NCBI GenBank assembly: GCA_031254115.1
Contig: JAIRUZ010000032.1
Coordinates: forward strand, 1 to 64,000
Length of the DNA stretch: 64,000 nucleotides
Direction: 5' to 3'
DNA from: Streptococcaceae bacterium
Lineage (GTDB): Bacteria; Bacillota; Bacilli; Lactobacillales; Streptococcaceae
In this document: positions 1-64,000 of the stretch, piece by piece
Layout of the letters: every line of letters begins with the position of its first letter
Numbering within the stretch: position 1 is the stretch's first letter
Notes under the pieces: model-generated
Database searches by the model: none
Seen by the model: only the letters and a program-made list of their open reading frames with translations
What the model was told of the DNA's origin: nothing
Position numbers and translations under genes: made by a program

Positions 1-108
1 CGCCTTGTGCGCCTTGTGCGCCTTGTGCGCCTTGTGCGCCTTGTGCGCCTTGTGCGCCTTGTGCGCCTTGTGCGCCTTGTGCGCCTTGTGCGCCTTGTGC
101 GCCTTGCG
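1..108 (-). repeat. 9-bp tandem repeat encoding Gly-Ala-Gln collagen-like triplets
   Basis: The unit CGCCTTGTG (plus strand) repeats 11 times without a mismatch from position 1 to 99. A twelfth, variant copy (CGCCTTGCG) ends at 108. On the coding strand this reads (Gly-Ala-Gln)n after a Gly-Pro-Gln. The array continues past the window edge, so its true copy number is unknown. The unit is a multiple of three, so copy-number change would alter protein length but not frame. Confidence 0.97.
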
Positions 109-3100
109 GACCAGTCGCTAATTCTTTAACGGTGACAACTTGTGTACTAGAAACTGTTTCTGGAAGACCCGTTACTGGATTTGTGTAGCTTAATGTATAG
201 ACAACACCATACGTGCCTACCGTTGTCGTATCTACGTTTGAGCTAACAGAAATCGTGCCTGGGAAGTGAGAAACTGAACCTGTCGATGTCGTTACCGTCG
301 GATAAGTAACTGAAGCTGGTGATGGCGCTGGAGTAAAGCTATCACCTACTGTCAGCACAACATTTGCTGGAGCCGCAATCGTTGGTGCTGTATAAGTTGC
401 TGACTCTGGTGTATCTACTGCTTGTGAACTAGCTGCATTAGTCGTGTAAACATATGTCACGTTGATTGGTGTCGTTTGTGCGCTACCATCTGAGAGCGTT
501 GTCAATTGGAAAGCTTGGTCAGACGTGAGACCCGCAACTTGCACTGCATTGCTTGGTGTCGTTGTCAATGTATAACCAGCAATTGTAAGAGGTGTCGTTG
601 TGTAACCAGCGTTTACATCAGCAACTGGGAGTGTCGTTTGAGGTGCAATTACTGCGCCATTTGCATCAACATAGTTGACGAGGACAGTTCCTGGAACAGG
701 AAGAACGACTGCTGGGTTCGAGATAATTGTTGGAATTGCAAGTGAAACGCTTGCCATGTTAGAAGCTGTCACCGAGCGAGCAAGTGGGCTTGCAGCAAGT
801 GCCGTCGAAGTTGTAGAAACTGGTGAGAAACTGTAATGTGCTTGCAATGTTACGTTTTGAAGGTTTGTACCGTCAAATGTCACAACTGAATTTGCATACA
901 AGTTACCAAGGCTATCAACTGATGATTGCACCGTAACAGGAGAGCCAACAAAAGCACCTGTATCTTTATTAACCAATTGAATCGTCAGGTTTTGTTTCGT
1001 GCCAGCATCAGCAACGTCATTTTCAACGTGTACTTCAACAATCGCTTTCTGGTTTGGTGATGCGTTGAAGCTGCCCCCACCGCTGTAGAAGTTCAGCAAT
1101 TGACCAACTCCCTGCGCCACGTGTACCACATTCGTTGACGTCACTGTGTTACCTGCGGCGTCTGTATACGTATAAACAGCGCTTTGGTCGCTTGGAGCTG
1201 TTGTTGGAACATTAGAGATTGTGACTGCGTTTGCATTACCGGCTGTGCCGTCAGTGTTGACAACAGATGTCACACCATTTGCGGCTGCAACTGTGCTACC
1301 TACCCAAACTGTTTGTGGTTTTGTTGTCAGTGACAACTGATTTTGTACTGGCGCTGCATTGACTGTAACAACGACGAAGTTAGATGCTCCTACTTTACCT
1401 GAAACAGGATCTTTATAGTAGTAAGCCACATTGTACTGACCAGCTGTTGTCGCCTTGCCGCTTGCATCAAGTGGAAGGGCGCTGTAATCAGCAACGAGGT
1501 TTGGATTGCCCCAAGTGACTGCATTGCCTTCTGAGTCTGTGCCTGAAACGTAGTTACCTGCTGGATTATACCATTGGCCTACTGTCATTACTGTGTTTTG
1601 AGCTGTCAGCACTGGAGAAGCAACATCATTTACTGTAACAACTGCAACATTGGAAGCAATCGGATTGCCCGCAGAGTCTTTAATTGTGTAGTAAACGTTG
1701 TATTGGTTAGGATTAAGTGAGCCTGATCCGCCAGAAGTCAACGCCGCTGCAGTCACATTACCGTTTGCATCAACTGGGATGAATTGGAACGCGCCTGTCG
1801 TGTTGTTGACCATGTTAGTATTTGGATTTGCTGCGTCAAAACCGACTGGTGTTACTTGATTAAGTGTGATTGTTGTGCCATCGCTGTTGACACCACCAAC
1901 AAAGCTGTTCTTGATAGCGTCAGCAAGAGCTTCGCCAACTTTCAGCGTTGAATTTGTAGCTGTCAGCGTGGCTGTATCAGGGGCTGCGACTACATTCACG
2001 AGAGCTACGTTTGATGAAATGCGGTTGCCGGCTGAATCAACAACATTGTATGACACTTGGTAAGAGCCAACTGTTGTTGCTTTTCCGTCAGCCGTCTGTG
2101 GAATAGCGCTGAAGCCAACTGGGTTGACTTGCGTCACTGTCAGCGCGTGGCCAAGTGTATTTTGTCCGCTGACAAAGTTTGCAGCTGGATCAATTGTGTC
2201 ACCTACTTGGATAGTGACGTCTTTAGCTACGAGATTAGCCGTATCTACGTTGTCAGCATACTGGTAAACAACCGTAGTGTTTTGAGTTGCTTGCGGTACA
2301 CCGTTGACAAGCGATGGCGTTACAGCAAATGTTTCAGGAACATACATACCATTTGCCTCAGCGCCTGTAACCGCTGGTTGGCCTGCGTAGTAGTAGTTCT
2401 CTTTGGCAAGGTTAGTTGCGATTTCAGTTGATGGATCTTGAGCCGTAAAGCCAACTGTTACAGAAGCGCGGCCTGTGTAAGTGAAGTTGATTGGGCTTGC
2501 TTGGATAAGCGTACCAACAGCTGAAGAAATGCCATTTGCAAGTCCTTTGACTGTATCAATCACGCCTGTTCCGACAGCACTTACAGTCTTGTTCCAGTTG
2601 CTAACAATACCGTAAACTGTATTCTGAACAAAACCAACTACACCATTCAAAACACCTGTTACAACGCCACCAATGATTGAGCTGTTAGAAAGCCAATCCA
2701 GATTTTGATAAGGCTTGAACAAGTCCACAAGTGAGCTTGGCAGCGTTACCATTTCTTGGAGCGTTACGACAAGTTTCGTTGTCAACGCATTGACTTTACG
2801 TGCAATATCGTTTGTCAGCGCTGTCGCGTTTCCGTGAGCGCCGCCATTGATGGTGTATTGACCGTTAGAACCTGTTGTAACAGGAGCTAGGAAGTTTTCA
2901 GTCCAAGCACCGCTGAACATGTTGCCTGCATCTGACAAGTTGTGTGCAATATCAGCTGCGATTTGGCCTGCTGCAGATGCATTTTTAGCGTATTCGCTAA
3001 CGATGTTTGTCAGCGTGTCAAGTGTTCCTTGGAGCATTTGTCCAAATTGATCCAAGCCGCTAATCAAGCTGCTTGTGAAGTTAGCGCCGCCAAGCCATTG

Positions 3101-4582
3101 ACCGATTGTCTGTCCCAAAATGTTAATAGAAAGAACTGAGCCAACCGCATCTGCAAGAATTGTACCTGTACCGTTCAAGAATGCGCTGAGAGACAAATTG
3201 CCGTCGCCAGTTCCCACATGTCTATCCGCAAGGAAACCGTGAATAACGCCTGCGACCATATCTGTGACCGAGCTGATATTAATCAGACCGCCAGTCACAG
3301 TGCTCACAGCGTCAGCAATGCCGTTAGCAATAAAGCTAACAACGTCACCATTGAGCAGGTTTGTTACGCCGTTCAACAAATCAGCAAAGGCATTGTTGAT
3401 TACTTTAACAACATCCGCAACAGCAGCATCAAGGTTACCCACGACGCTAGCAATTGCATTTTTCACAGCTGACGTTGCGCTTGGATTAAGCGTGTACTGG
3501 ATAGAAACGAGCGCATTGTTGCCAGGTGCAGTTCCTGTGATATAACCAGCCGTATTGCCGTCGCCAGCATTGAAGTTCGCTTGAAGCGTTGAAATAGCAG
3601 CAGCAACATTTGCCATTTCTGCCTGTGCGCTGATCATCGTTGCCAAATCAGCATAAGAATGCGTTTGGTTGTAAGCCGCTGATGCAGCTGATGCTGCGTT
3701 TGAGAGACCTGCAATCTGAACGCTGTAAGATGAAGCAGCTGAGATCATTGAGCTGTAAGCAGATGCTACCTCGCTCGTTGATGCAAAGCTAGAGCTTGTC
3801 AATGTTGGTGTGTTTTCATTCAAGACGATGAATGAGCCGCCTGCTGTTTGGGCTGCCGCTTCGCCTTGGTTGACAACAACATTTCCGCCGCCATCTTTAG
3901 CTGCTTGATACGTGACTGCAACACTTGCAATCGAAAGACCAGCCGTTGTCAAATCGCCAGGAGCTTGAACTGTCCATTGATAGCCATTGCCTGTTGTTTC
4001 AAGAAGCGTGCCTGTAAGTGAGTTAATCTGTTTAACGTCAAACGCTGCAGATGATGTAGCACCAGAACCCGCTTGAATAGCGCCATTGCTGTTGAGCAAT
4101 GTTGAGCTTGTCGTGCTGAGGTTCCATTGCGCTGCAGTTGATGAATCAACTGTGTTTGATACAGTTGCATTAACCGCGTAAGAGCCGTTCGTGTTTTCTG
4201 TATTGTTTGTCTCAGCTGTCCCGTTGCTGAGGGTCGTGCCGTCTTGCAAAAGTGCTTCTGACGTGAGGGACGTGTTGACAGAATCAGAAATAGCATTGTT
4301 TGAAGCTGCTACTGAGTTGGCATAAGATGCATTATCCGTACCTGCGGCTGCGTCTGATCCGAGGCTACCCGTTGCGGTATTGTTCGTTCCGACAACATTG
4401 GCGTCCCCTGCAGCTGCAGTTTGTTGTGACAAAATTTGACCATCAGCATTCGCTGTGACTGTTGAAAGTGCTGCGCCACCGGCAACAGCTGCTACTAACG
4501 CAGATGCGTAGAGCCAGCTTTTACCCGATTTCCATGAACGGAAATTGGCGTTTTTTGTCTGGTTTTCATTTTTGTTAACCAT
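1..4582 (-). CDS. Large secreted adhesin with KxYKxGKxW-type signal peptide and collagen-like repeats, C-terminus cut by window edge
   Basis: The reading frame is open from an ATG at 4582 to the window edge (at least 1527 codons). The ORF track misses it because no stop lies in the window. The start has a good ribosome site (AAAGGAGAG). The N-terminus carries RSWKSGKSW, the motif of long signal peptides on glycosylated serine-rich adhesins, then a hydrophobic Ala/Val segment and a likely cleavage site after TANA. About 700 Ala/Ser/Asn-rich residues follow, then Ig-like repeats with the pattern 'TV..G......N.V.G' (about residues 770-1130). A MucBP-like domain ([14 protein letters not shown], about 1300-1380) comes next, then a GPQ-(GAQ)n collagen-like tail. 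The wall anchor, if any, lies outside the window. Known for the family: export by SecA2/SecY2 and O-glycosylation. The two glycosyltransferases just upstream fit that. Adhesion is inferred. Confidence 0.85.
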
Positions 4583-4627
4583 AAACTCTCCTTTTTGTGA
4601 TGTTTACAAATAAACTTTACGAAGTCA

Positions 4628-4656
4628 ATTTTAACACCTTTTAAAATTAATGTCAA
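4628..4656 (-). promoter_or_regulatory. Sigma-A promoter of the adhesin gene
   Basis: On the minus strand TTGACA (4651-4656) and TAAAAT (4628-4633) are separated by exactly 17 bp. Transcription would start about 40 nt before the adhesin ATG. This is a near-consensus vegetative promoter. Confidence 0.8.
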
Positions 4657-4664
4657 CACTTTTA

Positions 4665-4689
4665 AGTTACTTTTATGTTAAAAGTAACT
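4665..4689. promoter_or_regulatory. Perfect inverted repeat just upstream of the adhesin -35 box
   Basis: AGTTACTTTTA and TAAAAGTAACT are perfect 11-bp arms around a 3-bp centre. The repeat ends 8 bp upstream of the -35 hexamer. Its position suits an activator or repressor operator. It has no T-run in either direction that would make it an obvious terminator. The regulator is unknown. Confidence 0.55.
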
Positions 4690-4763
4690 AAAGCGTTTTT
4701 GTACATTTCCTTTTATTTTGTTCAATTTCCTTTAAAAGAGGCGAAATCCGCATGCTGACAACT

Positions 4764-4834
4764 AAAAAATCCGATTAGCCATGCTGCCGTTCGGAATTTT
4801 TTAATTTTCTATTTCTGTCAGCGCTGACAGAATT
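4764..4834 (-). terminator. Terminator region after the glycosyltransferase pair
   Basis: On the minus strand, an imperfect hairpin with AAATTCCGA and TCGGATTTTTT arms (4764-4802) has the form of an intrinsic terminator. Just upstream of it in the transcript is a second palindrome, CTGTCAGCGCTGACAG (4815-4830), a copy of the dispersed repeat described elsewhere. Together they probably end the transcript of the two glycosyltransferase genes. Confidence 0.6.
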
Positions 4835-6477
4835 TATTTTTGAGGCATTTGGTTGCCAAGACCTTCGGTCACGTCAGGCGTGTAGTGAATCGCTTTTTTC
4901 TTGGCGTCATCAAGCAATTGCCGCCACGCTTTCCAGACATTTTTCTCCGAATAACGCTCTGACAGCTCGTAAGACTTGTCAGACATCGCTTGCAGCTTGT
5001 CAGCGTCCTTGAAAAGTTCCACGAAATACGCCGCCATCTTCTCAATCAGCGGCTCAATCTCCGCCGTATTTTTTCCGTAAGGAATGATATAGCCATTTTC
5101 GCCGTCAACCGTCAGCTCGTTCGGCCCGTAATTCACGTCCCACGTCACGCCAACCATACCGTGCGAATACGCCTCCATCATCGACAAATTGAAACCTTCC
5201 ATAATAGAAGCAAGCGCATAAATCTGGTGATTGGCCTGAACGTCGCCTGGATTTGCCGTGTAATCATGCTGCTCAATCGCGTCTTTGAGGCCGTATTTTT
5301 CAATCGCTTCATTAATTTTCTTCATGGCAATATCATTGTCACGGTGATCCACATAACCGTAAATCGTCAAATTAATGTCAGGAATTTCTTTTTTCGCAAT
5401 CCCGACCGCCATTGCAATCTCGCCAATGCGTTTTTCAGGCGCGACACGCGCGGTAACGAGCACGCTGTGTTGCTTGCGCGCTGACATCGGCAAGCGCTCT
5501 TCTTCAAAAACAGCATTTGGAATGACGCCAACAGGAATGGTAAACATTTTTGTTTGAGGTGCAAATCGCGCCTTGACATCTTGTGTTTGCTTCTCTGTCG
5601 CAGAAACGATGGCATCATAACGATTGGCATTTGTCAGCCCATATTCATAGAAATTATTCATGACGGAATGCATCGTGTCTTGTGCATCGCCCGCGTGCGA
5701 ATTGTGCAAATGATAAACACTGTAAATCGGACGCTCCATCACGGTCACTGCCCAATCCGCAAGGTGCGAACGATCCAGTACAAAAACGCTCAGCTTCTTG
5801 TCATCCCAATAATCCGCGTTGATACGATTGAGGAAATGCAGCGTCAGCTCTTCTATGGTAGAAAACGTATAAACCGCTTGGTCTTCTATCAGCCGCCAGC
5901 CCGCTTTGTCATATTTTCCATTGTTGTAAAAGCGGTTGTACGTCTCAAGCACGGGCTTTCCGTCAATATCCCACCAAATTTCTGAGCCGATTTTGTTGTC
6001 TGGTGTGTAAAATTGCGACAGCGTCATAAAGCCACGAAAATCGTAATGATCCACGCGGTAAAGATTGCCAAAGCCATCAAACTTCTCGACCATTGACACG
6101 CGCTCATGTTCATCTTCCGTAAACCAGCGCACACGTGCCAAAAAGACATCGCGCTCGCCCACTTTTCGCAGCACTTGATACAATTTTTCTTGCTCATTTT
6201 TGCTGTAAATCACGTTGGGATAAGAAAAATCAAGGTCTACGACGCGCACGATTTTGTCTTCAACTTGCTCTGTTTTTTGGAAATAATCAAACATAGCAAG
6301 CGTTTCTGAGGGGCTCACGCCCACTTTATTCAGCCAAAAATGCAGGCGCGGATTCCACTCGCGAAAGACGAGCTTAAACGGCTCATTGTTGTCACGGAAA
6401 AGTTCTGCACGCTTAAGCTGTGCGTGCTCAATTCCTGAATTTTTTTCGTTAAACGACGAATTGATAAAAAAGTTCAT
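4834..6477 (-). CDS. Adhesin-type glycosyltransferase (GtfA/SdgB-like, GT4), second of a pair
   Basis: This is a GT-B fold enzyme expected to add sugar to serine-rich adhesins in the cytoplasm before export. The start MNFFINSSF...SGIEHAQLKRAELF is typical of the GtfA/SdgA/SdgB/TarM-like group. It is followed by a beta-rich middle (the family's acceptor-binding insertion) and a C-terminal GT4 half. The GT4 half has the EX7E motif EGFNLSMME at about residues 427-435. Length (547 aa) is slightly above the usual 500. It lies 9 nt after its paralogue, 250 bp upstream of the adhesin and on the same strand. That context supports the adhesin as substrate. The sugar is not predictable. Confidence 0.82.
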   Translation of the reverse strand: MNFFINSSFNEKNSGIEHAQLKRAELFRDNNEPFKLVFREWNPRLHFWLNKVGVSPSETLAMFDYFQKTEQVEDKIVRVVDLDFSYPNVIYSKNEQEKLYQVLRKVGERDVFLARVRWFTEDEHERVSMVEKFDGFGNLYRVDHYDFRGFMTLSQFYTPDNKIGSEIWWDIDGKPVLETYNRFYNNGKYDKAGWRLIEDQAVYTFSTIEELTLHFLNRINADYWDDKKLSVFVLDRSHLADWAVTVMERPIYSVYHLHNSHAGDAQDTMHSVMNNFYEYGLTNANRYDAIVSATEKQTQDVKARFAPQTKMFTIPVGVIPNAVFEEERLPMSARKQHSVLVTARVAPEKRIGEIAMAVGIAKKEIPDINLTIYGYVDHRDNDIAMKKINEAIEKYGLKDAIEQHDYTANPGDVQANHQIYALASIMEGFNLSMMEAYSHGMVGVTWDVNYGPNELTVDGENGYIIPYGKNTAEIEPLIEKMAAYFVELFKDADKLQAMSDKSYELSERYSEKNVWKAWRQLLDDAKKKAIHYTPDVTEGLGNQMPQK

Positions 6478-6486
6478 AGTGGCTCC

Positions 6487-7995
6487 TTAATCTACAAAGA
6501 GATTTCCTGCAAATGCGTGCGCGGCTTGCCATTTTTCCCACGCATTGTCCGCGTCAAATGTTTTCGCTTTCTCGTAAGCGCCTGTCGAATAATGCGCCAA
6601 ATCGTCTAAAATGGCAAGTGCGGCGTCGGCTGCTTTTTGAGACGCGCCCAATTGCACGAGAGCACCATTTACACCATTTTCAATTTGCTCACGCAAGCCA
6701 TATTTAACATCGTAAGCAACAACAGGAACGCCTGCCGAAAGTGCGTCAAGAACCGTCATACCGAACGCTTCGCCGACAGACGTTGAAAGCGCAAGCGCAG
6801 CACTCTCGAGCTCTGCCTTGTAAACGGCTGGATTGACATAGCCTGCAAATTCAATGAAATCACGCACCTTTTCTTTGGTCGCCAGTTCTTCGATTTTTTG
6901 TTGGCTGTCAGCTGGCGACGCATAGCCCAAGAATTTCAGGCGTGCATTCGGACGTTTTTGATGAATTTTTGCAAAAATCTTGATGACTTCGCTCGTATTT
7001 TTGTCATCCGCCATTCGTCCAAGATAAACAAGCTTGTCAGGCGTGCGTTTGTCAGCGCTGACAGGTTTGTCTACCTCAGAAAACGTATCAGGCACCACAA
7101 GCACATTTTTAAATTTGCTGCCGAGCGCATAAATATCTGCCTGTTGCGCCTCAGTCGGCACCAAAACGCCGTCAAAATGAACGGCCAGTGAATCAAAAAT
7201 AGGCTTCATGTAAGGCGCGACTTGCTTTGGCGCGCCATTTGCTGCATGCGTGGCGTGAAGAAATTGCCATTTGCCGCGAGCGCCTTGAACCATTGAAAAC
7301 GCGGGCGCAAGCGACGGGCGATCATTGATGAAAACAGCGTCTTCCCGAGCTGCAAGCTCGTTGAGAAAGAAAACAAACAGCTGATCCTCGCTGTCAAATT
7401 GCCAGCTTTTCCCTTTGTAATCCAAAACTTTATACATTGACGGCAATACTTGCCCGTTCACATTCATGCGCGCAATTTCAAGGCGCGGCTTACCTGTGCG
7501 GTCAAAGAAAAGCTGCGCGCCGGGCGTGCCATCTGGATGAAAATACTGCGTCGATGATTTGAACCCACGACGATCCCAAATATCTTTCGCTGAAATGCCC
7601 ATCAGATCATTGTAATAGTCAATACTGCCGACAATGCCAACCGTGGCAGGCGCAATCTGCACTTCGGCAATAACTTTGCCCGCATGCCTTACGACTGAAC
7701 GATTGGCATCGATACCCTCGATATGATAGGTATTTTTGTCAATCGCTTCGGCATAGCGCACATCAATGTCCGCCTCGGGCACCTCGACAGTTTCCTGAAA
7801 AAAGTCGTACATGTTCATCACATCTGTCTGCAGAAGCCCCACGCGTCCCGCGTCTCCTCTGAGTTGCGACGAATAATTGCGCGTGAGGATTTTTGCGGGA
7901 ATCCCGTGCGCCTTAAAAAGCTCAAGGCGTTTTAAGGCTGAGAACTCGGTCCCTGAATTGAGCGTGAAAATATTTTCGTTTAAAAAGTAATTCAT
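6487..7995 (-). CDS. Adhesin-type glycosyltransferase (GtfA/SdgA-like, GT4), first of a pair
   Basis: This 502-aa protein shares the N-terminal pattern (MNYFLNEN...NSGTEFSALKRLELF), middle insertion and C-terminal GT4 domain of its downstream neighbour, so the pair arose by duplication. The motif that is normally EX7E reads EAFGMTVLD here (about residues 409-417), with Asp in place of the second Glu. In known two-protein systems one partner can be mainly a chaperone or co-activator. Whether this one is catalytically weaker is inference. It contains one copy of the dispersed palindrome, read as VSADK. It is the first gene after its own promoter and has a GAAGGAAG ribosome site. Confidence 0.8.
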   Translation of the reverse strand: MNYFLNENIFTLNSGTEFSALKRLELFKAHGIPAKILTRNYSSQLRGDAGRVGLLQTDVMNMYDFFQETVEVPEADIDVRYAEAIDKNTYHIEGIDANRSVVRHAGKVIAEVQIAPATVGIVGSIDYYNDLMGISAKDIWDRRGFKSSTQYFHPDGTPGAQLFFDRTGKPRLEIARMNVNGQVLPSMYKVLDYKGKSWQFDSEDQLFVFFLNELAAREDAVFINDRPSLAPAFSMVQGARGKWQFLHATHAANGAPKQVAPYMKPIFDSLAVHFDGVLVPTEAQQADIYALGSKFKNVLVVPDTFSEVDKPVSADKRTPDKLVYLGRMADDKNTSEVIKIFAKIHQKRPNARLKFLGYASPADSQQKIEELATKEKVRDFIEFAGYVNPAVYKAELESAALALSTSVGEAFGMTVLDALSAGVPVVAYDVKYGLREQIENGVNGALVQLGASQKAADAALAILDDLAHYSTGAYEKAKTFDADNAWEKWQAAHAFAGNLFVD

Positions 7996-8025
7996 ACTGC
8001 TTCCTTCTGAAATTGAATTTATTAT

Positions 8026-8054
8026 ATTTTATCAAATTTTGCCCGCATTGACAA
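8026..8054 (-). promoter_or_regulatory. Promoter of the glycosyltransferase pair
   Basis: TTGTCA (8049-8054) and TAAAAT (8026-8031) on the minus strand are separated by 17 bp, about 30 bp before the start of the first glycosyltransferase. Confidence 0.65.
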
Positions 8055-8068
8055 TCATACCAACTGCC

Positions 8069-8776
8069 TTATTTCTCGTGCAAAAACTGTTTTAACGTCA
8101 TTTTTTGTGCATTATATTTGACATACATACCGTTTGAGGCGCGCTTAATCAGCGTCGGCACCGTTTTAACCCCGTACTTCTCACGAATCGGATGCGCCGC
8201 GTCGCTGCCTTCTGTATTTACAAAATACAGCGGCGTTTTGAGCTCTGGAAATTGTTGCGCCATGTGACGCGACCACGGGCACGTTCGACGCCCAAAGAAA
8301 ATAACGGCCGGCTCAAGCAGCGATTCAACGTCCTCAAATTTGAGCGGAAAAAGTCCAGCAACATGGTCATCAAATGCGGCCATATTTTCTGGTGTATCCG
8401 GCACATCAACTTTTTCTCCCATCAGCGTAAATTGATTGCCATCCAAATCCGCGAAGACAAACACATACTGATCGCCGTAAGGCATCAAATCGCTCACCTC
8501 AGGAGCCACAGCTTTTGCCTTTTCGTACAGCTCATCAATGACGCTCGCGCTAAAAAGCAAAACAGGTTTTTTCTCTGCCTGATCTGGCTGCGTTTGGCGA
8601 ATGAAATCAATGTCGTAAAGCTGAAGCGCAGCGCCCGTTTCTCCGTACATAAGCAGCGACGTTTCCGTTCCGCCCAGATCTTCGCGCATGGCTTCTTCAA
8701 AGCCCAATGCCTGCCAAAACTTGCTTGAAGCGTCCACATTTTTGACATAGAGCATGATGGTCATGTCTGTAATCAT
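8069..8776 (-). CDS. VOC (glyoxalase-like) domain fused to a thioredoxin-like domain
   Basis: Residues 1-125 look like a vicinal-oxygen-chelate protein (MLYVKNVDASSKFWQALGF opening, DLDGNQFTLMG close). Residues 155-235 look like thioredoxin, with VIFFGRRTCPWS (Cys166, CxxS in place of CxxC) and the cis-proline loop KTVPTLIK. VOC proteins bind small substrates or drugs. A one-cysteine thioredoxin cannot do a standard dithiol exchange but could work by monothiol chemistry, like a monothiol glutaredoxin or BrxA/B. The gene has a strong AAAGGAG site and stands alone between glycosyltransferases and ecfT. Substrate unknown. Confidence 0.75.
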   Translation of the reverse strand: MITDMTIMLYVKNVDASSKFWQALGFEEAMREDLGGTETSLLMYGETGAALQLYDIDFIRQTQPDQAEKKPVLLFSASVIDELYEKAKAVAPEVSDLMPYGDQYVFVFADLDGNQFTLMGEKVDVPDTPENMAAFDDHVAGLFPLKFEDVESLLEPAVIFFGRRTCPWSRHMAQQFPELKTPLYFVNTEGSDAAHPIREKYGVKTVPTLIKRASNGMYVKYNAQKMTLKQFLHEK

Positions 8777-8800
8777 AAATTTACTCCTTTCAAACCTTTC

Positions 8801-9598
8801 TCACACATATTGCCAAGCAATAAGTGCTGCGGCAACAACGACGAGGCTTAGAACTAATAATGTATCTCGTTTTTTCCATTTGAGGAGGCGATAGCGCGTG
8901 CGGCCGTCGCCGCCTTGGTAGCCGCGAGATTCCATGGCAATCGCGAGATCGTCCGCACGTCTGAACGAACTGACAAACAGCGGAATCAAAATCGGGATGA
9001 CCGATCGAATTTTTTGAATCAAATTGCCTTCGCCGAAATCCATCCCACGCGCTTTTTGCGCATTCATAATCATTGTCGTGTCGTCCATCAGCGTTGGAAT
9101 AAAGCGTAAGCTGATAGAGAGCATCAGCCCGAGCTCGTGCACAGGAACTTTGATTTTTTTGAGCGGCGCAAGGCCTGTCTCAATGCCGTCCGCAAGCGTC
9201 AGAGGCGGGGTTGTCAGCGTTAAGAGCGTTGACATGAAAATAATCAAGACAAAACGAAAGAAAATGTAAATGGCATTGATAATCGAAGACCTGGAAACAG
9301 TTAAAATCCAGAAATGCCAGAGCACAGGCGTTCCAGGCGTAAATAGCATTTGAAAAAGCACCGTGAAGAGAATCAAGCCAATCATCGGTCTGAGCCCTCT
9401 CAAAAAATAAGTCATGCGAATTTTCGAGAGCAAAACGCCCAGAAATGTATACGCAATCAGCAATGCGTAGCCGACCCAGTCAGTTGCCAGAAAAATCACG
9501 AAGACAAACGCAATCATCACGAGGAGTTTTGCGCGCGGATCCATGCGGTGCAGCAACGAATCGCCTGGAATATAGCGGCCCATCAGCATATTTTGCAT
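8801..9598 (-). CDS. ecfT: ECF transporter transmembrane subunit EcfT
   Basis: This is the membrane coupling subunit of a group II energy-coupling-factor transporter, which works with EcfA1/EcfA2 and exchangeable S-components to import vitamins and similar micronutrients. The 265-aa protein has several hydrophobic segments and the two conserved coupling motifs KARGMDFG (about residues 182-190) and ESRGYQGG (about 222-230) that contact the ATPases. It begins 1 nt after ecfA2. No S-component gene is in the window, as expected for group II systems. Confidence 0.95.
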   Translation of the reverse strand: MQNMLMGRYIPGDSLLHRMDPRAKLLVMIAFVFVIFLATDWVGYALLIAYTFLGVLLSKIRMTYFLRGLRPMIGLILFTVLFQMLFTPGTPVLWHFWILTVSRSSIINAIYIFFRFVLIIFMSTLLTLTTPPLTLADGIETGLAPLKKIKVPVHELGLMLSISLRFIPTLMDDTTMIMNAQKARGMDFGEGNLIQKIRSVIPILIPLFVSSFRRADDLAIAMESRGYQGGDGRTRYRLLKWKKRDTLLVLSLVVVAAALIAWQYV

Positions 9599-9599
9599 C

Positions 9600-10460
9600 T
9601 TAACGCCCTCCTTTCAGCGCGATGAGCTGCGTCACGAGCTCCGCGCGCGTAATCGGAAGTTTGTCAAAGCTGACAGAGCCACCTGACGCTTCTGTCAGCG
9701 CTGACGCAAATTCGGTGGCTTTCGGAATGCCCAATTGATGCGCTTTTAGGAAAGCAACCTCTTGAAAAACAGCGCTCGGAACGCCCGATTTTATCAGCTG
9801 ACCTTTTTCAACGACATAAACAAAGTCTGCATAATCCGCCACATCGTCCATATTGTGCGTGACGAGAACAAGCGTCGTGCCGCGCGCATGAATTTTTGAG
9901 AAAAGCTGCATCATTTCAAGGCGCGCCTTGGGATCGAGCCCTGCCGTGGGCTCATCAAGCACCAAAACTTCGGGCTGCATCGCGAGAATGCCCGCAATCG
10001 CCACGCGACGCATTTGCCCGCCTGAAAGCTCAAACGGCGATTTTTCCCAAAATTCTTCGGGGAGACCGACAAGTGACAATTTCTCGCGTGCCGTGACGCG
10101 CGCTTCTTCCTCAGAAATGCCAAAATTTTGTGGCCCAAAAGCGACATCTTTGAGCACCGTCTCGTCAAATAATTGCGCCTCTGGAAACTGGAAAACGACG
10201 CCCACACGCTTGCGGACGGGCTTGATTTCTTTTTGCTTGCTGTCTGTGCGAATCACAATATCGCCCACAACCACTTCGCCCGCCGTCGGCTGCAAAAGCC
10301 CATTCAAGTGCTGAATAATCGTTGATTTGCCGCTGCCCGTATGCCCGATCAGCGCCGTGTAACTGCCTTCTTTGATGTCAAGCAAAATATCAAAAAGCGC
10401 TTGACTTGCAAACGGCGTGTTCGGCTGGTAGGCGAAATCTACATGGTTAAATCGAATCAC
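9600..10460 (-). CDS. ecfA2: ECF transporter ATPase EcfA2
   Basis: ATP-binding subunit of the ECF module. It has Walker [10 protein letters not shown] (about residues 39-47), signature [13 protein letters not shown] (about 144), Walker [11 protein letters not shown] (about 165) and the switch histidine in VLVTHNMDD. Length 286 aa matches the family. It overlaps the end of ecfA1 by 14 nt, so translation is probably coupled. Near the C-terminus it carries a copy of the dispersed palindrome, read as SALT. Confidence 0.95.
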
Positions 10461-11280
10461 GTGCCACCCACCATTCTATCAGTTCTTCTTCGGTTAAATA
10501 GCCTGCCGGCAATGAAAAGCCCGCCGCGCGCAAATCACGCATCAAATTTGACGAAAAAGGCGCGTCCAAACCGATTTCTATCATGTCGTCAGTCGACGCA
10601 AAAAGCGCAGCAGGCGCGGCTTCCCGTATAATTTTTCCGTCAGCCATGACAAAAATCCTGTCAGCGCTTGCAGCTTCTTCAAGGTCATGCGTGATAGACA
10701 AAACCGTCAAATTAAACTTCTTTTTGACCTCACGAATCACGCGCATAATCTCTGCACGCCCCGTCGGATCAAGCATTGACGTTGCTTCATCAAGAATCAT
10801 AATCTCAGGTCGCAGCGCGATAATGCCGGCAAGCGCGACGCGTTGCTTCTGACCGCCCGACAAACGCGCGGGCTCACGCGTTTTAAACGCCTGCATCCCA
10901 ACAAATTCAAGCGCCTCATCCACACGGCGAATCATTTCGTCGCGCGCAATCCCCTGATTTTCCAGACCAAACGCGACATCGTCCTCAACCGTGCTCCCGA
11001 CAAACTGATTGTCAGGATTCTGAAAAACCATTCCGATTTTCCGGCGCAGCGTCCACACATTATCAGCCGCGAGCAATTCTCCGTCAATCCTCACTTCCCC
11101 GTCAAAGTGCTCCATCAGCCCATCTATCACGCGCGCAGTCGTTGATTTCCCTGAGCCATTTTTCCCGACAATCGACACCCATTCCCCGCGCGCCACGGCA
11201 AAAGACACGCCATCAAGCGTGTTCTTCTCCGATTCTTTATCATATTTGAATCTTACATTTCTAACTTCGAGAATACACAT
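10447..11280 (-). CDS. ecfA1: ECF transporter ATPase EcfA1
   Basis: First gene of the ECF operon. It has Walker [10 protein letters not shown], signature [13 protein letters not shown], Walker [11 protein letters not shown] and [11 protein letters not shown]. Length 277 aa is normal. In many lactic acid bacteria these genes follow rpoA-rplQ, but here the upstream neighbour is a glycan gene. The -10 box TATAAT lies 6 nt before the ATG and no ribosome site is visible, so the mRNA is probably leaderless. Confidence 0.95.
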
Positions 11281-11286
11281 CGCCCT

Positions 11287-11295
11287 ATTATATCA
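11287..11295 (-). promoter_or_regulatory. Extended -10 promoter of ecfA1, leaderless start
   Basis: TGATATAAT on the minus strand is a TGn-extended -10 box (TATAAT at 11287-11292), 6 nt before the ATG at 11280. The palindrome at 11333-11344 lies just upstream. Confidence 0.6.
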
Positions 11296-11376
11296 CAAAC
11301 CGCAAGCTGACAACGATTAGAACCACTTATTTGTCAGCGCTGACAAACCCTTTTTCTGGTGACAAGCGAAACAGAG

Positions 11377-13362
11377 TCATTTTCTTTTCTTGTTTTTCTT
11401 TATTGCGTCCAGCGTTATCGCGCCAAATGGAACCGCAAAGCCAGAATTTTTGGAACGTTCATTTTCTCTGCTTTCACTCAAAACGCCAAGTGACACGGCA
11501 TCTGAAATCGCGCTATTTTCGCTTTCAGAAGTAACAACAGACCAAGCTTTCATTTTCTGCTGGCTTTCGCGCGCCTGATGCTCAGACTCCTGAGCAGAAT
11601 GCGTGGCTTCGCTCATGCTGGCGTATAAGCTCAATGCGCCTGAGTTTCTAAGGCTTTCAGACTCGCTCAAACTCTCAGAAGAACGATTGTTTTCAGCCAT
11701 TCGCTCAAGCAACGACTCACTCGTACTCACAAATTCTGAACGCCTGCTTGATACCATCAAACTCTCATAGACGTAGTCGCTAAACGAATGACTGGCCGAG
11801 TAAAACCGGTAGACACTTTCAGAAATGCTGTCACTGTAGTATTTTCTTTCTGAACTTTTCGCGCTGACGACTTCTGCGAACGCCTGTTGAGCGTGCGAAA
11901 CAATTGGCGCCCGCTCACTTTCATTCACTAAATCAGCTTGCCACACATTCTCAGAATGCACATTTTCGTGGGCAATCGGCTCCGCTTCAAGCGTTTGCCG
12001 CGCGTGTCTTGCTGGAGATGCCTTTGAATCGGTTATACCAAACAAGAAACCAACACTTTCACGCATGAGCACGCCCACTTTTTCAGTTACAACGCCCCGA
12101 GAAAGAGAATAAATCACGAGCAAAATCAAGCTGAAAAAAGGATAAATAATACTTCTCCCACCAGAAGCAACAACCGTTGGTGAAAATCCAATAATCGTGC
12201 CTAATACAATTCCCGTACCGCCAATGAACACAGGTATAATAGACTTTGTTAAAAGTATTACTCCTAAAATCAAACACACAAAAAGACTCATTGCCAAGAG
12301 ATTTTGATTCGATTGCAACAGCTGCCTTTCAACACTCTGTAAATTCGAGCCCGTCGCATTAAGAAGAGGCCCTTGTGCTCCCCCAAAAATGACCCTATAA
12401 ACAGGATAAGCTAACAAGAGACACGCCCAAAGTTTGCCCCTAGCAATCGACAGTACAAACAAAATAACCACGCACAGTGTCGGAATCAGATAACCCGCTT
12501 GCCAAACAGAATACGACAGAAATGAAAACCCTTGCTGAATCTTATCGCCCGTCTGCAAATCAGCAAAACCAGGATACCACGATTTGATTTCTGACTGCAT
12601 CCGAAACGCTTGACCTGGGTTCAATAAGATAAACAACATAGAGCCAACAGAAATAACGCTGTAAGCGATAATCGGAATGATCCATCCGTGACGACGCGTA
12701 AACAAAATAATGCCAAATAAAAAAGCCGATAAGAAAACCGAGACAACCGACAATTGCTCCGAATTTGAGCCAATGTTTAAGAGAGGAATCCCTAAAACGA
12801 AAGAGCCAATAGAAACAGCGCGCGGCGTTGCCAGATTTTGCGCCCCGCGCACGAGCGGGAGCCATGCAAGCATAAACGTGCCAAGCGGCACAATATAATT
12901 AACGGTCGCATTCAAAACGCCACTTGACAAATAAAAACCCATTGGAAAAAGTAAAATTAAGCTGGTCGTAGCAAGCATCAAGACGCTTTGCGGCAATCGT
13001 GTCTTGAACCAATAAGCAGGAGCAATCGCCGCGGCAGAAAACGACAGCGTCATCAACCACTTCCAAAGCAAAATCTGATGCGGCATAAAAAACATTAACC
13101 CTTCAGCAACAAAACGCGCACTCCAATGCGTCAAACGATAACTGACATAATTGAGCACATTACCGTCAAACATCTTCTGAGTTTCATTGAACCAGATATC
13201 GTCATTGTACAAAGGGGATGTTTTAAAAGAACTGACATAAAGCCAAAAAATCCAGATAATCACCAGGGCTGTGACAATCTGACTTGCAACTTTTAACTTT
13301 CCTCTATTTCTCCCCAATAAATTCATTATTGGTACTTTATTTCTAACATATAAACCGCTCAT
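11377..13362 (-). CDS. Polytopic membrane protein (DUF6056/GT-C-like) with a Ser/Glu-rich C-terminal tail
   Basis: The ORF track start (13566) would overlap the flippase by 208 nt. ATG 13362 overlaps the flippase stop as ATGA and gives 661 aa. About 450 residues form roughly eleven hydrophobic helices, like the DUF6056 family and GT-C sugar transferases or polymerases in surface-glycan clusters. The last 200 residues change to soluble sequence rich in Ser and Glu (SESLSESESL, SMSEATHSAQESE). That composition resembles serine-rich adhesin repeats. The cluster lacks an obvious polymerase, so this protein is a candidate. That is inference. The Ser-rich tail could be modified by the adhesin glycosyltransferases. 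Confidence 0.65.
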   Translation of the reverse strand: MSGLYVRNKVPIMNLLGRNRGKLKVASQIVTALVIIWIFWLYVSSFKTSPLYNDDIWFNETQKMFDGNVLNYVSYRLTHWSARFVAEGLMFFMPHQILLWKWLMTLSFSAAAIAPAYWFKTRLPQSVLMLATTSLILLFPMGFYLSSGVLNATVNYIVPLGTFMLAWLPLVRGAQNLATPRAVSIGSFVLGIPLLNIGSNSEQLSVVSVFLSAFLFGIILFTRRHGWIIPIIAYSVISVGSMLFILLNPGQAFRMQSEIKSWYPGFADLQTGDKIQQGFSFLSYSVWQAGYLIPTLCVVILFVLSIARGKLWACLLLAYPVYRVIFGGAQGPLLNATGSNLQSVERQLLQSNQNLLAMSLFVCLILGVILLTKSIIPVFIGGTGIVLGTIIGFSPTVVASGGRSIIYPFFSLILLVIYSLSRGVVTEKVGVLMRESVGFLFGITDSKASPARHARQTLEAEPIAHENVHSENVWQADLVNESERAPIVSHAQQAFAEVVSAKSSERKYYSDSISESVYRFYSASHSFSDYVYESLMVSSRRSEFVSTSESLLERMAENNRSSESLSESESLRNSGALSLYASMSEATHSAQESEHQARESQQKMKAWSVVTSESENSAISDAVSLGVLSESRENERSKNSGFAVPFGAITLDAIKKNKKRK

Positions 13363-14801
13363 CTCCTCTTTAAATGTCCCATATACTCCCCGATAAAGGG
13401 CCGCATGACTTGTATAAAAGGTGCTCTTAGCACAAAAATCAAACCAACATACACAGCACAGCCCACAATCGCCTGAAAAAGATAGTCGACAAGGCTCGGG
13501 CTTATCGTGGTATTTAGATAAAGCAACACACTGACTGTACAAGCGCCCGCGAGCACATATTTCCAAAAACCAGCCAGCAGCTGACGCAGATGAAATGCCT
13601 TACGAACAAAAAAAAGTTGAGAAAGCGTGACAGAAAGCTCCGTCGCTATCAGCGCAATCACAGCGCCCAACGCATCAAAGCTCGAAATAAATATAAAATT
13701 AAGCGGAATACTGACAAATAATCCCAAAAATACAGAGAATGCAAATTCTTTATTTTTCTTCGTCGCAAGTAAAAACTGCGAGCCTATAACGCTTGATATA
13801 GAAATGATAACGATATTGACAGGGAAAATAAGAAGCAATTTTCCCGCTTCTTGAAACGACGACCCAAAAAAGAAGACAGCAAATGTACTTGAAACTCCAA
13901 TAATTCCCGACGCTAAGAGAATTGAAAATGCCAGATTGACTTGCATTATTTTTTGGGTCAATGCCTCGATTTTCGCGTGTTCTTGCTCGGAAAACAGATT
14001 TGCCAAATGCGGCAAAAGGGCACTATTGAGACCGCCAATCAGCCCCAAAGTTGTACTGACAATCACATAACTTTGATAAAAATAACCCGTTTGTGTGACG
14101 CCTGACAAAGCCCCCAATATGGTTTTATTCGTCGTCACATAGACTGAAATCGCAACTTGCGGCAAAAATAAGACAGCTGTCAGCTTAAAATGCTGCCAAA
14201 TATTAGAAAATTTAGGCCATACCGCTGGGACAAGTTCGCGCCGTAACAAGGGCCAAATACTCAAACTTCCTAAAAGAGGCGCACCTGCCAGAAGAAAAAT
14301 ATACTTCACCAAATCACCTGGCTGCTTCACGAAAATAAAAATACAAACAAGCATCAAAATTTGGATGGCCGTATTTCTCAAAACGATAATTTTATATTTT
14401 TCAAGCCCCATGAAAAACCACGAAACATCAAAAAACACATTGACGATACTTAAACCCTGAACGAGGTAAAAAATCTGCCATTTTCTTTGAAGCGACACCA
14501 TGATAAGAAATAAGGTGCCCGAAATAAAAAACATAATGGCCTTTAGAACGAGCAATTCATAAAAAATTTTACTGCGCTCTTCTTTATTATTTTGATGATA
14601 CGCGATTTCTCTATTTCCGTATAAATTAATGCCTAAACCACATAACAAAACAAAATAAGTGTTGACTGAAGAAACAATCGCATTGATGCCGATATTGTCA
14701 GCTCCTAAAACTCTTGAAATATAAGGGGCTGTTATCAACGGCAAAATAACCAATAAAACTTGGTAAAATGAGTTATAGGCCATATTCTTGAGCAACTTCA
14801 T
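13359..14801 (-). CDS. Polysaccharide flippase (Wzx/MOP family)
   Basis: This 480-aa protein has about 12-14 hydrophobic segments and the opening MKLLKNMAYNSFYQVLLVILPLITAPYISRVLG, typical of oligosaccharide flippases of the MOP superfamily. It would move lipid-linked glycan units across the membrane. It has its own extended -10 box TGGTATAAT, 8 nt before the ATG, with no ribosome site. The last two cluster genes can therefore be transcribed separately. Its stop overlaps the next gene (ATGA). Confidence 0.9.
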   Translation of the reverse strand: MKLLKNMAYNSFYQVLLVILPLITAPYISRVLGADNIGINAIVSSVNTYFVLLCGLGINLYGNREIAYHQNNKEERSKIFYELLVLKAIMFFISGTLFLIMVSLQRKWQIFYLVQGLSIVNVFFDVSWFFMGLEKYKIIVLRNTAIQILMLVCIFIFVKQPGDLVKYIFLLAGAPLLGSLSIWPLLRRELVPAVWPKFSNIWQHFKLTAVLFLPQVAISVYVTTNKTILGALSGVTQTGYFYQSYVIVSTTLGLIGGLNSALLPHLANLFSEQEHAKIEALTQKIMQVNLAFSILLASGIIGVSSTFAVFFFGSSFQEAGKLLLIFPVNIVIISISSVIGSQFLLATKKNKEFAFSVFLGLFVSIPLNFIFISSFDALGAVIALIATELSVTLSQLFFVRKAFHLRQLLAGFWKYVLAGACTVSVLLYLNTTISPSLVDYLFQAIVGCAVYVGLIFVLRAPFIQVMRPFIGEYMGHLKRR

Positions 14802-14809
14802 TACAGGAT

Positions 14810-14818
14810 ATTATACCA
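14810..14818 (-). promoter_or_regulatory. Internal extended -10 promoter before the flippase, leaderless start
   Basis: TGGTATAAT (minus strand; TATAAT at 14810-14815) sits 8 nt before ATG 14801. It lies in the 41-bp gap after the Gtf3-like gene. Confidence 0.55.
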
Positions 14819-14842
14819 TAACGGTGGATTATTCAACAGAAC

Positions 14843-15883
14843 TCAAAGAAGTTCCAAAGCAGCCGAAAGATAAGCACCCTGAGATAGCTTTGAAGCAACG
14901 CGCCAAACATTTCTTTGCATCATCTCATAGTCTTCTTTTGTCAGCGCTTGGATTTTCTCATCAAGCTCTCCCAAATGGTTAATGGAAAATCCAATCCCTT
15001 CACGCTCAACAAAGTCGTCAAGTGCCGCTTCTCTCCAAATGATAATTGGAAAACCTGCGACAAGGTATAAAGAAGCTTTGTGCGGACTGTTATAGCGCTG
15101 ATAATGCCCATTTTCTCCGTGCCCACCTTCTGCCGTTTCAGAGTCCCAAATCAAGCCAAACGAGCCTGAAATTTTCTCAGGAATTTCATCTGGAGAAAAA
15201 CTCCCCATGTAATGTAACTGCGTGCCCGCTGACTTTTCCGCGTTAAAATTTGGCCCATACAGCTTGTAGTTGATTGCCTGATTTTCAGGCAATGTTTCTA
15301 AAAATCCGACTTTTTCAGGTGAAAGATTTCCCGCCACAATCACTTCATTCCCAAAATGGCCCCCTAGCCGAGGCGTTGAAAAAAGATAATCAAAAATCTC
15401 TAAAACGCTGATTTTCTGGGAATCAAAGCCTTTCTCAACCAACCAAGTTTTCATTTTGCTCGTATGAGCAATCACAGCATCTGCCAGAAACAGAGCTTTT
15501 AAGCTATGAAAGTAAGGCACACACCCCTTTTTTCCCAGCGCTCGCTCGCCGCCACGTAACTCTTCAATATCATGAATTAAAAAAATGACGTTTAAATTTT
15601 TCTTCTCTTTCTGCTTAAAAAGCTTCTCATAGATAAAAGCTTCACCAAAATGTTCAGCCGGAAAATTGAGAATAAAATCACTATTTTTGATAAACGGGAG
15701 CTTGAACAGGGCAAAAAAGATGTAACAGAGCTCAACAACTCGAAGATTTTTTATTTTTGGCGGAACAAGATTGATTTTTTTGTAGCCATTTTTCTCAAAA
15801 ATGCGATTTGCGTCCTCTTTTGCCTTGCTTCCCGCGTGATGATTTGTTTGATAAACAAATCCAAAATACCGTTTAATCCTCAT
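14843..15883 (-). CDS. Gtf3/galactofuranosyl-type glycosyltransferase
   Basis: The 346-aa protein opens MRIKRYFGFVYQTNHHAGSK and has HDIEELRG at about residue 105. It shows the fold signature of the Gtf3/beta-1,6-galactofuranosyltransferase group (GT-B, acting on glycan or glycoprotein acceptors). The donor-site region includes IWDSE and RYNSPHKASLYLVAGFPII. It overlaps the preceding GT4 gene by 11 nt. Gtf3 enzymes can extend GlcNAc on adhesins, but the neighbours here point to a surface-polysaccharide role. Confidence 0.75.
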   Translation of the reverse strand: MRIKRYFGFVYQTNHHAGSKAKEDANRIFEKNGYKKINLVPPKIKNLRVVELCYIFFALFKLPFIKNSDFILNFPAEHFGEAFIYEKLFKQKEKKNLNVIFLIHDIEELRGGERALGKKGCVPYFHSLKALFLADAVIAHTSKMKTWLVEKGFDSQKISVLEIFDYLFSTPRLGGHFGNEVIVAGNLSPEKVGFLETLPENQAINYKLYGPNFNAEKSAGTQLHYMGSFSPDEIPEKISGSFGLIWDSETAEGGHGENGHYQRYNSPHKASLYLVAGFPIIIWREAALDDFVEREGIGFSINHLGELDEKIQALTKEDYEMMQRNVWRVASKLSQGAYLSAALELL

Positions 15884-16973
15884 TTAAAAGCCTGTCCCAT
15901 TCTTGAATAATCTGGTGCATCTCAAAGTCTTTAACCCGTTGTAATGATTTCTGCTGGTAAAGCGCGCGCATTTTTGAATCTTCGATTAGTTTTTTTAGTT
16001 GGCAAAAAAGTGCATGGACATCTCCATTTGGTGCAAGCAATCCATAATCACCGTTTTCAAGAACCTCAGAGCTTCCGCTCTGCTCAAACGCAACGATTGG
16101 AAGACCAAAACTCATGGCTTCAATGAGTACCAGTGGAAGACCTTCCCACCTTGATGTCATGAGATAAATCGAACTTTCTCCGTAATGTTTTTTCAACGCT
16201 TCTCCCGTCAAGCTTCCACGGTAACTGATTTTATCCTCCACTTTAAATCTACGCACCCATTTACGAAAGAGGGGCAAATTACCTTTTCCAGCGACAGAAA
16301 TTCGCCACCCCTCAGGAAGTAAGGAAGCAATCTCAGCAAGATAATCAAGTCCTTTGTGAGGATTATCCAGTCGTCCCGTCCAGGAAATAACAGGTGCAAC
16401 CAGATCGGAGACCTTATCGGCCTTTATCGTTATTGGATTATGGAGGACAGAGATGTTGGCATTAAATCGGGAAAAGGCCGTCATATCTTGCGAAGTCAAG
16501 CAAATGACTTTATCTGCCTGACACAATCCGTCTGTCAAAAATTCTGTTGTGTACCTAAAATAACCGCCAAGATAACGCGTTGCACTGTTGTGGCACCAAG
16601 CAATGAGCTTTGTTTTCCCACGATTTTTTATAAATGGAATCAGCAAAATAGCAGGCCCACTAAAAATAACGGTATCGTACGTCGTTTTTGAAATTTTTTG
16701 TTCTACAAATTTGCTTTGCCGCTGAATAAAAAAACGAACCATGGCTTTAAGCTTCAGCAAACCGCTAAGACCCGCCAGTCGTAAAAACCACTGATATTGC
16801 GCAGTTGATTTACCTTCAAGATTTACAGAAGAATGAAAAAGACTTTTGTCAGGCGTGGAGAGTGTCACTAGATCGACTGCATAATTTTTTGAAAGTGCTT
16901 CAGCAACTGCTACATTTACCTTTTCAGTCCCGCCCAAATTCCAAGTCGGGACAACAAATAAGAGTTTTTTCAT
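15873..16973 (-). CDS. GT4 family glycosyltransferase
   Basis: Soluble or peripheral 366-aa glycosyltransferase with N-terminal PTWNLGGTEKV (a typical GT4 'GG' loop), SWTGRLDNPHKGLDYL (about residue 195) and EGLPLVLIE at about residues 274-282 as the EX7E motif. It uses a nucleotide-sugar donor to extend the repeat unit on its lipid carrier. Start and upstream stop overlap as ATGA with the Stealth gene. Donor and acceptor are unknown. Confidence 0.85.
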   Translation of the reverse strand: MKKLLFVVPTWNLGGTEKVNVAVAEALSKNYAVDLVTLSTPDKSLFHSSVNLEGKSTAQYQWFLRLAGLSGLLKLKAMVRFFIQRQSKFVEQKISKTTYDTVIFSGPAILLIPFIKNRGKTKLIAWCHNSATRYLGGYFRYTTEFLTDGLCQADKVICLTSQDMTAFSRFNANISVLHNPITIKADKVSDLVAPVISWTGRLDNPHKGLDYLAEIASLLPEGWRISVAGKGNLPLFRKWVRRFKVEDKISYRGSLTGEALKKHYGESSIYLMTSRWEGLPLVLIEAMSFGLPIVAFEQSGSSEVLENGDYGLLAPNGDVHALFCQLKKLIEDSKMRALYQQKSLQRVKDFEMHQIIQEWDRLLNED

Positions 16974-17986
16974 TTTTCAAACTCACTTTTTTGAGGAAAT
17001 TTTTCCTGCAATGCGTGATTGAGTCTTTCTTTTTCACCCTTAAAATCAGGGAGCGTTTGACTGGAACCATCGTTGATACAAAGTATTTTCAAGCGTGAAG
17101 CAAACAACTTTGTATAATTGGTTTTTGGAGCCATTTGAATTAATTGACCAAATTTAAAGGAATTATGAGGAACAAATTGACCCGTCGCACGCATATAATC
17201 CAGTACAAACCAGATATTGGGTAAGTCAAGGTCGCGAAACCGACTTTCTGAAATCGCCTCAAAATACTGCGGCGCTAACTCTCTTAATTCTCTCACAATC
17301 TTTTTTGTAAAAGGTTGCGCAAGATGATCAGGACGATAGCCTAAAAATTTCTTCATGTATAAAAAAATAGGCACCATTAAGAGATTGGCTGCAACTACAA
17401 ACAGTCCATTTCTGAGGGAATAATTTTTGAGTTGAAACAGCTTTTTTTTATCCGTTGGAAGTTCGTTGAGTGCTAGAATATTGTTAAACAAAATAACATT
17501 GAAGGCCTCGCTCGGCAAAATAGGCGTTGCCATACTCTGTAGAACGGGGAGATCTTGCTTAAAAAAATCATCGGGAGAAACGGGTGCATTTAAGAAAAGG
17601 TCATCATTGAAATTCACAAATCTCTCGGATAAATCGGGGATTTTGTCCATATTTATCTCAAGTGCGTTGCTGTTGAATGTTGGCAGGTAGTTTTGAGCCA
17701 TGTAATCTGTATGTTTGACAATCTGCAGCTTGGGATGAGCGGTATTAAGCCAGCTCGGGAGGTGCCCATAAGTTACAACATGAATCTTGTTGACCCACGG
17801 CGCGTAACGCTCGACTGCTCTGAACCAATACTCAAAATTATCCATATTGCGAAAGCGAGCTTCATCATTGCCTAATAAATCATCACTTTCATGGCTGTAT
17901 TTAGCTTTTTCTTTAAGCCAGTCAGGGTCTGTCCCATCAAGATAGGTAACGACAAAATCTATTTTTTCATCCTTATTTTTCTTCAT
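16970..17986 (-). CDS. Stealth-family sugar-phosphate transferase
   Basis: Stealth proteins transfer sugar-1-phosphate units to build phosphodiester-linked glycans and are related to the human GNPTAB core. Conserved region 1 is KIDFVVTYLDGTDPDW. Region 2 covers ARFRNMDNFEYWFRAVERYAPWVNKIHVVT. FVNFNDDLFLNAPVSPDDF is the DDD-type active-site stretch, and a later NSFKFGQL block follows. The track start is a TTG at 17998. The ATG at 17986 (338 aa) has a GGAG site 6 nt upstream and is preferred. It implies phosphodiester bonds in this glycan. Confidence 0.87.
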   Translation of the reverse strand: MKKNKDEKIDFVVTYLDGTDPDWLKEKAKYSHESDDLLGNDEARFRNMDNFEYWFRAVERYAPWVNKIHVVTYGHLPSWLNTAHPKLQIVKHTDYMAQNYLPTFNSNALEINMDKIPDLSERFVNFNDDLFLNAPVSPDDFFKQDLPVLQSMATPILPSEAFNVILFNNILALNELPTDKKKLFQLKNYSLRNGLFVVAANLLMVPIFLYMKKFLGYRPDHLAQPFTKKIVRELRELAPQYFEAISESRFRDLDLPNIWFVLDYMRATGQFVPHNSFKFGQLIQMAPKTNYTKLFASRLKILCINDGSSQTLPDFKGEKERLNHALQEKFPQKSEFEK

Positions 17987-19130
17987 TTTTTGCTCCAAAT
18001 ATATCTTTTAGAATAACCTTTGCGACAGATTCTGTTGAATATTTTTCGCTTACTTTCTTCTGGAGATTTATTCCCAAACTTTCTCTAAGCGCTTGATTTT
18101 TAAGAGCTTCCTGAAGTTTTTCTTTCAATTCCAAAACGTTCCCTTTTTCAACCAAAAGCCCGTCTTTTCCACTCTCAATAATCTCCTCAATACCCGGAAC
18201 CGCTGTTGCAATAACGCAACAACCAGCCGCGCCCGCCTCGAGCACAACGCTGTTCAGCCCTTCAGGGTAATCAATTGTCGGAACTACGACAATATCGATC
18301 CTCTGATAACGCGCTTGTATCTCGTGTTGTTTCAATCTTCCAATGAAATGAATGTTAGCCGATTGGTAGATTTTGGACAGTTCTCCGAAATCTGAACCTG
18401 TCCCAATGATTTGTAAATCTGTCTTTTGTTTCAACGGTTCTGACAGCATGTTAAAAGCCTGCAATAAAAGTTCAACGCCCTTTGGCTTTATCACGCGACC
18501 AACATAGGCGATTTTTAACGTGTCGTTTGAGAGCTGTCGCGTTGCGTTTTGTGCTAGCGTGACATTATTGTGCCAAATACCTGAAACAGACAACTTTAAA
18601 TCTTTTTCAAGATGCCTTTGGGCTGCTTTTGAAACTACATAAAAGTTGACTGGGTAGCGTTTGATTTTTTGGGTAAAACAATTTTCAACAGCATGCAACG
18701 GAAGATCGAGAATAGGGTGCGAAAGAGTCAAAGGAGCTGAGCCGTGCTCAACTACAAAAACTTGTCGATTCAACTTTTTTCCCATTTTTACACCGAGAAG
18801 GGTGGTTGGGTAAAAGCGGGCATTACAAATAAGCGCATCGATTTTTTCATTGTGAAGCTGATTGACGAGAGAGCGATAGAGCTTGTTTTTCTTAAAGACA
18901 GGATAACGGTTGCTAATTTTCTCGTAAACGGGAAGATAATAGTGAATGATTCCGAGCTCATCTCTCTCTTTTCCAGGGCTGTGGTCTACCGCGCTCGAAA
19001 CACAGATGACTTGGATGCCGTCTTTGGTTAATTCCCGCGCTAATCGGTCGGTGTAACCCTCAACGCCTCCAACATGCGGAAGAGAATAGCCTGAAAAGAA
19101 AGTAAGTGTTTTTTTATATGAGTCGCTCAT
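17973..19130 (-). CDS. GT4 family glycosyltransferase
   Basis: This 385-aa GT-B enzyme has the N-terminal loop SLPHVGGVEGYTDRL, the mid-domain YVGRVIKPKGVELLLQAF (about residue 230) and EGLNSVVLE (EX7E, about residues 290-298). It is related to PelF/GtfC-like and mannosyl/glucosyl-transferases. It overlaps both neighbours and sits inside the operon. Probably adds one sugar of the repeat unit at the cytoplasmic face. Specificity not predictable. Confidence 0.85.
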   Translation of the reverse strand: MSDSYKKTLTFFSGYSLPHVGGVEGYTDRLARELTKDGIQVICVSSAVDHSPGKERDELGIIHYYLPVYEKISNRYPVFKKNKLYRSLVNQLHNEKIDALICNARFYPTTLLGVKMGKKLNRQVFVVEHGSAPLTLSHPILDLPLHAVENCFTQKIKRYPVNFYVVSKAAQRHLEKDLKLSVSGIWHNNVTLAQNATRQLSNDTLKIAYVGRVIKPKGVELLLQAFNMLSEPLKQKTDLQIIGTGSDFGELSKIYQSANIHFIGRLKQHEIQARYQRIDIVVVPTIDYPEGLNSVVLEAGAAGCCVIATAVPGIEEIIESGKDGLLVEKGNVLELKEKLQEALKNQALRESLGINLQKKVSEKYSTESVAKVILKDIFGAKNEEK

Positions 19131-20058
19131 GGTTTAAATAATTTGCCATCCCATTTTCTATCGTTTGACGCGGCTGAAAGTTTAATGCTTTGAGCTCAGA
19201 AATATCACTTAAAGAGTCCTTGATATCTCCTGAGCGAGCAGCTTTAAATTTTACACTTGCTTTTCTGTGTGAAATTTCTTCTGCTACATGAACCAAGTCA
19301 TTTAGCGTTGTTGCAATGCCTGTTCCGACATTGTAAACTTGGCCGCGAGAGGTTTCTGATACGGCAAGTAATAAAAGAGCAGCAACAACATCATCGACAT
19401 ACACAAAATCGCGTGACTGATTGCCATCGCCATAAATGGTTAGCTCCTGATTGCTTTTTAACTTATCCACCAAAATCGAAATGAAACCCGAATAGGGAGA
19501 TGCTGGATTCTGAGCGGGGCCATAGACATTAAAAAAGCGCGCCATTGTTGTGGGTATTTTGTAAAGCTCATTATAAATGGCACACATGCGCTCGGACGCA
19601 AATTTGTCAACGGCATACGGAGACAACGGCTTGATAGAGGAAGTTTCTTTTTTCGGAAATTCGGGGGCGTTGCCGTAAACTGCAGCGCTTGATGAAAAGA
19701 TAAAACGTTTGAGCGGCTTTTGGCTTTGGCGAATTATTTCGAGGAGTTGAAGGGTGCTGTCATAATTGACGGCGTGAGTCTCAACGGGGCGGGCAATGGA
19801 ATCTGCCACCGAGGCAATGGCTGCGAGATGAAAAATATAGTCAAACGCATGCTCATGAACGAGTTGCCAGAGGAGAGAGTGGTTGGTGACAGAGCCTTCA
19901 ATTTTTGTTAAATTGGGGGAGTCAATCAAATTGTCCCAAGTTCCCATGGACAAATCGTCAAGAACAACGACCTGATTGTCTGAAAGGAGTGCGTTGGCAA
20001 GTGTCGAGCCAATGAAACCCGCGCCTCCTGTGATAAGAATCGTACTATTTTTTATCAT
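19114..20058 (-). CDS. NAD-dependent nucleotide-sugar epimerase/dehydratase (UDP-glucose 4-epimerase type)
   Basis: Extended SDR enzyme, 314 aa. The Rossmann motif ITGGAGFIGSTLANAL is at residues 9-24, the catalytic triad includes Ser in FSSSAAVYG and YAVDK (YxxxK), and VYGPAQNP is typical of the GalE/WbpP group. It would supply UDP-Gal, UDP-GalNAc or a related sugar for the cluster. It has an AGGAGAAG ribosome site. The exact substrate cannot be read from sequence alone. Confidence 0.85.
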   Translation of the reverse strand: MIKNSTILITGGAGFIGSTLANALLSDNQVVVLDDLSMGTWDNLIDSPNLTKIEGSVTNHSLLWQLVHEHAFDYIFHLAAIASVADSIARPVETHAVNYDSTLQLLEIIRQSQKPLKRFIFSSSAAVYGNAPEFPKKETSSIKPLSPYAVDKFASERMCAIYNELYKIPTTMARFFNVYGPAQNPASPYSGFISILVDKLKSNQELTIYGDGNQSRDFVYVDDVVAALLLLAVSETSRGQVYNVGTGIATTLNDLVHVAEEISHRKASVKFKAARSGDIKDSLSDISELKALNFQPRQTIENGMANYLNHERLI

Positions 20059-20401
20059 CGGACTTCTCCTGATTTTTTTGCTTGAGGAGAGAGACTTCTT
20101 GCGTCAAGATAAAAATTTGTTTTTCTGCTTTTATAAGGGTGAGCTGAAAGCGAAAGCTGATGAGTAGCAAGATGAGCACCAAAAGGAAAATGACAAAATA
20201 GGCGTAAGAGGTTAAACCAACAAAATGAGCCACATAAGTTCCAACATTTGAGAAAATGGCGCCTAGAAGCATGATAATTGATAAAAATAACCATTTTCTG
20301 ACTTGTCCAAATTCCGCTTTTTCTTTTCTGACGTAAGAAAAAACATAATAGAGAAAAACAAGGGCTATAAAAATTGCGACAATTCTAAGTTGTAGAGTCA
20401 T
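20045..20401 (-). CDS. DUF2304 membrane protein
   Basis: Small 118-aa membrane protein with three hydrophobic segments and a charged coiled-coil-like C-terminus (KAEKQIFILTQEVSLLKQ). DUF2304 proteins regularly sit next to GT2 dolichol-phosphate-mannose-synthase-like enzymes, as here (2 nt gap). Known context: they accompany polyprenyl-phosphate sugar formation. The molecular role is not established. Confidence 0.8.
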   Translation of the reverse strand: MTLQLRIVAIFIALVFLYYVFSYVRKEKAEFGQVRKWLFLSIIMLLGAIFSNVGTYVAHFVGLTSYAYFVIFLLVLILLLISFRFQLTLIKAEKQIFILTQEVSLLKQKNQEKSDDKK

Positions 20402-20403
20402 TT

Positions 20404-21123
20404 TTAGTCTCCTTTTTGAAATAATGCGACGTAGATGACGGCTGCGCTGACGCTAAACATGTACGCGATGCCTTTAAGCGGACTGATGCTCGATTTCCCT
20501 GTTGTGCGCTCAAACATTGTAACGCCGACTTCTTTGATGCGAAAGCCTTTTTTATTGAGATAGACATAGGTTTCTGCTTCGAGACGAAGGTTGGAATAGC
20601 CTTTCACGAGACGCTCAAAAACGTCTCTTTTTGCCGCGGTGTAGCCGCTTGTAATGTCTTTGATTTCGATTTTCGAAATAGCTTTGACAAGCGTTGTGAG
20701 AAGTTTCATGCCCACCTGACGCGCGGCGCTGGATTTAAAAGCAGACGGACTGTCGCTTGTATAGCGGGAGCCGACGGTGTAATCTGCTTTATTTGTAAGG
20801 AGCGGCTCAATAAGAGCGGGAAGTGAGTGAATATCGTGCTGACCGTCGCCGTCATATTGAACGGCAATGTCAAAATTATTTTCAAGCGCATAGCGGTAAC
20901 CCGTCAAAAGCGCACCTGTCAACCCTAAATTTTGGACTAATTCGATGTGTTGAATCTCATTTTCTTGCAAGATCTGCTCTTCTTTGTCAGTCGAGCCGTC
21001 ATTGATGACAATATAATCAAGCGCGTAATGACTTGTGGCAATATATGTTTTAACCGTTTGTACAACAGAGGCAATTCCCTCGGATTCATTATATGCTGGG
21101 ATAATTAACAGGATTTTACACAT
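20404..21123 (-). CDS. GT2 polyprenyl-phosphate sugar transferase (dolichol-phosphate mannosyltransferase-like)
   Basis: The enzyme probably loads a hexose onto undecaprenyl phosphate. It has IIPAYNESEGI at the N-terminus, VINDGSTDKEE, the DxD-like YDGDGQHD (metal and nucleotide binding) and KDITSGYTAAKR. One hydrophobic segment ends the protein. The track start (21174) adds 17 unlikely residues. ATG 21123 (239 aa) follows GAAAGGGG and matches the family start. First gene of the glycan operon. Confidence 0.87.
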   Translation of the reverse strand: MCKILLIIPAYNESEGIASVVQTVKTYIATSHYALDYIVINDGSTDKEEQILQENEIQHIELVQNLGLTGALLTGYRYALENNFDIAVQYDGDGQHDIHSLPALIEPLLTNKADYTVGSRYTSDSPSAFKSSAARQVGMKLLTTLVKAISKIEIKDITSGYTAAKRDVFERLVKGYSNLRLEAETYVYLNKKGFRIKEVGVTMFERTTGKSSISPLKGIAYMFSVSAAVIYVALFQKGD

Positions 21124-21162
21124 AACTGTGGCAAAGGCCCCTTTCGTAAGTCTTTGTCTTAG

Positions 21163-21171
21163 ATTATAACA
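21163..21171 (-). promoter_or_regulatory. Promoter of the surface-glycan operon
   Basis: The minus strand has TGTTATAAT, an extended -10 box with TATAAT at 21163-21168, giving a leader of about 33 nt before ATG 21123. The -35 region overlaps the preceding terminator and is not consensus. Confidence 0.55.
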
Positions 21172-21172
21172 C

Positions 21173-21195
21173 AAAAACCTGCGTGTGCAGGTTTT
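21173..21195 (-). terminator. Intrinsic terminator after the liaX/liaY-like genes
   Basis: On the minus strand AAAACCTGC and GCAGGTTTTT form a tight stem with a short loop and a T-run. It ends the liaX/liaY-like transcript just before the glycan operon promoter. Confidence 0.8.
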
Positions 21196-21212
21196 CTCTG
21201 GATTTGACTGGG

Positions 21213-21464
21213 TTACCAGCCATAATCGTCTGTATCGTGTTTGTCAGCGCTGACAGAATCTGATTTGTTTGCGGACGGGATGACAAGCAGCAAAATGAGA
21301 TAGAGCAACGCACCTGGAAAGCCCGCGGAGAACACGGAGAGGACGGCATAACCGATGCGCAACAAGGTAATCTGGCTGTCAGTCCAGCCAAGATATTCGC
21401 CGATGCCAGCGAGCGTGCCTGACAGCAATTTGTTGGACGCCGATTTTGTCAATTTTTTTTGCAC
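21213..21464 (-). CDS. PspC-domain membrane protein, LiaY-like
   Basis: PspC proteins are small membrane proteins of the envelope-stress response. The motif KSASNKLLSGTLAGIGEYLGW and a following hydrophobic hairpin (AVLSVFSAGFPGALLYLILLLVIPS) are clear. The track ORF begins inside liaX. The GTG at 21464 has an AGGAAG site at good spacing, lies 4 nt after the liaX stop and gives 83 aa. LiaX-LiaY pairs occur in enterococci under LiaR. The C-terminal tail contains the dispersed palindrome, read as VSADK. Confidence 0.8.
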   Translation of the reverse strand: MQKKLTKSASNKLLSGTLAGIGEYLGWTDSQITLLRIGYAVLSVFSAGFPGALLYLILLLVIPSANKSDSVSADKHDTDDYGW

Positions 21465-21468
21465 AATA

Positions 21469-22557
21469 TTAAAGCTCACTTCCTGAAATAGTATTGTCTT
21501 TGAGCCAAATTGTGCCCGTTTTTGTCTCCAGATCAAAGGTCAGCGTTTCCTCGCCATTTCGGACAATTGCGCCGCCATTTTTGCCAAATTCGGGGCTTTG
21601 AAGCAGATTAAGACGCGTTTTGTATCCGCCAAATGTAGCGCGTGCGTGTCCAACAAGTCCGAGATTTTCTGGCACTGAAAGCTTCACGTCACCGTGCGCA
21701 ACGCTGGCTGACAACTTGCGCGCACGCGCGTCACGCTGCGTCAGAAGAATGCTGCCATTGATCAGACTCGCGTCAGCTTCTTCAAAACTGCCGTCAAATT
21801 TAATCGTACCATTGACAAGCTTCAGCGAGAGTTTATTAACGTGCTCGGGCAACGCGAGAATGTTGCCATTTTTGCTGTCCACAGAAAGCTCCGAGGCTGT
21901 AAGCTCTTCCAAGCGCACTTCGCCGTGCAAAAGCGTCACGGAAATCCTGTCAGCGCTGACAGATTTGACATCAATTTTTCCTGACAAAGCGTTGATTTTT
22001 AGCTCTTCGTATTGTTTTTCAGGCAGCCACAGCTCAAACTTCGCGCCGACGCGCTTGCTGTCAGCTGACAGCGTCAGCACATCTTGCCAAACGGTAGACG
22101 TCGTGTGTGTGGCAAGGAAATTCTCAACACTGCCGTCAATGCCGCCGTAAATCTTGTACGTACCTTTGAGATGCGCGTTTTCGCCAGGGCGAATCGTGAG
22201 CAAAACGTGGGAGAGATCGACCTCAATCGCGTTGAAATCGCCCTCTAAGTCTTTTTCAATGTCAAAGCTCGTCGCGCGCACTTTAGGAAAGCCTTGCGAG
22301 AAATCAACATTTTCGTCCACGCCGCGCTTAATCGATTTGGCAACGTTTTTGAGCGAATCGCCAAGGCCAGAAAATGCCGATTTGAGCGCTTCGCCTGCGT
22401 CCACATTTTGCGTGCGATAGCCAGCGTTATCAAACGCTTCTTCGCCAACGCCATCGCCACTAATGCCTGCTTTTTCAAGCAATTCGAGCGCTTCGTCTTG
22501 CGTAATCACACCGTCGCGCATCAGTTTCAAAATCCGTTCTTTTTTGTTATCAGCCAT
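21469..22557 (-). CDS. DUF4097 envelope-stress protein, LiaX-like
   Basis: The first 40 residues (KKERILKLMRDGVITQDEALELLEKAG) form the short helical SHOCT/LiaX-type N-terminal region. From about residue 95 on, a DUF4097 beta-solenoid follows with repeating 'L.V....G.I' strands. In enterococci LiaX senses cationic peptides and daptomycin at the surface and controls the Lia response. No signal peptide is visible, as in LiaX. Next to a PspC gene this is a liaX-liaY arrangement. It has an AAGGAG ribosome site and contains one dispersed palindrome (VSAD). Confidence 0.77.
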   Translation of the reverse strand: MADNKKERILKLMRDGVITQDEALELLEKAGISGDGVGEEAFDNAGYRTQNVDAGEALKSAFSGLGDSLKNVAKSIKRGVDENVDFSQGFPKVRATSFDIEKDLEGDFNAIEVDLSHVLLTIRPGENAHLKGTYKIYGGIDGSVENFLATHTTSTVWQDVLTLSADSKRVGAKFELWLPEKQYEELKINALSGKIDVKSVSADRISVTLLHGEVRLEELTASELSVDSKNGNILALPEHVNKLSLKLVNGTIKFDGSFEEADASLINGSILLTQRDARARKLSASVAHGDVKLSVPENLGLVGHARATFGGYKTRLNLLQSPEFGKNGGAIVRNGEETLTFDLETKTGTIWLKDNTISGSEL

Positions 22558-22634
22558 GATAATCTCCTTTTCATTTTTACGGCGTCCTGTTTTCGCCGTA
22601 ACTTTACGGTCTTATTTTCTCACAGTTTTTGCAA

Positions 22635-22660
22635 TTAAAAATCAGTCCAAAGACCGATTT
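22635..22660 (-). terminator. Intrinsic terminator of the DEAD-box helicase gene
   Basis: On the minus strand AAAATCGGTC, a short loop, then GACTGATTTTT follow directly on the helicase stop codon. Confidence 0.7.
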
Positions 22661-24003
22661 TAACTATTGCTCGCTTTTCTTGCTTCGCGTTTTTTGCGCG
22701 CAGTTTTCGTTTTCTCGGCGCGGCGGCGCTTTTTATTTTCTTCTTCCATCACCCAGCGCGCATTGCGCTTGTAGCCTGGCTTGACGTGTTTTTTCCCTTT
22801 GGCAAGGAGACCTTTGACATTGCCAGACATGCCATCATTTGTTTTCGCACGCTTTTCGCGGCGTGCACGGTCGTATGTATCGACAATCTCGCCTTTTTTG
22901 ATGACTTTAGGAACAAACTCGACACCCATTTTTTCGATTTCGACAATGGCCGAGTCGTCCGACGGCGCATAAAGCGTAATCGCCGTGCCGGAGAGGCCAT
23001 TGCGCCCTGTGCGCCCAACGCGGTGCACGAAAAAGGTCAAATCTTTGGGAATTTCGTCGTTGATCACGTGCGAAACACCTTCAATATCAATCCCGCGCGC
23101 GGCAATGTCTGTCGCAACCACATATTGATAGTCCAAATTTCGCAAGCCGCTCATCACGCGTTTACGCTCACGCGGCTCAATTCCGCCGTGAATTTTTGCG
23201 ATTTTCACGCCATTATTGCGCAGAAAATCAGCGATTTCATTGACGCGCTCTTTCGTATTGGCAAAAATCATCGCGACGTAGGGATTTAAAATCTTTGTCA
23301 GCGCAAGCAGCTGATCGTTGCGATTTTGTCCTTTCGTCGAAATCAGCCAATTGTCAATCGTGTCAGAAACAATCGTTTTCGTTGCGATTTTTTCCGTCAC
23401 AGGATTGTGCAGATATTTTTTCAAAAACGGCTGAAGCTTTTGCGGAATTGTCGCGCTGAAAACAAGCGTTTGCACGCGATTTCCTAGGCGACTTGCGATT
23501 TTGTCAACGTCCGCGAGAAAGCCCATATCAAGCGTCATGTCCGCTTCGTCAACGACAAAAGTCGCCGCCGTATGAATTTTGAGGCTGTCAGAGCCGACAA
23601 GATCGAGAATCCGCCCTGGCGTGCCAATCACAATATGCGGCTGTCCTTGCTCTAATTTTCTGAGCTGACGGGCTTTGTCCGTGCCGCCCACAAAATTAGA
23701 CACACGAATGCGGCTGTCAGCTGCAACAAATGCCTTTGCCGCCTCAAAAATTTGCGTCGCAAGCTCGCGCGACGGCGCTGTGATAACCGCCTGAACTTCA
23801 TTTTTTGTTGGCTCCAAGTTCTCAAAAATCGGCAACAAAAACGTGTGCGTTTTCCCCGAGCCCGTCTTTGATTCCCCAATCAAATCACGCCCGCGCAGCA
23901 CAATCGGAATCAGCTTCTCTTGCACCTCAGTCGGCTCATTAAAACGAATCGTCTGGAGCGTCTCGCAAATAAACGGCTTAAAACTAAACTCTGTAAATTT
24001 CAT
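22660..24003 (-). CDS. cshB: DEAD-box RNA helicase, CshB-like
   Basis: ATP-dependent RNA helicase of 447 aa with motif I ESKTGSGKT, motif Ia PSRELA, motif II VVDEADM, motif III SAT, ATDIAARGIDIEG, and motif VI HRVGRTGR. The C-terminal 50 residues are Lys/Arg-rich for RNA contact. It probably acts in cold adaptation, ribosome assembly or RNA decay. The gene is monocistronic with an extended -10 box (TGTTATAAT) 6 nt before the ATG and no ribosome site. The paralogue assignment (CshB rather than CshA) rests on length and the short tail. Confidence 0.87.
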   Translation of the reverse strand: MKFTEFSFKPFICETLQTIRFNEPTEVQEKLIPIVLRGRDLIGESKTGSGKTHTFLLPIFENLEPTKNEVQAVITAPSRELATQIFEAAKAFVAADSRIRVSNFVGGTDKARQLRKLEQGQPHIVIGTPGRILDLVGSDSLKIHTAATFVVDEADMTLDMGFLADVDKIASRLGNRVQTLVFSATIPQKLQPFLKKYLHNPVTEKIATKTIVSDTIDNWLISTKGQNRNDQLLALTKILNPYVAMIFANTKERVNEIADFLRNNGVKIAKIHGGIEPRERKRVMSGLRNLDYQYVVATDIAARGIDIEGVSHVINDEIPKDLTFFVHRVGRTGRNGLSGTAITLYAPSDDSAIVEIEKMGVEFVPKVIKKGEIVDTYDRARREKRAKTNDGMSGNVKGLLAKGKKHVKPGYKRNARWVMEEENKKRRRAEKTKTARKKREARKASNS

Positions 24004-24009
24004 TATTTT

Positions 24010-24018
24010 ATTATAACA
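24010..24018 (-). promoter_or_regulatory. Extended -10 promoter of the helicase gene, leaderless start
   Basis: TGTTATAAT (TATAAT at 24010-24015) lies 6 nt before ATG 24003. Confidence 0.6.
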
Positions 24019-24053
24019 TAATATAAAATCGACGATATTTCGCTCTAAAGAAT

Positions 24054-24122
24054 GCCAATAAGAAAGCTAGGAAGTCCGCCATAGCAGCTTTCGTCTGAGC
24101 ACTCCTGACTTGTAGGTTACGG
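24054..24122 (+). repeat. Conserved intergenic element, copy A
   Basis: From CCAAT through GAAAGCTAGGAA and GACTTGT to about 24122, this 65-70-nt stretch aligns with the reverse strand of 30226-30286 at roughly three in four positions. It lies between the helicase promoter and the end of rarD. It is either a dispersed repeat or a small RNA. No T-run terminator follows. Confidence 0.5.
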
Positions 24123-24130
24123 GAAGTGTT

Positions 24131-25021
24131 TTATACCATACGTCTGCGCAGGGTTAGGACTTGCCCAACGATAAAAATCAGAACGCCAGCGACAATAAAG
24201 AGCACGCTGTAAAATTCGCCTTGCGTCATGACTTCGCCTAGCACCGTGACGGAAATCAGGAGCGAAATCGTGGGATTGAGATATTGAATGAAGCCGACGA
24301 CGCTGAAGTTTGCGCGTTTGATGGCTTCGGCAAAGAGCAGGAGCGGTACCGCGGTAATCGGCCCCGAGGCCGCGAGCAAGAGCTGCGTCACCCAGTCGTA
24401 TTCAAAAAATGAATGGCCCGTAAAGAATAGCAAGTAAAGCACGACAAACGGCAGTAAGACAAGGCTTTCTTGAATCATTGCCACGTCTGACGATAGCCGA
24501 TAAAATTTCTTCAAGAGGCCGTAAATCGGGAAGCAGACCGACATGACGGCAATCAGAATCGGAAAGCTGCCGTTTAGCACAATCATGACCGCCACGCCGA
24601 TGAAAGCGAGCACAATTGCCACCACCGAGGGTCGATCCAAATGCTCGTGCAAGAAAATCAATGCGAGCAAAATCTGCACTAGCGGCATAATGAAATTTGC
24701 GATGGAGGCTTCTGTGGCCTGATGAATCGACACCGAGTAGATGAAGACGAGCCAATTGGCGCCGAGAAAGAGGCTAGCAACGAGCGACAACACACGTGAT
24801 TTTTTGTCAGCTATAAGAGCGACGAGCTCTGTTTTCAGACGTTTCGTTTGACGCGTCACGAGGAAATAAATCCCCATCGCAAGCACCGTGAACACAATGC
24901 GGTAGCTGAAAACTTCGGTGGAGGGCACGTGCGCGAGTAGATGCCAATACCAGACCAAAAGTCCCCAAGAAATATAGGCGCCTACCGCAAGCAGCAAACC
25001 CAAAACACGCTGATTTTTCAT
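24131..25021 (-). CDS. rarD: RarD/EamA-type drug-metabolite transporter
   Basis: Ten hydrophobic segments in 296 aa, two EamA halves and the start MKNQRVLGLLLAVGAYISWGLLVWYW, which is characteristic of RarD (chloramphenicol-sensitive protein family). The natural substrate is unknown. A -10 box TACAAT preceded by TGA lies 6 nt before the ATG. The AGAGAG just before the ATG is a poor ribosome site. The -35 region overlaps the sodA terminator hairpin. Confidence 0.88.
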   Translation of the reverse strand: MKNQRVLGLLLAVGAYISWGLLVWYWHLLAHVPSTEVFSYRIVFTVLAMGIYFLVTRQTKRLKTELVALIADKKSRVLSLVASLFLGANWLVFIYSVSIHQATEASIANFIMPLVQILLALIFLHEHLDRPSVVAIVLAFIGVAVMIVLNGSFPILIAVMSVCFPIYGLLKKFYRLSSDVAMIQESLVLLPFVVLYLLFFTGHSFFEYDWVTQLLLAASGPITAVPLLLFAEAIKRANFSVVGFIQYLNPTISLLISVTVLGEVMTQGEFYSVLFIVAGVLIFIVGQVLTLRRRMV

Positions 25022-25035
25022 CTCTCTATTGTATC

Positions 25036-25054
25036 AAAAAAGCCCGCGACGGGC
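25036..25054 (-). terminator. Intrinsic terminator of sodA
   Basis: AAAGCCCG, TCG, CGGGCTTTTTT on the minus strand: a GC-rich stem followed by a T-run, 15 nt after the sodA stop. Confidence 0.85.
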
Positions 25055-25068
25055 TTTCTATTTTTGCA

Positions 25069-25671
25069 TTATTTGCTGTAGAGTTCGTTGACATAGTCCC
25101 AATTGACGAGATTCCAGAAGGCATCAATGTAGTCGGGGCGCACGTTGCGATAGCTGAGGTAGTAAGCGTGCTCCCAAACGTCGAGGCCAAGGACAGGCGT
25201 CAAACCGTCAGAAATCGGTGCGTCTTGATTGGCTGTGGACACAATTTTAAGCGTGTCGCCCTCTTTGACAAGAAAGGCCCAGCCAGAGCCAAAACGCCCT
25301 GTAGCTGCCGTTTTAAAGGCGGCCTTGAAAGCATCAAATGAGCCAAATGCGCCGTCAATCGCTGACGCAATCGCGCCTGTTGGCGCGCCGCCCGCATTTG
25401 GCGCAAGCCAATTCCAGAATTGACTGTGATTGAGGTGCCCGCCGCCATTATTTCTGACCGCCGTGCGAATATCTTCTGGCAGCGCTGACAGCGTCGTCAA
25501 GAGCTCCTCAAGGCTTTTGTCAGCCAGCTCAGGGTGCTTGTCAAGCGCCGCGTTCAAGTTTGTCACGTACGTGTTGTGGTGCTTGTCGTGATGTAAGTGC
25601 ATCGTTTCCGCATCAATGTAGGGCTCAAGCGCCTCGTAAGCATAAGGTAGCTCTGGTAAAGTAAATGTCAT
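25069..25671 (-). CDS. sodA: Superoxide dismutase, Mn/Fe type
   Basis: Cytoplasmic enzyme converting superoxide to hydrogen peroxide and oxygen. 200 aa, family length. Metal ligands are visible in [11 protein letters not shown] (His), [11 protein letters not shown] (His) and [13 protein letters not shown] (Asp and His). GGGHxNH and the Gln in NQDAPI suggest the Mn-preferring or cambialistic type. It has a strong AAAAGGAG site and its own terminator. Confidence 0.96.
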
Positions 25672-25856
25672 GATTCTCTCCTTTTAATTTGATAACCCGA
25701 TTATATCAAGCGCAGCTGACAGAAAGCTAAAATCAGCTCACACGGGCTGATAAGTTTGCAAAACAGTCAATTTTTCACTTCATTCCACGCAACGCCCTCG
25801 TCCTTCCAACCGACCGAAACAAACTATTTTTTTCATTGACATCTGTTTTCTTTTTG

Positions 25857-26762
25857 TTAAACAAAATTCTTTTTCCAGTGTGCCAGGGTTTCGATTGTTT
25901 TTTCTAGGCCAGTGTTTGTCAGCGCTGACAGAACAAATCCAGCCGCTGAGGTGAGGCTGGCACCAGCTGACAAAAAACGCGCAATATCAGCGGGCGATGA
26001 AATGCCGCCTGTCGCAATGAGCGGCTTTGTGATAGCTGACAGACGAGCATTTTCAAGACTTTCGAGCGTTGTCAGCCCAAAATTAGTGAAATCCATGCCG
26101 TTAGGATTGCGACGATGTTCAATCCAGCCAAAATCCGTGCCGCCGCGGCCGCCCACATTAATCGCCGCGACGTGCGTTTCTTGCAGCGCTTCCAAAAGTG
26201 CGCGCGGCATGCCAAAACCGACTTCTTTTGCAATCACGGGAACATCAAGATCCGCAGCGATTCGGTCAATAGTTTCAAGCCATTCTGAAAAATCTCTATC
26301 GCCTTCATCCTCGCGCATGCCAAGCTCTTGGTACATATTCATGTGAATCTCAAGCGCGTTCGCTTCAATCATGTCCACCGCGCGACGAGCGTCGCTCATT
26401 TCACTTCCAGCGCCAATATTGGCAAATAAAAAGCCTTTGGGAGTCGCCGCGCGTACGGCGCGAAAGCCTTTTTCTAGCTCTGGATAATGCAGTGCAATGG
26501 ATTGCGAGCCGACGGCAAGCGCAAGATTGAGCGATTTTGCAATTTCTGCAAGCTGCAAATTTAGCGCATCGCCGCGCGCGGATCCGCCTGTCATCGCTTC
26601 GATATAAAACGGAAACTCAAATGTGTGCCCAAAAAGCGCGACGGGCGCGGCATTTTCAGCATGCACAACTTCGTCATCTTCAATCGCGTGTTTCTCTTTC
26701 CAATAGCTGAGCGCAAGCGACAAATGCGCGTCTTTTCGGTGTTGATGCGCGTCTTTACTCAT
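25857..26762 (-). CDS. fni: Type 2 isopentenyl-diphosphate delta-isomerase, short at the C-terminus
   Basis: FMN- and NADPH-dependent enzyme interconverting IPP and DMAPP, last step of the mevalonate branch. Seen: N-terminal RKDAHL, AMTGGS, GGRGGTDFGWIEHRR (FMN/phosphate binding) and ATGGISSPADIARFLSAGA. The ATG at 26762 with a GGAGAC site overlaps the mvaK2 stop. The track adds five residues. At 301 aa it is about 35-45 residues shorter than usual. It stops at HWKKNF where homologues continue with a helical tail, and no continuation is seen in other frames. It carries a dispersed palindrome (LSALT) close to the end. Confidence 0.9.
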   Translation of the reverse strand: MSKDAHQHRKDAHLSLALSYWKEKHAIEDDEVVHAENAAPVALFGHTFEFPFYIEAMTGGSARGDALNLQLAEIAKSLNLALAVGSQSIALHYPELEKGFRAVRAATPKGFLFANIGAGSEMSDARRAVDMIEANALEIHMNMYQELGMREDEGDRDFSEWLETIDRIAADLDVPVIAKEVGFGMPRALLEALQETHVAAINVGGRGGTDFGWIEHRRNPNGMDFTNFGLTTLESLENARLSAITKPLIATGGISSPADIARFLSAGASLTSAAGFVLSALTNTGLEKTIETLAHWKKNFV

Positions 26763-27702
26763 ATTTTGTCTCCGCAAGTTCTACTTTTTCAAAAATCATG
26801 CCCGCAAGTTCCAGCTTCAACTTGACTTCTTGAAGCACCGTTTTTCCTGCGCCATGATCAAAAACAATGATATTTTCGCCAAAACCGCTGCCCGAAATTT
26901 TCGCTGCAAGCTTGTCATAGCCGCGAATGGTAGACATCGCGAGCTCCAAATCGTCCGTCATGTAACCTTCAGGAAGATTCGTCAAGAGCAAAAATTGATT
27001 GGCGTCTAGGTCACGCTTGAATTCTTCAAAATTTTTCGTTTTGGCGAGCCGCAAAACAATCTCATCGCTCATTTGATAAAAGTCATCGGGCAGCGAAAGC
27101 GCTAGCTTTTCACCAGTTTTAACAGCCGCGCCTGTGCGCACGACATAGATATTTTTCCACGGAAAATTCAACGGAATAATCTGCGCGCCTGGCGACTGAT
27201 ACAAAATCACACCGCCAGCCGTAATCGCCGCGACATCGCCCATTGAGCCCGAGCCCTGCACTTTTTGGTGCGCATTCGCCGCCATTTTGAAGCGCCTATT
27301 TTCCGACAAACCGAGCTCAAAAAACGCATTGACCGCGTCAATCACGCCGACCACGACCGAGGCTGACGAGCCGTAGCCTTTTTTGTTCGCGCCAAAACCG
27401 AGCCGCGACTCGATGTGAATCGCGATTTCTTGCTTGGCAAATAAATTCATTTCACAAAGCGCAGATAGCGCAAACGCCCACTCGCTGTCAGCCGGCACCG
27501 TCAGCTGCTGCAAGCTAAATGAAAAATCCGGCAGATCCACATTTGTTGTCAGCGCTGACAGACCGCTCGTTTCCGTGACAGTCACGGTGAAATCCGTCTT
27601 AATGGCCGCAACCATGGCCCACGAGCCGGGCCGCGTCACCGCATATTCGCCCGCAACAAACAATTTGCCTGGCACGCCAACACTCACCTCATGTTTAATC
27701 AA
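26755..27702 (-). CDS. mvaK2: Phosphomevalonate kinase
   Basis: GHMP kinase phosphorylating mevalonate-5-phosphate. VPGKLFVAGEYAV is at the N-terminus, KKGYGSSASVVVGVIDAV is the ATP loop, and GSGFGENIIVFD is motif 3. The track start at 27795 lies deep in mvaD. A TTG at 27702 follows GGAGGAGG at 7 nt and gives 315 aa, so it is the likely start, overlapping the mvaD stop. It contains a dispersed palindrome read as LSALT. Operon order mvaD-mvaK2-fni. Confidence 0.92.
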   Translation of the reverse strand: MIKHEVSVGVPGKLFVAGEYAVTRPGSWAMVAAIKTDFTVTVTETSGLSALTTNVDLPDFSFSLQQLTVPADSEWAFALSALCEMNLFAKQEIAIHIESRLGFGANKKGYGSSASVVVGVIDAVNAFFELGLSENRRFKMAANAHQKVQGSGSMGDVAAITAGGVILYQSPGAQIIPLNFPWKNIYVVRTGAAVKTGEKLALSLPDDFYQMSDEIVLRLAKTKNFEEFKRDLDANQFLLLTNLPEGYMTDDLELAMSTIRGYDKLAAKISGSGFGENIIVFDHGAGKTVLQEVKLKLELAGMIFEKVELAETKYE

Positions 27703-28654
27703 TTTGTACGCCTCCTCCTGCGCGACACACGTCAAACGCCAATTCAGGGAAATTTTCCTGACATTTTTTGAGCAATTTTTGCGCGTCTTGCGCATTTGTG
27801 ATTATTTTCACGTTTGGCCCCGCATCCAGCGTCACAAATGCCAAAAGCCCTGATTTGTAGCAGCTTTCCACAAAAGCGATTAACGCGCGCGTCTCGTCTG
27901 TAAAATAATCAAACGGCGTGCTGCAGCTGCGATTCAGTGCGTGCATCGAAAGCGCGTTTTCTTGCGCAATCAGCCCAATTTGCTCGCTATCAGCTGACAC
28001 AATCGCACGTTTCATGTCTGTCAGCTGACGCGCCGAATGCTCGACCCATTTTCCGTACAGAGGCGACGTTTGCGCGCGCTGCATGCCAAGCGTTGAGCTG
28101 ATTTTCTTTTCGCTGCCACTCACGTGCGCCGCAATCATCGTCAGGCCAATATCGTCGTCATAAAAGCTCTCAGCAAATGAGCTTGCATCGTCTGTACCCG
28201 CGTGCCATTCGGCAAAATTTCCAAACAGCGAACGAGACGCTGAGCCCGAGCCGCGTCGTGCCAAACGCGAGAGGTCTGTCAGCCCCAAATCAAGTGATAA
28301 GAGCCCGTTCATTGCAGCAGCAAGCGCCGCAAAGCTCGAGGCTGAACTCGCAAGGCCAGCAGCCGTTGGGACGTGATTTTCGGACGTGACAGCAACCGCT
28401 GGAAAATCACCAAATTGGCCGCGAAAAAGCTCCAGAAAGCTGTGAATGCGCGCGCTGTCAGCGGACGCACCATTCAAAATCAGCTCATCAGAAGCCTTCG
28501 AGTGCTCAAAACGAACCGTCGTTGTCGTATAAAATTTGTCGAGCGTCAATGAAAGGCTTGACGTCGTCGGAAGATTGAGCGCCACGTCGCGCTTGCCCCA
28601 ATATTTAATCAGTGCAATATTTGTATGCGCCGTTGCCGTGATTTGATTTGCCAT
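27695..28654 (-). CDS. mvaD: Diphosphomevalonate decarboxylase
   Basis: ATP-dependent decarboxylation of mevalonate diphosphate to IPP. Seen: NIALIKYWGKRD, AAGLASSASSFAALAAA (GHMP loop), RRGSGSASRSLFG and VTLDAGPNVK. 319 aa, family length. First gene of the three-gene run. Mevalonate kinase (mvaK1), its usual first partner, is not next to it. An extended -10 box lies 7 nt before the ATG with no ribosome site. Confidence 0.96.
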   Translation of the reverse strand: MANQITATAHTNIALIKYWGKRDVALNLPTTSSLSLTLDKFYTTTTVRFEHSKASDELILNGASADSARIHSFLELFRGQFGDFPAVAVTSENHVPTAAGLASSASSFAALAAAMNGLLSLDLGLTDLSRLARRGSGSASRSLFGNFAEWHAGTDDASSFAESFYDDDIGLTMIAAHVSGSEKKISSTLGMQRAQTSPLYGKWVEHSARQLTDMKRAIVSADSEQIGLIAQENALSMHALNRSCSTPFDYFTDETRALIAFVESCYKSGLLAFVTLDAGPNVKIITNAQDAQKLLKKCQENFPELAFDVCRAGGGVQID

Positions 28655-28661
28655 TCTTTTA

Positions 28662-28670
28662 ATTATAGCA
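28662..28670 (-). promoter_or_regulatory. Extended -10 promoter of the mva genes, leaderless start
   Basis: TGCTATAAT on the minus strand (TATAAT at 28662-28667), 7 nt before ATG 28654. Confidence 0.6.
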
Positions 28671-28744
28671 CAAACGTATGCCTAATTTTCGAGAGTATCC
28701 CAGATGTCAATGGACTTCATTTTTACGTCAAAAGAACGCATTTT

Positions 28745-30091
28745 TTAGAAAAATGCGTGGTAAAGTGCTTGGACGGCTTTTTCTTCGTCAACGGATTTGA
28801 CGACAAACATAATGGCGTATTCGCTCGCGCCTTGCGAGAGCATTTTGATATTGACGCGGCTGTCAGACAGGGCTTTTGCCGCGCGCGCCGTGACGCCGAT
28901 ATGTGCGCGCATACCTTCGCCCACCAGCATGACAATTGACAACTGGTGCTCAAAATTCAACACATCAGGATGCAGTGTTTCAGCGAGTTTATTCAAAATC
29001 GCACGCTCATTTTCCTTGCCCAAAAAGACATCGCGAATAATAATCGAAATATCGTCAATGCCTGTTGGCATGTGCTCAAAGCGAACGCCGAGCTCCTCAA
29101 ACGCCGAGAGCATTTTTCGACCGAAACCGACTTCTCGGTTCAGCAGATATTTGCTCAGATTGAGCGTTGAAAAACCGCCGTCTGATGCAATGCCAACGAC
29201 TGGCGTGACATTTTTTGTGTGCTCAACAACAATCCGCGTGCCAGGATGCGTCGGATTATTTGTATTTTTGATAACAATCGGAATTTTGGCGCGCAAAGCG
29301 GGCACAAGCGCTTCGTCATGAAGAACGGAAAAACCGCTATATGCAAGCTCGCGCATCTCGCGAAAAGTCACTTCGTCAATCGGCTGCGGATGGGGAATTA
29401 TTTTAGGATTGACTGCAAAAATGCCGTCGACATCTGTGAAATTTTCATAGAGATCGGCTTTCACGCCCGCCGCAATGATAGAGCCCGAAATATCCGAGCC
29501 TCCGCGGCTGAACGTGCAGATGGCATCCTTTTTCGTGACGCCAAAAAAACCAGGGATAATCAGCGTTTCTGGCAATTCATTGAGATAATTTATCGCTTCG
29601 TAAGACTCGGGGAGTAAGCGCGCATTGCCAGGTTCCTCGCTGACAAGAATACCCGCGTCTTTCGGAGAAACGTAGCGCGTGTCAAGCCCTGACTGCGCAA
29701 AAAAAGCCGCGACGAGCTTCGCGCAATTGTTTTCACCCGCAGCAAGAAACGTATCGTACGTGAAGGTATCCGTCTTGTCAAGCGTTGCAAGCTCGTGGAT
29801 ATGATAGGCAATCTCACGCATGACAGCCGAATCAAGTGCGAGCTCTTCTGAAATCTCAGCATAACGCGCCACAATCGCATCTTGCGTATCGCGCACGGAT
29901 TTTCCTGATTGATAGGCTTTGTAATAGGCAATCAGTAAATCCGTCACTTTGGTGTCGTCTGGCGTGCGTTTTCCTGGCGCACTGACAATGACAAATTTAC
30001 GCGCGGGGTCCATTTGGACGATGTCAAAGATTTTTTTTATCTGATCGGCAGACGCTACGGACGAGCCGCCGAATTTCACTACTTTCTTCAT
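28745..30091 (-). CDS. Aspartate kinase, monofunctional with ACT domains
   Basis: First enzyme of the Asp-derived amino-acid pathway (Lys, Thr, Met). 448 aa: N-terminal VVKFGGSSVASADQIKK, the FSRGGSDISGSIIAA substrate loop (about residue 195), and regulatory ACT repeats from about residue 300 (ISIIIRDVFLG, MLVGEGMRAHIGVTARAAKALSDSRVNIKMLSQGASE). It lies divergent from hom-thrC-thrB, as expected for threonine supply. Its promoter contains a CodY-like box and starts transcription at or near the ATG. Confidence 0.95.
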   Translation of the reverse strand: MKKVVKFGGSSVASADQIKKIFDIVQMDPARKFVIVSAPGKRTPDDTKVTDLLIAYYKAYQSGKSVRDTQDAIVARYAEISEELALDSAVMREIAYHIHELATLDKTDTFTYDTFLAAGENNCAKLVAAFFAQSGLDTRYVSPKDAGILVSEEPGNARLLPESYEAINYLNELPETLIIPGFFGVTKKDAICTFSRGGSDISGSIIAAGVKADLYENFTDVDGIFAVNPKIIPHPQPIDEVTFREMRELAYSGFSVLHDEALVPALRAKIPIVIKNTNNPTHPGTRIVVEHTKNVTPVVGIASDGGFSTLNLSKYLLNREVGFGRKMLSAFEELGVRFEHMPTGIDDISIIIRDVFLGKENERAILNKLAETLHPDVLNFEHQLSIVMLVGEGMRAHIGVTARAAKALSDSRVNIKMLSQGASEYAIMFVVKSVDEEKAVQALYHAFF

Positions 30092-30098
30092 AGCCTAG

Positions 30099-30127
30099 AT
30101 TTTATAGTATTTTCAGAAAATTTTCAA
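30099..30127 (-). promoter_or_regulatory. Aspartokinase promoter with overlapping CodY-like box
   Basis: TTGAAA (30122-30127) and TAAAAT (30099-30104) on the minus strand with 17 bp between them. The ATG is only 7 nt beyond the -10 box. Positions 30108-30122 read TATTTTCAGAAAATT, one mismatch from the CodY consensus AATTTTCWGAAAATT, and fill the spacer. Repression by CodY in amino-acid excess is inferred. Confidence 0.7.
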
Positions 30128-30225
30128 GTCAAAATGCGATAAAAGCAATGGCCGTATCTTCGCTGACGTTGTCAGTTACGCTGTCCTTTCTCGCTATATC
30201 GCTAAAGCGATAAGTCGAAAGGCAA

Positions 30226-30286
30226 CCCGACAAGTCGCTAATGGTCACACGAAAAGCGCTAGGGCGCATTTCCTAGCTTTCCCATT
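30226..30286 (-). repeat. Conserved intergenic element, copy B
   Basis: On the minus strand CCAATGGGAAAGCTAGGAA and GACTTGTCGGGTTGC match element A at 24054-24122. It lies between the divergent aspartokinase and hom genes. A further hairpin (TCGCTATATCGC/GCGATAA type, about 30190-30212) follows on its 3' side. Function unknown. Confidence 0.5.
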
Positions 30287-30287
30287 G

Positions 30288-30333
30288 GTAAAATGTTGCA
30301 AATAGTATCGTTTGCAACATTTTACGTTATAAT
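30288..30333 (+). promoter_or_regulatory. hom promoter with a 15-bp inverted repeat
   Basis: GTAAAATGTTGCAAA and TTTGCAACATTTTAC form perfect 15-bp arms (30288-30302 and 30311-30325) around 8 bp. They end 2 bp before the -10 box TATAAT (30328-30333), so the repeat covers the -35 region. The ATG follows 6 nt after the -10 box with no ribosome site. The repeat is probably an operator. A consensus -35 is absent, which would fit an activator. Confidence 0.65.
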
Positions 30334-30339
30334 AAGCCT

Positions 30340-31632
30340 ATGAAATCAATTCAGATAGCCCTTTTGGGATGCGGCACGGTGGGCGCTGGTGTCGCCCAGA
30401 TTTTGCGGCAAAACCAAGCGATTATCCGTGTAAAAACGGGGGTGGCGCTTGAAATTGCGGCCGTTCTCGTGCGTGACAAAACGAAAAATTATCCGGTTGC
30501 CCCTGAACTTTTGACGACGGATTTTGAGGCGATTTTGAACGCGCCCGAAATCAAGCTCGTGGTTGAGCTGACAAATGGAATTGAGCCCGCGTCAAGCTTT
30601 ATGCTGCGCGCGATGGCGGCTGGCAAACATGTGATTTCGGCAAATAAAGCGGCCGTGGTGGCAAATTATGCGGCGCTGATGGCGGCGTCCGCCCGAAATC
30701 ACGTCATGTTCCGCTACGAGGCGGCGGTTGCTGGCGGCATTCCGATTTTGGACGCGTTGCAAGCGCCACTCAACTCAAACGACATTGAAGAAATTAACGG
30801 CATTATCAACGGCACGACGAATTTCATTTTGACGCAAATGACTGAAAATGGCTGGAGTTACGAGCAAGCGCTCATTGAGGCGCAAAAGCTCGGATTTGCC
30901 GAAGCTGATCCGACGGCGGACGTGGCTGGCATTGATGCGGCAAATAAGCTCGCGATACTAGCTGCTATTGCGTTTGGAAAGTTGCTTGACGTCAGTGACA
31001 TTCCGACAGCTGGCATTCACACGATTACGGCGGACGATATCGCCGTGGCGGACGAACTTGGCTACACGATTAAATTACTTGCTACGGTTAAAAAGTCAGA
31101 AAATAAGTTGCAATTTTCTGTCAGTCCGACTTTGGTGCCGAAAAAACACTTGCTCGCAAATGTGCGCAACGAGATGAACGCTGTTTTTGTGCGCGGCAAT
31201 GCGGTCGGCGAGCTTATTTTTTACGGCGCGGGCGCAGGCGGTTTGCCGACAGGATCGGCTGTGGTGGGCGACGCGATTGAGATTGCAAATGCCCTAGACA
31301 AAGGCGCCGCATTTGACAGCTATGTCAATCAGCTCGCTAGTACGCCGCTTGTGTCGCTTGGCGAAGGCGAAAACAAGTATTACATTCGACTTGTTGGCAA
31401 AAACAAGCCCGGCGTTCTCGGAAAGATTGCAACGATGCTGGGCGAATTTGGCGTGCTCATCACGGGCGTGGTGCAGCCTGAAACGACGGCGGCGCGTGCG
31501 ACGATGATTTTTACCGTTGGGCAATGCGAGCGCGCGCAGCTTGACGCGGCGCTTCGTCAGCTACAGCTTGTCACAAGTGAGCTTACTGATGGCGCGGAAA
31601 TTGACGTGAAAGAAATTATGAGAATATTATGA
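30340..31632 (+). CDS. hom: Homoserine dehydrogenase
   Basis: NAD(P)-dependent reduction of aspartate semialdehyde to homoserine. 430 aa: GCGTVGAGVAQIL (Rossmann loop), VISANKAAVV, EAAVAGGIPILD, INGIINGTTNFILTQM, FAEADPTADVAGIDAANKLAIL, and a C-terminal ACT domain (YYIRLVGKNKPGVLGKIA). Family length and all main motifs are present. It overlaps thrC by 4 nt (ATGA). Confidence 0.96.
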   Translation: MKSIQIALLGCGTVGAGVAQILRQNQAIIRVKTGVALEIAAVLVRDKTKNYPVAPELLTTDFEAILNAPEIKLVVELTNGIEPASSFMLRAMAAGKHVISANKAAVVANYAALMAASARNHVMFRYEAAVAGGIPILDALQAPLNSNDIEEINGIINGTTNFILTQMTENGWSYEQALIEAQKLGFAEADPTADVAGIDAANKLAILAAIAFGKLLDVSDIPTAGIHTITADDIAVADELGYTIKLLATVKKSENKLQFSVSPTLVPKKHLLANVRNEMNAVFVRGNAVGELIFYGAGAGGLPTGSAVVGDAIEIANALDKGAAFDSYVNQLASTPLVSLGEGENKYYIRLVGKNKPGVLGKIATMLGEFGVLITGVVQPETTAARATMIFTVGQCERAQLDAALRQLQLVTSELTDGAEIDVKEIMRIL

Positions 31633-33056
31633 AATTTACAAGCACACGAAATGAAAAGTTGCAGCTGACAGCGGCCGAAGCGATTGTCAAAGGGCTGTCA
31701 GACGACGGCGGGCTCTTTGTGCCCGTCAGTTTTCCGGCTATCAGCGCTGACGAATTTTTAGGGCGCTCCTATTTTGAAATCGCAGAGATTGTCCTCGGAA
31801 AATTTTTAGACGCGGATTTTTCGGCGGACGAAATCGCGGCTTTTGTCCACGCGGCGTATGACGACGCGTTGCCGGCCGCTCTGTCAGCGCTGACAGAGAC
31901 CGAAAGCGTGCTCGAGCTGTTTCACGGGCACACGGCGGCGTTCAAAGACGTGGCTTTGCAGCTTTTGCCGCATTTACTCAGCGCGAGTTTGCAAAAGCTC
32001 GGCGAAAAACGGCGCGCGGTGATTTTGACTGCCACATCAGGCGACACAGGAAGCGCCGTGATGTCAGGCTTTGCGGAGGTTGCACAAACCGAAGTGATTG
32101 TATTTTATCCCGCTAAGGGCATTTCTGATATTCAGCGCCTGCAAATGACGACGCAAAGCGCCGAAAATGTCCATGCTGTGGCGCTTCGCGGCAATTTTGA
32201 CGATGCGCAGCAAGCGGTCAAAGCGATTTTTCAGGACACAGAATTTGTCGAAAAATTTTCGGCCGACTCTTTTTTCACCAGCGCAAATTCGATTAATTTC
32301 GGGCGGCTTTTGCCCCAAATCGTCTATTATTTCTGGGCGTACAGCGCGCTTGCTACTTCTGGGCGCATAAAGCCTGACGAAGCCATTGATTTTAGCGTTC
32401 CCACGGGAAATTTTGGCAATATTCTCGCCGGATTTTACGCCAAAAAAATGGGCTTGCCTGTAAGCAAGCTGATTTGCGCGACCAATAAAAATGCCGTGCT
32501 TTTTGACTTTTTTGAAACGGGAATTTATGACCGCAACCGCGCGTTTCACGTGACAAATTCACCGTCGATGGACATTCTTGTGAGTTCAAATTTTGAGCGG
32601 CTCATTCACGCATTTGGTGGGGAAAAAATGGTGCTTAAGACCCAAGCTGCGCTTGAAAAAACGGGCCGTTACGAGGTGCCCGCTGACATTCTCGGCAAAA
32701 TGAAAGAAACATTTGTGAGCTACACGCTGGATGATTTGGCAACGTCTGCGCTGATTGCCGACGCTGCCGAAAATCACGCGTATGTGCTGGATCCGCATAC
32801 GGCCGTGGCTTACGGCAGCGTCGCTTACGAGCGCGCCATGACGGACGTGCCCCATCACGCGGTGATTCTTGCGACCGCGTCCCCGTATAAGTTTGACGAA
32901 ACGGTCGCGCGTGCGCTGGGGCGAACACTTCCCGCAGTTCAAGCGCCAAGCTCTCTGTCAGGGCTGACAGAACGCGCCGTCACGCAAACGCGGCAGATTG
33001 ATAAAACAGACGTTCGTGCCGTGATACAGGAGGTTTTAAGCCATGATGAATTTTAG
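31629..33056 (+). CDS. thrC: Threonine synthase
   Basis: PLP enzyme converting O-phosphohomoserine to threonine. 475 aa: KFTSTRNEKLQLTAAEAIVKGLS start, the PLP lysine in FHGHTAAFKDVALQLLP, TATSGDTGSAVMSGF, SINFGRLLPQIVYYFWAY and PTGNFGNILAGFYAKKMGLP. It carries one exact palindrome (read ALSALTETE) and one near-copy. Second gene of hom-thrC-thrB. It overlaps thrB by 14 nt. Confidence 0.96.
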   Translation: MKFTSTRNEKLQLTAAEAIVKGLSDDGGLFVPVSFPAISADEFLGRSYFEIAEIVLGKFLDADFSADEIAAFVHAAYDDALPAALSALTETESVLELFHGHTAAFKDVALQLLPHLLSASLQKLGEKRRAVILTATSGDTGSAVMSGFAEVAQTEVIVFYPAKGISDIQRLQMTTQSAENVHAVALRGNFDDAQQAVKAIFQDTEFVEKFSADSFFTSANSINFGRLLPQIVYYFWAYSALATSGRIKPDEAIDFSVPTGNFGNILAGFYAKKMGLPVSKLICATNKNAVLFDFFETGIYDRNRAFHVTNSPSMDILVSSNFERLIHAFGGEKMVLKTQAALEKTGRYEVPADILGKMKETFVSYTLDDLATSALIADAAENHAYVLDPHTAVAYGSVAYERAMTDVPHHAVILATASPYKFDETVARALGRTLPAVQAPSSLSGLTERAVTQTRQIDKTDVRAVIQEVLSHDEF

Positions 33057-34002
33057 CGCGCAAGGCGAAAGTGCCAAGCTCGGATTTGACGACGTGCTGG
33101 GCGAAGTTGAGAAAAAGCCTGCTTTTTTTGGCACGCTTTCTGGGCGAAAAATCCGCGTGCCAGCGACTTCGGCAAATCTTGGCTGCGGCTTTGACAGCCT
33201 CGGGCTCGCACTTACGCTTTATTTGACCGTTGAAATCGGCGCGGTGTCTGACGTTTGGGAAGTCGTGCACGATTTTGGCGCGGCGATTCCGTCTGACGCA
33301 ACGAATCTTATCGTTGCGAGCGCGCTCAAGCTCTCAAACACGCTTTTGCCACATATTCTTTATGTCACGTCTGACATTCCGCTTGAGCACGGGCTTGGCA
33401 GCTCGTCGTCTGCGATTGTGGCAGGAATTGAACTCGCCAATTTGCTGGCACAATTGCGACTGACAACAGACGAAAAATTGCGCCTCGCATGTGCGTTTGA
33501 AGGTCACCCTGATAATGTCGCGCCTGCACTTTTAGGCGGGCTCATCGTCGCGAGCTACAACGCGGAAAGCCTGACGCATCAGACGTTGCCCGCGCCCACT
33601 TGTGCGCTGATTGTCGTGGTTCCGCCTTACAATGTTTCAACAAAAAAAGCGCGCGACGTGCTGCCTGAAACTTACAGCCGCGCGCACGCAGCTATTGCCT
33701 CGGCGAATGCGAATGTTCTGGTTGCAAGTCTCGCAAAGGGCGATTTGACACTGGCCGGCCGCCTCATGGAGCAAGATTTATTTCACGAAACTTATCGCGC
33801 CGCGCTTATTCCCGATCTCAAAAAAGTCCGCGCGATTGCCCATGACAACGCGGCTTACGGCACGTATCTTTCGGGTGCTGGATCAACTATCATGACGCTC
33901 ACGTCAGCTGACAAGGCGCCACAGCTTCTGTCAGCGCTGACAAAACATTACACGGACGTCCGTCAGCTGGCGGTTGACACAGCTGGCGCTACGACTTACT
34001 AG
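33043..34002 (+). CDS. thrB: Homoserine kinase with N-terminal extension
   Basis: GHMP kinase making O-phosphohomoserine for thrC. IRVPATSANLGCGFDSLGLALT and PLEHGLGSSSSAIVAGIELAN (ATP loop) are present, and GTYLSGAGSTIM is motif 3. The start at 33043 has a GGAGG site 9 nt upstream. It gives 319 aa with about 36 residues before the usual family start (R-K-I-R-V-P), so a short extension exists, although an internal start cannot be excluded. It has a palindrome near the C-terminus (LLSALTKHY). Confidence 0.93.
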   Translation: MMNFSAQGESAKLGFDDVLGEVEKKPAFFGTLSGRKIRVPATSANLGCGFDSLGLALTLYLTVEIGAVSDVWEVVHDFGAAIPSDATNLIVASALKLSNTLLPHILYVTSDIPLEHGLGSSSSAIVAGIELANLLAQLRLTTDEKLRLACAFEGHPDNVAPALLGGLIVASYNAESLTHQTLPAPTCALIVVVPPYNVSTKKARDVLPETYSRAHAAIASANANVLVASLAKGDLTLAGRLMEQDLFHETYRAALIPDLKKVRAIAHDNAAYGTYLSGAGSTIMTLTSADKAPQLLSALTKHYTDVRQLAVDTAGATTY

Positions 34003-34021
34003 ACTTGTTTCAATAAAAAAA

Positions 34022-34966
34022 ATGACAGTTAAAACTTTTCTCAATTTCACGCGCATTCAGACGTTGCCCGCCGGGCTTCTTGCACCGCTTGCAGGCGTTA
34101 TGTACAGCCTCTGGCGCTTTCACAGTTTTCATGCGCTCACGAGCCTCCTTTTTTTCATCGGCATGATTGCCATCAATCTTTTTGTTTCCGCGTGGAACAA
34201 TCTCATGGATTTCAGGAAGGCCAAGGATCCCGAGTACAAGGCGCACGAAAATATTCTTGCGACGCGCCATATTCCCGAACGGCTGGCGTGGCAGATTTGT
34301 CTGGGGCTTTTGGCGCTTGATTTGGTAATCGGGCTTGTTGTGAGCGCGCTCACAAATCTTGCGATTTTGCCCGTTGGCGGCGTCGCGTTTCTCATCGCGG
34401 TTTTCTATACTTACGGCCCGTTTGCCTTTTCGCGTTTTCCGCTCGGCGAAGTGCTTGCAGGTCTTTGCGAGGGCGCGCTTTCATTTTTCATGGCAATTTA
34501 TGTCAATTCTTTTCAAATGGCTTATTTCGCGATTTATTTTGACGGCTGGAAAATGACGTGGAATTGGGATTTCAGCGTCCTTTTGCCAATTGTGCTGGTT
34601 GCGATTGGCTGTTTTGCGCAAAATTTCAACGTCATGTTCTCTGATAATATCTGCGACCTCGCGCAGGACGTGCGAAATGAGCGCTTTACCTTACCATTTT
34701 ATCTAACAAAAGCGCGCGCGCTGCGGCTTTTCTGGGTTCCTTATAGCGTTGCGGCTCTGTCAGCGCTGACAGCCATTCTTTTAGGCATTTTGCCGATTTT
34801 TTCGCTGCTGATGGCGCTCATCATTCCTTTCGTTTGGCGCAATACGCGCCGCTTTCGTGCAAATCCTGTCAAATCTGAAACGTTCACCCTGCAAGTCAAC
34901 ACGCTCATGCTTTTTAACGGCGCACTTGCAGCCACACTACTTTTAGGAGTACTTTTTCATGGATAA
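34022..34966 (+). CDS. menA: UbiA-type prenyltransferase, probable MenA
   Basis: Membrane enzyme attaching a polyprenyl chain to 1,4-dihydroxy-2-naphthoate in menaquinone synthesis. It has eight or so hydrophobic segments, the first Asp-rich motif in WNNLMDFRKAKDPEYKAHENI and the second in SDNICDLAQDVRNERFTLPFYL. The track start is a TTG at 33974 inside thrB. ATG 34022 (314 aa) matches the family start (TFLNFTRIQTLPAGLLAP), though it lacks a clear ribosome site and may be coupled to thrB. Other menaquinone genes are not in the window. Palindrome read as ALSALTAIL. Confidence 0.83.
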   Translation: MTVKTFLNFTRIQTLPAGLLAPLAGVMYSLWRFHSFHALTSLLFFIGMIAINLFVSAWNNLMDFRKAKDPEYKAHENILATRHIPERLAWQICLGLLALDLVIGLVVSALTNLAILPVGGVAFLIAVFYTYGPFAFSRFPLGEVLAGLCEGALSFFMAIYVNSFQMAYFAIYFDGWKMTWNWDFSVLLPIVLVAIGCFAQNFNVMFSDNICDLAQDVRNERFTLPFYLTKARALRLFWVPYSVAALSALTAILLGILPIFSLLMALIIPFVWRNTRRFRANPVKSETFTLQVNTLMLFNGALAATLLLGVLFHG

Positions 34967-35957
34967 TCAAACACTCACGTGCCGCCTCGCGAGCCACGGG
35001 CTTCTGTCAGCTGACAAGACGGCTCTTGAAGCGATCGAAAATACGGTCGGCATTCAGGCGCAAGAACAGGCGCACGCAGCTGCAATCAGCATTTTTTTGC
35101 GCAGCGGCTGCACGCAAGAAGAGCTTGCCCACCTGTACGCCCAGCAAAAAGTCGTCCTCAGTTGGGCCAATCGCTGGACGCTGCACCTGTTTACCTACGA
35201 CGACTGGGAATTGCTCATCAACGCGCGCCAAGGCGAAAACCTGCCGTACAGCTATTTTCAGGGCTATGGCGAGCATGCCGAAGCAATTTTGGACGATGTC
35301 AATGCGGCGCTCATCAGGCGCGGCGCACTCACCAAAAGCGAGATTGTGGACATTATTCGCACGCATCTCCCTGATTTTTCGACGCAATCGTATCTGCATT
35401 ATGCGATTATGCACAGCGTCGCGCGCACAGGGCTTGCCTACATTGACGCGGCTTCTCCCGTCACCAATCGGCGATTTGTTTACGCGAAAAATTTCAAGCG
35501 AATTTCGGCAAACGAAGCGATCGAAAAGCTGATTCCGCGCTATCTCGCAGGTTTTGGTCCCGCAACTTTTGACGATTTTTGCAAATGGGCGGGGCTCAAA
35601 AAAACGACAGTCAAGCCGTTTGCAAAGCTCTTTGAAAATGTTGCAAATCCTGTCGCAGAGCCGCGTGCGCTGACAAAAAATCGCGTCATTTTGGGCGCGC
35701 GATTTGACAGTTTGATGACGGGTTATTTCGACAAAACGTGGCTCGTGCCCGCTGACAAGATTGCCACCATGTGGACGAAAAATGGCTTTCTGCTCGCGCC
35801 GATTCTCTACGACGGCCAGCTCGTCGGCCATTGGAATTACAAAATGGTCGGAAAAAATGTCACTTTCACCACCGAAATCTGGGGCGCGTGCGACACCGCA
35901 CAACTCAAGCAAAAATTTGACGCCGTCGCAAATTTCCTCCAAAAAACAAGAAAATGA
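34959..35957 (+). CDS. Winged-helix DNA-binding (HTH_42/YcaQ-AlkX-like) protein
   Basis: 332-aa protein of the HTH_42 family: GIQAQEQAHAAAISIFLRSG at the start, LSWANRWTLHLFTYDDW, RGALTKSEIVDII, RYLAGFGPATFDDFCKWAGL and WLVPADKIATMWTKNGFLLAP. Relatives such as YcaQ/AlkX are DNA glycosylases for bulky lesions or cross-links, but many members have no assigned role. Good GGAG site, overlapping menA by 8 nt. Confidence 0.8.
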   Translation: MDNQTLTCRLASHGLLSADKTALEAIENTVGIQAQEQAHAAAISIFLRSGCTQEELAHLYAQQKVVLSWANRWTLHLFTYDDWELLINARQGENLPYSYFQGYGEHAEAILDDVNAALIRRGALTKSEIVDIIRTHLPDFSTQSYLHYAIMHSVARTGLAYIDAASPVTNRRFVYAKNFKRISANEAIEKLIPRYLAGFGPATFDDFCKWAGLKKTTVKPFAKLFENVANPVAEPRALTKNRVILGARFDSLMTGYFDKTWLVPADKIATMWTKNGFLLAPILYDGQLVGHWNYKMVGKNVTFTTEIWGACDTAQLKQKFDAVANFLQKTRK

Positions 35958-35975
35958 GCACTGGGCTCATTTTTA
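35951..35975. terminator. Bidirectional terminator between the winged-helix gene and mreD
   Basis: AAATGAGC, ACTG, GGCTCATTTTT forms a stem with A/T runs on both sides, placed at the facing ends of two convergent genes. Confidence 0.8.
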
Positions 35976-36515
35976 ATTTTCTAGTAGCTCAGGGCTTTCT
36001 TCTTTGATTCTGCGCAGGTTGTACAGCTTTTCAAGCGGCCAAAGCAGTAAAAACGTCAGCAAAATATTCACGAGCAAGGTTGGCGCAAGCTGATACGTCA
36101 CAAAATGCGCGAGCGACACGTGCGCAAGGCCAAAAAGCACTTCAAGCGTTGGCAGCAATGTTTCAAAAACGAAAACGACGATAATGCCGCTGACGACGCG
36201 CGTCCACCGCGAATGATAAACAATTTCTCGGATTTCATAGAGAAAAAGCGCCGCGAGCGGAAATAATGCGCTTGCGAGCCCCAATACGCCGATAAAATAG
36301 GAATCATAAATCAGGCCCAAAGCCACCGTCACGCTCATCAAGAACGGCAGTCGGTGTTTTGTCACGCTGTACATCAAGACAATCAGCGACAAATGCGTCA
36401 CAGGCATCAGCAAATTTCCCGTCAGCGCTGACAGAAACTGGCTCAGATGGCTGTCAGCTAGCAACAACAAAAACAGTAAAATCGGGTCGAGAAATTCAAA
36501 GGTGTAGCGCTGCAT
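35973..36515 (-). CDS. mreD: Rod shape-determining protein MreD
   Basis: Polytopic 180-aa membrane protein with five or six hydrophobic segments, partner of MreC in peripheral cell-wall synthesis. The start overlaps the mreC stop as TGATG, so translation is coupled. It contains a dispersed palindrome (FLSALTGNL). Sequence conservation in MreD is low, so the call leans on length, topology and mreC linkage. Confidence 0.88.
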   Translation of the reverse strand: MQRYTFEFLDPILLFLLLLADSHLSQFLSALTGNLLMPVTHLSLIVLMYSVTKHRLPFLMSVTVALGLIYDSYFIGVLGLASALFPLAALFLYEIREIVYHSRWTRVVSGIIVVFVFETLLPTLEVLFGLAHVSLAHFVTYQLAPTLLVNILLTFLLLWPLEKLYNLRRIKEESPELLEN

Positions 36516-37360
36516 CAGCTTCCCGCTCCTTGGCTCAAAACGACGCTCACAAAGCGAACATTGTAAAAGCTGGCCGCTGGCTTCACGTAAATCTTGCGGC
36601 TCGCGTCAGACGCTTGCCCAGATGTCGAAATCACGGTTCCAAGCAAAAGCGCGCTGGGCCAATTTCCGCCGAGGCCTGACGTGACGACTTTATCGCCCAC
36701 GCTAAAGCTTCCGGTCGCCGTCATATTGCTCACCACATACTGATTTTTTGCCGCATCGTAGCTGGCCAAAAGCCCGTAGTCATTGTCAATTTCAGCAGGC
36801 ACCTTGTCAGCTAGACCATTTGCGCCTGTCAGCAGCTCAACTTTCGAGTTTGTGCTGTTGACTTGCGTGACGCGGCCAATAACACCGCCATCAGCGAGCA
36901 CCGCCATACCCGTTTTGAGCCCCGAATCGGTTCCTGCATCAATCACGAGCGTGTCGTTCCACGACGACGGAGCGCGCGTAATCACCGTCGCATTCAGCGT
37001 TTTAAAATTCGCAAGCGATCCCTGCAAATTGAGCGCTTTTCTGAGCGCCGCATTTTCTTTTTCGAGCGCTGACAGTTGCGAATCTTGCGTGTTTTGCGCC
37101 ACAAGCTTTTTCTTCAACGCCGCATTTTGATCCGCCGCATTGATCTGATTTTGGTACGCCGACAATTTATCGTCAAACCAAGCGCCAGGCTTTGTAAAAA
37201 GTTGATCCACCGTGCCCGTGCCGTCGTTGAGCACGTGCATGAGTGTGTTGGGACGTTGCCCACTCAGATACGCGCGCCCCGTCAAACTGATCGCCGAAAA
37301 GCTCGCGATGATGATGAGCAGGGCGATAATGATAATTTTACTGACATTGATATGTTTCAT
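36515..37360 (-). CDS. mreC: Rod shape-determining protein MreC
   Basis: Membrane-anchored, extracytoplasmic scaffold of the wall-elongation complex. 281 aa: one N-terminal membrane segment (about residues 8-28), a coiled coil (about 65-110, KKLVAQNTQDSQLSALEKENAALRKAL) and two beta-rich domains with VITRAPSSWNDTLVIDAG and VISTSGQASDASRKIYVKPAA. AAAGGAAG ribosome site. mreB is absent, as in ovococci. Confidence 0.95.
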   Translation of the reverse strand: MKHINVSKIIIIALLIIIASFSAISLTGRAYLSGQRPNTLMHVLNDGTGTVDQLFTKPGAWFDDKLSAYQNQINAADQNAALKKKLVAQNTQDSQLSALEKENAALRKALNLQGSLANFKTLNATVITRAPSSWNDTLVIDAGTDSGLKTGMAVLADGGVIGRVTQVNSTNSKVELLTGANGLADKVPAEIDNDYGLLASYDAAKNQYVVSNMTATGSFSVGDKVVTSGLGGNWPSALLLGTVISTSGQASDASRKIYVKPAASFYNVRFVSVVLSQGAGS

Positions 37361-37385
37361 ACTTCCTTTATTTTATCAAATTTGG

Positions 37386-37394
37386 TAAGATAAC
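37386..37394 (+). promoter_or_regulatory. Extended -10 promoter of the NUDIX gene, leaderless start
   Basis: TGGTAAGAT (TAAGAT at 37386-37391) is 6 nt before ATG 37398. The -35 region is weak. Confidence 0.45.
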
Positions 37395-37397
37395 GCT

Positions 37398-37862
37398 ATG
37401 ACTAAAGAAAATCGTGACATTCCGACATTTGGCCAAAAAGAGCCGTCAGCCGCTTACGAAACGCGCGTCGGCGTTCACGCCATTGTTGCAAGCGCTGACA
37501 AACAAAAAATTTGCCTCTTACAAACGCCAAACGGCGCTTATTATTTGCCCGGCGGCGAAATTGAACCTGGCGAAACTCACGAAACCGCGCTCGCACGCGA
37601 GCTGATGGAAGAAATCGGCGCGACCGCTGAACTCGGCGATTATCTCGGGCAAGCTGACGAATACTATTATAGCAGCCACCGCGCGCAACACTATTACAAT
37701 CCGATTCACGCTTACGACGTTGCACACGTCGCTATGAACCACGCCCCGACCGAATCTGGCAACCACATCCGCTGGTTCAGCCTCCCAGACGCCCTTGGCG
37801 CCCTCAAACGTCCCAGCCACAAATGGGCACTCATGCGCTGGCAACACAAAAACGGCTTATAA
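37398..37862 (+). CDS. NUDIX hydrolase
   Basis: 154-aa pyrophosphohydrolase with a complete NUDIX box GGEIEPGETHETALARELMEEIG (about residues 51-73). It starts near TRVGVHAIVASADKQKICLLQ. MutT-like or sugar/nucleoside-diphosphate substrate, not predictable. Monocistronic between two strong signals, with no ribosome site. Confidence 0.9.
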   Translation: MTKENRDIPTFGQKEPSAAYETRVGVHAIVASADKQKICLLQTPNGAYYLPGGEIEPGETHETALARELMEEIGATAELGDYLGQADEYYYSSHRAQHYYNPIHAYDVAHVAMNHAPTESGNHIRWFSLPDALGALKRPSHKWALMRWQHKNGL

Positions 37863-37872
37863 GCCGTTTTTG
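37851..37872 (+). terminator. Intrinsic terminator of the NUDIX gene
   Basis: AACGGCTTATAAGCCGTTTTT overlaps the stop codon. A second weaker hairpin (AAATTCC/GGAATTTTT, 37880-37919) follows and marks the border of the AT-rich islet. Confidence 0.87.
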
Positions 37873-37966
37873 AGAAATTAAAAAATTCCGTTCAACCGCG
37901 TCGCTGTTTGGAATTTTTGTTCGACAAATTCTGAATTCTAGGCAAAAATTCCATTGTAGAAATGCC

Positions 37967-38284
37967 TTATCTCATTATAAAAAGTTGAATAAGGAAAAAA
38001 CTAGTTCCTATTAGCACTATAACGTTCAAAAAGATGAAAAGATACTTTAATACAGGGTTAAAATATCTCGAAGAATATTTTAACCCCCCTGAAGCGACTA
38101 ACATAGAAACAGGTAATGCTAAAATATTGAACTTACTTCCAGAAGTTGGTTGACTCGTAAGGATAAATCCAAAATTTATTTTTATTGTTTCTGGCAAAAA
38201 TAGCAACAATAAAACGAAAGATAAGCCAAATTCTAAAATAGTCCACCCGATAAAAAAATCGGTAATATCATATTTCTTAGTCAC
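37967..38284 (-). CDS. Small membrane protein in the type VII effector islet
   Basis: 105 aa with three to four hydrophobic segments and few charges. AAGGAG ribosome site directly before the ATG. No family recognised. Last gene of a minus-strand run that begins with the LXG-like protein. Such small membrane genes downstream of LXG toxins are often immunity proteins, but that is only inference from position. Confidence 0.6.
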   Translation of the reverse strand: MTKKYDITDFFIGWTILEFGLSFVLLLLFLPETIKINFGFILTSQPTSGSKFNILALPVSMLVASGGLKYSSRYFNPVLKYLFIFLNVIVLIGTSFFLIQLFIMR

Positions 38285-38317
38285 GCATGCTCCTTATCTT
38301 AACTATATGTTAATTTT

Positions 38318-38797
38318 TCATTTTAAATACTTTGTTGAGTAGTATTTATAATCAGGCCGTGAATTCTTGTTCATTGCATATACCATTTTACCCTGCAACA
38401 GCTCAGTTTCTACTGAGTAAGATGAGGCTGATGTTTTTATCAATATAGCGGTCTTTTTATCATTACTATTTGGGATGGCAATCGTATAAAGATTATTATC
38501 TTGGGTGGTAATTGCATAAGCATAAATATCCTGTTGTTTTAAATTGAAAATTCCTAAGTCATTGCCTACTTTTGCTGAAGCCCTACCATCCGTCGATACA
38601 TTTTCACTGCCGTTATATTTATAAGTTTGAATTGCGTCACCAATTTTTATTGTGCTATTCGTTATAGTGATAGTAATATTTTTTCCATTCGCATCCTGAG
38701 CCTTCCATGTGCCTGTCATATCTGAAGATTGATGACACGCAGATAGCAGAAAAATTGACGAAACACATACTATGATAAACAATATCTTTTTTATCAT
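38318..38797 (-). CDS. Predicted lipoprotein
   Basis: 159 aa with signal peptide MIKKILFIIVCVSSIFLLSAC: the lipobox LSAC sets Cys21 as the lipidated residue. The rest reads like a small beta-barrel (MTGTWKAQDANGKNITITITNSTIKIG, a lipocalin-like opening). It is surface anchored. Part of the islet. Possibly protective against the effector. No defined function. Confidence 0.72.
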   Translation of the reverse strand: MIKKILFIIVCVSSIFLLSACHQSSDMTGTWKAQDANGKNITITITNSTIKIGDAIQTYKYNGSENVSTDGRASAKVGNDLGIFNLKQQDIYAYAITTQDNNLYTIAIPNSNDKKTAILIKTSASSYSVETELLQGKMVYAMNKNSRPDYKYYSTKYLK

Positions 38798-38804
38798 CTA
38801 AAGT

Positions 38805-39125
38805 CTAATCCTCCAAAATCCCATTTATTGCCATTCTTTTATATTCGACTTTTGAAATAATTTCATCATAATGTCCCATAAATTCTTGAAATCTGGCATC
38901 AACATAACCGAGATAAATGATGTTTTCTATATTTTCTCTATTGAAAAAAATAAGATCTTCACTTGCCAGACCCGTGGGTAAAGTCGCAGCACCAAATTCA
39001 AAATATCCTTTTTCCCCTTTAATTTCTGCCACAGGAAGTAGACTGATAATCACAAGATTCTGATTGCTTCCCTTTAAGGTAACTACTGTACCTATTGGTA
39101 AAGATTTAGCACTGTTATTTTCCAT
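38805..39125 (-). CDS. DUF4176 protein, type VII secretion-associated
   Basis: 106 aa, cytoplasmic, with LPIGTVVTLKGSNQNLVIISLLP, a GYFEFGAATLPTGL middle and FFNRENIENIIYLGYVDARFQEF. This is the pattern of DUF4176, a family found almost only in type VII (ESX/Yuk) loci next to LXG toxins. The role is unknown. A chaperone or adaptor is likely. It overlaps the upstream gene by 11 nt. Confidence 0.77.
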   Translation of the reverse strand: MENNSAKSLPIGTVVTLKGSNQNLVIISLLPVAEIKGEKGYFEFGAATLPTGLASEDLIFFNRENIENIIYLGYVDARFQEFMGHYDEIISKVEYKRMAINGILED

Positions 39126-39916
39126 TTTCTTCCTCCAAGTATTTTTTAGCCTCTTTTACAAAATAAATCTTTGCATCATTTGTTGATAATTCCTGAAAGT
39201 ATTCTTTACTTTTTATTTCATTATTTTTAAGCCGTTCATTCAAAGCCTGAAAATACATTTTTTCAAGTAAATTTATTTTACCTCCAGGGTACTGCGGCCT
39301 CCAACTGTCAATGAGTTCACTGCTTTTCTCCAAAACTAAAATTTCTTGCATCATATGACAGAAATTCAATGTATTTTGTCTCCATTTTTCTTTTGAGGCA
39401 TTCTTAAAATTAATTTTCTCTAATTCCAAACGAGATTGTTCCATTAATTTTTCATTTTTAGTCATAACTGCACATTTATACAAGCAAATCAGTGTAAAAA
39501 ATTTGTATGAATCATTTTTTGCCTGAATAATTAATATCTGATTGGAGGTAAGTTTGTTTATGTTATTTTCAAAATCACCTTTATAATAACTTATCAATGC
39601 AGAAACAGCGATATTAGCTATGCTCTTTCTTTTAGTTATGTATCTATTTAATTCAGCCCACTTACCTAAATTCATTTTTTCATAAAAAACATATTGCATA
39701 CTTGCATTAACTACCTGTAAAAAAATAAATCCTAAAATGAAAATTACAATTAAAATAATCAGATGAACTATAAACTCAGAAATAGTATTTGCATTAATCA
39801 GTAGTATTACACCGAAAATTATTAATGCTACTACGATGAATCTAGTTAGTATACCTAAACGATAAATGTTTTTAGCTTGTAGTTCACTTATAGCTTTAAC
39901 CGTTTTTTTTTACCAT
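39115..39916 (-). pseudogene. Frameshifted membrane protein gene downstream of the LXG-like effector
   Basis: The track shows only 39115-39699 (194 aa). Upstream of it the frame stays open to 39909 and encodes two hydrophobic helices (RFIVVALIIFGVILLIN and FIVHLIILIVIFILGFIFLQ). An ATG at 39916 with an AAGGAG site starts in another frame and stops after M-V-K-K-N-G. The two are separated only by a run of nine A's (39903-39911). With eight, a 266-aa protein MVKKTVKAISELQAKN... results. The cause could be mutation, a phase-variable tract, polymerase slippage or a sequencing error. The C-terminal 190 residues are helical and charged. No family recognised. Confidence 0.75.
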
Positions 39917-39932
39917 CTACTTTCTACTCTCC

Positions 39933-41273
39933 TTAAAATGCTGTGCTCAAAGCACCAATGGCAGTTATTATTCCTGCTTGTATTCCCTCTCCAGCCCCAA
40001 CTGCATCTAATGGGGCCACAGCAACAAAAGCTACTGCTAATCCTGCTATTGCAACTCCTGCAACTGCTTGCTTCCCATTGACCCATTTTCTTCCAATCTC
40101 ATTGCTAGTACTTGTTGAAACATCTTCTTGTTTCACAGTATTTGTTTGCCCCCCATAAACCGCAATAAGTCCATTAGTCAAGTCTGATGTCGTGTTAAAG
40201 CCTACATCCGTTGTGTGTTTATTATTCCCAAGACTTAAAGTACCACCGATGCCATGCTCACCAACTGATTCAGAGCCACCTAATGTTACTCCTCCTATAG
40301 ATACATCTTGGCTAGCTTGCAGATCTCCATCTCCAATATCAATACTGGAATGATAAAAGCCAAGGTTAATAGAAAATCCAGAAAAATTTCCATTATCAAA
40401 ATCAAAATTGAAAATACCCGTTCCCTCTTTACGAGTTTCAACTGAAGTCTTTGTCCAACCAATACCATTTTCTGATTTCACACTCTCGCTAAACGAAACA
40501 TTGCTTACTCCGAATAGCTTTCCCAAAATTTCATTTGGACTTGAGATAATAAAACCATGTACAGATTGGAGGTCTCTTTTCTCAACTTTACAAAGATTAG
40601 AATTAAACTTAATCCCCTCCATGTTCTTTAACCACGATTTATCATAACTTGATGGCACACTGCCATCTGAATTTAGAACCATACCATTAAGACTTGTTAC
40701 ACCCTGCATAGCATCCTGCAAGGCAGTTAAGTTATCCCTAAATAACGGAGAAGTTTGATCTGAGAATTGATACAAAGTTTTCAACTTCTCTTGGAGTTTT
40801 TTGATATCTTCATCTAGTGATTGAGATAAATTCTCTAACTGATGACTTGCACCCGTGAGTGTATCTATCAATGATGCTACAGGATTCGTCGCTATTGCTA
40901 TCCGATAAGTGTCCAGCAAAGCATTGGCCGCAAATTGTTGCATTTTCTTTTCATTTATTTGATTGTTCAGATTATCCTCGTCCAGTACTCCATAATGGTT
41001 CACTTGTCCATCTGCTGACTTATAAGTATTCAAATCATTCTCAACATCATCCAGAGCTTGAGAAACTTTATTCTCCGCTGGTGTGATGATGCTCTCAAAA
41101 AGCGTATGCCCCGCATTAAAAGTCACACCATTTAAGGAACCTCCAACTAAGGCTGAGGTAAGATATTGTGTCCCCGATTGAATCCCTGTACTTGCTTGCT
41201 TAGCAATTCCCAAGTTGTTCTCCATCGCAGTGATAATCTGAGACGATTCATCACTATTATATTTTAAGCCCAT
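39933..41273 (-). CDS. LXG-like type VII secretion effector candidate
   Basis: 446 aa, GGGAGGG ribosome site. The first 200 residues are helical, without signal peptide, in the style of LXG/WXG-type N-termini (MGLKYNSDESSQIITAMENNLGIAKQ..., long coiled segments at 60-90 and 150-200). The middle is a Gly/Asn/Ser-rich beta region with repeated GDLQASQDVSIGGVTLGGSESVGEHGIGG-type strands. The last 45 residues are strongly hydrophobic (GVAIAGLAVAFVAVAPLDAVG). A hydrophobic end recalls membrane-depolarising LXG toxins such as TspA. Neighbours (DUF4176, lipoprotein, small membrane proteins) support the call. No esxA, essC or essB is present. Confidence 0.6.
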   Translation of the reverse strand: MGLKYNSDESSQIITAMENNLGIAKQASTGIQSGTQYLTSALVGGSLNGVTFNAGHTLFESIITPAENKVSQALDDVENDLNTYKSADGQVNHYGVLDEDNLNNQINEKKMQQFAANALLDTYRIAIATNPVASLIDTLTGASHQLENLSQSLDEDIKKLQEKLKTLYQFSDQTSPLFRDNLTALQDAMQGVTSLNGMVLNSDGSVPSSYDKSWLKNMEGIKFNSNLCKVEKRDLQSVHGFIISSPNEILGKLFGVSNVSFSESVKSENGIGWTKTSVETRKEGTGIFNFDFDNGNFSGFSINLGFYHSSIDIGDGDLQASQDVSIGGVTLGGSESVGEHGIGGTLSLGNNKHTTDVGFNTTSDLTNGLIAVYGGQTNTVKQEDVSTSTSNEIGRKWVNGKQAVAGVAIAGLAVAFVAVAPLDAVGAGEGIQAGIITAIGALSTAF

Positions 41274-41446
41274 ACATATATCCCTCCCTTTAGTTAATAA
41301 TATTATGAGTTGATATTAAGTCTATTATCTGCTTACGATAACTATACAGTCTTTTAGTGTTCTTATTAAAGTCGTTCTCACTATCTTGAATACCATTTAC
41401 TTCCTATCTACTTCACTATAGTGATAGATAATTTTTAGTGTGGTAT

Positions 41447-41884
41447 TTAATATCCACCAACTTGTCTCCATCTATCACCTTGTGACAACCACTCATTGAC
41501 ACTTGTAAATAAGAGACTATTTTTCTGATTTGTAATATATACTTTCATTTTTTTACTAACTCGGGTGTAATAGTAAATATAACCGGTTGGACCGTCAGAA
41601 CTGTTAGAATTTTCAGAAAAATAAATATTCTGTGGCACCAACAATTTTCCATCTGAGTCATAAACTTTAACTTTGATATTTCTAACCTGATTTTTTCCAA
41701 CCTCTACATAGAATAGATTCTTTTCTGGATTAGAAATATTGATAATTTTAGTTTCATTTGGCAAATATACCAGAGTATCATTTCTGAAAACTGCGAAGAA
41801 AAGCACTAATAAAACACAAAATAAGGAGATAAGGCTCGCCAAAATAATAAGGGAAACTTTTTTAGTGTGATTTTTTGTAATCAT
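41447..41884 (-). CDS. Membrane-anchored extracellular protein of the islet
   Basis: 145 aa, one N-terminal membrane helix (VSLIILASLISLFCVLLVLFFAVF, about residues 10-33) and a beta-rich outer part. No recognised domain. It lies 170 bp upstream of the LXG-like gene on the same strand, so it may be cotranscribed. It could be an immunity or accessory protein, by position only. Confidence 0.6.
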   Translation of the reverse strand: MITKNHTKKVSLIILASLISLFCVLLVLFFAVFRNDTLVYLPNETKIINISNPEKNLFYVEVGKNQVRNIKVKVYDSDGKLLVPQNIYFSENSNSSDGPTGYIYYYTRVSKKMKVYITNQKNSLLFTSVNEWLSQGDRWRQVGGY

Positions 41885-42007
41885 TTATACCATCCTGAAT
41901 GTCATTCTTATCTCCTGAATTGCCCTCTTTTTCCAATCAGTTTTTATCAGGCGGTGCTTGTATTATATCACATACTTAATCCTTAGTATTAGTTGCAATT
42001 AATGCCC

Positions 42008-42037
42008 AAAAAAGCACCAACATCTCGCTGGTGCTTT
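42008..42037 (-). terminator. Intrinsic terminator of the rplM-rpsI operon
   Basis: On the minus strand AAAGCACCA, a loop of 8, TGGTGCTTTTTT. Confidence 0.88.
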
Positions 42038-42085
42038 AGAACCACTAAAATAGTAACGATAAACGTTGATACAGAGCGATTCTGA

Positions 42086-42478
42086 TTAACGTTTTGAGAA
42101 CTGGCTGGCTTTGCGTGCTTTCTTGAGGCCGGCTTTTTTACGCTCAACCATACGAGCGTCACGCGTCAAGAGACCTGCGCGTTTGAGAGCAGGACGGAAG
42201 TCAGGATCTACTTCGAGCAATGCGCGCGCGATTCCGTGGCGAATAGCGCCGGCTTGACCTGAGATACCACCACCGACAACATTGACAAACGCATCGTATG
42301 CACCTTCAGTCTGCGTTGCAGCAAACGGTTGGTTGATAATCAAACGTTGCACTGCAGATGGAATATGAACTTCTACTTCACGACCATTGACCGTGATTTT
42401 GCCTGTGCCAGGAACGAGACGAACTCGTGCCACGGCGTTTTTACGACGGCCTGTGCCGGCATATTGTACTTGTGCCAT
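42086..42478 (-). CDS. rpsI: 30S ribosomal protein S9
   Basis: 130 aa, complete: [28 protein letters not shown] start, [19 protein letters not shown] and the conserved C-terminal ...[12 protein letters not shown] that reaches the P-site. Placed 15 nt after rplM, the usual pair. Confidence 0.98.
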
Positions 42479-42493
42479 TTTTCAATCTCCTCC

Positions 42494-42943
42494 TTAAATC
42501 AATCCTGTGATATCAAGCATCTCAGGCTGTTGAGCTGCATGATTGTGTTCTGCGCCCGCATAAACGTGAAGCTTCATGCCTTGTGCGCGACCAAGCGTAT
42601 TCTTTGGAAGCATGCCCTTAACAGACGTTTCAACCAAACGGACAGGATTATTTGCGAGAAGTTCACCAGCAGTCGTAGACTTGATGCCGCCCTCCCAGCC
42701 AGAAACACGGTAATAGCGCTTATCTGTCGCTTTTTTACCTGTCAATACAATCTGTGATGCGTTGATGACAATAACAAAGTCGCCCGCGTCCGCATGCGGT
42801 GTATAAGTTGGTTTCATCTTGCCGCGCAAGATAGAAGCTACAACAGATGAGAGACGTCCCAGCGGGATTCCCGCAGCGTCCACAACCACCCATTTGCGAT
42901 CTACGTTTTGCGCATTCGCCATAAATGTCGTTTTATTAATCAT
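42494..42943 (-). CDS. rplM: 50S ribosomal protein L13
   Basis: 149 aa from ATG 42943, which has AAAGGAAAT before it and matches the family start ([23 protein letters not shown]). The track start at 42988 reads leader sequence. Contains [14 protein letters not shown] and [21 protein letters not shown]13 is the likely repressor of its own leader. Confidence 0.97.
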
Positions 42944-42965
42944 TTCGATTTCCTTTAGAATTGTT

Positions 42966-43038
42966 TTGTTTACAAGCGCGCTATGCATTCACACGCAGGT
43001 ATTTTTGGGTTCCGGGGCCACAAAAATGGGGTAAACAA
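42966..43038 (-). promoter_or_regulatory. Structured rplM leader (L13-leader-like)
   Basis: On the minus strand TTGTTTAC (43038-43031) pairs with GTAAACAA (42973-42966), closing a 73-nt domain with inner complementary parts, just before the rplM ribosome site. Position and architecture match the autoregulatory L13 leader known in Firmicutes. Not confirmed with a covariance model. Confidence 0.65.
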
Positions 43039-43049
43039 TACCGTTTATC

Positions 43050-43079
43050 ATCTTACCACAAAGAGAGTGTGTTTGTCAA
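43050..43079 (-). promoter_or_regulatory. rplM-rpsI promoter
   Basis: TTGACA (43074-43079), 18 bp, TAAGAT (43050-43055) with a TGG extension on the minus strand. Confidence 0.8.
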
Positions 43080-43113
43080 GGGGAAGACGCTTTTTACTCT
43101 CGCTAGTGAGCTT

Positions 43114-43491
43114 TTATCTTTCATAAGCAGCAACGACTACCAAATATTCTTCTTTTTGTGTTTTATGCCCCATCACTTTCTTGTTGACCATAAACTTATA
43201 AACTTGCCCATCTGTCTCTTTGATTGTTAAATTATACGTCATTCCCATCATGGACGTTTTAGATGAAACTTCAGCGACAGCCTCTTTCTCAAGAAAAGCG
43301 ACCTCTCCCGAGAGCTTCCCCATGCCTGTAACCCCAAGCAAATAAAGACCTTTTTGATTGGATACAATCCAAAAATAGTTTGCACTCGCCACAGGTTTCA
43401 TGGCGCCATAAAATATTTTTTCTGTGCCATCAAGCGCCTCGCGCTCTTTTAATCCCTGTAAAACTTCGTCCCGTGTCATTAATAATCCCAT
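43114..43491 (-). CDS. Small PH-domain-like cytoplasmic protein
   Basis: 125 aa from ATG 43491, which lies 5 nt after GGAG. The track start is a GTG two codons earlier. Alternating strands (IFYGAMKPVASANYFWIVSNQKGLYLLGVTG, YNLTIKETDGQVYKFMVNKKVMG) look like bacterial PH-like domains in Firmicutes stress or membrane-associated proteins. No enzyme motif. Function unknown. Confidence 0.65.
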   Translation of the reverse strand: MGLLMTRDEVLQGLKEREALDGTEKIFYGAMKPVASANYFWIVSNQKGLYLLGVTGMGKLSGEVAFLEKEAVAEVSSKTSMMGMTYNLTIKETDGQVYKFMVNKKVMGHKTQKEEYLVVVAAYER

Positions 43492-43595
43492 TTTCACTCC
43501 ATTTATTCCCTTATTATCAATAAAATCGCTAAATTTTACCCTAAATAGTATAACCTATTTCGCTGTGTATTGCAATTTCTAATTTGGCCAAAGTG

Positions 43596-43604
43596 TGTTA
43601 AAAT
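43596..43604 (+). promoter_or_regulatory. Extended -10 promoter of the RNase H gene, leaderless start
   Basis: TGTTAAAAT (TAAAAT at 43599-43604), 5 nt before ATG 43610. Confidence 0.5.
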
Positions 43605-43609
43605 GATGT

Positions 43610-44038
43610 ATGCAAACTTTTGAGATGTACACGGACGGGAGTTACAATGCAAAAACGGGCGTGTATGGCGGTGCTTACAGCGTGAGCGGATTGCTCGAAG
43701 ACGCTGTCAGCGGACGCGATCCCGAGCTTGCAAGCAGCCGAAATGTTGCAGGCGAGTGTCTCGCCGTCATCGAGGGCGCGAAGGCTCTATCAGCTGCCAC
43801 ACAGCTTTTTGCGGGCGACAAAATCGTCATTTTTCACGATTACACAGGGCTTGCCGATTGGGCGGAAGGTCGTTGGCGCGCAAAAACGCCCGTTGCCAAG
43901 CGTTATGTCAAGAGCGTCGAGATTTTACGTGATAAGTTCGGGCTCGTCCTTGAATTTCGCAAAGTTCCCGCACACAGCGGCGTCGCAGGCAATGAGCGCG
44001 TCGATCAATTAGCCAAAAAAGCCGTCGGGCTTCTATGA
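43610..44038 (+). CDS. Ribonuclease HI-like protein
   Basis: 142 aa with the DEDD set: YTDGSY (Asp near residue 8), AGECLAVIEGAKAL (Glu), FHDYTGLADWAEG (Asp) and GNERVDQLAKKA (last Asp). Cleaves the RNA strand of RNA-DNA hybrids. It lacks the N-terminal hybrid-binding domain of RnhA-type proteins in many Firmicutes. No ribosome site before the ATG. The start can therefore only be leaderless or weak. Confidence 0.88.
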   Translation: MQTFEMYTDGSYNAKTGVYGGAYSVSGLLEDAVSGRDPELASSRNVAGECLAVIEGAKALSAATQLFAGDKIVIFHDYTGLADWAEGRWRAKTPVAKRYVKSVEILRDKFGLVLEFRKVPAHSGVAGNERVDQLAKKAVGLL

Positions 44039-44076
44039 AATAAACTAAAATTTTCTAAAAGAAAAAGGAATCGTAT

Positions 44077-44775
44077 ATGAAATTTTTGAAAGAATGGGGC
44101 ATTTTCCTCATTATCGTCATCGCTGCTCTTGTGCATTTCGGCTCAACTCTTCTGGCACCCAACGCGCCGATGAATTCGACGGCTGGCACGATTCAGCTGT
44201 GGAACAATGCGCGTGTGGATGGCAATTCGATGGATCCAACACTTGCCGACGGACAGCGTCTTTTCATGTCAAAAACGGGCACACTGCACCGCTTTGATGT
44301 CATTGTGGCGAAAGAAACAACCGAGCAAACACAGAAAAATGACCCCAGCGCAACCAGCGGCGTTACGATTGTCAAGCGCATCATCGGCATGCCAGGCGAC
44401 ACAATTACTTACAAAAATGACGTTTTGTACATCAACGGTACCAAAACAGACGAGCCTTATCTTGCAAGCTATCTGAAACTTTTTGAGGCGAATCAGCTCG
44501 CTGATCATTATGCGAGCCTTCCGCTGACAGGCAATCTCAGCGATGCACAGCGTGCGGGCTTCGTCCAGCTTGCAAAAAATTCCAACGCTTTCACGACTGA
44601 CAACACGGGCAATCCAAACTTCACGGTCACCGTGCCAGCCGGCCACTATTTCCTCATCGGGGATGACCGCGTTGTCAGCGCTGACAGCCGAAAAGTTGGC
44701 AGTTTCAGCGCTGATCAAATCCTCGGCAAAGTCATGTTCCGATTCTGGCCGCTCAATCGATTTGGTGGCATCTAA
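44077..44775 (+). CDS. lepB: Signal peptidase I
   Basis: Membrane protease removing signal peptides. One N-terminal membrane helix (about residues 8-25), catalytic Ser51 in DGNSMDPTL and Lys100 in VTIVKRIIGMPGD, and box E GDDRVVSADSRKVG. 232 aa, ribosome site AAAAGGAA. The Ser-Asp stretch of box E contains the dispersed palindrome, read as VSADS, so here the repeat falls in a conserved motif. Confidence 0.96.
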   Translation: MKFLKEWGIFLIIVIAALVHFGSTLLAPNAPMNSTAGTIQLWNNARVDGNSMDPTLADGQRLFMSKTGTLHRFDVIVAKETTEQTQKNDPSATSGVTIVKRIIGMPGDTITYKNDVLYINGTKTDEPYLASYLKLFEANQLADHYASLPLTGNLSDAQRAGFVQLAKNSNAFTTDNTGNPNFTVTVPAGHYFLIGDDRVVSADSRKVGSFSADQILGKVMFRFWPLNRFGGI

Positions 44776-44780
44776 CAAAT

Positions 44781-44814
44781 AAAAACTCCGGAATTAACTT
44801 TCGGAGTTTTAAAA
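44781..44814. terminator. Bidirectional terminator between lepB and purR
   Basis: AAAACTCCG and CGGAGTTTT arms between two convergent genes. Confidence 0.85.
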
Positions 44815-45630
44815 TAGTTTCTCTTCAAAAATATTGCCAAATTCAGCATCAATCGTATGATTGGCAAGGTCAATCTTATCGACGCGCAAAATACTACGGT
44901 AATCTGTCAGCGGCCGCGACCCATGAAAAGGTCCCTCAACGAAAACGCCGACGCCTGCCACACGACAATCCAACTCTTCAACCAGCGCTTTCATGCCATT
45001 TAACGTGCCGCCGCCCTTCATGAAATCATCAACAATCAGCACGCGCTGCCCAATGCTAAATGCGCGCTTTGAGACGGTCATATTCTCGACTTTTGAGCTC
45101 GAGCCCGACATATAATTCACATTAATCATCGCACCCTCAGTTACCTTCGGATCACGCCTGACCACAGCAAACGGCACATTTAGAATCTCGGCCACCATCT
45201 GCGCAATCGGAATGCCTTTCGTTGCAATCGTCATGACCGCGTCCACGCGACTGTCCGCAAATTCATGCGCCAAAATCTGCCCAATTTTTTTCAAATGCTC
45301 AGGCGTCCCCAAAATATCACTCAAATACAAATAGCCGCCTGGCAAAATGCGGTCTTCTTCCGCCATCAGCCGCAAAATGTCCTTGGCAAGCACGAGCGCC
45401 TGTGTATTCGAAATCGCAGGCGTAAACTTCAGACCGCCAGACGCACCTGGAAATGTCGCCAAGCTGCCAATATTTTGCCGCTCAAAAATCGCGCGAACAA
45501 TTTCCAAATCCTCGGAAATCGTTGATTTCGAGCTTTCGTAGCGTGCCACGAAAAACTTCAAGTTGATCAACTGATACGGATTTTCTAGCAAATAATGCGT
45601 CAAATCTACTAAACGTTCACTTCGTCTCAT
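44809..45630 (-). CDS. purR: PurR purine regulator
   Basis: 273 aa: N-terminal winged helix (RRSERLVDLTHYLLENPYQLINL, about 1-70) joined to a phosphoribosyltransferase-like domain with the PRPP loop VLIVDDFMKGGGTLNG. In Lactococcus it activates purine genes when PRPP is high. It lacks PRTase activity in known cases. An extended -10 box sits 6 nt before the ATG without a ribosome site. Confidence 0.95.
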   Translation of the reverse strand: MRRSERLVDLTHYLLENPYQLINLKFFVARYESSKSTISEDLEIVRAIFERQNIGSLATFPGASGGLKFTPAISNTQALVLAKDILRLMAEEDRILPGGYLYLSDILGTPEHLKKIGQILAHEFADSRVDAVMTIATKGIPIAQMVAEILNVPFAVVRRDPKVTEGAMINVNYMSGSSSKVENMTVSKRAFSIGQRVLIVDDFMKGGGTLNGMKALVEELDCRVAGVGVFVEGPFHGSRPLTDYRSILRVDKIDLANHTIDAEFGNIFEEKLF

Positions 45631-45636
45631 GCGTAC

Positions 45637-45645
45637 ATTTTACCA
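45637..45645 (-). promoter_or_regulatory. Extended -10 promoter of purR, leaderless start
   Basis: TGGTAAAAT on the minus strand (TAAAAT at 45637-45642), 6 nt before ATG 45630. Confidence 0.6.
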
Positions 45646-45690
45646 CAAAAACAAAACATTGAGTCGGCTTTTGAATTTTCGGGGCTACTT

Positions 45691-46155
45691 TCAGTGTGGA
45701 GGAAGCCCGATTTCCGCCGAAATCAGCCAAACTTGCTTTTGGAAATAGGACAAACCGTCCGTCAAGAGACTTGCCGTGACCTCTTCTTCCTCATTGACCG
45801 ACGTGTAAATGCCGCCCTGATAGAGATTCACCATGTAACGAAAGGCCTCAACCAACTTTTCCAAGCGCTCAGATACAGGCAAATCATAATCCGCGTGATC
45901 CATCTCAATCTTAGAATGCTCATCAAATTCTAATAAAGTTGAATACGGCGCGCCGCCGAGAGCAATCAAGCGCTCAGCCACTTCATCAAGCTGCTTTTCC
46001 ACTTCGCCTCGCATCTCATCCATTTTTTCATGTAACGCTAAAAATCCATTTCCGCGCATATACCAATGCACTTGATGTATCAGCGCTGACAGCTCCGCCA
46101 AGTCTGCAACCACCTGATTTAAAAGTTTTTTTGTCTTTGGAAATTGTTCTTGCAT
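45691..46155 (-). CDS. dps: Dps-family ferritin-like protein
   Basis: 154 aa, four-helix bundle protein that stores iron and protects DNA. The intersubunit ferroxidase ligands fit in LIHQVHWYMRGNGFLALHEKMDEMRGEV (His, His, Asp, Glu). It has an AGAAGG ribosome site. A near-copy of the dispersed palindrome lies early in the gene. Confidence 0.93.
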   Translation of the reverse strand: MQEQFPKTKKLLNQVVADLAELSALIHQVHWYMRGNGFLALHEKMDEMRGEVEKQLDEVAERLIALGGAPYSTLLEFDEHSKIEMDHADYDLPVSERLEKLVEAFRYMVNLYQGGIYTSVNEEEEVTASLLTDGLSYFQKQVWLISAEIGLPPH

Positions 46156-46222
46156 AGAAAACCTTCTTTCTTTTAGTTTTCATTATTTTATCATTATTTT
46201 CTTAATAAAAACAAAAACAAAA

Positions 46223-46246
46223 ATTCCTGTCAGCGCTGACAGGAAT
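46223..46246 (-). terminator. Palindromic terminator between fusA and dps
   Basis: A perfect palindrome centred at 46234/46235 contains GTCAGCGCTGAC (46229-46240) and extends at least six bases further on each side (ATTCCT...AGGAAT), with A/T runs flanking it. It follows fusA and probably ends its transcript. Here the dispersed repeat has been used as a terminator. Confidence 0.7.
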
Positions 46247-46255
46247 TTATTCTTA

Positions 46256-48358
46256 TTAGTCTTCAACAATGGCGTTCTTTGGTCCGCCGTTTTTCTTGAT
46301 GATTTCTTCTTGAACAGATTTTGGAACGTCCTCGTAGTGGTCAAAAACCATCATGAACGTGCCGCGTCCTTGTGTTGCCGAGCGCAAAATGGTTGCGTAG
46401 CCGAACATTTCTGCAAGCGGCACAATCGCGTGCACGATTTGCGTATTGCCATTTGCTTCCATACCCTCAACACGTCCACGACGTGAATTGACGTGGCCCA
46501 TCGCGTCGCCAAGATTTTCCTCAGGCACCGTAATTGTGACCTTCATCATAGGCTCCAAGATAACAGCTTTGGCCGTTTTAGAAGCTTCACGAAGCGCGTA
46601 ACTTGCAGCGACCTTGAAAGCCGTCTCTGATGAATCGACATCGTGGTAGCTCCCATCGTAGAGTTTTGCTTTGATGTCAACGAGCGGATAACCAGCGAGG
46701 ACACCGTTTGCCATAGACTCTTCGAGACCTTTTTGAACGGCTGGAATAAATTCGCGCGGAACTACACCACCAACGATGGCATTTTCAAACTCAAAGCCTT
46801 TACCTTCTTCATTTGGCGTGAACTCAATCCAAACATCACCGTATTGACCTTTACCGCCAGACTGGCGCTTGAAGAAACCGCGGGCTTGTGTCATTGGCGA
46901 GCGGAATGTTTCACGGTATGAAACTTGTGGCGCACCGACATTGGCATCCACATTATGCTCACGACGCAAGCGGTCAACGAGGACATCCAAGTGAAGCTCG
47001 CCCATACCAGAAATGACCGTTTCGCCCGTCTCAACATTTGTCTCCACACGGAATGATGGATCCTCTTCAGCCAATTTTTGGAGACCAACGCCCATTTTAT
47101 CTTGATCAGCTTTTGATTTAGGCTCAATCGCGATTTGGATAACAGGCTCTGGGAAGACGATAGACTCAAGGATAACTGGTGATTTTTCATCTGTTAATGT
47201 GTCGCCCGTTGTCGTGTTTTTGAAGCCAATCGCCGCTGCAATATCACCCGAATACACTTTGTCAATCTCAGTACGTGTATTGGCGTGCATCTGAACGATA
47301 CGACCAATACGCTCGCGCTTGTCTTTTGTGGCATTGAGCACGTAAGAACCAGACTCGATTGTCCCTGAGTACACGCGGAAGAACGTGAGTTTGCCGACAA
47401 ATGGATCCGTCATAATCTTAAACGCAATTGCTGAGAACGGTGCATCATCCGACGCTGGGCGTTCAAGCTCTTCGCCTGTATCAGGGTTGACACCCTTGAT
47501 GGCAGGCACGTCAAGCGGGCTCGGCAGATAATCAATAACCGAATCCAACATGAATTTAACACCCATGTTGTGATAGGCAGAACCGCCCATCATTGGGAAG
47601 ATTTCAGCAGCAATTGTCCCTTTACGCAAAGCCGCCTTTATTTCCTCTTGTGTTGGCTCTTCGCCTTCGAGGAATTTCATCATCAAATCTTCATCAAAAT
47701 CAGCAGCAGCTTCAATCATTTTCTCACGCCACTCATTTGCAAGATCGAGCATATCCGCTGGAATCTCGATTTCTTTGGCTTCTTCTTCAGGCTTTCCGTC
47801 GTACTCAAAAGCTTTCATTGTCACCAAGTCAATCATACCGTGCAAATCATCTTCGGCACCGATTGGGATTTGGATAGGCACTGCGCGCGCTTGAAGGCGG
47901 TCGTACAATGACTGAACAGAATGGAAATAATCCGCGCCCGTCTTGTCCATTTTATTTGAGAAAACGATACGCGGCACACCGTATTCAGACGCTTGACGCC
48001 AAACGGTCTCCGTTTGCGGTTCAACGCCTGTTTGTGAGTCGAGAACGGTTACAGCGCCATCAAGCACGCGAAGAGAACGCTGAACTTCAATCGTGAAGTC
48101 CACGTGACCTGGGGTGTCGATGATATTAACACGGACGTGTTTCCAGAAAGCGGTTGTCGCTGCTGATGTAATCGTGATGCCGCGCTCTTGCTCCTGCGCC
48201 ATCCAGTCCATCTGAGAAGCGCCATCGTGCGTTTCTCCGATTTTGTGAATTTTATGCGTGTGGTAGAGCACGCGCTCTGTTGTTGTTGTTTTTCCAGCAT
48301 CGACGTGCGCCATGATACCGATATTACGTGTGTGTTCAAGTGAATATTCACGAGCCAT
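46256..48358 (-). CDS. fusA: Elongation factor G
   Basis: 700-aa translocation GTPase, complete: [18 protein letters not shown] (G1), DTPGHVDF (G3), [10 protein letters not shown] (G4), and domains II-V to the end. AAGGAGAAAC ribosome site. It normally follows rpsL-rpsG. Here rpsG ends 8.3 kb upstream, with transport and bacteriocin genes in between on the same strand. Confidence 0.98.
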
Positions 48359-48401
48359 GAGTTTTGTTTCTCCTTAGATTAGTTAAAATTCGTGCTTATA
48401 C

Positions 48402-48410
48402 ATTATAACA
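48402..48410 (-). promoter_or_regulatory. Own promoter of fusA
   Basis: TGTTATAAT (TATAAT at 48402-48407) gives a leader of about 40 nt, so fusA no longer depends on the rpsL promoter. Confidence 0.6.
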
Positions 48411-48469
48411 CAAAAGCTTAAATTTTGCTTGCGAGAGCCGACAGAAACGAAAAGAGAGCGCTAACTCTC

Positions 48470-48796
48470 TTAAATTTTCTCAATCCATTTTTCTTCGTTT
48501 TCGAGGTGCGCGAGATAGAGCGCGAGGCGCTCAGACAGATGATCCGCGTCTGGGAACGCGTCTGTCAGCGCTGACAGAATTTCTGAGACCGTTTTTTCAC
48601 CGTCAATTTGTCGAAAAACAAAGCTGCCATAGCTATCGAGCTCGCGGTACGTTTGCGCTGGAATTTTGAGCCCGATTTTGCGAAGCGCGCGCTGCGACCA
48701 ATGATTCTGAGCTTTGACAATGCGAACATTGCCGTCTTCGCCGCCGTTGTCAGCGCTGACAGACGGCTTGCGCCTGTAAATCACATTATTTTTCAT
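48470..48796 (-). CDS. PqqD-like protein (peptide-recognition fold)
   Basis: 108 aa. The C-terminal 65 residues (LDSYGSFVFRQIDGEKTVSEILSALTDAFPDADHLSERLALYLAHLENEEKWIEKI) match the PqqD/RRE pattern of ribosomal-peptide modification systems. No precursor peptide or radical SAM partner is close by. Two dispersed palindromes lie in this small gene (VSADN and ILSALTD). It overlaps the OPT gene by 11 nt. Function unknown. Confidence 0.72.
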   Translation of the reverse strand: MKNNVIYRRKPSVSADNGGEDGNVRIVKAQNHWSQRALRKIGLKIPAQTYRELDSYGSFVFRQIDGEKTVSEILSALTDAFPDADHLSERLALYLAHLENEEKWIEKI

Positions 48797-50717
48797 CCGA
48801 ATGAACTTTTTTGATGGACATCAGCGGAACAACCATCGCCACAATCAGTACCGCAAGCAAAAGCCACGCCATCCAATTTGACGCAAGGAAGCCTGTCGGC
48901 ACGCCGACTTTGATTGCGCCTGAAACCTGAAGAATAATGCCCAAAAGGCCAATAATAGACGCGCCCGCAACGAGCCCTGACGAAAGCGAAACACCCGACG
49001 ACATGCGCTCTTCTTGCACTTCTTTTTCTGCGCGTTTACTCAGTTGCTCAACAAGAATGCGCACCAACGCGCCGACCAAAATGATAGACGATGTCGAAAT
49101 TGGCAAATAAAAGCCAATAGCAAAGGTCATCACAGGCACTTTTATCATATAAAGCACAACGCCGAGCACAACGCCGACAATGACCATGTGCCACGGCAAC
49201 GCACCGCCCAAAATTCCTTTTGTCAGCGCTGCCATGAGATTCGCTTGCGGAATCGCAAATGTTGCCGCATCGCCCTGAACAGCCAGTTGATCCTTAAGCA
49301 GCAAGATAACACCCGTCACCGTCACAACGCCAACCAGCGCCGCAACAATATAATATTTGCGAATTTCATTGAAATTACCACCAACAACGTGCGTGACTTT
49401 TTGCGTTTGCGCATAACCACCCGCAATCGAAATCGCAACAACAATAAACGTGCCAAACAGAAGCAAATCCGCGAGCTGCGTCTGGCTCTTCCAACCCATC
49501 ACGAGAAAAACAAGCGTCAAAATCACGAGCGCAGCAATTGTCATGCCAGAAACGGGCAAATTGGACGTGCCAATCGTTCCTGTCAGCCGTCCCGACACAA
49601 TGACAAACAAAACCGACAAAAGAATCGACAAGCTGCCCGCAATCAGCGCAATGACGATGTCGCCTGTCATAATCCAGCTGCCGACAAATGTCACGACAAT
49701 GCCGACTAAGAGCGCAATAATGCCCACGGCATCTTGCGTTTGTCCCTCAGCCGATTTGCGCCCCGCAAGCGTCGCTTTAATTGAGCTGATAATCGTTGGA
49801 ATCAGACGAATCGCGCCAATCAGCCCGCCTGAAATCATCATGCCTGCGCCGACATATTTGACATACGAGCCAGAAATATTGGCAAATTGCATCTGATTGA
49901 TGGCAACAGCTGGATTATTCCACACAGAATGCCCCGTTTTCGCCATTTCCGAGAAATAACCGATGAGTGGCGCCACGCCAAAGTTTGCGAGAATCGAGCC
50001 CGCAAACATCATGATGGCAATGTCAAGACCCACGATAAAGCCAATCGCTGACAGCATCGGATTGATTTCCATCTCAAATTTCCATTTGTAAAAAGTCTCG
50101 TTGACATAGCTGATGACATTGTTCGCAAAGCCGAAAACACTCGTCGTTACCGCCGTGATAATGCCGCCAATGCCGAAGCCAATTCCCATAAATTTGAGCG
50201 CATTGCCGCCTGCATCTGACGCGACAAGCGTCTCAGAAATTGCCATGGACTCAGGAAACATCAGCTTTCCGTGCTCTTCAATCAAAAGATAATCCTGCAC
50301 AAACGCGATAAAACCAATGGAAACAAGCACCGCAGCGCCACCAACCAGCACACCTTGCCAAAAATTAATCTTGCTGCCAATGAGAATAATCGCCGGCAAC
50401 ACATAAATCAAGCCACCCGCGACCGATTCGCCGGCTGACGACATCCCTTGTAAAATATTCTTTGACAAAAACTTCGTGTTCTTGCGCATCACAAGCGTCA
50501 AAATTCCCGAGCCCAAAATAGCGCCTGGAATCCCCGCTGCCACCGTCATACCCGCTTTCATGCCCGAGTAAGCCGTCGACGCCGCGAACACAATCGTCAA
50601 AACAAGACCAATAATAAGAACAATAGGTCCTCCAGCTTTCGCTGTTCGCCCCTCTTGATAAGGCTTGTAAGCCTTGCCGTCAACGCCACCATAGGCATCT
50701 TTCGATAGTTTTTCCAT
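48786..50717 (-). CDS. OPT-family oligopeptide transporter
   Basis: About 15 hydrophobic segments in 643 aa. Start ATG 50717 follows AAAAGGAG. The track start is seven codons earlier. N-terminal GGPIVLIIGLVLTIVFAASTAYSGMKAGMTVAAGIPGAIL and GESVAGGLIYVLPAI are typical of the OPT family. Proton-coupled peptide or metal-chelate uptake. Substrate unknown. It forms a pair with the PqqD-like gene downstream. Confidence 0.93.
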   Translation of the reverse strand: MEKLSKDAYGGVDGKAYKPYQEGRTAKAGGPIVLIIGLVLTIVFAASTAYSGMKAGMTVAAGIPGAILGSGILTLVMRKNTKFLSKNILQGMSSAGESVAGGLIYVLPAIILIGSKINFWQGVLVGGAAVLVSIGFIAFVQDYLLIEEHGKLMFPESMAISETLVASDAGGNALKFMGIGFGIGGIITAVTTSVFGFANNVISYVNETFYKWKFEMEINPMLSAIGFIVGLDIAIMMFAGSILANFGVAPLIGYFSEMAKTGHSVWNNPAVAINQMQFANISGSYVKYVGAGMMISGGLIGAIRLIPTIISSIKATLAGRKSAEGQTQDAVGIIALLVGIVVTFVGSWIMTGDIVIALIAGSLSILLSVLFVIVSGRLTGTIGTSNLPVSGMTIAALVILTLVFLVMGWKSQTQLADLLLFGTFIVVAISIAGGYAQTQKVTHVVGGNFNEIRKYYIVAALVGVVTVTGVILLLKDQLAVQGDAATFAIPQANLMAALTKGILGGALPWHMVIVGVVLGVVLYMIKVPVMTFAIGFYLPISTSSIILVGALVRILVEQLSKRAEKEVQEERMSSGVSLSSGLVAGASIIGLLGIILQVSGAIKVGVPTGFLASNWMAWLLLAVLIVAMVVPLMSIKKVHSDEK

Positions 50718-50820
50718 GTAGAAAAAGCTCCTTTTCATAAGTTACTATAAGTTCGTTGCTATTTTACCTTTTTTTGATACAATTCGCAACATTTATTTAT
50801 AAGCACTTATCTTTTAAAAA

Positions 50821-50842
50821 AACCAAAGATAAATCTCTGGTT
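50821..50842 (-). terminator. Intrinsic terminator of the DUF1430 ABC genes
   Basis: On the minus strand AACCAGAG and CTTTGGTTTTTTT arms, 11 nt after the ATPase stop. Confidence 0.75.
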
Positions 50843-50852
50843 CTCGTGCCGC

Positions 50853-51494
50853 TTATTGGCCTATATGAAAAACAAAATCACATTGCTCAACAACTTCGGG
50901 ATCATGCGTGACGACAATAACCGTTTTCCCCAGATTAGCATCGCCTCTAAGCAACTTCATTATTTCGTTTCTATTTGTCTTATCAACCGAACCCGTAGGC
51001 TCGTCAGCCAGCAGCAAATCACTGCTTTTGAGTAATGACCGCGCCACAGCAACCCGCTGCTTTTCACCTCCTGAGAGAGAATAAATGCGCGTCGACAGTG
51101 AATGCGCTACATTGACTTTTTCTAAAACTTCCTTCATCTTTTTGCGCTTCTCGGCGCGACTTAACTTGCTATAAAGCATCGCCACATTTAAATTTTTTTC
51201 AATCGTCTCATCTTCAAACAAGGCAAAATTTTGGAATAAATAAGAAATTTTTTCACGACGAAGCAACAAAGCACCCTTGCTATTCGCCTTTGGAATCTTC
51301 TTCCCAAATAATTTTATTTCGCCCGCATCAAAATCTTCAAGCATCCCAATAATATTAAGAAAAGTCGTTTTTCCAGAGCCACTATTTCCCTGAATGGCGA
51401 CCATCGTCCCCGAGTCAATCGTCACATTCACACCTTCAAACAAAAGCCGCTTTTTGAAACTCTTTTTAAGATTTTTTATTTCAAGTAATTTCAT
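50853..51494 (-). CDS. ABC transporter ATPase of the bacteriocin-type locus
   Basis: 213 aa: Walker A GNSGSGKTTF, signature LSGGEKQRVAVAR, Walker B LLLADEPTGS, VIVVTHDPEVVE. MacB/LolD-type. It overlaps the DUF1430 permease gene by 1 nt and would form one exporter with it. In lactococcin-972-type loci the same pair is present and is thought to give immunity or export. Confidence 0.9.
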   Translation of the reverse strand: MKLLEIKNLKKSFKKRLLFEGVNVTIDSGTMVAIQGNSGSGKTTFLNIIGMLEDFDAGEIKLFGKKIPKANSKGALLLRREKISYLFQNFALFEDETIEKNLNVAMLYSKLSRAEKRKKMKEVLEKVNVAHSLSTRIYSLSGGEKQRVAVARSLLKSSDLLLADEPTGSVDKTNRNEIMKLLRGDANLGKTVIVVTHDPEVVEQCDFVFHIGQ

Positions 51495-53572
51495 TATTCT
51501 CCTTTCAAAACACTCACCAACATCTGCTTTTCAAGCTTCCTTATCAAACTCAATAAGATGAACAGCTCAAACACAAAATAAATAATAAATAGCTCAACAA
51601 TGAGTGGATTGAAGCCCGTCAGAATCGAATAACTAAAGTATAAAATGTACTGAGCAACAATAGCCCCCATCAAGAGACCATGCGTTTTAATCCACGAAGC
51701 GCCATTCAGACGTTTAATCGCAATGTTTTTTCTATACGTGTTAAAATAAGCAGCAATTGTAGCCACAATCATCGCCAAGAACAAGATGAATGCAAACAAA
51801 TTCATGAATACCCATTCCCACAGGTCACCAATCAAGAAAAGAGCATTTGTTTTCGCAATCTCTGACGTTGAAACAAATGAGATTTCAGAGCCTGCATTTG
51901 CATCAGCCTCGAGAGCTGGTAGTAAGCTTTTATACGTCTTACTTAACGAGTGATCAATCAAAGGATAGAGCATGTCCACAGGGCTGTCGCCATGATAGAC
52001 CTCTTCACCAAAGACACCTGACGCGTTTTGCGCAGTATAAACTTCAACGACTTCTGGCGACATGTAGGCAAGATTCGCATTCGTGAGCTCGGTTGCATTG
52101 CTCGCTGTAAAATAGGCCACTTTTTGGTCCGACTTTATCCAATAAAACTTCAATTGCGCCGTCTTAAACCCATTGACTGAATCAGCATCTTTTAACGCAG
52201 CGATGTATTGTGACTCGATTTGCTCTTTTTTTGATTTTAAGTTTTCGTTTAATAAAATAACACCTTCAGTTTCATTGTTACTTACCCTGATTTGTTTGCC
52301 CGTATCGTCAATAACCGCAAATTTATCTAAATAATTGGCATTGACTTGTAAACAAGTCAAATTTGAAAATTGTCCCGAGAGCGGTGCTTGCGATGGCGCT
52401 GCGGTAATCGCCCCATGCGTATTCGCGTAATAAAGGGAGTTTTCCATGCGATACGTATTAGTTAGATTTATTGAATAACCCGTTACAGCTTCATATAACA
52501 CCCCATAATTAGCGAGTTTAGAGTTTGATAAAGAACCCATTCCCGTATTCAAAATTAAGACAATTCCCATCGCAGTCGCAACACTTGCCGCAAAGATATA
52601 AACCTTGACGCCATAAATGACCCGTTGAAACTTTTTTAAAAAGGGTTTATTATTGATATGATTGGCGATAGAGTGCCCGCTCATTGCCCCGACTGGCACA
52701 CACGATACAAGCGCTATTCCAAGAAAACCAAGGAGGCTCCAAAACGTAAACTCCAAACTCAATCCATGGGTAATCACAAAACTTGAAATGAGGTAAACAC
52801 TGAAAAATATAATCGAAAACTCTTTCATGAATAGTTGGCTCACTATTTTTAAATCACTTGCTCCATTTAGCTTGTAAATGGCGACCTTTGAGTGGTTCGA
52901 CGCGAGCCAAATAAACAAGAAGACGAGAAAAAAGACGACTGAAATTTTGATAAAGAAAATGTATAAATCGTTTGTTCTCCCATTTACTGGAATTTCCCAA
53001 TACCAGTCGGGCTGCTTTGTCAGGCTTTGTGGTGTTGTGTGCATTGAAAACTTTGCATTTATCTTCTGCGAAAGAAGGGAAAGAACTTGATCTTTATTCC
53101 CATTATTTTCAAAGAAAATAGAGGCTCCCTGATATTCTTCGTTGGTTATCTCTGAGAGTGGCTTTACCGCAAAAGTTGACTTTTGTCCGTGATCCCAGTA
53201 AGTATCAAAGTTTTCATTTTTATAGTGCGTTTCAAAAAATGTCGTGACCGAGATGGGAGCCAACCAATTCACATTGCCATTCCCGTCGTTTTCCCTACCC
53301 ACATAATAACTCCGTATTATAAAAGGTGTGTCTGTTGTTTTTGACACACCTTCGATAATGCTGACTAGCGTCTCCTTATCTACCAAGGTGCTAGTTGTAA
53401 CGGAATGACTGATATTATATGCGGGCTGGTAGATTTGAACAGAAGACCAAGGCAACGCGTAATTTTTTTCAATCGCACGTAATTGATCATCGTTGTAAGC
53501 CATGTTAGCAAGCATAAACATAATAATGCTTAGCAAGAAATACATGATAACTTTCATCAACCTGTTAATCAT
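51494..53572 (-). CDS. DUF1430-type bacteriocin-associated ABC permease
   Basis: 692 aa with one N-terminal helix, an outer domain of about 170 residues, four to five helices (about residues 205-340), a second outer domain and four C-terminal helices (about 585-680). The latter has a FtsX-like motif IAIKRLNGASWIKTHG; an earlier copy reads VAIYKLNGASDLKIVS. This two-part layout is the 'bacteriocin-associated integral membrane protein' family of lactococcin 972 operons. Ribosome site AAAGG. Confidence 0.87.
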   Translation of the reverse strand: MINRLMKVIMYFLLSIIMFMLANMAYNDDQLRAIEKNYALPWSSVQIYQPAYNISHSVTTSTLVDKETLVSIIEGVSKTTDTPFIIRSYYVGRENDGNGNVNWLAPISVTTFFETHYKNENFDTYWDHGQKSTFAVKPLSEITNEEYQGASIFFENNGNKDQVLSLLSQKINAKFSMHTTPQSLTKQPDWYWEIPVNGRTNDLYIFFIKISVVFFLVFLFIWLASNHSKVAIYKLNGASDLKIVSQLFMKEFSIIFFSVYLISSFVITHGLSLEFTFWSLLGFLGIALVSCVPVGAMSGHSIANHINNKPFLKKFQRVIYGVKVYIFAASVATAMGIVLILNTGMGSLSNSKLANYGVLYEAVTGYSINLTNTYRMENSLYYANTHGAITAAPSQAPLSGQFSNLTCLQVNANYLDKFAVIDDTGKQIRVSNNETEGVILLNENLKSKKEQIESQYIAALKDADSVNGFKTAQLKFYWIKSDQKVAYFTASNATELTNANLAYMSPEVVEVYTAQNASGVFGEEVYHGDSPVDMLYPLIDHSLSKTYKSLLPALEADANAGSEISFVSTSEIAKTNALFLIGDLWEWVFMNLFAFILFLAMIVATIAAYFNTYRKNIAIKRLNGASWIKTHGLLMGAIVAQYILYFSYSILTGFNPLIVELFIIYFVFELFILLSLIRKLEKQMLVSVLKGE

Positions 53573-53609
53573 CGTTCAACCTTTCTTTTTTGAGATAAAA
53601 CATATAAAT

Positions 53610-53638
53610 AATAGTCTATTCTTGTAATAAGAATAGAC
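53610..53638. terminator. Hairpin between the two ABC systems
   Basis: GTCTATTCTT, GTAAT, AAGAATAGAC: perfect 10-bp stem in the 129-bp gap. The T-run is interrupted, so termination would be partial. Confidence 0.5.
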
Positions 53639-53701
53639 CTATCGTTTTAGTTTGTCAATAGAAAAAGCCAGAAATTTATTAAGGGTGCTTCTAAAAAATC
53701 T

Positions 53702-54841
53702 TTATTTTTCCATTTTATATGCTAGTGTATAGCGACAACCAAATAGAACAAAAGTAGATAGAGCAAGAACAATTATGCCATTCGATACACTCACAGAAAA
53801 ATTGTTTATTGAATTTGCTAGCTCTCCTGTTGCAGTAGAAACCCCCATCAAATAAGTTGTCGGAAGAAATTCTGCTAGCCTTTGTATAGGCACAATTACG
53901 CGGGTTCCAAACATCATTCCCATAATGAAAAGAACACTTACAAAGAGTGACGCTAGCCTATCTCTTAGGATGTACGTGATTAGAGAAGAAAAAGTACACA
54001 AAAATAAAAGAGAAAACATTTGTAACACCAAACTCGGGCCAATGATATTGGATAGATTTTGAAAGTTCATTTGATGAGTTTCTAGATTGTAAGTAAGAAT
54101 TGGATATCTCCAACTTCCCATTCCATTCAAAGATGAAGATAGCAAAAAACTATAAAGGGTCATCACCATCAATAGAATAATGGAAACACAAAACGAAGTT
54201 GAAAGCGTGGAAAGAAGATTTTTCGATAAACTTCCTGGTAGCAATATATCTCTATTAATTCTACCTGTATAAGGCTCCGAGAAAAAAGAAACCATAATCA
54301 AAATAATACCCAGAACAAAAACGATGGGGAAAATATACTGTATCATCGACAGTGTAAACGTTGTCCCAGAAGTAGGGGTTTGAATCTCCTGATAGTTCAC
54401 TCCCCTCTCTTCAAGAGCCTGATACATGAGGATATCGTGATGAATTGCCTTCATTTCATCAACCGACGCATTTTCCCCTAAGGAATTTTCTAACTCCTTA
54501 TTTTTCTCAAGTAGCAAAGGATAAGCAGCTACCCAGTTCTTGTTGTCCATTGCTGTCAGTACGTCTTCATCATTCTTTAACCAGCGTTCATTTTCTAGAA
54601 GAGCAGCCGTGTTTTCTTTTAAATTTTTACCCGTTTGTCCCTTGAGGTTCTCCTTCTGTTGAGAAACGATACTTTTCAGATTAGTCGTATCTGCTTTGAT
54701 AAAGGCTTTTAACCCTGCATTATCGGCTGCAGCTGCATTCATAAACAAAAAAATTGTAATAATTAGCAACAAAATAACAAATGGAATATAATTAAACGGA
54801 TTTTTAATGATTGTTTTTATTTGAAAATTAATTCTATTCAT
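53702..54841 (-). CDS. ABC-2 type permease
   Basis: 379 aa: one N-terminal helix, an outer coiled region (about residues 40-150, rich in Lys/Glu/Asn), then five helices in the C-terminal half with LPTTYLMGVSTATGELANS before the last. Typical for ABC-2 permeases of peptide export or self-protection. Overlaps the ATPase by 4 nt. Confidence 0.8.
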   Translation of the reverse strand: MNRINFQIKTIIKNPFNYIPFVILLLIITIFLFMNAAAADNAGLKAFIKADTTNLKSIVSQQKENLKGQTGKNLKENTAALLENERWLKNDEDVLTAMDNKNWVAAYPLLLEKNKELENSLGENASVDEMKAIHHDILMYQALEERGVNYQEIQTPTSGTTFTLSMIQYIFPIVFVLGIILIMVSFFSEPYTGRINRDILLPGSLSKNLLSTLSTSFCVSIILLMVMTLYSFLLSSSLNGMGSWRYPILTYNLETHQMNFQNLSNIIGPSLVLQMFSLLFLCTFSSLITYILRDRLASLFVSVLFIMGMMFGTRVIVPIQRLAEFLPTTYLMGVSTATGELANSINNFSVSVSNGIIVLALSTFVLFGCRYTLAYKMEK

Positions 54842-55452
54842 AAATCTGAAACCAACATTTTTCTATTATCAAGTGTGATAAGAGCATTGCAAATCGGAAG
54901 AATATCTTCCTTGTAGTGTGAGGACATAATAATTATTTTATTTCTTTGAGTATACTCTTTCATAGAAACAAATAATTTTTCACGACTTTCCTCATCAAGT
55001 CCGTTCGTTATTTCGTCCATTAAAAGGACATCTGCTTCACTAATCAAATACATTGAAATAATCAGTCGCTGTTTCATTCCCAAAGAGTATTTCTTTATGG
55101 GAAGATTTATATAATCTCCCATATTCCAATAGGAAATATAGTCCTCAAAAGATTGTTTTGATTGCCATTCACTTTTAATCAGCTTTAAATAGTCCAAACC
55201 TGTTACATTCTTATTCAGCCAAGTTGTATCTTCAAAATAAAAAAAGTTATTTTTTTGACTTCTCAACGGTTTTGAATCCAAAAAAATCCCACCTTTTTTG
55301 TTTATCAAACCCATTACAGCTCGAAAAAATGTTGTTTTTCCAGATCCGTTTGTGGCAATCATTCCATATATTTTCCCTTTTTCAAAAGAATAGGAAAAAT
55401 CATCAAGTATTGGCTCGCGAGTTCTGATTGATAAGTTCTTAATCTCTAACAT
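54838..55452 (-). CDS. ABC-2 type transporter ATPase
   Basis: 204 aa: Walker A ATNGSGKTTF, signature-like YSLGMKQRLIIS, Walker B VLLMDEITNGLDEES. Shorter than average but complete in motifs, with the usual Pro in DEP replaced by Ile. First transport gene after the small bacteriocin-like gene, separated from it by a terminator hairpin. Confidence 0.88.
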   Translation of the reverse strand: MLEIKNLSIRTREPILDDFSYSFEKGKIYGMIATNGSGKTTFFRAVMGLINKKGGIFLDSKPLRSQKNNFFYFEDTTWLNKNVTGLDYLKLIKSEWQSKQSFEDYISYWNMGDYINLPIKKYSLGMKQRLIISMYLISEADVLLMDEITNGLDEESREKLFVSMKEYTQRNKIIIMSSHYKEDILPICNALITLDNRKMLVSDL

Positions 55453-55469
55453 TTAATACTCTCCAAAAA

Positions 55470-55492
55470 GGGCAAGAATAGTATTCTCGCCC
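55470..55492 (-). terminator. Attenuating terminator after the bacteriocin-like gene
   Basis: On the minus strand GGGCGAGAATA, C, TATTCTTGCCC then TTTTT. It lies between the small gene and the transporter genes, the usual place for a partial terminator that keeps the peptide mRNA abundant. Confidence 0.8.
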
Positions 55493-55498
55493 TCACTT

Positions 55499-55737
55499 TT
55501 AAACGTGGTAGTAATGACCAACATAATAGTAAACATATTTCTCTGAATATCGTGTATAGTTCCAGCCCCAAGCTGCAACTTCTGGAGACATCAGATAACT
55601 AAACCTTGCATTGTTGTTCACGTTAAAATAACATCCCCTGTAAATCTATTAACGCTGTAATAATACTTCCCCGCAACTGTTTTAGCAGATGCATTTGTTG
55701 TTGCTAATGCGCCCGAAGCAAACTTTTTAAAATTCAT
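55499..55737 (-). pseudogene. Decayed lactococcin-972-type bacteriocin gene
   Basis: An ATG at 55737 (AAAGGA 9-10 nt upstream) opens a 39-aa frame, MNFKKFASGALATTNASA..., that stops at 55618. From about 55660 a second frame continues to a TAA at 55499 and reads NNNARFSYLMSPEVAAWGWNY and later YVYYYVGHYYHV. Lactococcin 972 relatives have 'AEGGxWxYG...' then 'RSPxVxPGxWAxAS...YYxV', so both frames look like parts of one 80-100-aa precursor. The leader lacks its hydrophobic core and one frameshift separates the halves. Context (two ABC systems, DUF1430) strongly supports the origin. The peptide is probably dead. Confidence 0.55.
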
Positions 55738-55888
55738 GTTTAATCCTTTCTTTTTGCATTTTATATCCCACATAACAACCGTTTTTGCGCTATGAAGGTA
55801 TCAAAAAAGAAGCAATGAAGACAAGAACCGAGCAGTTCAAGTCGCAATCGCTTGAAACAATCTGCTCGTGCGCCCAACTAGTATATGC

Positions 55889-55916
55889 GCTTCTTGCTTC
55901 TTGCTTCTTGCTTCTT
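55889..55916. repeat. 7-bp tandem repeat GCTTCTT x4
   Basis: Four perfect head-to-tail copies followed by GC. It lies about 150 bp upstream of the bacteriocin-like gene. Confidence 0.9.
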
Positions 55917-56002
55917 GCCATCAGTATAGCGCTTTCATTTTGATTTGTCAAGCAAAAGATTCATTTTATCAATTTTTTCATCATTTAAGTTTTGAATGAA
56001 AA

Positions 56003-56208
56003 AACGCCTAAAATAGGCGTTAGGCTGTAATTTTATGAAATTTCACAATAGATAAACTCATTTTATTTATAAGTGAAGCGTAGAAAATTTAAAGAAAAAG
56101 CCGGTGCGAGTAGGAAATTCGCTTGCGGCCAGCACGGCTTTTCTTTAAATTTTTGTAGTGAAACAGACTTTGTCTTCACTCTGACGCCTAAAATATAAAA
56201 TAGGCGTT
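56003..56208. repeat. Nested inverted-repeat unit, MITE-like
   Basis: Two related palindromes, AACGCCTAAAATAGGCGTT at 56003-56021 and GACGCC...GGCGTT at 56183-56208, flank a long inverted repeat. The inner arms, 56084-56107 and 56132-56154, share about 20 paired bases (AAATTTAAAGAAAAAGCCG type) around GAGTAGGAAATTCGC. No transposase is coded. It could be a small non-autonomous element or a strong RNA hairpin ending the neighbouring transcript. Confidence 0.6.
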
Positions 56209-56213
56209 AAATG

Positions 56214-56555
56214 TCAATTTTTTCTTTCATCTTTGTTTACTCTCCAGAGCCAAGCTATCACAAAGCCAAGTAGAATAAAGCGTAAGAGCAAACTTAGCAG
56301 AAAGGGCAAATTAATTTTCCAGTCATTGAGCTGCATAATAGCAAGAGGTACACCGCCTAACGCCAAAATCAATACCGCTAATCTGAGGCGCTTCTTCTTT
56401 TCTATCACTCGAAGTGATAAAAGCAAGACGGCACAAAGCCAATAAAATAGGAGGTTTGGCGGCATAATCAGCACGTGGGAATGGCTAGAGGCAGAAGCTA
56501 TAAGAAAGCTTGCAGAAAGGATGCCTGTGACTGAAAGAAGGTCTTTTTTCATCAT
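56214..56555 (-). CDS. Small membrane protein of unknown function
   Basis: 113 aa, four hydrophobic segments, Lys/Arg between helices 2 and 3 (EKKKRLRL). No family recognised. It follows rpsG on the same strand and lies at the border of the accessory block. It might be an immunity protein of the bacteriocin locus, but nothing in the sequence proves it. No clear ribosome site. Confidence 0.55.
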   Translation of the reverse strand: MMKKDLLSVTGILSASFLIASASSHSHVLIMPPNLLFYWLCAVLLLSLRVIEKKKRLRLAVLILALGGVPLAIMQLNDWKINLPFLLSLLLRFILLGFVIAWLWRVNKDERKN

Positions 56556-56661
56556 CTTTTAAAACTATAGCCTTCTTGTTTTGCTTTGTCAAGTAAAATT
56601 TTTTAAAACAAAAACGAGTATCATAATCTGAAACTCGTTTTGTAAGCTGATGAATCCGAGA

Positions 56662-57129
56662 TTACCAGCGGAAGTGCGCGAATGCACGGTTGGCATCTGC
56701 CATTTTGTGTGTGTCTTCGCGTTTCTTGACTGAAGCACCTGTGCTGTTGCTGGCGTCAAGGATTTCTTTTGCCAAGCGGTCTTTCATGGTGTGCTCGCCA
56801 CGTTTGCGTGACATTTGCACAAGCCAACGAAGGCCAAGCGTTGTACGACGCTCTGGGCGAACTTCAACGGGGACTTGGTAGTTTGAGCCGCCGACACGAC
56901 GTGCGCGAACTTCAAGGACAGGCATGATGTTCTCCATTGCAGCCTCGAAGACTTCAAGTGGATTGTTTCCTGTTGCTTCTTTGATTTGCTCAAAAGCGCC
57001 ATAGACGATTTGCTCTGCGACGCCGCGTTTGCCGTCAAGCATCACGCGGTTAATCAGGCGAGAGACAACGACACTGTTATAAACTGGATCTGCCAAAACT
57101 TCACGTTTTGGTGCACGATTTTTACGCAT
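56662..57129 (-). CDS. rpsG: 30S ribosomal protein S7
   Basis: 155 aa, complete: [19 protein letters not shown] start, [19 protein letters not shown] and [10 protein letters not shown] end. AAGGAGATAAC ribosome site, 18 nt after rpsL. The expected next gene fusA is 8.3 kb away. Confidence 0.98.
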
Positions 57130-57147
57130 ATTCTGTTATCTCCTTTC

Positions 57148-57561
57148 TTAAGCCTTAGGGCGTTTTGCACCGTATTTAGAACGGCTTTGTTTACGATCAC
57201 TCACACCAGCAGTATCAAGCGCACCACGCACGATGTGGTAACGCACACCTGGAAGATCCTTAACACGTCCACCACGAAGCAAGACAACACTGTGTTCTTG
57301 CAAGTTGTGTCCGATACCTGGAATGTAAGCTGTAACTTCCATCAAGTTTGAAAGACGTACACGGGCAAATTTACGAAGCGCTGAGTTAGGCTTCTTAGGT
57401 GTCATTGTTCCAACACGTGTTGCAACGCCACGTTTTTGTGGGCTGGCAAGTTTAGTTTGAACTTTTTTACGGCTGTTGTAGCCGACGTTCATGGCTGGTG
57501 ATTTAGACTTCGTAATTTTTGACTTACGAGGGCTTTTTACCAATTGGTTAATTGTAGGCAT
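57148..57561 (-). CDS. rpsL: 30S ribosomal protein S12
   Basis: 137 aa from ATG 57561 ([30 protein letters not shown]). The track adds six leader codons. Decoding-centre loops [17 protein letters not shown] and [16 protein letters not shown] are normal, with Lys at the classic streptomycin site (TPKKPNS). Weak ribosome site behind a structured leader. Confidence 0.98.
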
Positions 57562-57571
57562 TTTTGTACCC

Positions 57572-57641
57572 GATCTCACGCGCGATCACTCGATACAAGC
57601 GGGTTTGCGCTCGAACAGAGCTCTTATCAGCTTGTGAGATC
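57572..57641 (-). promoter_or_regulatory. Structured rpsL leader
   Basis: GATCTCAC and GTGAGATC close a 70-nt domain that ends 10 nt before the rpsL start. The leader hides an already weak ribosome site. Autoregulation by a str-operon protein is possible. No known family was recognised. Confidence 0.5.
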
Positions 57642-57681
57642 TGCTTTCTATTTTTTTAGACATTGAAATAGTCCGTTGATA

Positions 57682-57711
57682 ATTATACTACAAGTTGGCA
57701 GGAATTGTCAA
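57682..57711 (-). promoter_or_regulatory. rpsL promoter, overlapping the dacA promoter
   Basis: Minus strand: TTGACA (57706-57711), 18 bp, TATAAT (57682-57687). It shares DNA with the divergent dacA promoter, so both cannot be bound at the same time. Confidence 0.8.
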
Positions 57712-57723
57712 GTGTGGTATAAT
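57695..57723 (+). promoter_or_regulatory. dacA promoter, leaderless start
   Basis: TTGGCA (57695-57700), 17 bp, TATAAT (57718-57723) with TGG extension. The ATG at 57732 is 8 nt after the -10 box. Confidence 0.75.
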
Positions 57724-57731
57724 TTTGTGTG

Positions 57732-59012
57732 ATGAAAAAAGGTGGTGTATGGTTTTTGGTGCTTCTGTCGTGTTTGTCAGCGCTGACAGGATTTTCTGGG
57801 CTTATTGCGTCAGCTGACAGCAGCTTTTCTGTCGCTGCAAAGTCTGCAATTGCGGTTGACGCGGCTTCTGGCAAGATTTTATATGCGCAAAATGCGACTG
57901 ACAGTACGACGCAGATTGCAAGCGTGACGAAGCTCCTCACGGCTTATCTCGTTTACAAAAAAATTGATGCGGGCAAGCTCAAATGGACAGACAAAATCAA
58001 GATTTCTGATTATGCGTATCAGCTGACGCAAAGTCTCGAAGCGTCCAATATTCCGATGGCGCAAGGCGAATCGTTCACCGTGCATGATCTGATGAACGCG
58101 CTTCTTGTCAGCTCTGCAAATTCGGCGGCGGTTGCGCTCGCTGAGCACATTGCGGGGAGCGAGCCAAAATTTGTCGATCAGATGAAAGCGCAGCTCAAAG
58201 ACTGGGGAATTACAGACGAAACGCTTGTCAACAGTTCCGGCTTGCCTAATTCCGTGATTGCAGGACATACATATCCTGGCTCAAGCGCGACGGCGGCAAA
58301 CACGATGTCAGCGGCTGATGTCGCGATTATTTCCATGCACTTGCTTAAAGAATATCCCGAGGTGCTCACCGTCACGAAGCAGACCGATGTGGTGTTTGAC
58401 AAAGGCGGCAAGTCGCAAAACACGCTCTACACGACCAATCAGCTGCTCGCTGGCTTTGCACAAACGCGCAGCGGCGTTGACGGGCTCAAAACAGGCTCGA
58501 CGGGCACCACGATTGATTGTCTAGCCGCAACCACTAACCAAAATGATTTTCGCATCATTACCGTCGTGCTCGGGACAACAGGCACCGACGCCGACCATTC
58601 TGCAACATTTTCGCAAACTAATCTTCTAATGAATCACGTCTATGCCAATTGGCAAGCGCAGGGCATTGCCGCAAAAGGCGAAACGCTCAGCACGCACAAA
58701 ACAATTGCCATCATGGATGCGAAGTCAAATCCTGTGCCGCTCGTGCTCAGTCAGGATTTTTACGTCGTCATGCCGCTTGGTAATTCTGCTTTCAGTATTA
58801 CGTTTACCGATAAAAGTAAAAACCTGTCAGCGCCCATTGCGCCTGGAAAAACAATTGCCACAGCTTCTGTCAGCTATGATGATAAACTTGGTTATTTGAG
58901 CGGCTACCACGCGAGCTCTGTCAATTTGACCGTTGATAAAACGGTCGAGCGCGCAAATCCCTTCGTCGTCCTTTGGGATCATTTTGCAAATTTTGTCAAT
59001 GAAAAATTATAG
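57732..59012 (+). CDS. dacA: D-alanyl-D-alanine carboxypeptidase (PBP5-type)
   Basis: Trims the terminal D-Ala of peptidoglycan stems. 426 aa: signal peptide up to about residue 28 (ASADSS), catalytic SVTK (Ser near 65), SAN in LVSSANSAAVALAEH, KTG in GLKTGSTGTT, then a beta domain. The signal peptide contains the dispersed palindrome (CLSALTGF). A GTG one codon earlier is possible. Overlaps the next gene by 14 nt. Confidence 0.94.
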   Translation: MKKGGVWFLVLLSCLSALTGFSGLIASADSSFSVAAKSAIAVDAASGKILYAQNATDSTTQIASVTKLLTAYLVYKKIDAGKLKWTDKIKISDYAYQLTQSLEASNIPMAQGESFTVHDLMNALLVSSANSAAVALAEHIAGSEPKFVDQMKAQLKDWGITDETLVNSSGLPNSVIAGHTYPGSSATAANTMSAADVAIISMHLLKEYPEVLTVTKQTDVVFDKGGKSQNTLYTTNQLLAGFAQTRSGVDGLKTGSTGTTIDCLAATTNQNDFRIITVVLGTTGTDADHSATFSQTNLLMNHVYANWQAQGIAAKGETLSTHKTIAIMDAKSNPVPLVLSQDFYVVMPLGNSAFSITFTDKSKNLSAPIAPGKTIATASVSYDDKLGYLSGYHASSVNLTVDKTVERANPFVVLWDHFANFVNEKL

Positions 59013-59808
59013 AACGTCACCTCTTGTGCGCGCTGGCATTGCGCTCACCGCCGTCGGCTCATTTTTGGTAATTGCGCTGGTCAGCGTCACTGCAAGCACA
59101 ACGCAGCCGCGCTCTGAAACAAGCCAGACAAAAACAGCCGCAATTCCAAAAACTGGTAAAACCATCAATAAGCAAGCTGTTTGGGCTGAAACGCCCAAAA
59201 CGGATCCGCTGCCAGCTGGCGCGCGCCAGTCTGATTGGAATCTCGTGCTTGTCAATCTCGCGCACAAACACATGACTGATTTCCCTGTGCAGCTTAAAGA
59301 TGTCGGAAATGGGCAGCAAGTGGACGCACGCATTGCACCACAACTTTTGGCTTTTCTTGCAGCCGCAAAAACCATCAACACTGACGAGCATTTTATCTCA
59401 GGCTATCGCAGCATCGCTTATCAAACACAGCTCTTTAACGATTATATTAGCAATGAAAAGTCGTCAGGCAAGACGCCCGCTGATGCAGAGGCAGCCGCCA
59501 TGAAATATTCTCAGCCACCTGGAGCCTCCGAGCACATGACAGGGCTTGCGATGGACATGGCTGCTGGCAGCTCGCTCGATTCCAACCAAGCGCCTGACAT
59601 TTCAAAACTCGAAGCCCTCGCGGTAAATTATGGCTTTATTTTGCGTTTTCCAAAAGCGCCTGGAACCAGCAATCCAGATGTTAAAAATCCGTCCACTGGC
59701 ATCGAATACGAATACTGGCACTGGCGTTATGTCGGCGTTGAAAACGCAAAATACATGACCGCGCGCGGGCTGACGCTCGAAGAATACGTTGCCAAATTGC
59801 CCAAATAA
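58999..59808 (+). CDS. D,D-carboxypeptidase of the LAS/VanY family
   Basis: Zinc metallopeptidase removing terminal D-Ala. 269 aa from ATG 58999, which overlaps dacA. The track start is 22 codons upstream in dacA. N-terminal membrane anchor (about residues 12-33), zinc motif SEHMTGLAMD (His, Asp), and EYEYWHWRYVG (catalytic Glu and third ligand His). Two D,D-carboxypeptidases of different chemistry are thus coexpressed. Confidence 0.9.
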   Translation: MKNYRTSPLVRAGIALTAVGSFLVIALVSVTASTTQPRSETSQTKTAAIPKTGKTINKQAVWAETPKTDPLPAGARQSDWNLVLVNLAHKHMTDFPVQLKDVGNGQQVDARIAPQLLAFLAAAKTINTDEHFISGYRSIAYQTQLFNDYISNEKSSGKTPADAEAAAMKYSQPPGASEHMTGLAMDMAAGSSLDSNQAPDISKLEALAVNYGFILRFPKAPGTSNPDVKNPSTGIEYEYWHWRYVGVENAKYMTARGLTLEEYVAKLPK

Positions 59809-59811
59809 AAA

Positions 59812-59838
59812 CCGTTCAGACGTGCTGAACGGAATTTT
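59812..59838. terminator. Bidirectional terminator after the VanY-type gene
   Basis: CCGTTCAG, ACGTG, CTGAACGG with flanking A and T runs between convergent genes. Confidence 0.85.
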
Positions 59839-60725
59839 TATTGCGCTTTGACTATGCCCAGCATAATGGCGCCGACGATAAACAAGACAACACCAAGCCA
59901 GACATAACGCATCTCAAGACGCGTTTTCTTTTCACCCAGAAATAAAATGCCGCCAAAAATTGAAATCACGATTCCGAGTTGGCTAAACGTAAACGCAATC
60001 GCGAGCCCGCCTGCACGCGCTGACAGCAAGAAAAACACGTTGCCGACGCCCCACATCAGCCCGACGGGAATATTTTTAGCGACGGCAGCGCCCATTTTCA
60101 CACGCCCGCCAGCAAGCAGCCACGCGCCCACAATCATACCCAGTGACATTGGCAAGAGAATCGTGAGCGTCGTGAACGTCAGATGAAACCAGAGCGCTGA
60201 CAGATTATTAAAGAGCAGCAAATAAAACACATAGCCCAGCGTCGAATACGCCAACGCAATCATGCCACGCACGGGTTCATGTTGCTCTGGCAAGCCCGCC
60301 GTGTTCGCTGGATCACGCTTCGCCGAAAAATAAAAACCAATAAGCAACAGCACCATCGCCGAAAATCCGAGCGCAAACTGAATCGGCTTTGTCCATTCGT
60401 GAAACACGAAAACGCCAATCAGACCACCGAAAACAAGCTGCCCGCCTGATGAAATCGGTGACGCGACCGAAACGCCCAGATATTTCATCGCGTGAAATTG
60501 CCCCGATTGCCCTGCTGACCAAATCAAACCGCCCACAAAGCCAATCACAAAAACAGGCAGCGAAAGCGGCGGCCGCACAACGGCGAAAACGATCGCCGCA
60601 AAGACAAACGCGCCAAACGTCATGCCGAGCGTTTGCTGCTTCGCGTCTCCGCCGATTTTATTGGACACAAAACCAATCGAGCCCCATGCCATAAGCGGCA
60701 CTAAACCATATAATATACCTAACAT
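59838..60725 (-). CDS. GlcU/RbsU-type sugar transporter
   Basis: 295 aa, ten hydrophobic segments. The start MLGILYGLVPLMAWGSIGFVSNKIGG and KYLGVSVASPISSGGQLVFGGLIGVFVFHEW are typical of the glucose/ribose uptake (GRP) family in Firmicutes. Probably proton-coupled non-PTS glucose uptake. Extended -10 box 8 nt before the ATG, no ribosome site. Confidence 0.9.
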   Translation of the reverse strand: MLGILYGLVPLMAWGSIGFVSNKIGGDAKQQTLGMTFGAFVFAAIVFAVVRPPLSLPVFVIGFVGGLIWSAGQSGQFHAMKYLGVSVASPISSGGQLVFGGLIGVFVFHEWTKPIQFALGFSAMVLLLIGFYFSAKRDPANTAGLPEQHEPVRGMIALAYSTLGYVFYLLLFNNLSALWFHLTFTTLTILLPMSLGMIVGAWLLAGGRVKMGAAVAKNIPVGLMWGVGNVFFLLSARAGGLAIAFTFSQLGIVISIFGGILFLGEKKTRLEMRYVWLGVVLFIVGAIMLGIVKAQ

Positions 60726-60733
60726 AAGGGGAG

Positions 60734-60742
60734 ATTATAACA
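60734..60742 (-). promoter_or_regulatory. Extended -10 promoter of the GlcU-type gene, leaderless start
   Basis: TGTTATAAT on the minus strand (TATAAT at 60734-60739), 8 nt before ATG 60725. TTGCTT lies 16 bp upstream. Confidence 0.6.
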
Positions 60743-60777
60743 TAATTTGCGACAAAAGCAAGTCATTTTTGTGTTCC

Positions 60778-61695
60778 TTACGCTTTGCAGCCTTGAAAAC
60801 TGCCGCGGCGCGCCATCTCATCATCAATCGCATTGAGCACTTCCCATTTTTTGAGTGACCACATCGGTCCAATTAATAACTCACGTGGTGCGTCCCCTGT
60901 CAGCCGGTGAATCACGATTTCTTTTGGAATAATCTCCAGCTGATTGCAAATAATGTCCACATAATCCGCACGCGAGAGCAGCTGCAGCTCGCCTTCATGA
61001 TAATCGCGCACCATTTTTGTCTTGCGCATCAGATGCAACAAATGCAGCTTGATTCCCTGAATATCGGTATCCCGAACCACACGCCGCACATTTTCAAGCA
61101 TCATCTCAGCCGTCTCGCCAGGCAGCCCGTTAATCAAATGCACACAAATATTGAGCCCACGCGCACGACAACGCGCAACCGCGTCCATATACGTCGCATA
61201 ATCATGCGCACGATTGATGCGCACACTCGTTTTCTCAAACGTCGTCTGCAAGCCCAAATCAAGCCACACATCAAAACCGCGCGCCTGAATGTCCGCCAGA
61301 TAAGTAACCACAGCTTCTGGCAAACAATCGGGGCGCGTCCCAATCGCAATTCCGACAACATTTTCCTGCGCGAGCGCTGGCTCAAAGCGTTCTTTGAGCA
61401 ACTCAAGAGGTCCGTGCGTATTCGTAAAATTTTGAAAATAGGCAATATAGTGAGTCGCACCCGGCCACTTTTTGTGAAACTGCGCAATTTCTGCCTGAAA
61501 CTGCGTTTCAATCGGCGCCTCCGGCTCCAAAATCATATCACCCGATCCAGACACGGTGCAAAACGTGCAGCCGCCGTAAGCCACCGTCCCATCACGATTC
61601 GGGCAGTCAAACCCCGCATCAATCGGCACCTTGAACACTTTTCCACCAAATCGCTGGCGCAAATATTCATTCCAAGTCGTATAACGTTTTTCCAT
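60778..61695 (-). CDS. TIGR01212-type radical SAM protein (YtqA-like)
   Basis: 305 aa from ATG 61695. The track start 60 codons earlier reads non-coding DNA. The iron-sulfur cysteines are in DCPNRDGTVAYGGCTFC (CX11CX2C, this family's spacing). DVWLDLGLQTTFEKTSVRINRAHDYATY and HLINGLPGETAEMM are family blocks. The substrate is not settled. Promoter CTGACA-17 bp-TATACT lies 6 nt before the ATG, so it is a clean leaderless case. Confidence 0.9.
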   Translation of the reverse strand: MEKRYTTWNEYLRQRFGGKVFKVPIDAGFDCPNRDGTVAYGGCTFCTVSGSGDMILEPEAPIETQFQAEIAQFHKKWPGATHYIAYFQNFTNTHGPLELLKERFEPALAQENVVGIAIGTRPDCLPEAVVTYLADIQARGFDVWLDLGLQTTFEKTSVRINRAHDYATYMDAVARCRARGLNICVHLINGLPGETAEMMLENVRRVVRDTDIQGIKLHLLHLMRKTKMVRDYHEGELQLLSRADYVDIICNQLEIIPKEIVIHRLTGDAPRELLIGPMWSLKKWEVLNAIDDEMARRGSFQGCKA

Positions 61696-61701
61696 ACAAC
61701 A

Positions 61702-61730
61702 AGTATAACAAAACTCAGCCCAGCTGTCAG
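61702..61730 (-). promoter_or_regulatory. Promoter of the radical SAM gene, leaderless start
   Basis: CTGACA (61725-61730), 17 bp, TATACT (61702-61707) on the minus strand, with the ATG 6 nt further on. Confidence 0.75.
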
Positions 61731-61807
61731 GCCTCTCTATTGAACACTCTCTTTCGTAAATGAAAGCAGCAAAAAAACACGGTGAAGCATCAGCAAGAAA
61801 CTGATTT

Positions 61808-62743
61808 TCACCGTGTTTGTGTGATGTAGGCCGCGCCAAGAAGACCAGCGTCATTTCTGAGCTGACAGGCGGCAAGCCGCGGCAGAATGCCGTTTTCTTT
61901 CATGCTGTTGAGGCCAAAATGTCGGCTGACAAGTCGCTCAAAGCGATATTTTAGCGCCACCAGAAAGGCTTCACTTGACGAGATGCCACCGCCAATGAGA
62001 ATCAACTTGGGGTCAAACAGCGCTGTGAGATTCATCAGCCCGAGACAGACATCGTCTAAGTAGGTATCAAAGACGTCTTCTGCCAAATTTTCTTCCGCTT
62101 TGACGCGCGCGATGACATCATACGCTTCGGTGAGCGGCACAGCTTTGCCGTGACTGACAGATTTCTGTGCGTCGTTGTAGCGCCGCAATAAACCGTTAAT
62201 CGCCGACGAATGATACTGCTGACTGACATCTTCAAGCTCACCGACGCGCGTGAGACCGTGCGTGAGCATGGAGCCAAATTCGCCTGCCATGCCGTGCGCG
62301 CCCCTGAAAATCTTGCCACCAGAGATAATCCCGCCGCCAACGGCTGTGCCAAGCGTGACGACAAGATAATTATCCACTGCACGCGCAGCGCCAAGCCAGT
62401 GCTCAGCAATCGCAGCACAATTTGCATCATTTTCGACAAAAACGGGCAGCTTGGTCGTGTCTGATAGATTCTCAGCGAGCGGCAAGCCGTAATAATTGTA
62501 CAGCTTGCCAAAGGTCGTCATGACACCGTCAGCCGATACGAGGCCAGGCGCCGAGATGCCGACAGCTGACAGCTCTGGAAATGTTGTTTTGTAAGCCGTG
62601 ACAATTTCTGTCAGCGCTGACAGAAATTCGGTAACGTCCGAAAGCGGCGTCAACAGGCTGTCTTGTGCCAAAATCGTGCCATCGTCAGCCACCGCGCCGT
62701 GTTTGATACGCGTGCCGCCGATGTCAAAGCTTGCAACCGTCAT
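61808..62743 (-). CDS. ROK-family sugar kinase without the zinc motif
   Basis: 311 aa: ASFDIGGTRIKHGAV (phosphate loop), VENDANCAAIAEHW (catalytic Asp), LGTAVGGGIISGGKIF, and ILIGGGISSSEAF. The usual zinc motif CxCGxxGC is absent. That stretch reads HGLTRVGELEDVSQQYHSS. Such ROK proteins include BglK-type beta-glucoside and N-acylmannosamine kinases. Start overlaps the permease stop by 4 nt, so it probably phosphorylates the sugar imported by that ABC system. Carries a long palindrome copy (FLSALTEIV). Confidence 0.87.
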   Translation of the reverse strand: MTVASFDIGGTRIKHGAVADDGTILAQDSLLTPLSDVTEFLSALTEIVTAYKTTFPELSAVGISAPGLVSADGVMTTFGKLYNYYGLPLAENLSDTTKLPVFVENDANCAAIAEHWLGAARAVDNYLVVTLGTAVGGGIISGGKIFRGAHGMAGEFGSMLTHGLTRVGELEDVSQQYHSSAINGLLRRYNDAQKSVSHGKAVPLTEAYDVIARVKAEENLAEDVFDTYLDDVCLGLMNLTALFDPKLILIGGGISSSEAFLVALKYRFERLVSRHFGLNSMKENGILPRLAACQLRNDAGLLGAAYITQTR

Positions 62744-63591
62744 TTTTCACCGTCCATCCGCACGCCTTGCAGGAAGTAGCCGTTAAAGAAGATATAAAGA
62801 ATGATGATGGGAATAATCGTCATGATAGAGCCTGCCATCACACGATTCCACATTTGCCCGCCTTGATCGGCTGATTGAAGAGACTGAAGGCCGACTGTCA
62901 GCGTGAATTTTGAGGGGTCGTGCAAGTAAAGCATAGGCGAGAGGAAATTATTCCAGAAACCCATGAAGACAAACACGGCTTGTGTCGCGATACTTGGACG
63001 CGCGAGTGGCATGACGATTCTAAAGAAAGTCGCAGTGCGTGACAAGCCGTCAATTGCCGCCGCTTCTTCCACGTCGCTCGGGAATGTCAGGAAGAACTGG
63101 CGCATCATGAAAATATAGCCAATGTTAATCGCCATAGGCAAAATCAGCGCCGCAAACGAATTGAGCAGACCGAGATTTTTGATAATCAGATAGTTAGGAA
63201 TCAAAAGCACTTGCGCGGGCACCATAATCATCGCGATGATACCGTAATAAATGCGTTGCCGGCCTGGAAATGATAGCTTTGCAAGCGCATAACCCGCCAT
63301 TGAATTTAGGAAAACATTAATCGCCGTGCCAATAATCGAGACAATCAGCGAATTAATCGTCCAGTTGATGAATAGCGAGCCCGAGCTCGGATTGAACAGA
63401 TAGATATATTGCTGGGGCGTAAAATGATTGCTCCAGAGCGACATGCCGCCCGCCGTGATTTCTGAAAGTGGTTTGAAACTTGCCGATACCGCGAAAAGAA
63501 ACGGATAAATCGTGATGATGGCGTAGATGATGAGAATCACATAGAGCAACACGCGCAATATTTTTTGTTTGTTTGTTTTACGCAATGCCAT
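62740..63591 (-). CDS. Sugar ABC transporter permease (MalG type)
   Basis: 283 aa, six hydrophobic segments, EAA loop EEAAAIDGLSRTATFFRIVMPLARPS (about residue 185) that docks to the ATPase. CUT1 family. It overlaps the upstream permease by 14 nt. Sugar unknown. Confidence 0.93.
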   Translation of the reverse strand: MALRKTNKQKILRVLLYVILIIYAIITIYPFLFAVSASFKPLSEITAGGMSLWSNHFTPQQYIYLFNPSSGSLFINWTINSLIVSIIGTAINVFLNSMAGYALAKLSFPGRQRIYYGIIAMIMVPAQVLLIPNYLIIKNLGLLNSFAALILPMAINIGYIFMMRQFFLTFPSDVEEAAAIDGLSRTATFFRIVMPLARPSIATQAVFVFMGFWNNFLSPMLYLHDPSKFTLTVGLQSLQSADQGGQMWNRVMAGSIMTIIPIIILYIFFNGYFLQGVRMDGEK

Positions 63592-64000
63592 TTCCTCCGT
63601 TCAGTCGTTCTGAAATTCGCGAAACAATAAAGATAATCACCGCAAGCAAAATCGCAATGACCGCCGCGTAGCCCATCTGATTATTTTGCCCAAACGCGTA
63701 CTGGAAAATGAGGAGCGCAACGGTCAGTGTGCTATTGGCAGGTCCGCCCGAGCCGCCTGAAAAAATATAGGCTTGGTCAAACATCTGGAACGTGCCGATA
63801 ATCCCCATCAAGATGACATACGTCGTAATCGGGCGCAGATGCGGCACCGTGATATAGCGCAATTTTTGCAACACATTTGCGCCGTCAATGTCCGCCGCTT
63901 CATAGAGCGACTCTGGCAAATCGACGAGCGACGCCATGTAAATCGTCATGAAATTCGGCACCGTACTCCAGATATTCATGACCATAATCACGCGCAGCGT
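63578..64000 (-). CDS. Sugar ABC transporter permease (MalF type), 5' part outside window
   Basis: Frame open to the window edge, so the track start at 63991 is internal. At least 140 residues of the C-terminal half are seen with the EAA loop YEAADIDGANVLQKLRYITVPHLRP. Partner of the MalG-type permease. The binding protein is probably further upstream, outside the window. Confidence 0.9.
   Translation of the reverse strand, partial: TLRVIMVMNIWSTVPNFMTIYMASLVDLPESLYEAADIDGANVLQKLRYITVPHLRPITTYVILMGIIGTFQMFDQAYIFSGGSGGPANSTLTVALLIFQYAFGQNNQMGYAAVIAILLAVIIFIVSRISERLNGGNGIA

Follow-up and report, generated by a model that had tools for sequence, protein, structure and literature searches.

The gene at 11377–13362 (minus strand) of the window, by which we mean the whole 64,000-nucleotide stretch of Streptococcaceae contig JAIRUZ010000032.1 analysed here, lies within a glycan gene cluster and encodes a DUF6056-like membrane protein with a serine-rich repeat (SRR) tail. 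Its ATG at 13362 overlaps the stop codon of the upstream flippase gene as ATGA, which gives firm ground for this start and for a length of 661 residues. The frame is open throughout, with no internal stop, which rules out a frameshift or sequencing artefact. The relevant features, all on the minus strand, are the following.

11377–13362, minus: DUF6056-like protein with twelve predicted membrane helices and a C-terminal SRR tail, 661 residues, stop codon within the coordinates
12100–13362, minus: predicted N-in membrane core, residues 1–421, twelve helices (alignment, AlphaFold, positive-inside counts, insertion scores)
11380–12066, minus: tail, predicted cytosolic, residues 433–661, with an alternating-serine register (composition, serine lags, insertion scores)
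11443–11865, minus: densest SRR stretch, residues 500–640, 41 Ser in 141 (even/odd lags 104/42, z 7.0)
11380–11415, minus: lysine/arginine-rich end of the tail, residues 650–661 (sequence)
13359–14801, minus: Polysacc_synt flippase, upstream of the tail gene and translationally coupled to it
14843–15883, minus: galactofuranosyltransferase-like protein, below the family cut-off
15873–16973, minus: GT4 glycosyltransferase
16970–17998, minus: Stealth (CR2) protein, probable sugar-phosphate transferase
17973–19130, minus: GT4 glycosyltransferase
19114–20058, minus: NAD-dependent sugar epimerase/dehydratase
20045–20401, minus: DUF2304 small membrane protein
20404–21174, minus: GT2, probable polyprenyl-phosphate glycosyltransferase
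2–4582, minus: surface protein with a KxYKxGKxW signal and with Big_3, MucBP and collagen-like parts (GAQ repeats), truncated by the contig end
4834–6477, minus: SdgA/SdgB/GtfA-like GT4 protein O-glycosyltransferase, first member of a tandem pair and candidate modifier of the tail
6487–7995, minus: second member of the tandem glycosyltransferase pair

Farther along, the window also contains an LXG-domain protein at 39933–41273 (26.0 bits against a Pfam cut-off of 26.5), possibly a secreted type VII effector, and a ribosomal protein L13 leader RNA at 42963–43042 (RF00555, 50.5 bits).

Searched alone, the protein finds no match in NCBIfam or, with the limit relaxed to E ≤ 1, in Pfam, and the DUF6056 label holds only through its relatives, of which one (locus L005) scores 82 bits against PF19528 and another (L003) 27.8 bits against a cut-off of 27. 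A Streptococcus homologue is matched with an E-value of 7e-29. Homologues occur in 40 other genomes of the same family, mostly with 22–30% identity over the matched part, and further ones in two genomes from another family of the order. Across 21 aligned sequences, residues D54, F58, R76, W80, R83, E87, N155, Y156, E202, G250, R254, S400, and R403 are invariant; D54 is so in all three alignments (21, 24 and 27 sequences). Because this homology and the shared invariant residues come without a Pfam score of its own, we call the protein DUF6056-like rather than a scored member of the family. A literature search found nothing on DUF6056.

AlphaFold places twelve membrane helices in both the full-length and the core model (core mean pLDDT 84, pTM 0.86), the former with an additional long helix of low confidence at 503–622. 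In the 24-sequence alignment, with the N-terminus placed inside, lysine plus arginine per 10 residues comes to about 1.7–4.4 in the inner loops versus 0–1.1 in the outer loops. The contrast also holds in the 21-sequence alignment, except for the very short C-termini and the fifth inner loop, where these residues are no more frequent than in the outer loops. By our own simplified membrane-insertion score, the twelve helices range from −4.8 to +1.7; a possible thirteenth at 429–447, with an arginine and a glutamate in its middle, scores +4.5, which speaks against an extracellular tail reached through that segment. Three partly independent prediction methods (AlphaFold, the positive-inside rule, and hydropathy) lend good support to an N-in/C-in protein with its tail on the cytosolic side. 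The initial annotation had set an unmodified tail on the cytoplasmic side against its own reading; AlphaFold, charge, and hydropathy now predict that side, and modification, considered below, is plausible.

In the N-in orientation the outer face holds the conserved D54, W80, R83, E87, N155, Y156, E202, G250, R254, S400, and R403, which are probably catalytic. The first-ranked Foldseek match is the STT3 chain of oligosaccharyltransferase, a GT-C enzyme (probability 0.98 for the full model and 0.96 for the core); its E-values, 0.05 and 0.14 respectively, are both non-significant, and TM-scores are 0.3–0.4. An acidic residue in the first outer loop, a feature of GT-C enzymes, is present as D54, and the core likely has a GT-C fold. 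The neighbouring GT2 (20404–21174) and DUF2304 genes make transfer of a sugar from polyprenyl phosphate by this core plausible; at locus L006 a DUF2304 gene likewise lies near the DUF6056 gene.

This topology bears on the role first proposed for the tail, in which it would lie outside the cytoplasm, glycosylated, and carry or accept the exported glycan. SRR domains are found outside the cell as a rule, and the extra hydrophobic segment at the C-terminus of Lachnospiraceae homologues implies that the end of the protein can face the other side. However, the twelve helices, the positive-inside counts, and the non-inserting segment 429–447 all place the tail inside, and streptococcal homologues stop directly after helix 12, with no signal or anchor following. 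Because the tail is predicted to face the cytosol, with the conserved residues on the outside, we consider such a role unlikely.

The tail itself (229 residues, including 47 Ser, 27 Glu, and 6 Thr) contains the repeated SES and SxSE patterns reported earlier from the sequence, with SES occurring 7 times versus 1.1 expected (z 5.9) and S.SE 6 times versus 1.1 (z 5.0); none of 2000 shuffles was as high for either. Pairs of serines number 107 at even lags (2–14) and 46 at odd lags (1–13; z 6.9, 0 of 3000 shuffles). The pattern is a degenerate alternating-serine register, not a tandem array of a fixed unit. Published work describes SRR domains as alternating serines to which GtfA/GtfB add a priming GlcNAc (PMC6973325), and in sequence terms the register of the tail is that of adhesin SRR domains. 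The only other comparably serine-rich stretch in the window is in the secreted protein at 2–4582, and it lacks the register. The combination that the initial annotation described, a polytopic DUF6056-like protein of a glycan cluster with an adhesin-like tail, is thus borne out, and this architecture of membrane enzyme plus SRR tail is real and unusual.

The same register is present on other, apparently non-exported proteins of the genus. These include giant serine-rich proteins without a recognisable signal peptide or LPXTG anchor:

L042 (G000:C17:8719-13158), same genome: 1479 residues, same register (even/odd 1822/205, z 52), without an obvious signal peptide or LPXTG motif
L068:6034-9837, congener G003: 1267-residue frame from the ATG region, 1276 with upstream codons
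L073:5100-10553, congener G004: 1817 residues
L075:4899-6495, congener G002: truncated at the contig edge, with about 530 residues visible

The giant proteins share a YGAN-like N-terminal motif, and an arginine-rich C-terminus is common to the three complete ones. In G000, G002, and G004 the giant gene comes after a gene for an AI-2E-family transporter; in G003 it is sited elsewhere, and in G001 no giant gene lies behind that transporter. A radC-like gene, judged by eye, stands behind the giant gene in G000 and G003. The N-terminus of the G004 giant found no match among 398 genomes of the order, a search that missed the known G000 counterpart as well. G004 also encodes a 407-residue protein (L119:14089-15312, contig G004:C101) with two predicted membrane helices followed by a serine-rich tail that keeps this register (124/47, z 7.3) and whose side of the membrane was judged by eye; nothing homologous to the N-terminal part of this protein turned up in the other four genomes. 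The search for further serine-rich proteins of the genome was by similarity only. As a separate observation, G003 encodes SRR surface proteins with LPXTG-type anchors at L070:4589-8905, where a KxYKxGKxW signal was scored, and at L072:3-917, near a SecA-like gene.

The search for tailed relatives that the initial annotation had suggested found a serine-rich tail in none of the 58 homologue C-termini read (sets of 33 and 27, with two genes common to both). These homologues, 16–28% identical to the window protein, end cleanly after the last helix. Among the genomes read, only one carries the tail, and because the four congeners (G001–G004) have no homologue of the gene, it cannot be traced within the genus. 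Separately, a streptococcal protein predicted to have a single membrane helix is encoded within a few kb of the DUF6056 gene (L076:12811-13311, L077:13041-13532) and includes a very serine-rich segment, where 26 and 22 of 60 residues, respectively, are Ser.

Restriction of the tail to a single species among the homologues read, together with the lack of congeneric homologues to show conservation, would fit a recent neutral acquisition, in which a fusion or read-through into SRR-coding DNA left a functionless extension. Against this, the frame has stayed open over 229 codons with its register kept, GC3 in the tail resembles that in the core, and the serine codons (AGC/TCT/AGT) differ from the TCA-led usage of the giant SRR gene in the same genome, which rules out a recent copy from that gene. 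We regard neutral acquisition as quite unlikely.

Enzymes that could modify such a tail are encoded nearby. The glycosyltransferase pair at 4834–7995, 3–8 kb from the tail gene, is related to SdgA/SdgB and GtfA at scores below curated cut-offs; its first member reaches 204 bits against the NCBIfam SdgA model, under the cut-off of 800, and has PDB relatives 7ec1/7ec7 and Gtf1 (5e9t/4pqg). Homologous pairs are found in two of the four congeners, twice in G002 and once in G004, where the pair lies about 7 kb from the gene for the 407-residue tailed protein. A second pair in the window's genome, on contig G000:C29 (L122:3464-9679), scores 433 bits for GtfA (cut-off 575) and 265 bits for GtfB (cut-off 338). 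The C29 genes form an accessory-Sec-like cluster (Asp2-like, weak Asp1-like, GtfA, GtfB), with pheS/pheT-like genes downstream. Similar GtfA/GtfB-like genes occupy the same place at congener loci L120, L121, and L123, with scoring done in L122 only.

Because the genome encodes two GtfA/GtfB-type O-glycosyltransferase pairs, glycosylation of the tail is plausible. Priming of SRR domains by GtfA/GtfB occurs before export, and O-GlcNAc added by a pair of this type has been reported on Lactobacillus plantarum proteins including FtsY, FtsK1, and FtsZ (PMC5796085). This precedent does not transfer to FtsY and FtsK here, because FtsY in four genomes of the genus and FtsK in two of five were read without a serine-rich domain (the G002 FtsY was covered without its start); we therefore rejected them as further cytosolic targets. 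Counted against glycosylation of the tail is the secreted KxYKxGKxW protein at 2–4582, which lies directly downstream of the pair at 4834–7995 and is likely its usual or main substrate.

The chief rival to a glycosylated tail is a cytosolic disordered scaffold, unmodified or phosphorylated by a Ser/Thr kinase, that recruits the cytosolic glycosyltransferases of the cluster and resembles an SRR domain through convergent compositional bias. The cytosolic placement predicted by AlphaFold, charge counts, and insertion scores would suit it, as would the low-confidence helix at 503–622, and the 27 glutamates among the serines fit acidic phospho-motifs. However, the two-residue serine register fits SRR domains better than general disorder. 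Streptococcal PASTA kinases favour threonine, whereas the tail has 47 serines to 6 threonines, which argues against the phosphorylated version. We consider the scaffold possible but somewhat unlikely.

The best supported reading, to which we give about an even chance, is that GtfA/GtfB glycosylate the tail, a cytosolic SRR domain attached to a wall-glycan enzyme of GT-C type, and that the tail serves as a bristle, anchor, or regulator. This reading draws on the SRR register, the predicted topology of twelve helices with both termini inside, the tailless homologues, and the presence of both glycosyltransferase pairs. Under this reading the core would be a GT-C-type glycosyltransferase of the surface-polysaccharide cluster, moving a sugar from a polyprenyl-phosphate donor, which the GT2 at 20404–21174 would make, onto the polysaccharide at the outer membrane face. 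GtfA/GtfB-type O-GlcNAc transferases modify SRR domains in the cytosol, the predicted side of the tail, which could thus be a substrate of either the pair at 4834–7995 or the accessory-Sec pair. Once O-glycosylated, the tail would form a bristle at the inner face of the membrane that may space, anchor, or regulate the enzyme.

A broader and frankly speculative idea, which we rate as improbable, is that SRR domains lead a second, intracellular life in this genus, in which GtfA/GtfB-glycosylated tails and giant signal-less proteins form an O-GlcNAc layer at the inner face that couples wall-glycan synthesis to UDP-GlcNAc supply. SRR domains and GtfA/GtfB have so far been studied as export and adhesion systems, and our literature search found nothing on cytosolic SRR tails. 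An SRR domain facing the cytosol on a glycan enzyme, in a genus that also has signal-less SRR proteins, would open intracellular protein O-GlcNAc in streptococcal relatives to direct tests and could tie surface polysaccharide to the supply of sugar nucleotides. Even with an unmodified tail, the architecture of the enzyme would be unusual.

Among known systems, the closest to the core are the relatives in Streptococcus gallinaceus and S. gallolyticus (DUF6056 and unscored), which share the same core at 24–27% identity and the same invariant outer-face residues. They are also sited in a polysaccharide gene neighbourhood, where an ABC-type polysaccharide exporter and glycosyltransferases lie upstream (translations judged by eye and unscored). 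However, they end 12–13 residues past the last helix, and none of those read has a serine-rich tail. STT3 and AftA-type GT-C enzymes, the first-ranked folds, likewise have an acidic motif in the first outer loop and an N-in orientation, but they show no sequence similarity to the core, and the Foldseek E-values are non-significant.

The tail shares its alternating-serine register with the SRR proteins Fap1, GspB, SraP, and L. reuteri SRRP, and cytosolic GtfA/GtfB are encoded in this genome. Unlike those adhesins, the window protein has no binding region, and no KxYKxGKxW-type signal or LPXTG anchor was matched in NCBIfam or Pfam at the thresholds used; it ends in IKKNKKRK. Its SRR domain instead forms the end of a polytopic enzyme and, with the C-terminus predicted inside, would not be exported to the surface. 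The targets of L. plantarum Gtf1/Gtf2 (FtsY, FtsK1, FtsZ, and DnaK; PMC5796085) differ from those proposed here, where FtsY and FtsK lack a serine-rich region as far as read, but they are likewise non-exported proteins modified by a GtfA/GtfB-like pair, as we propose for the tail.
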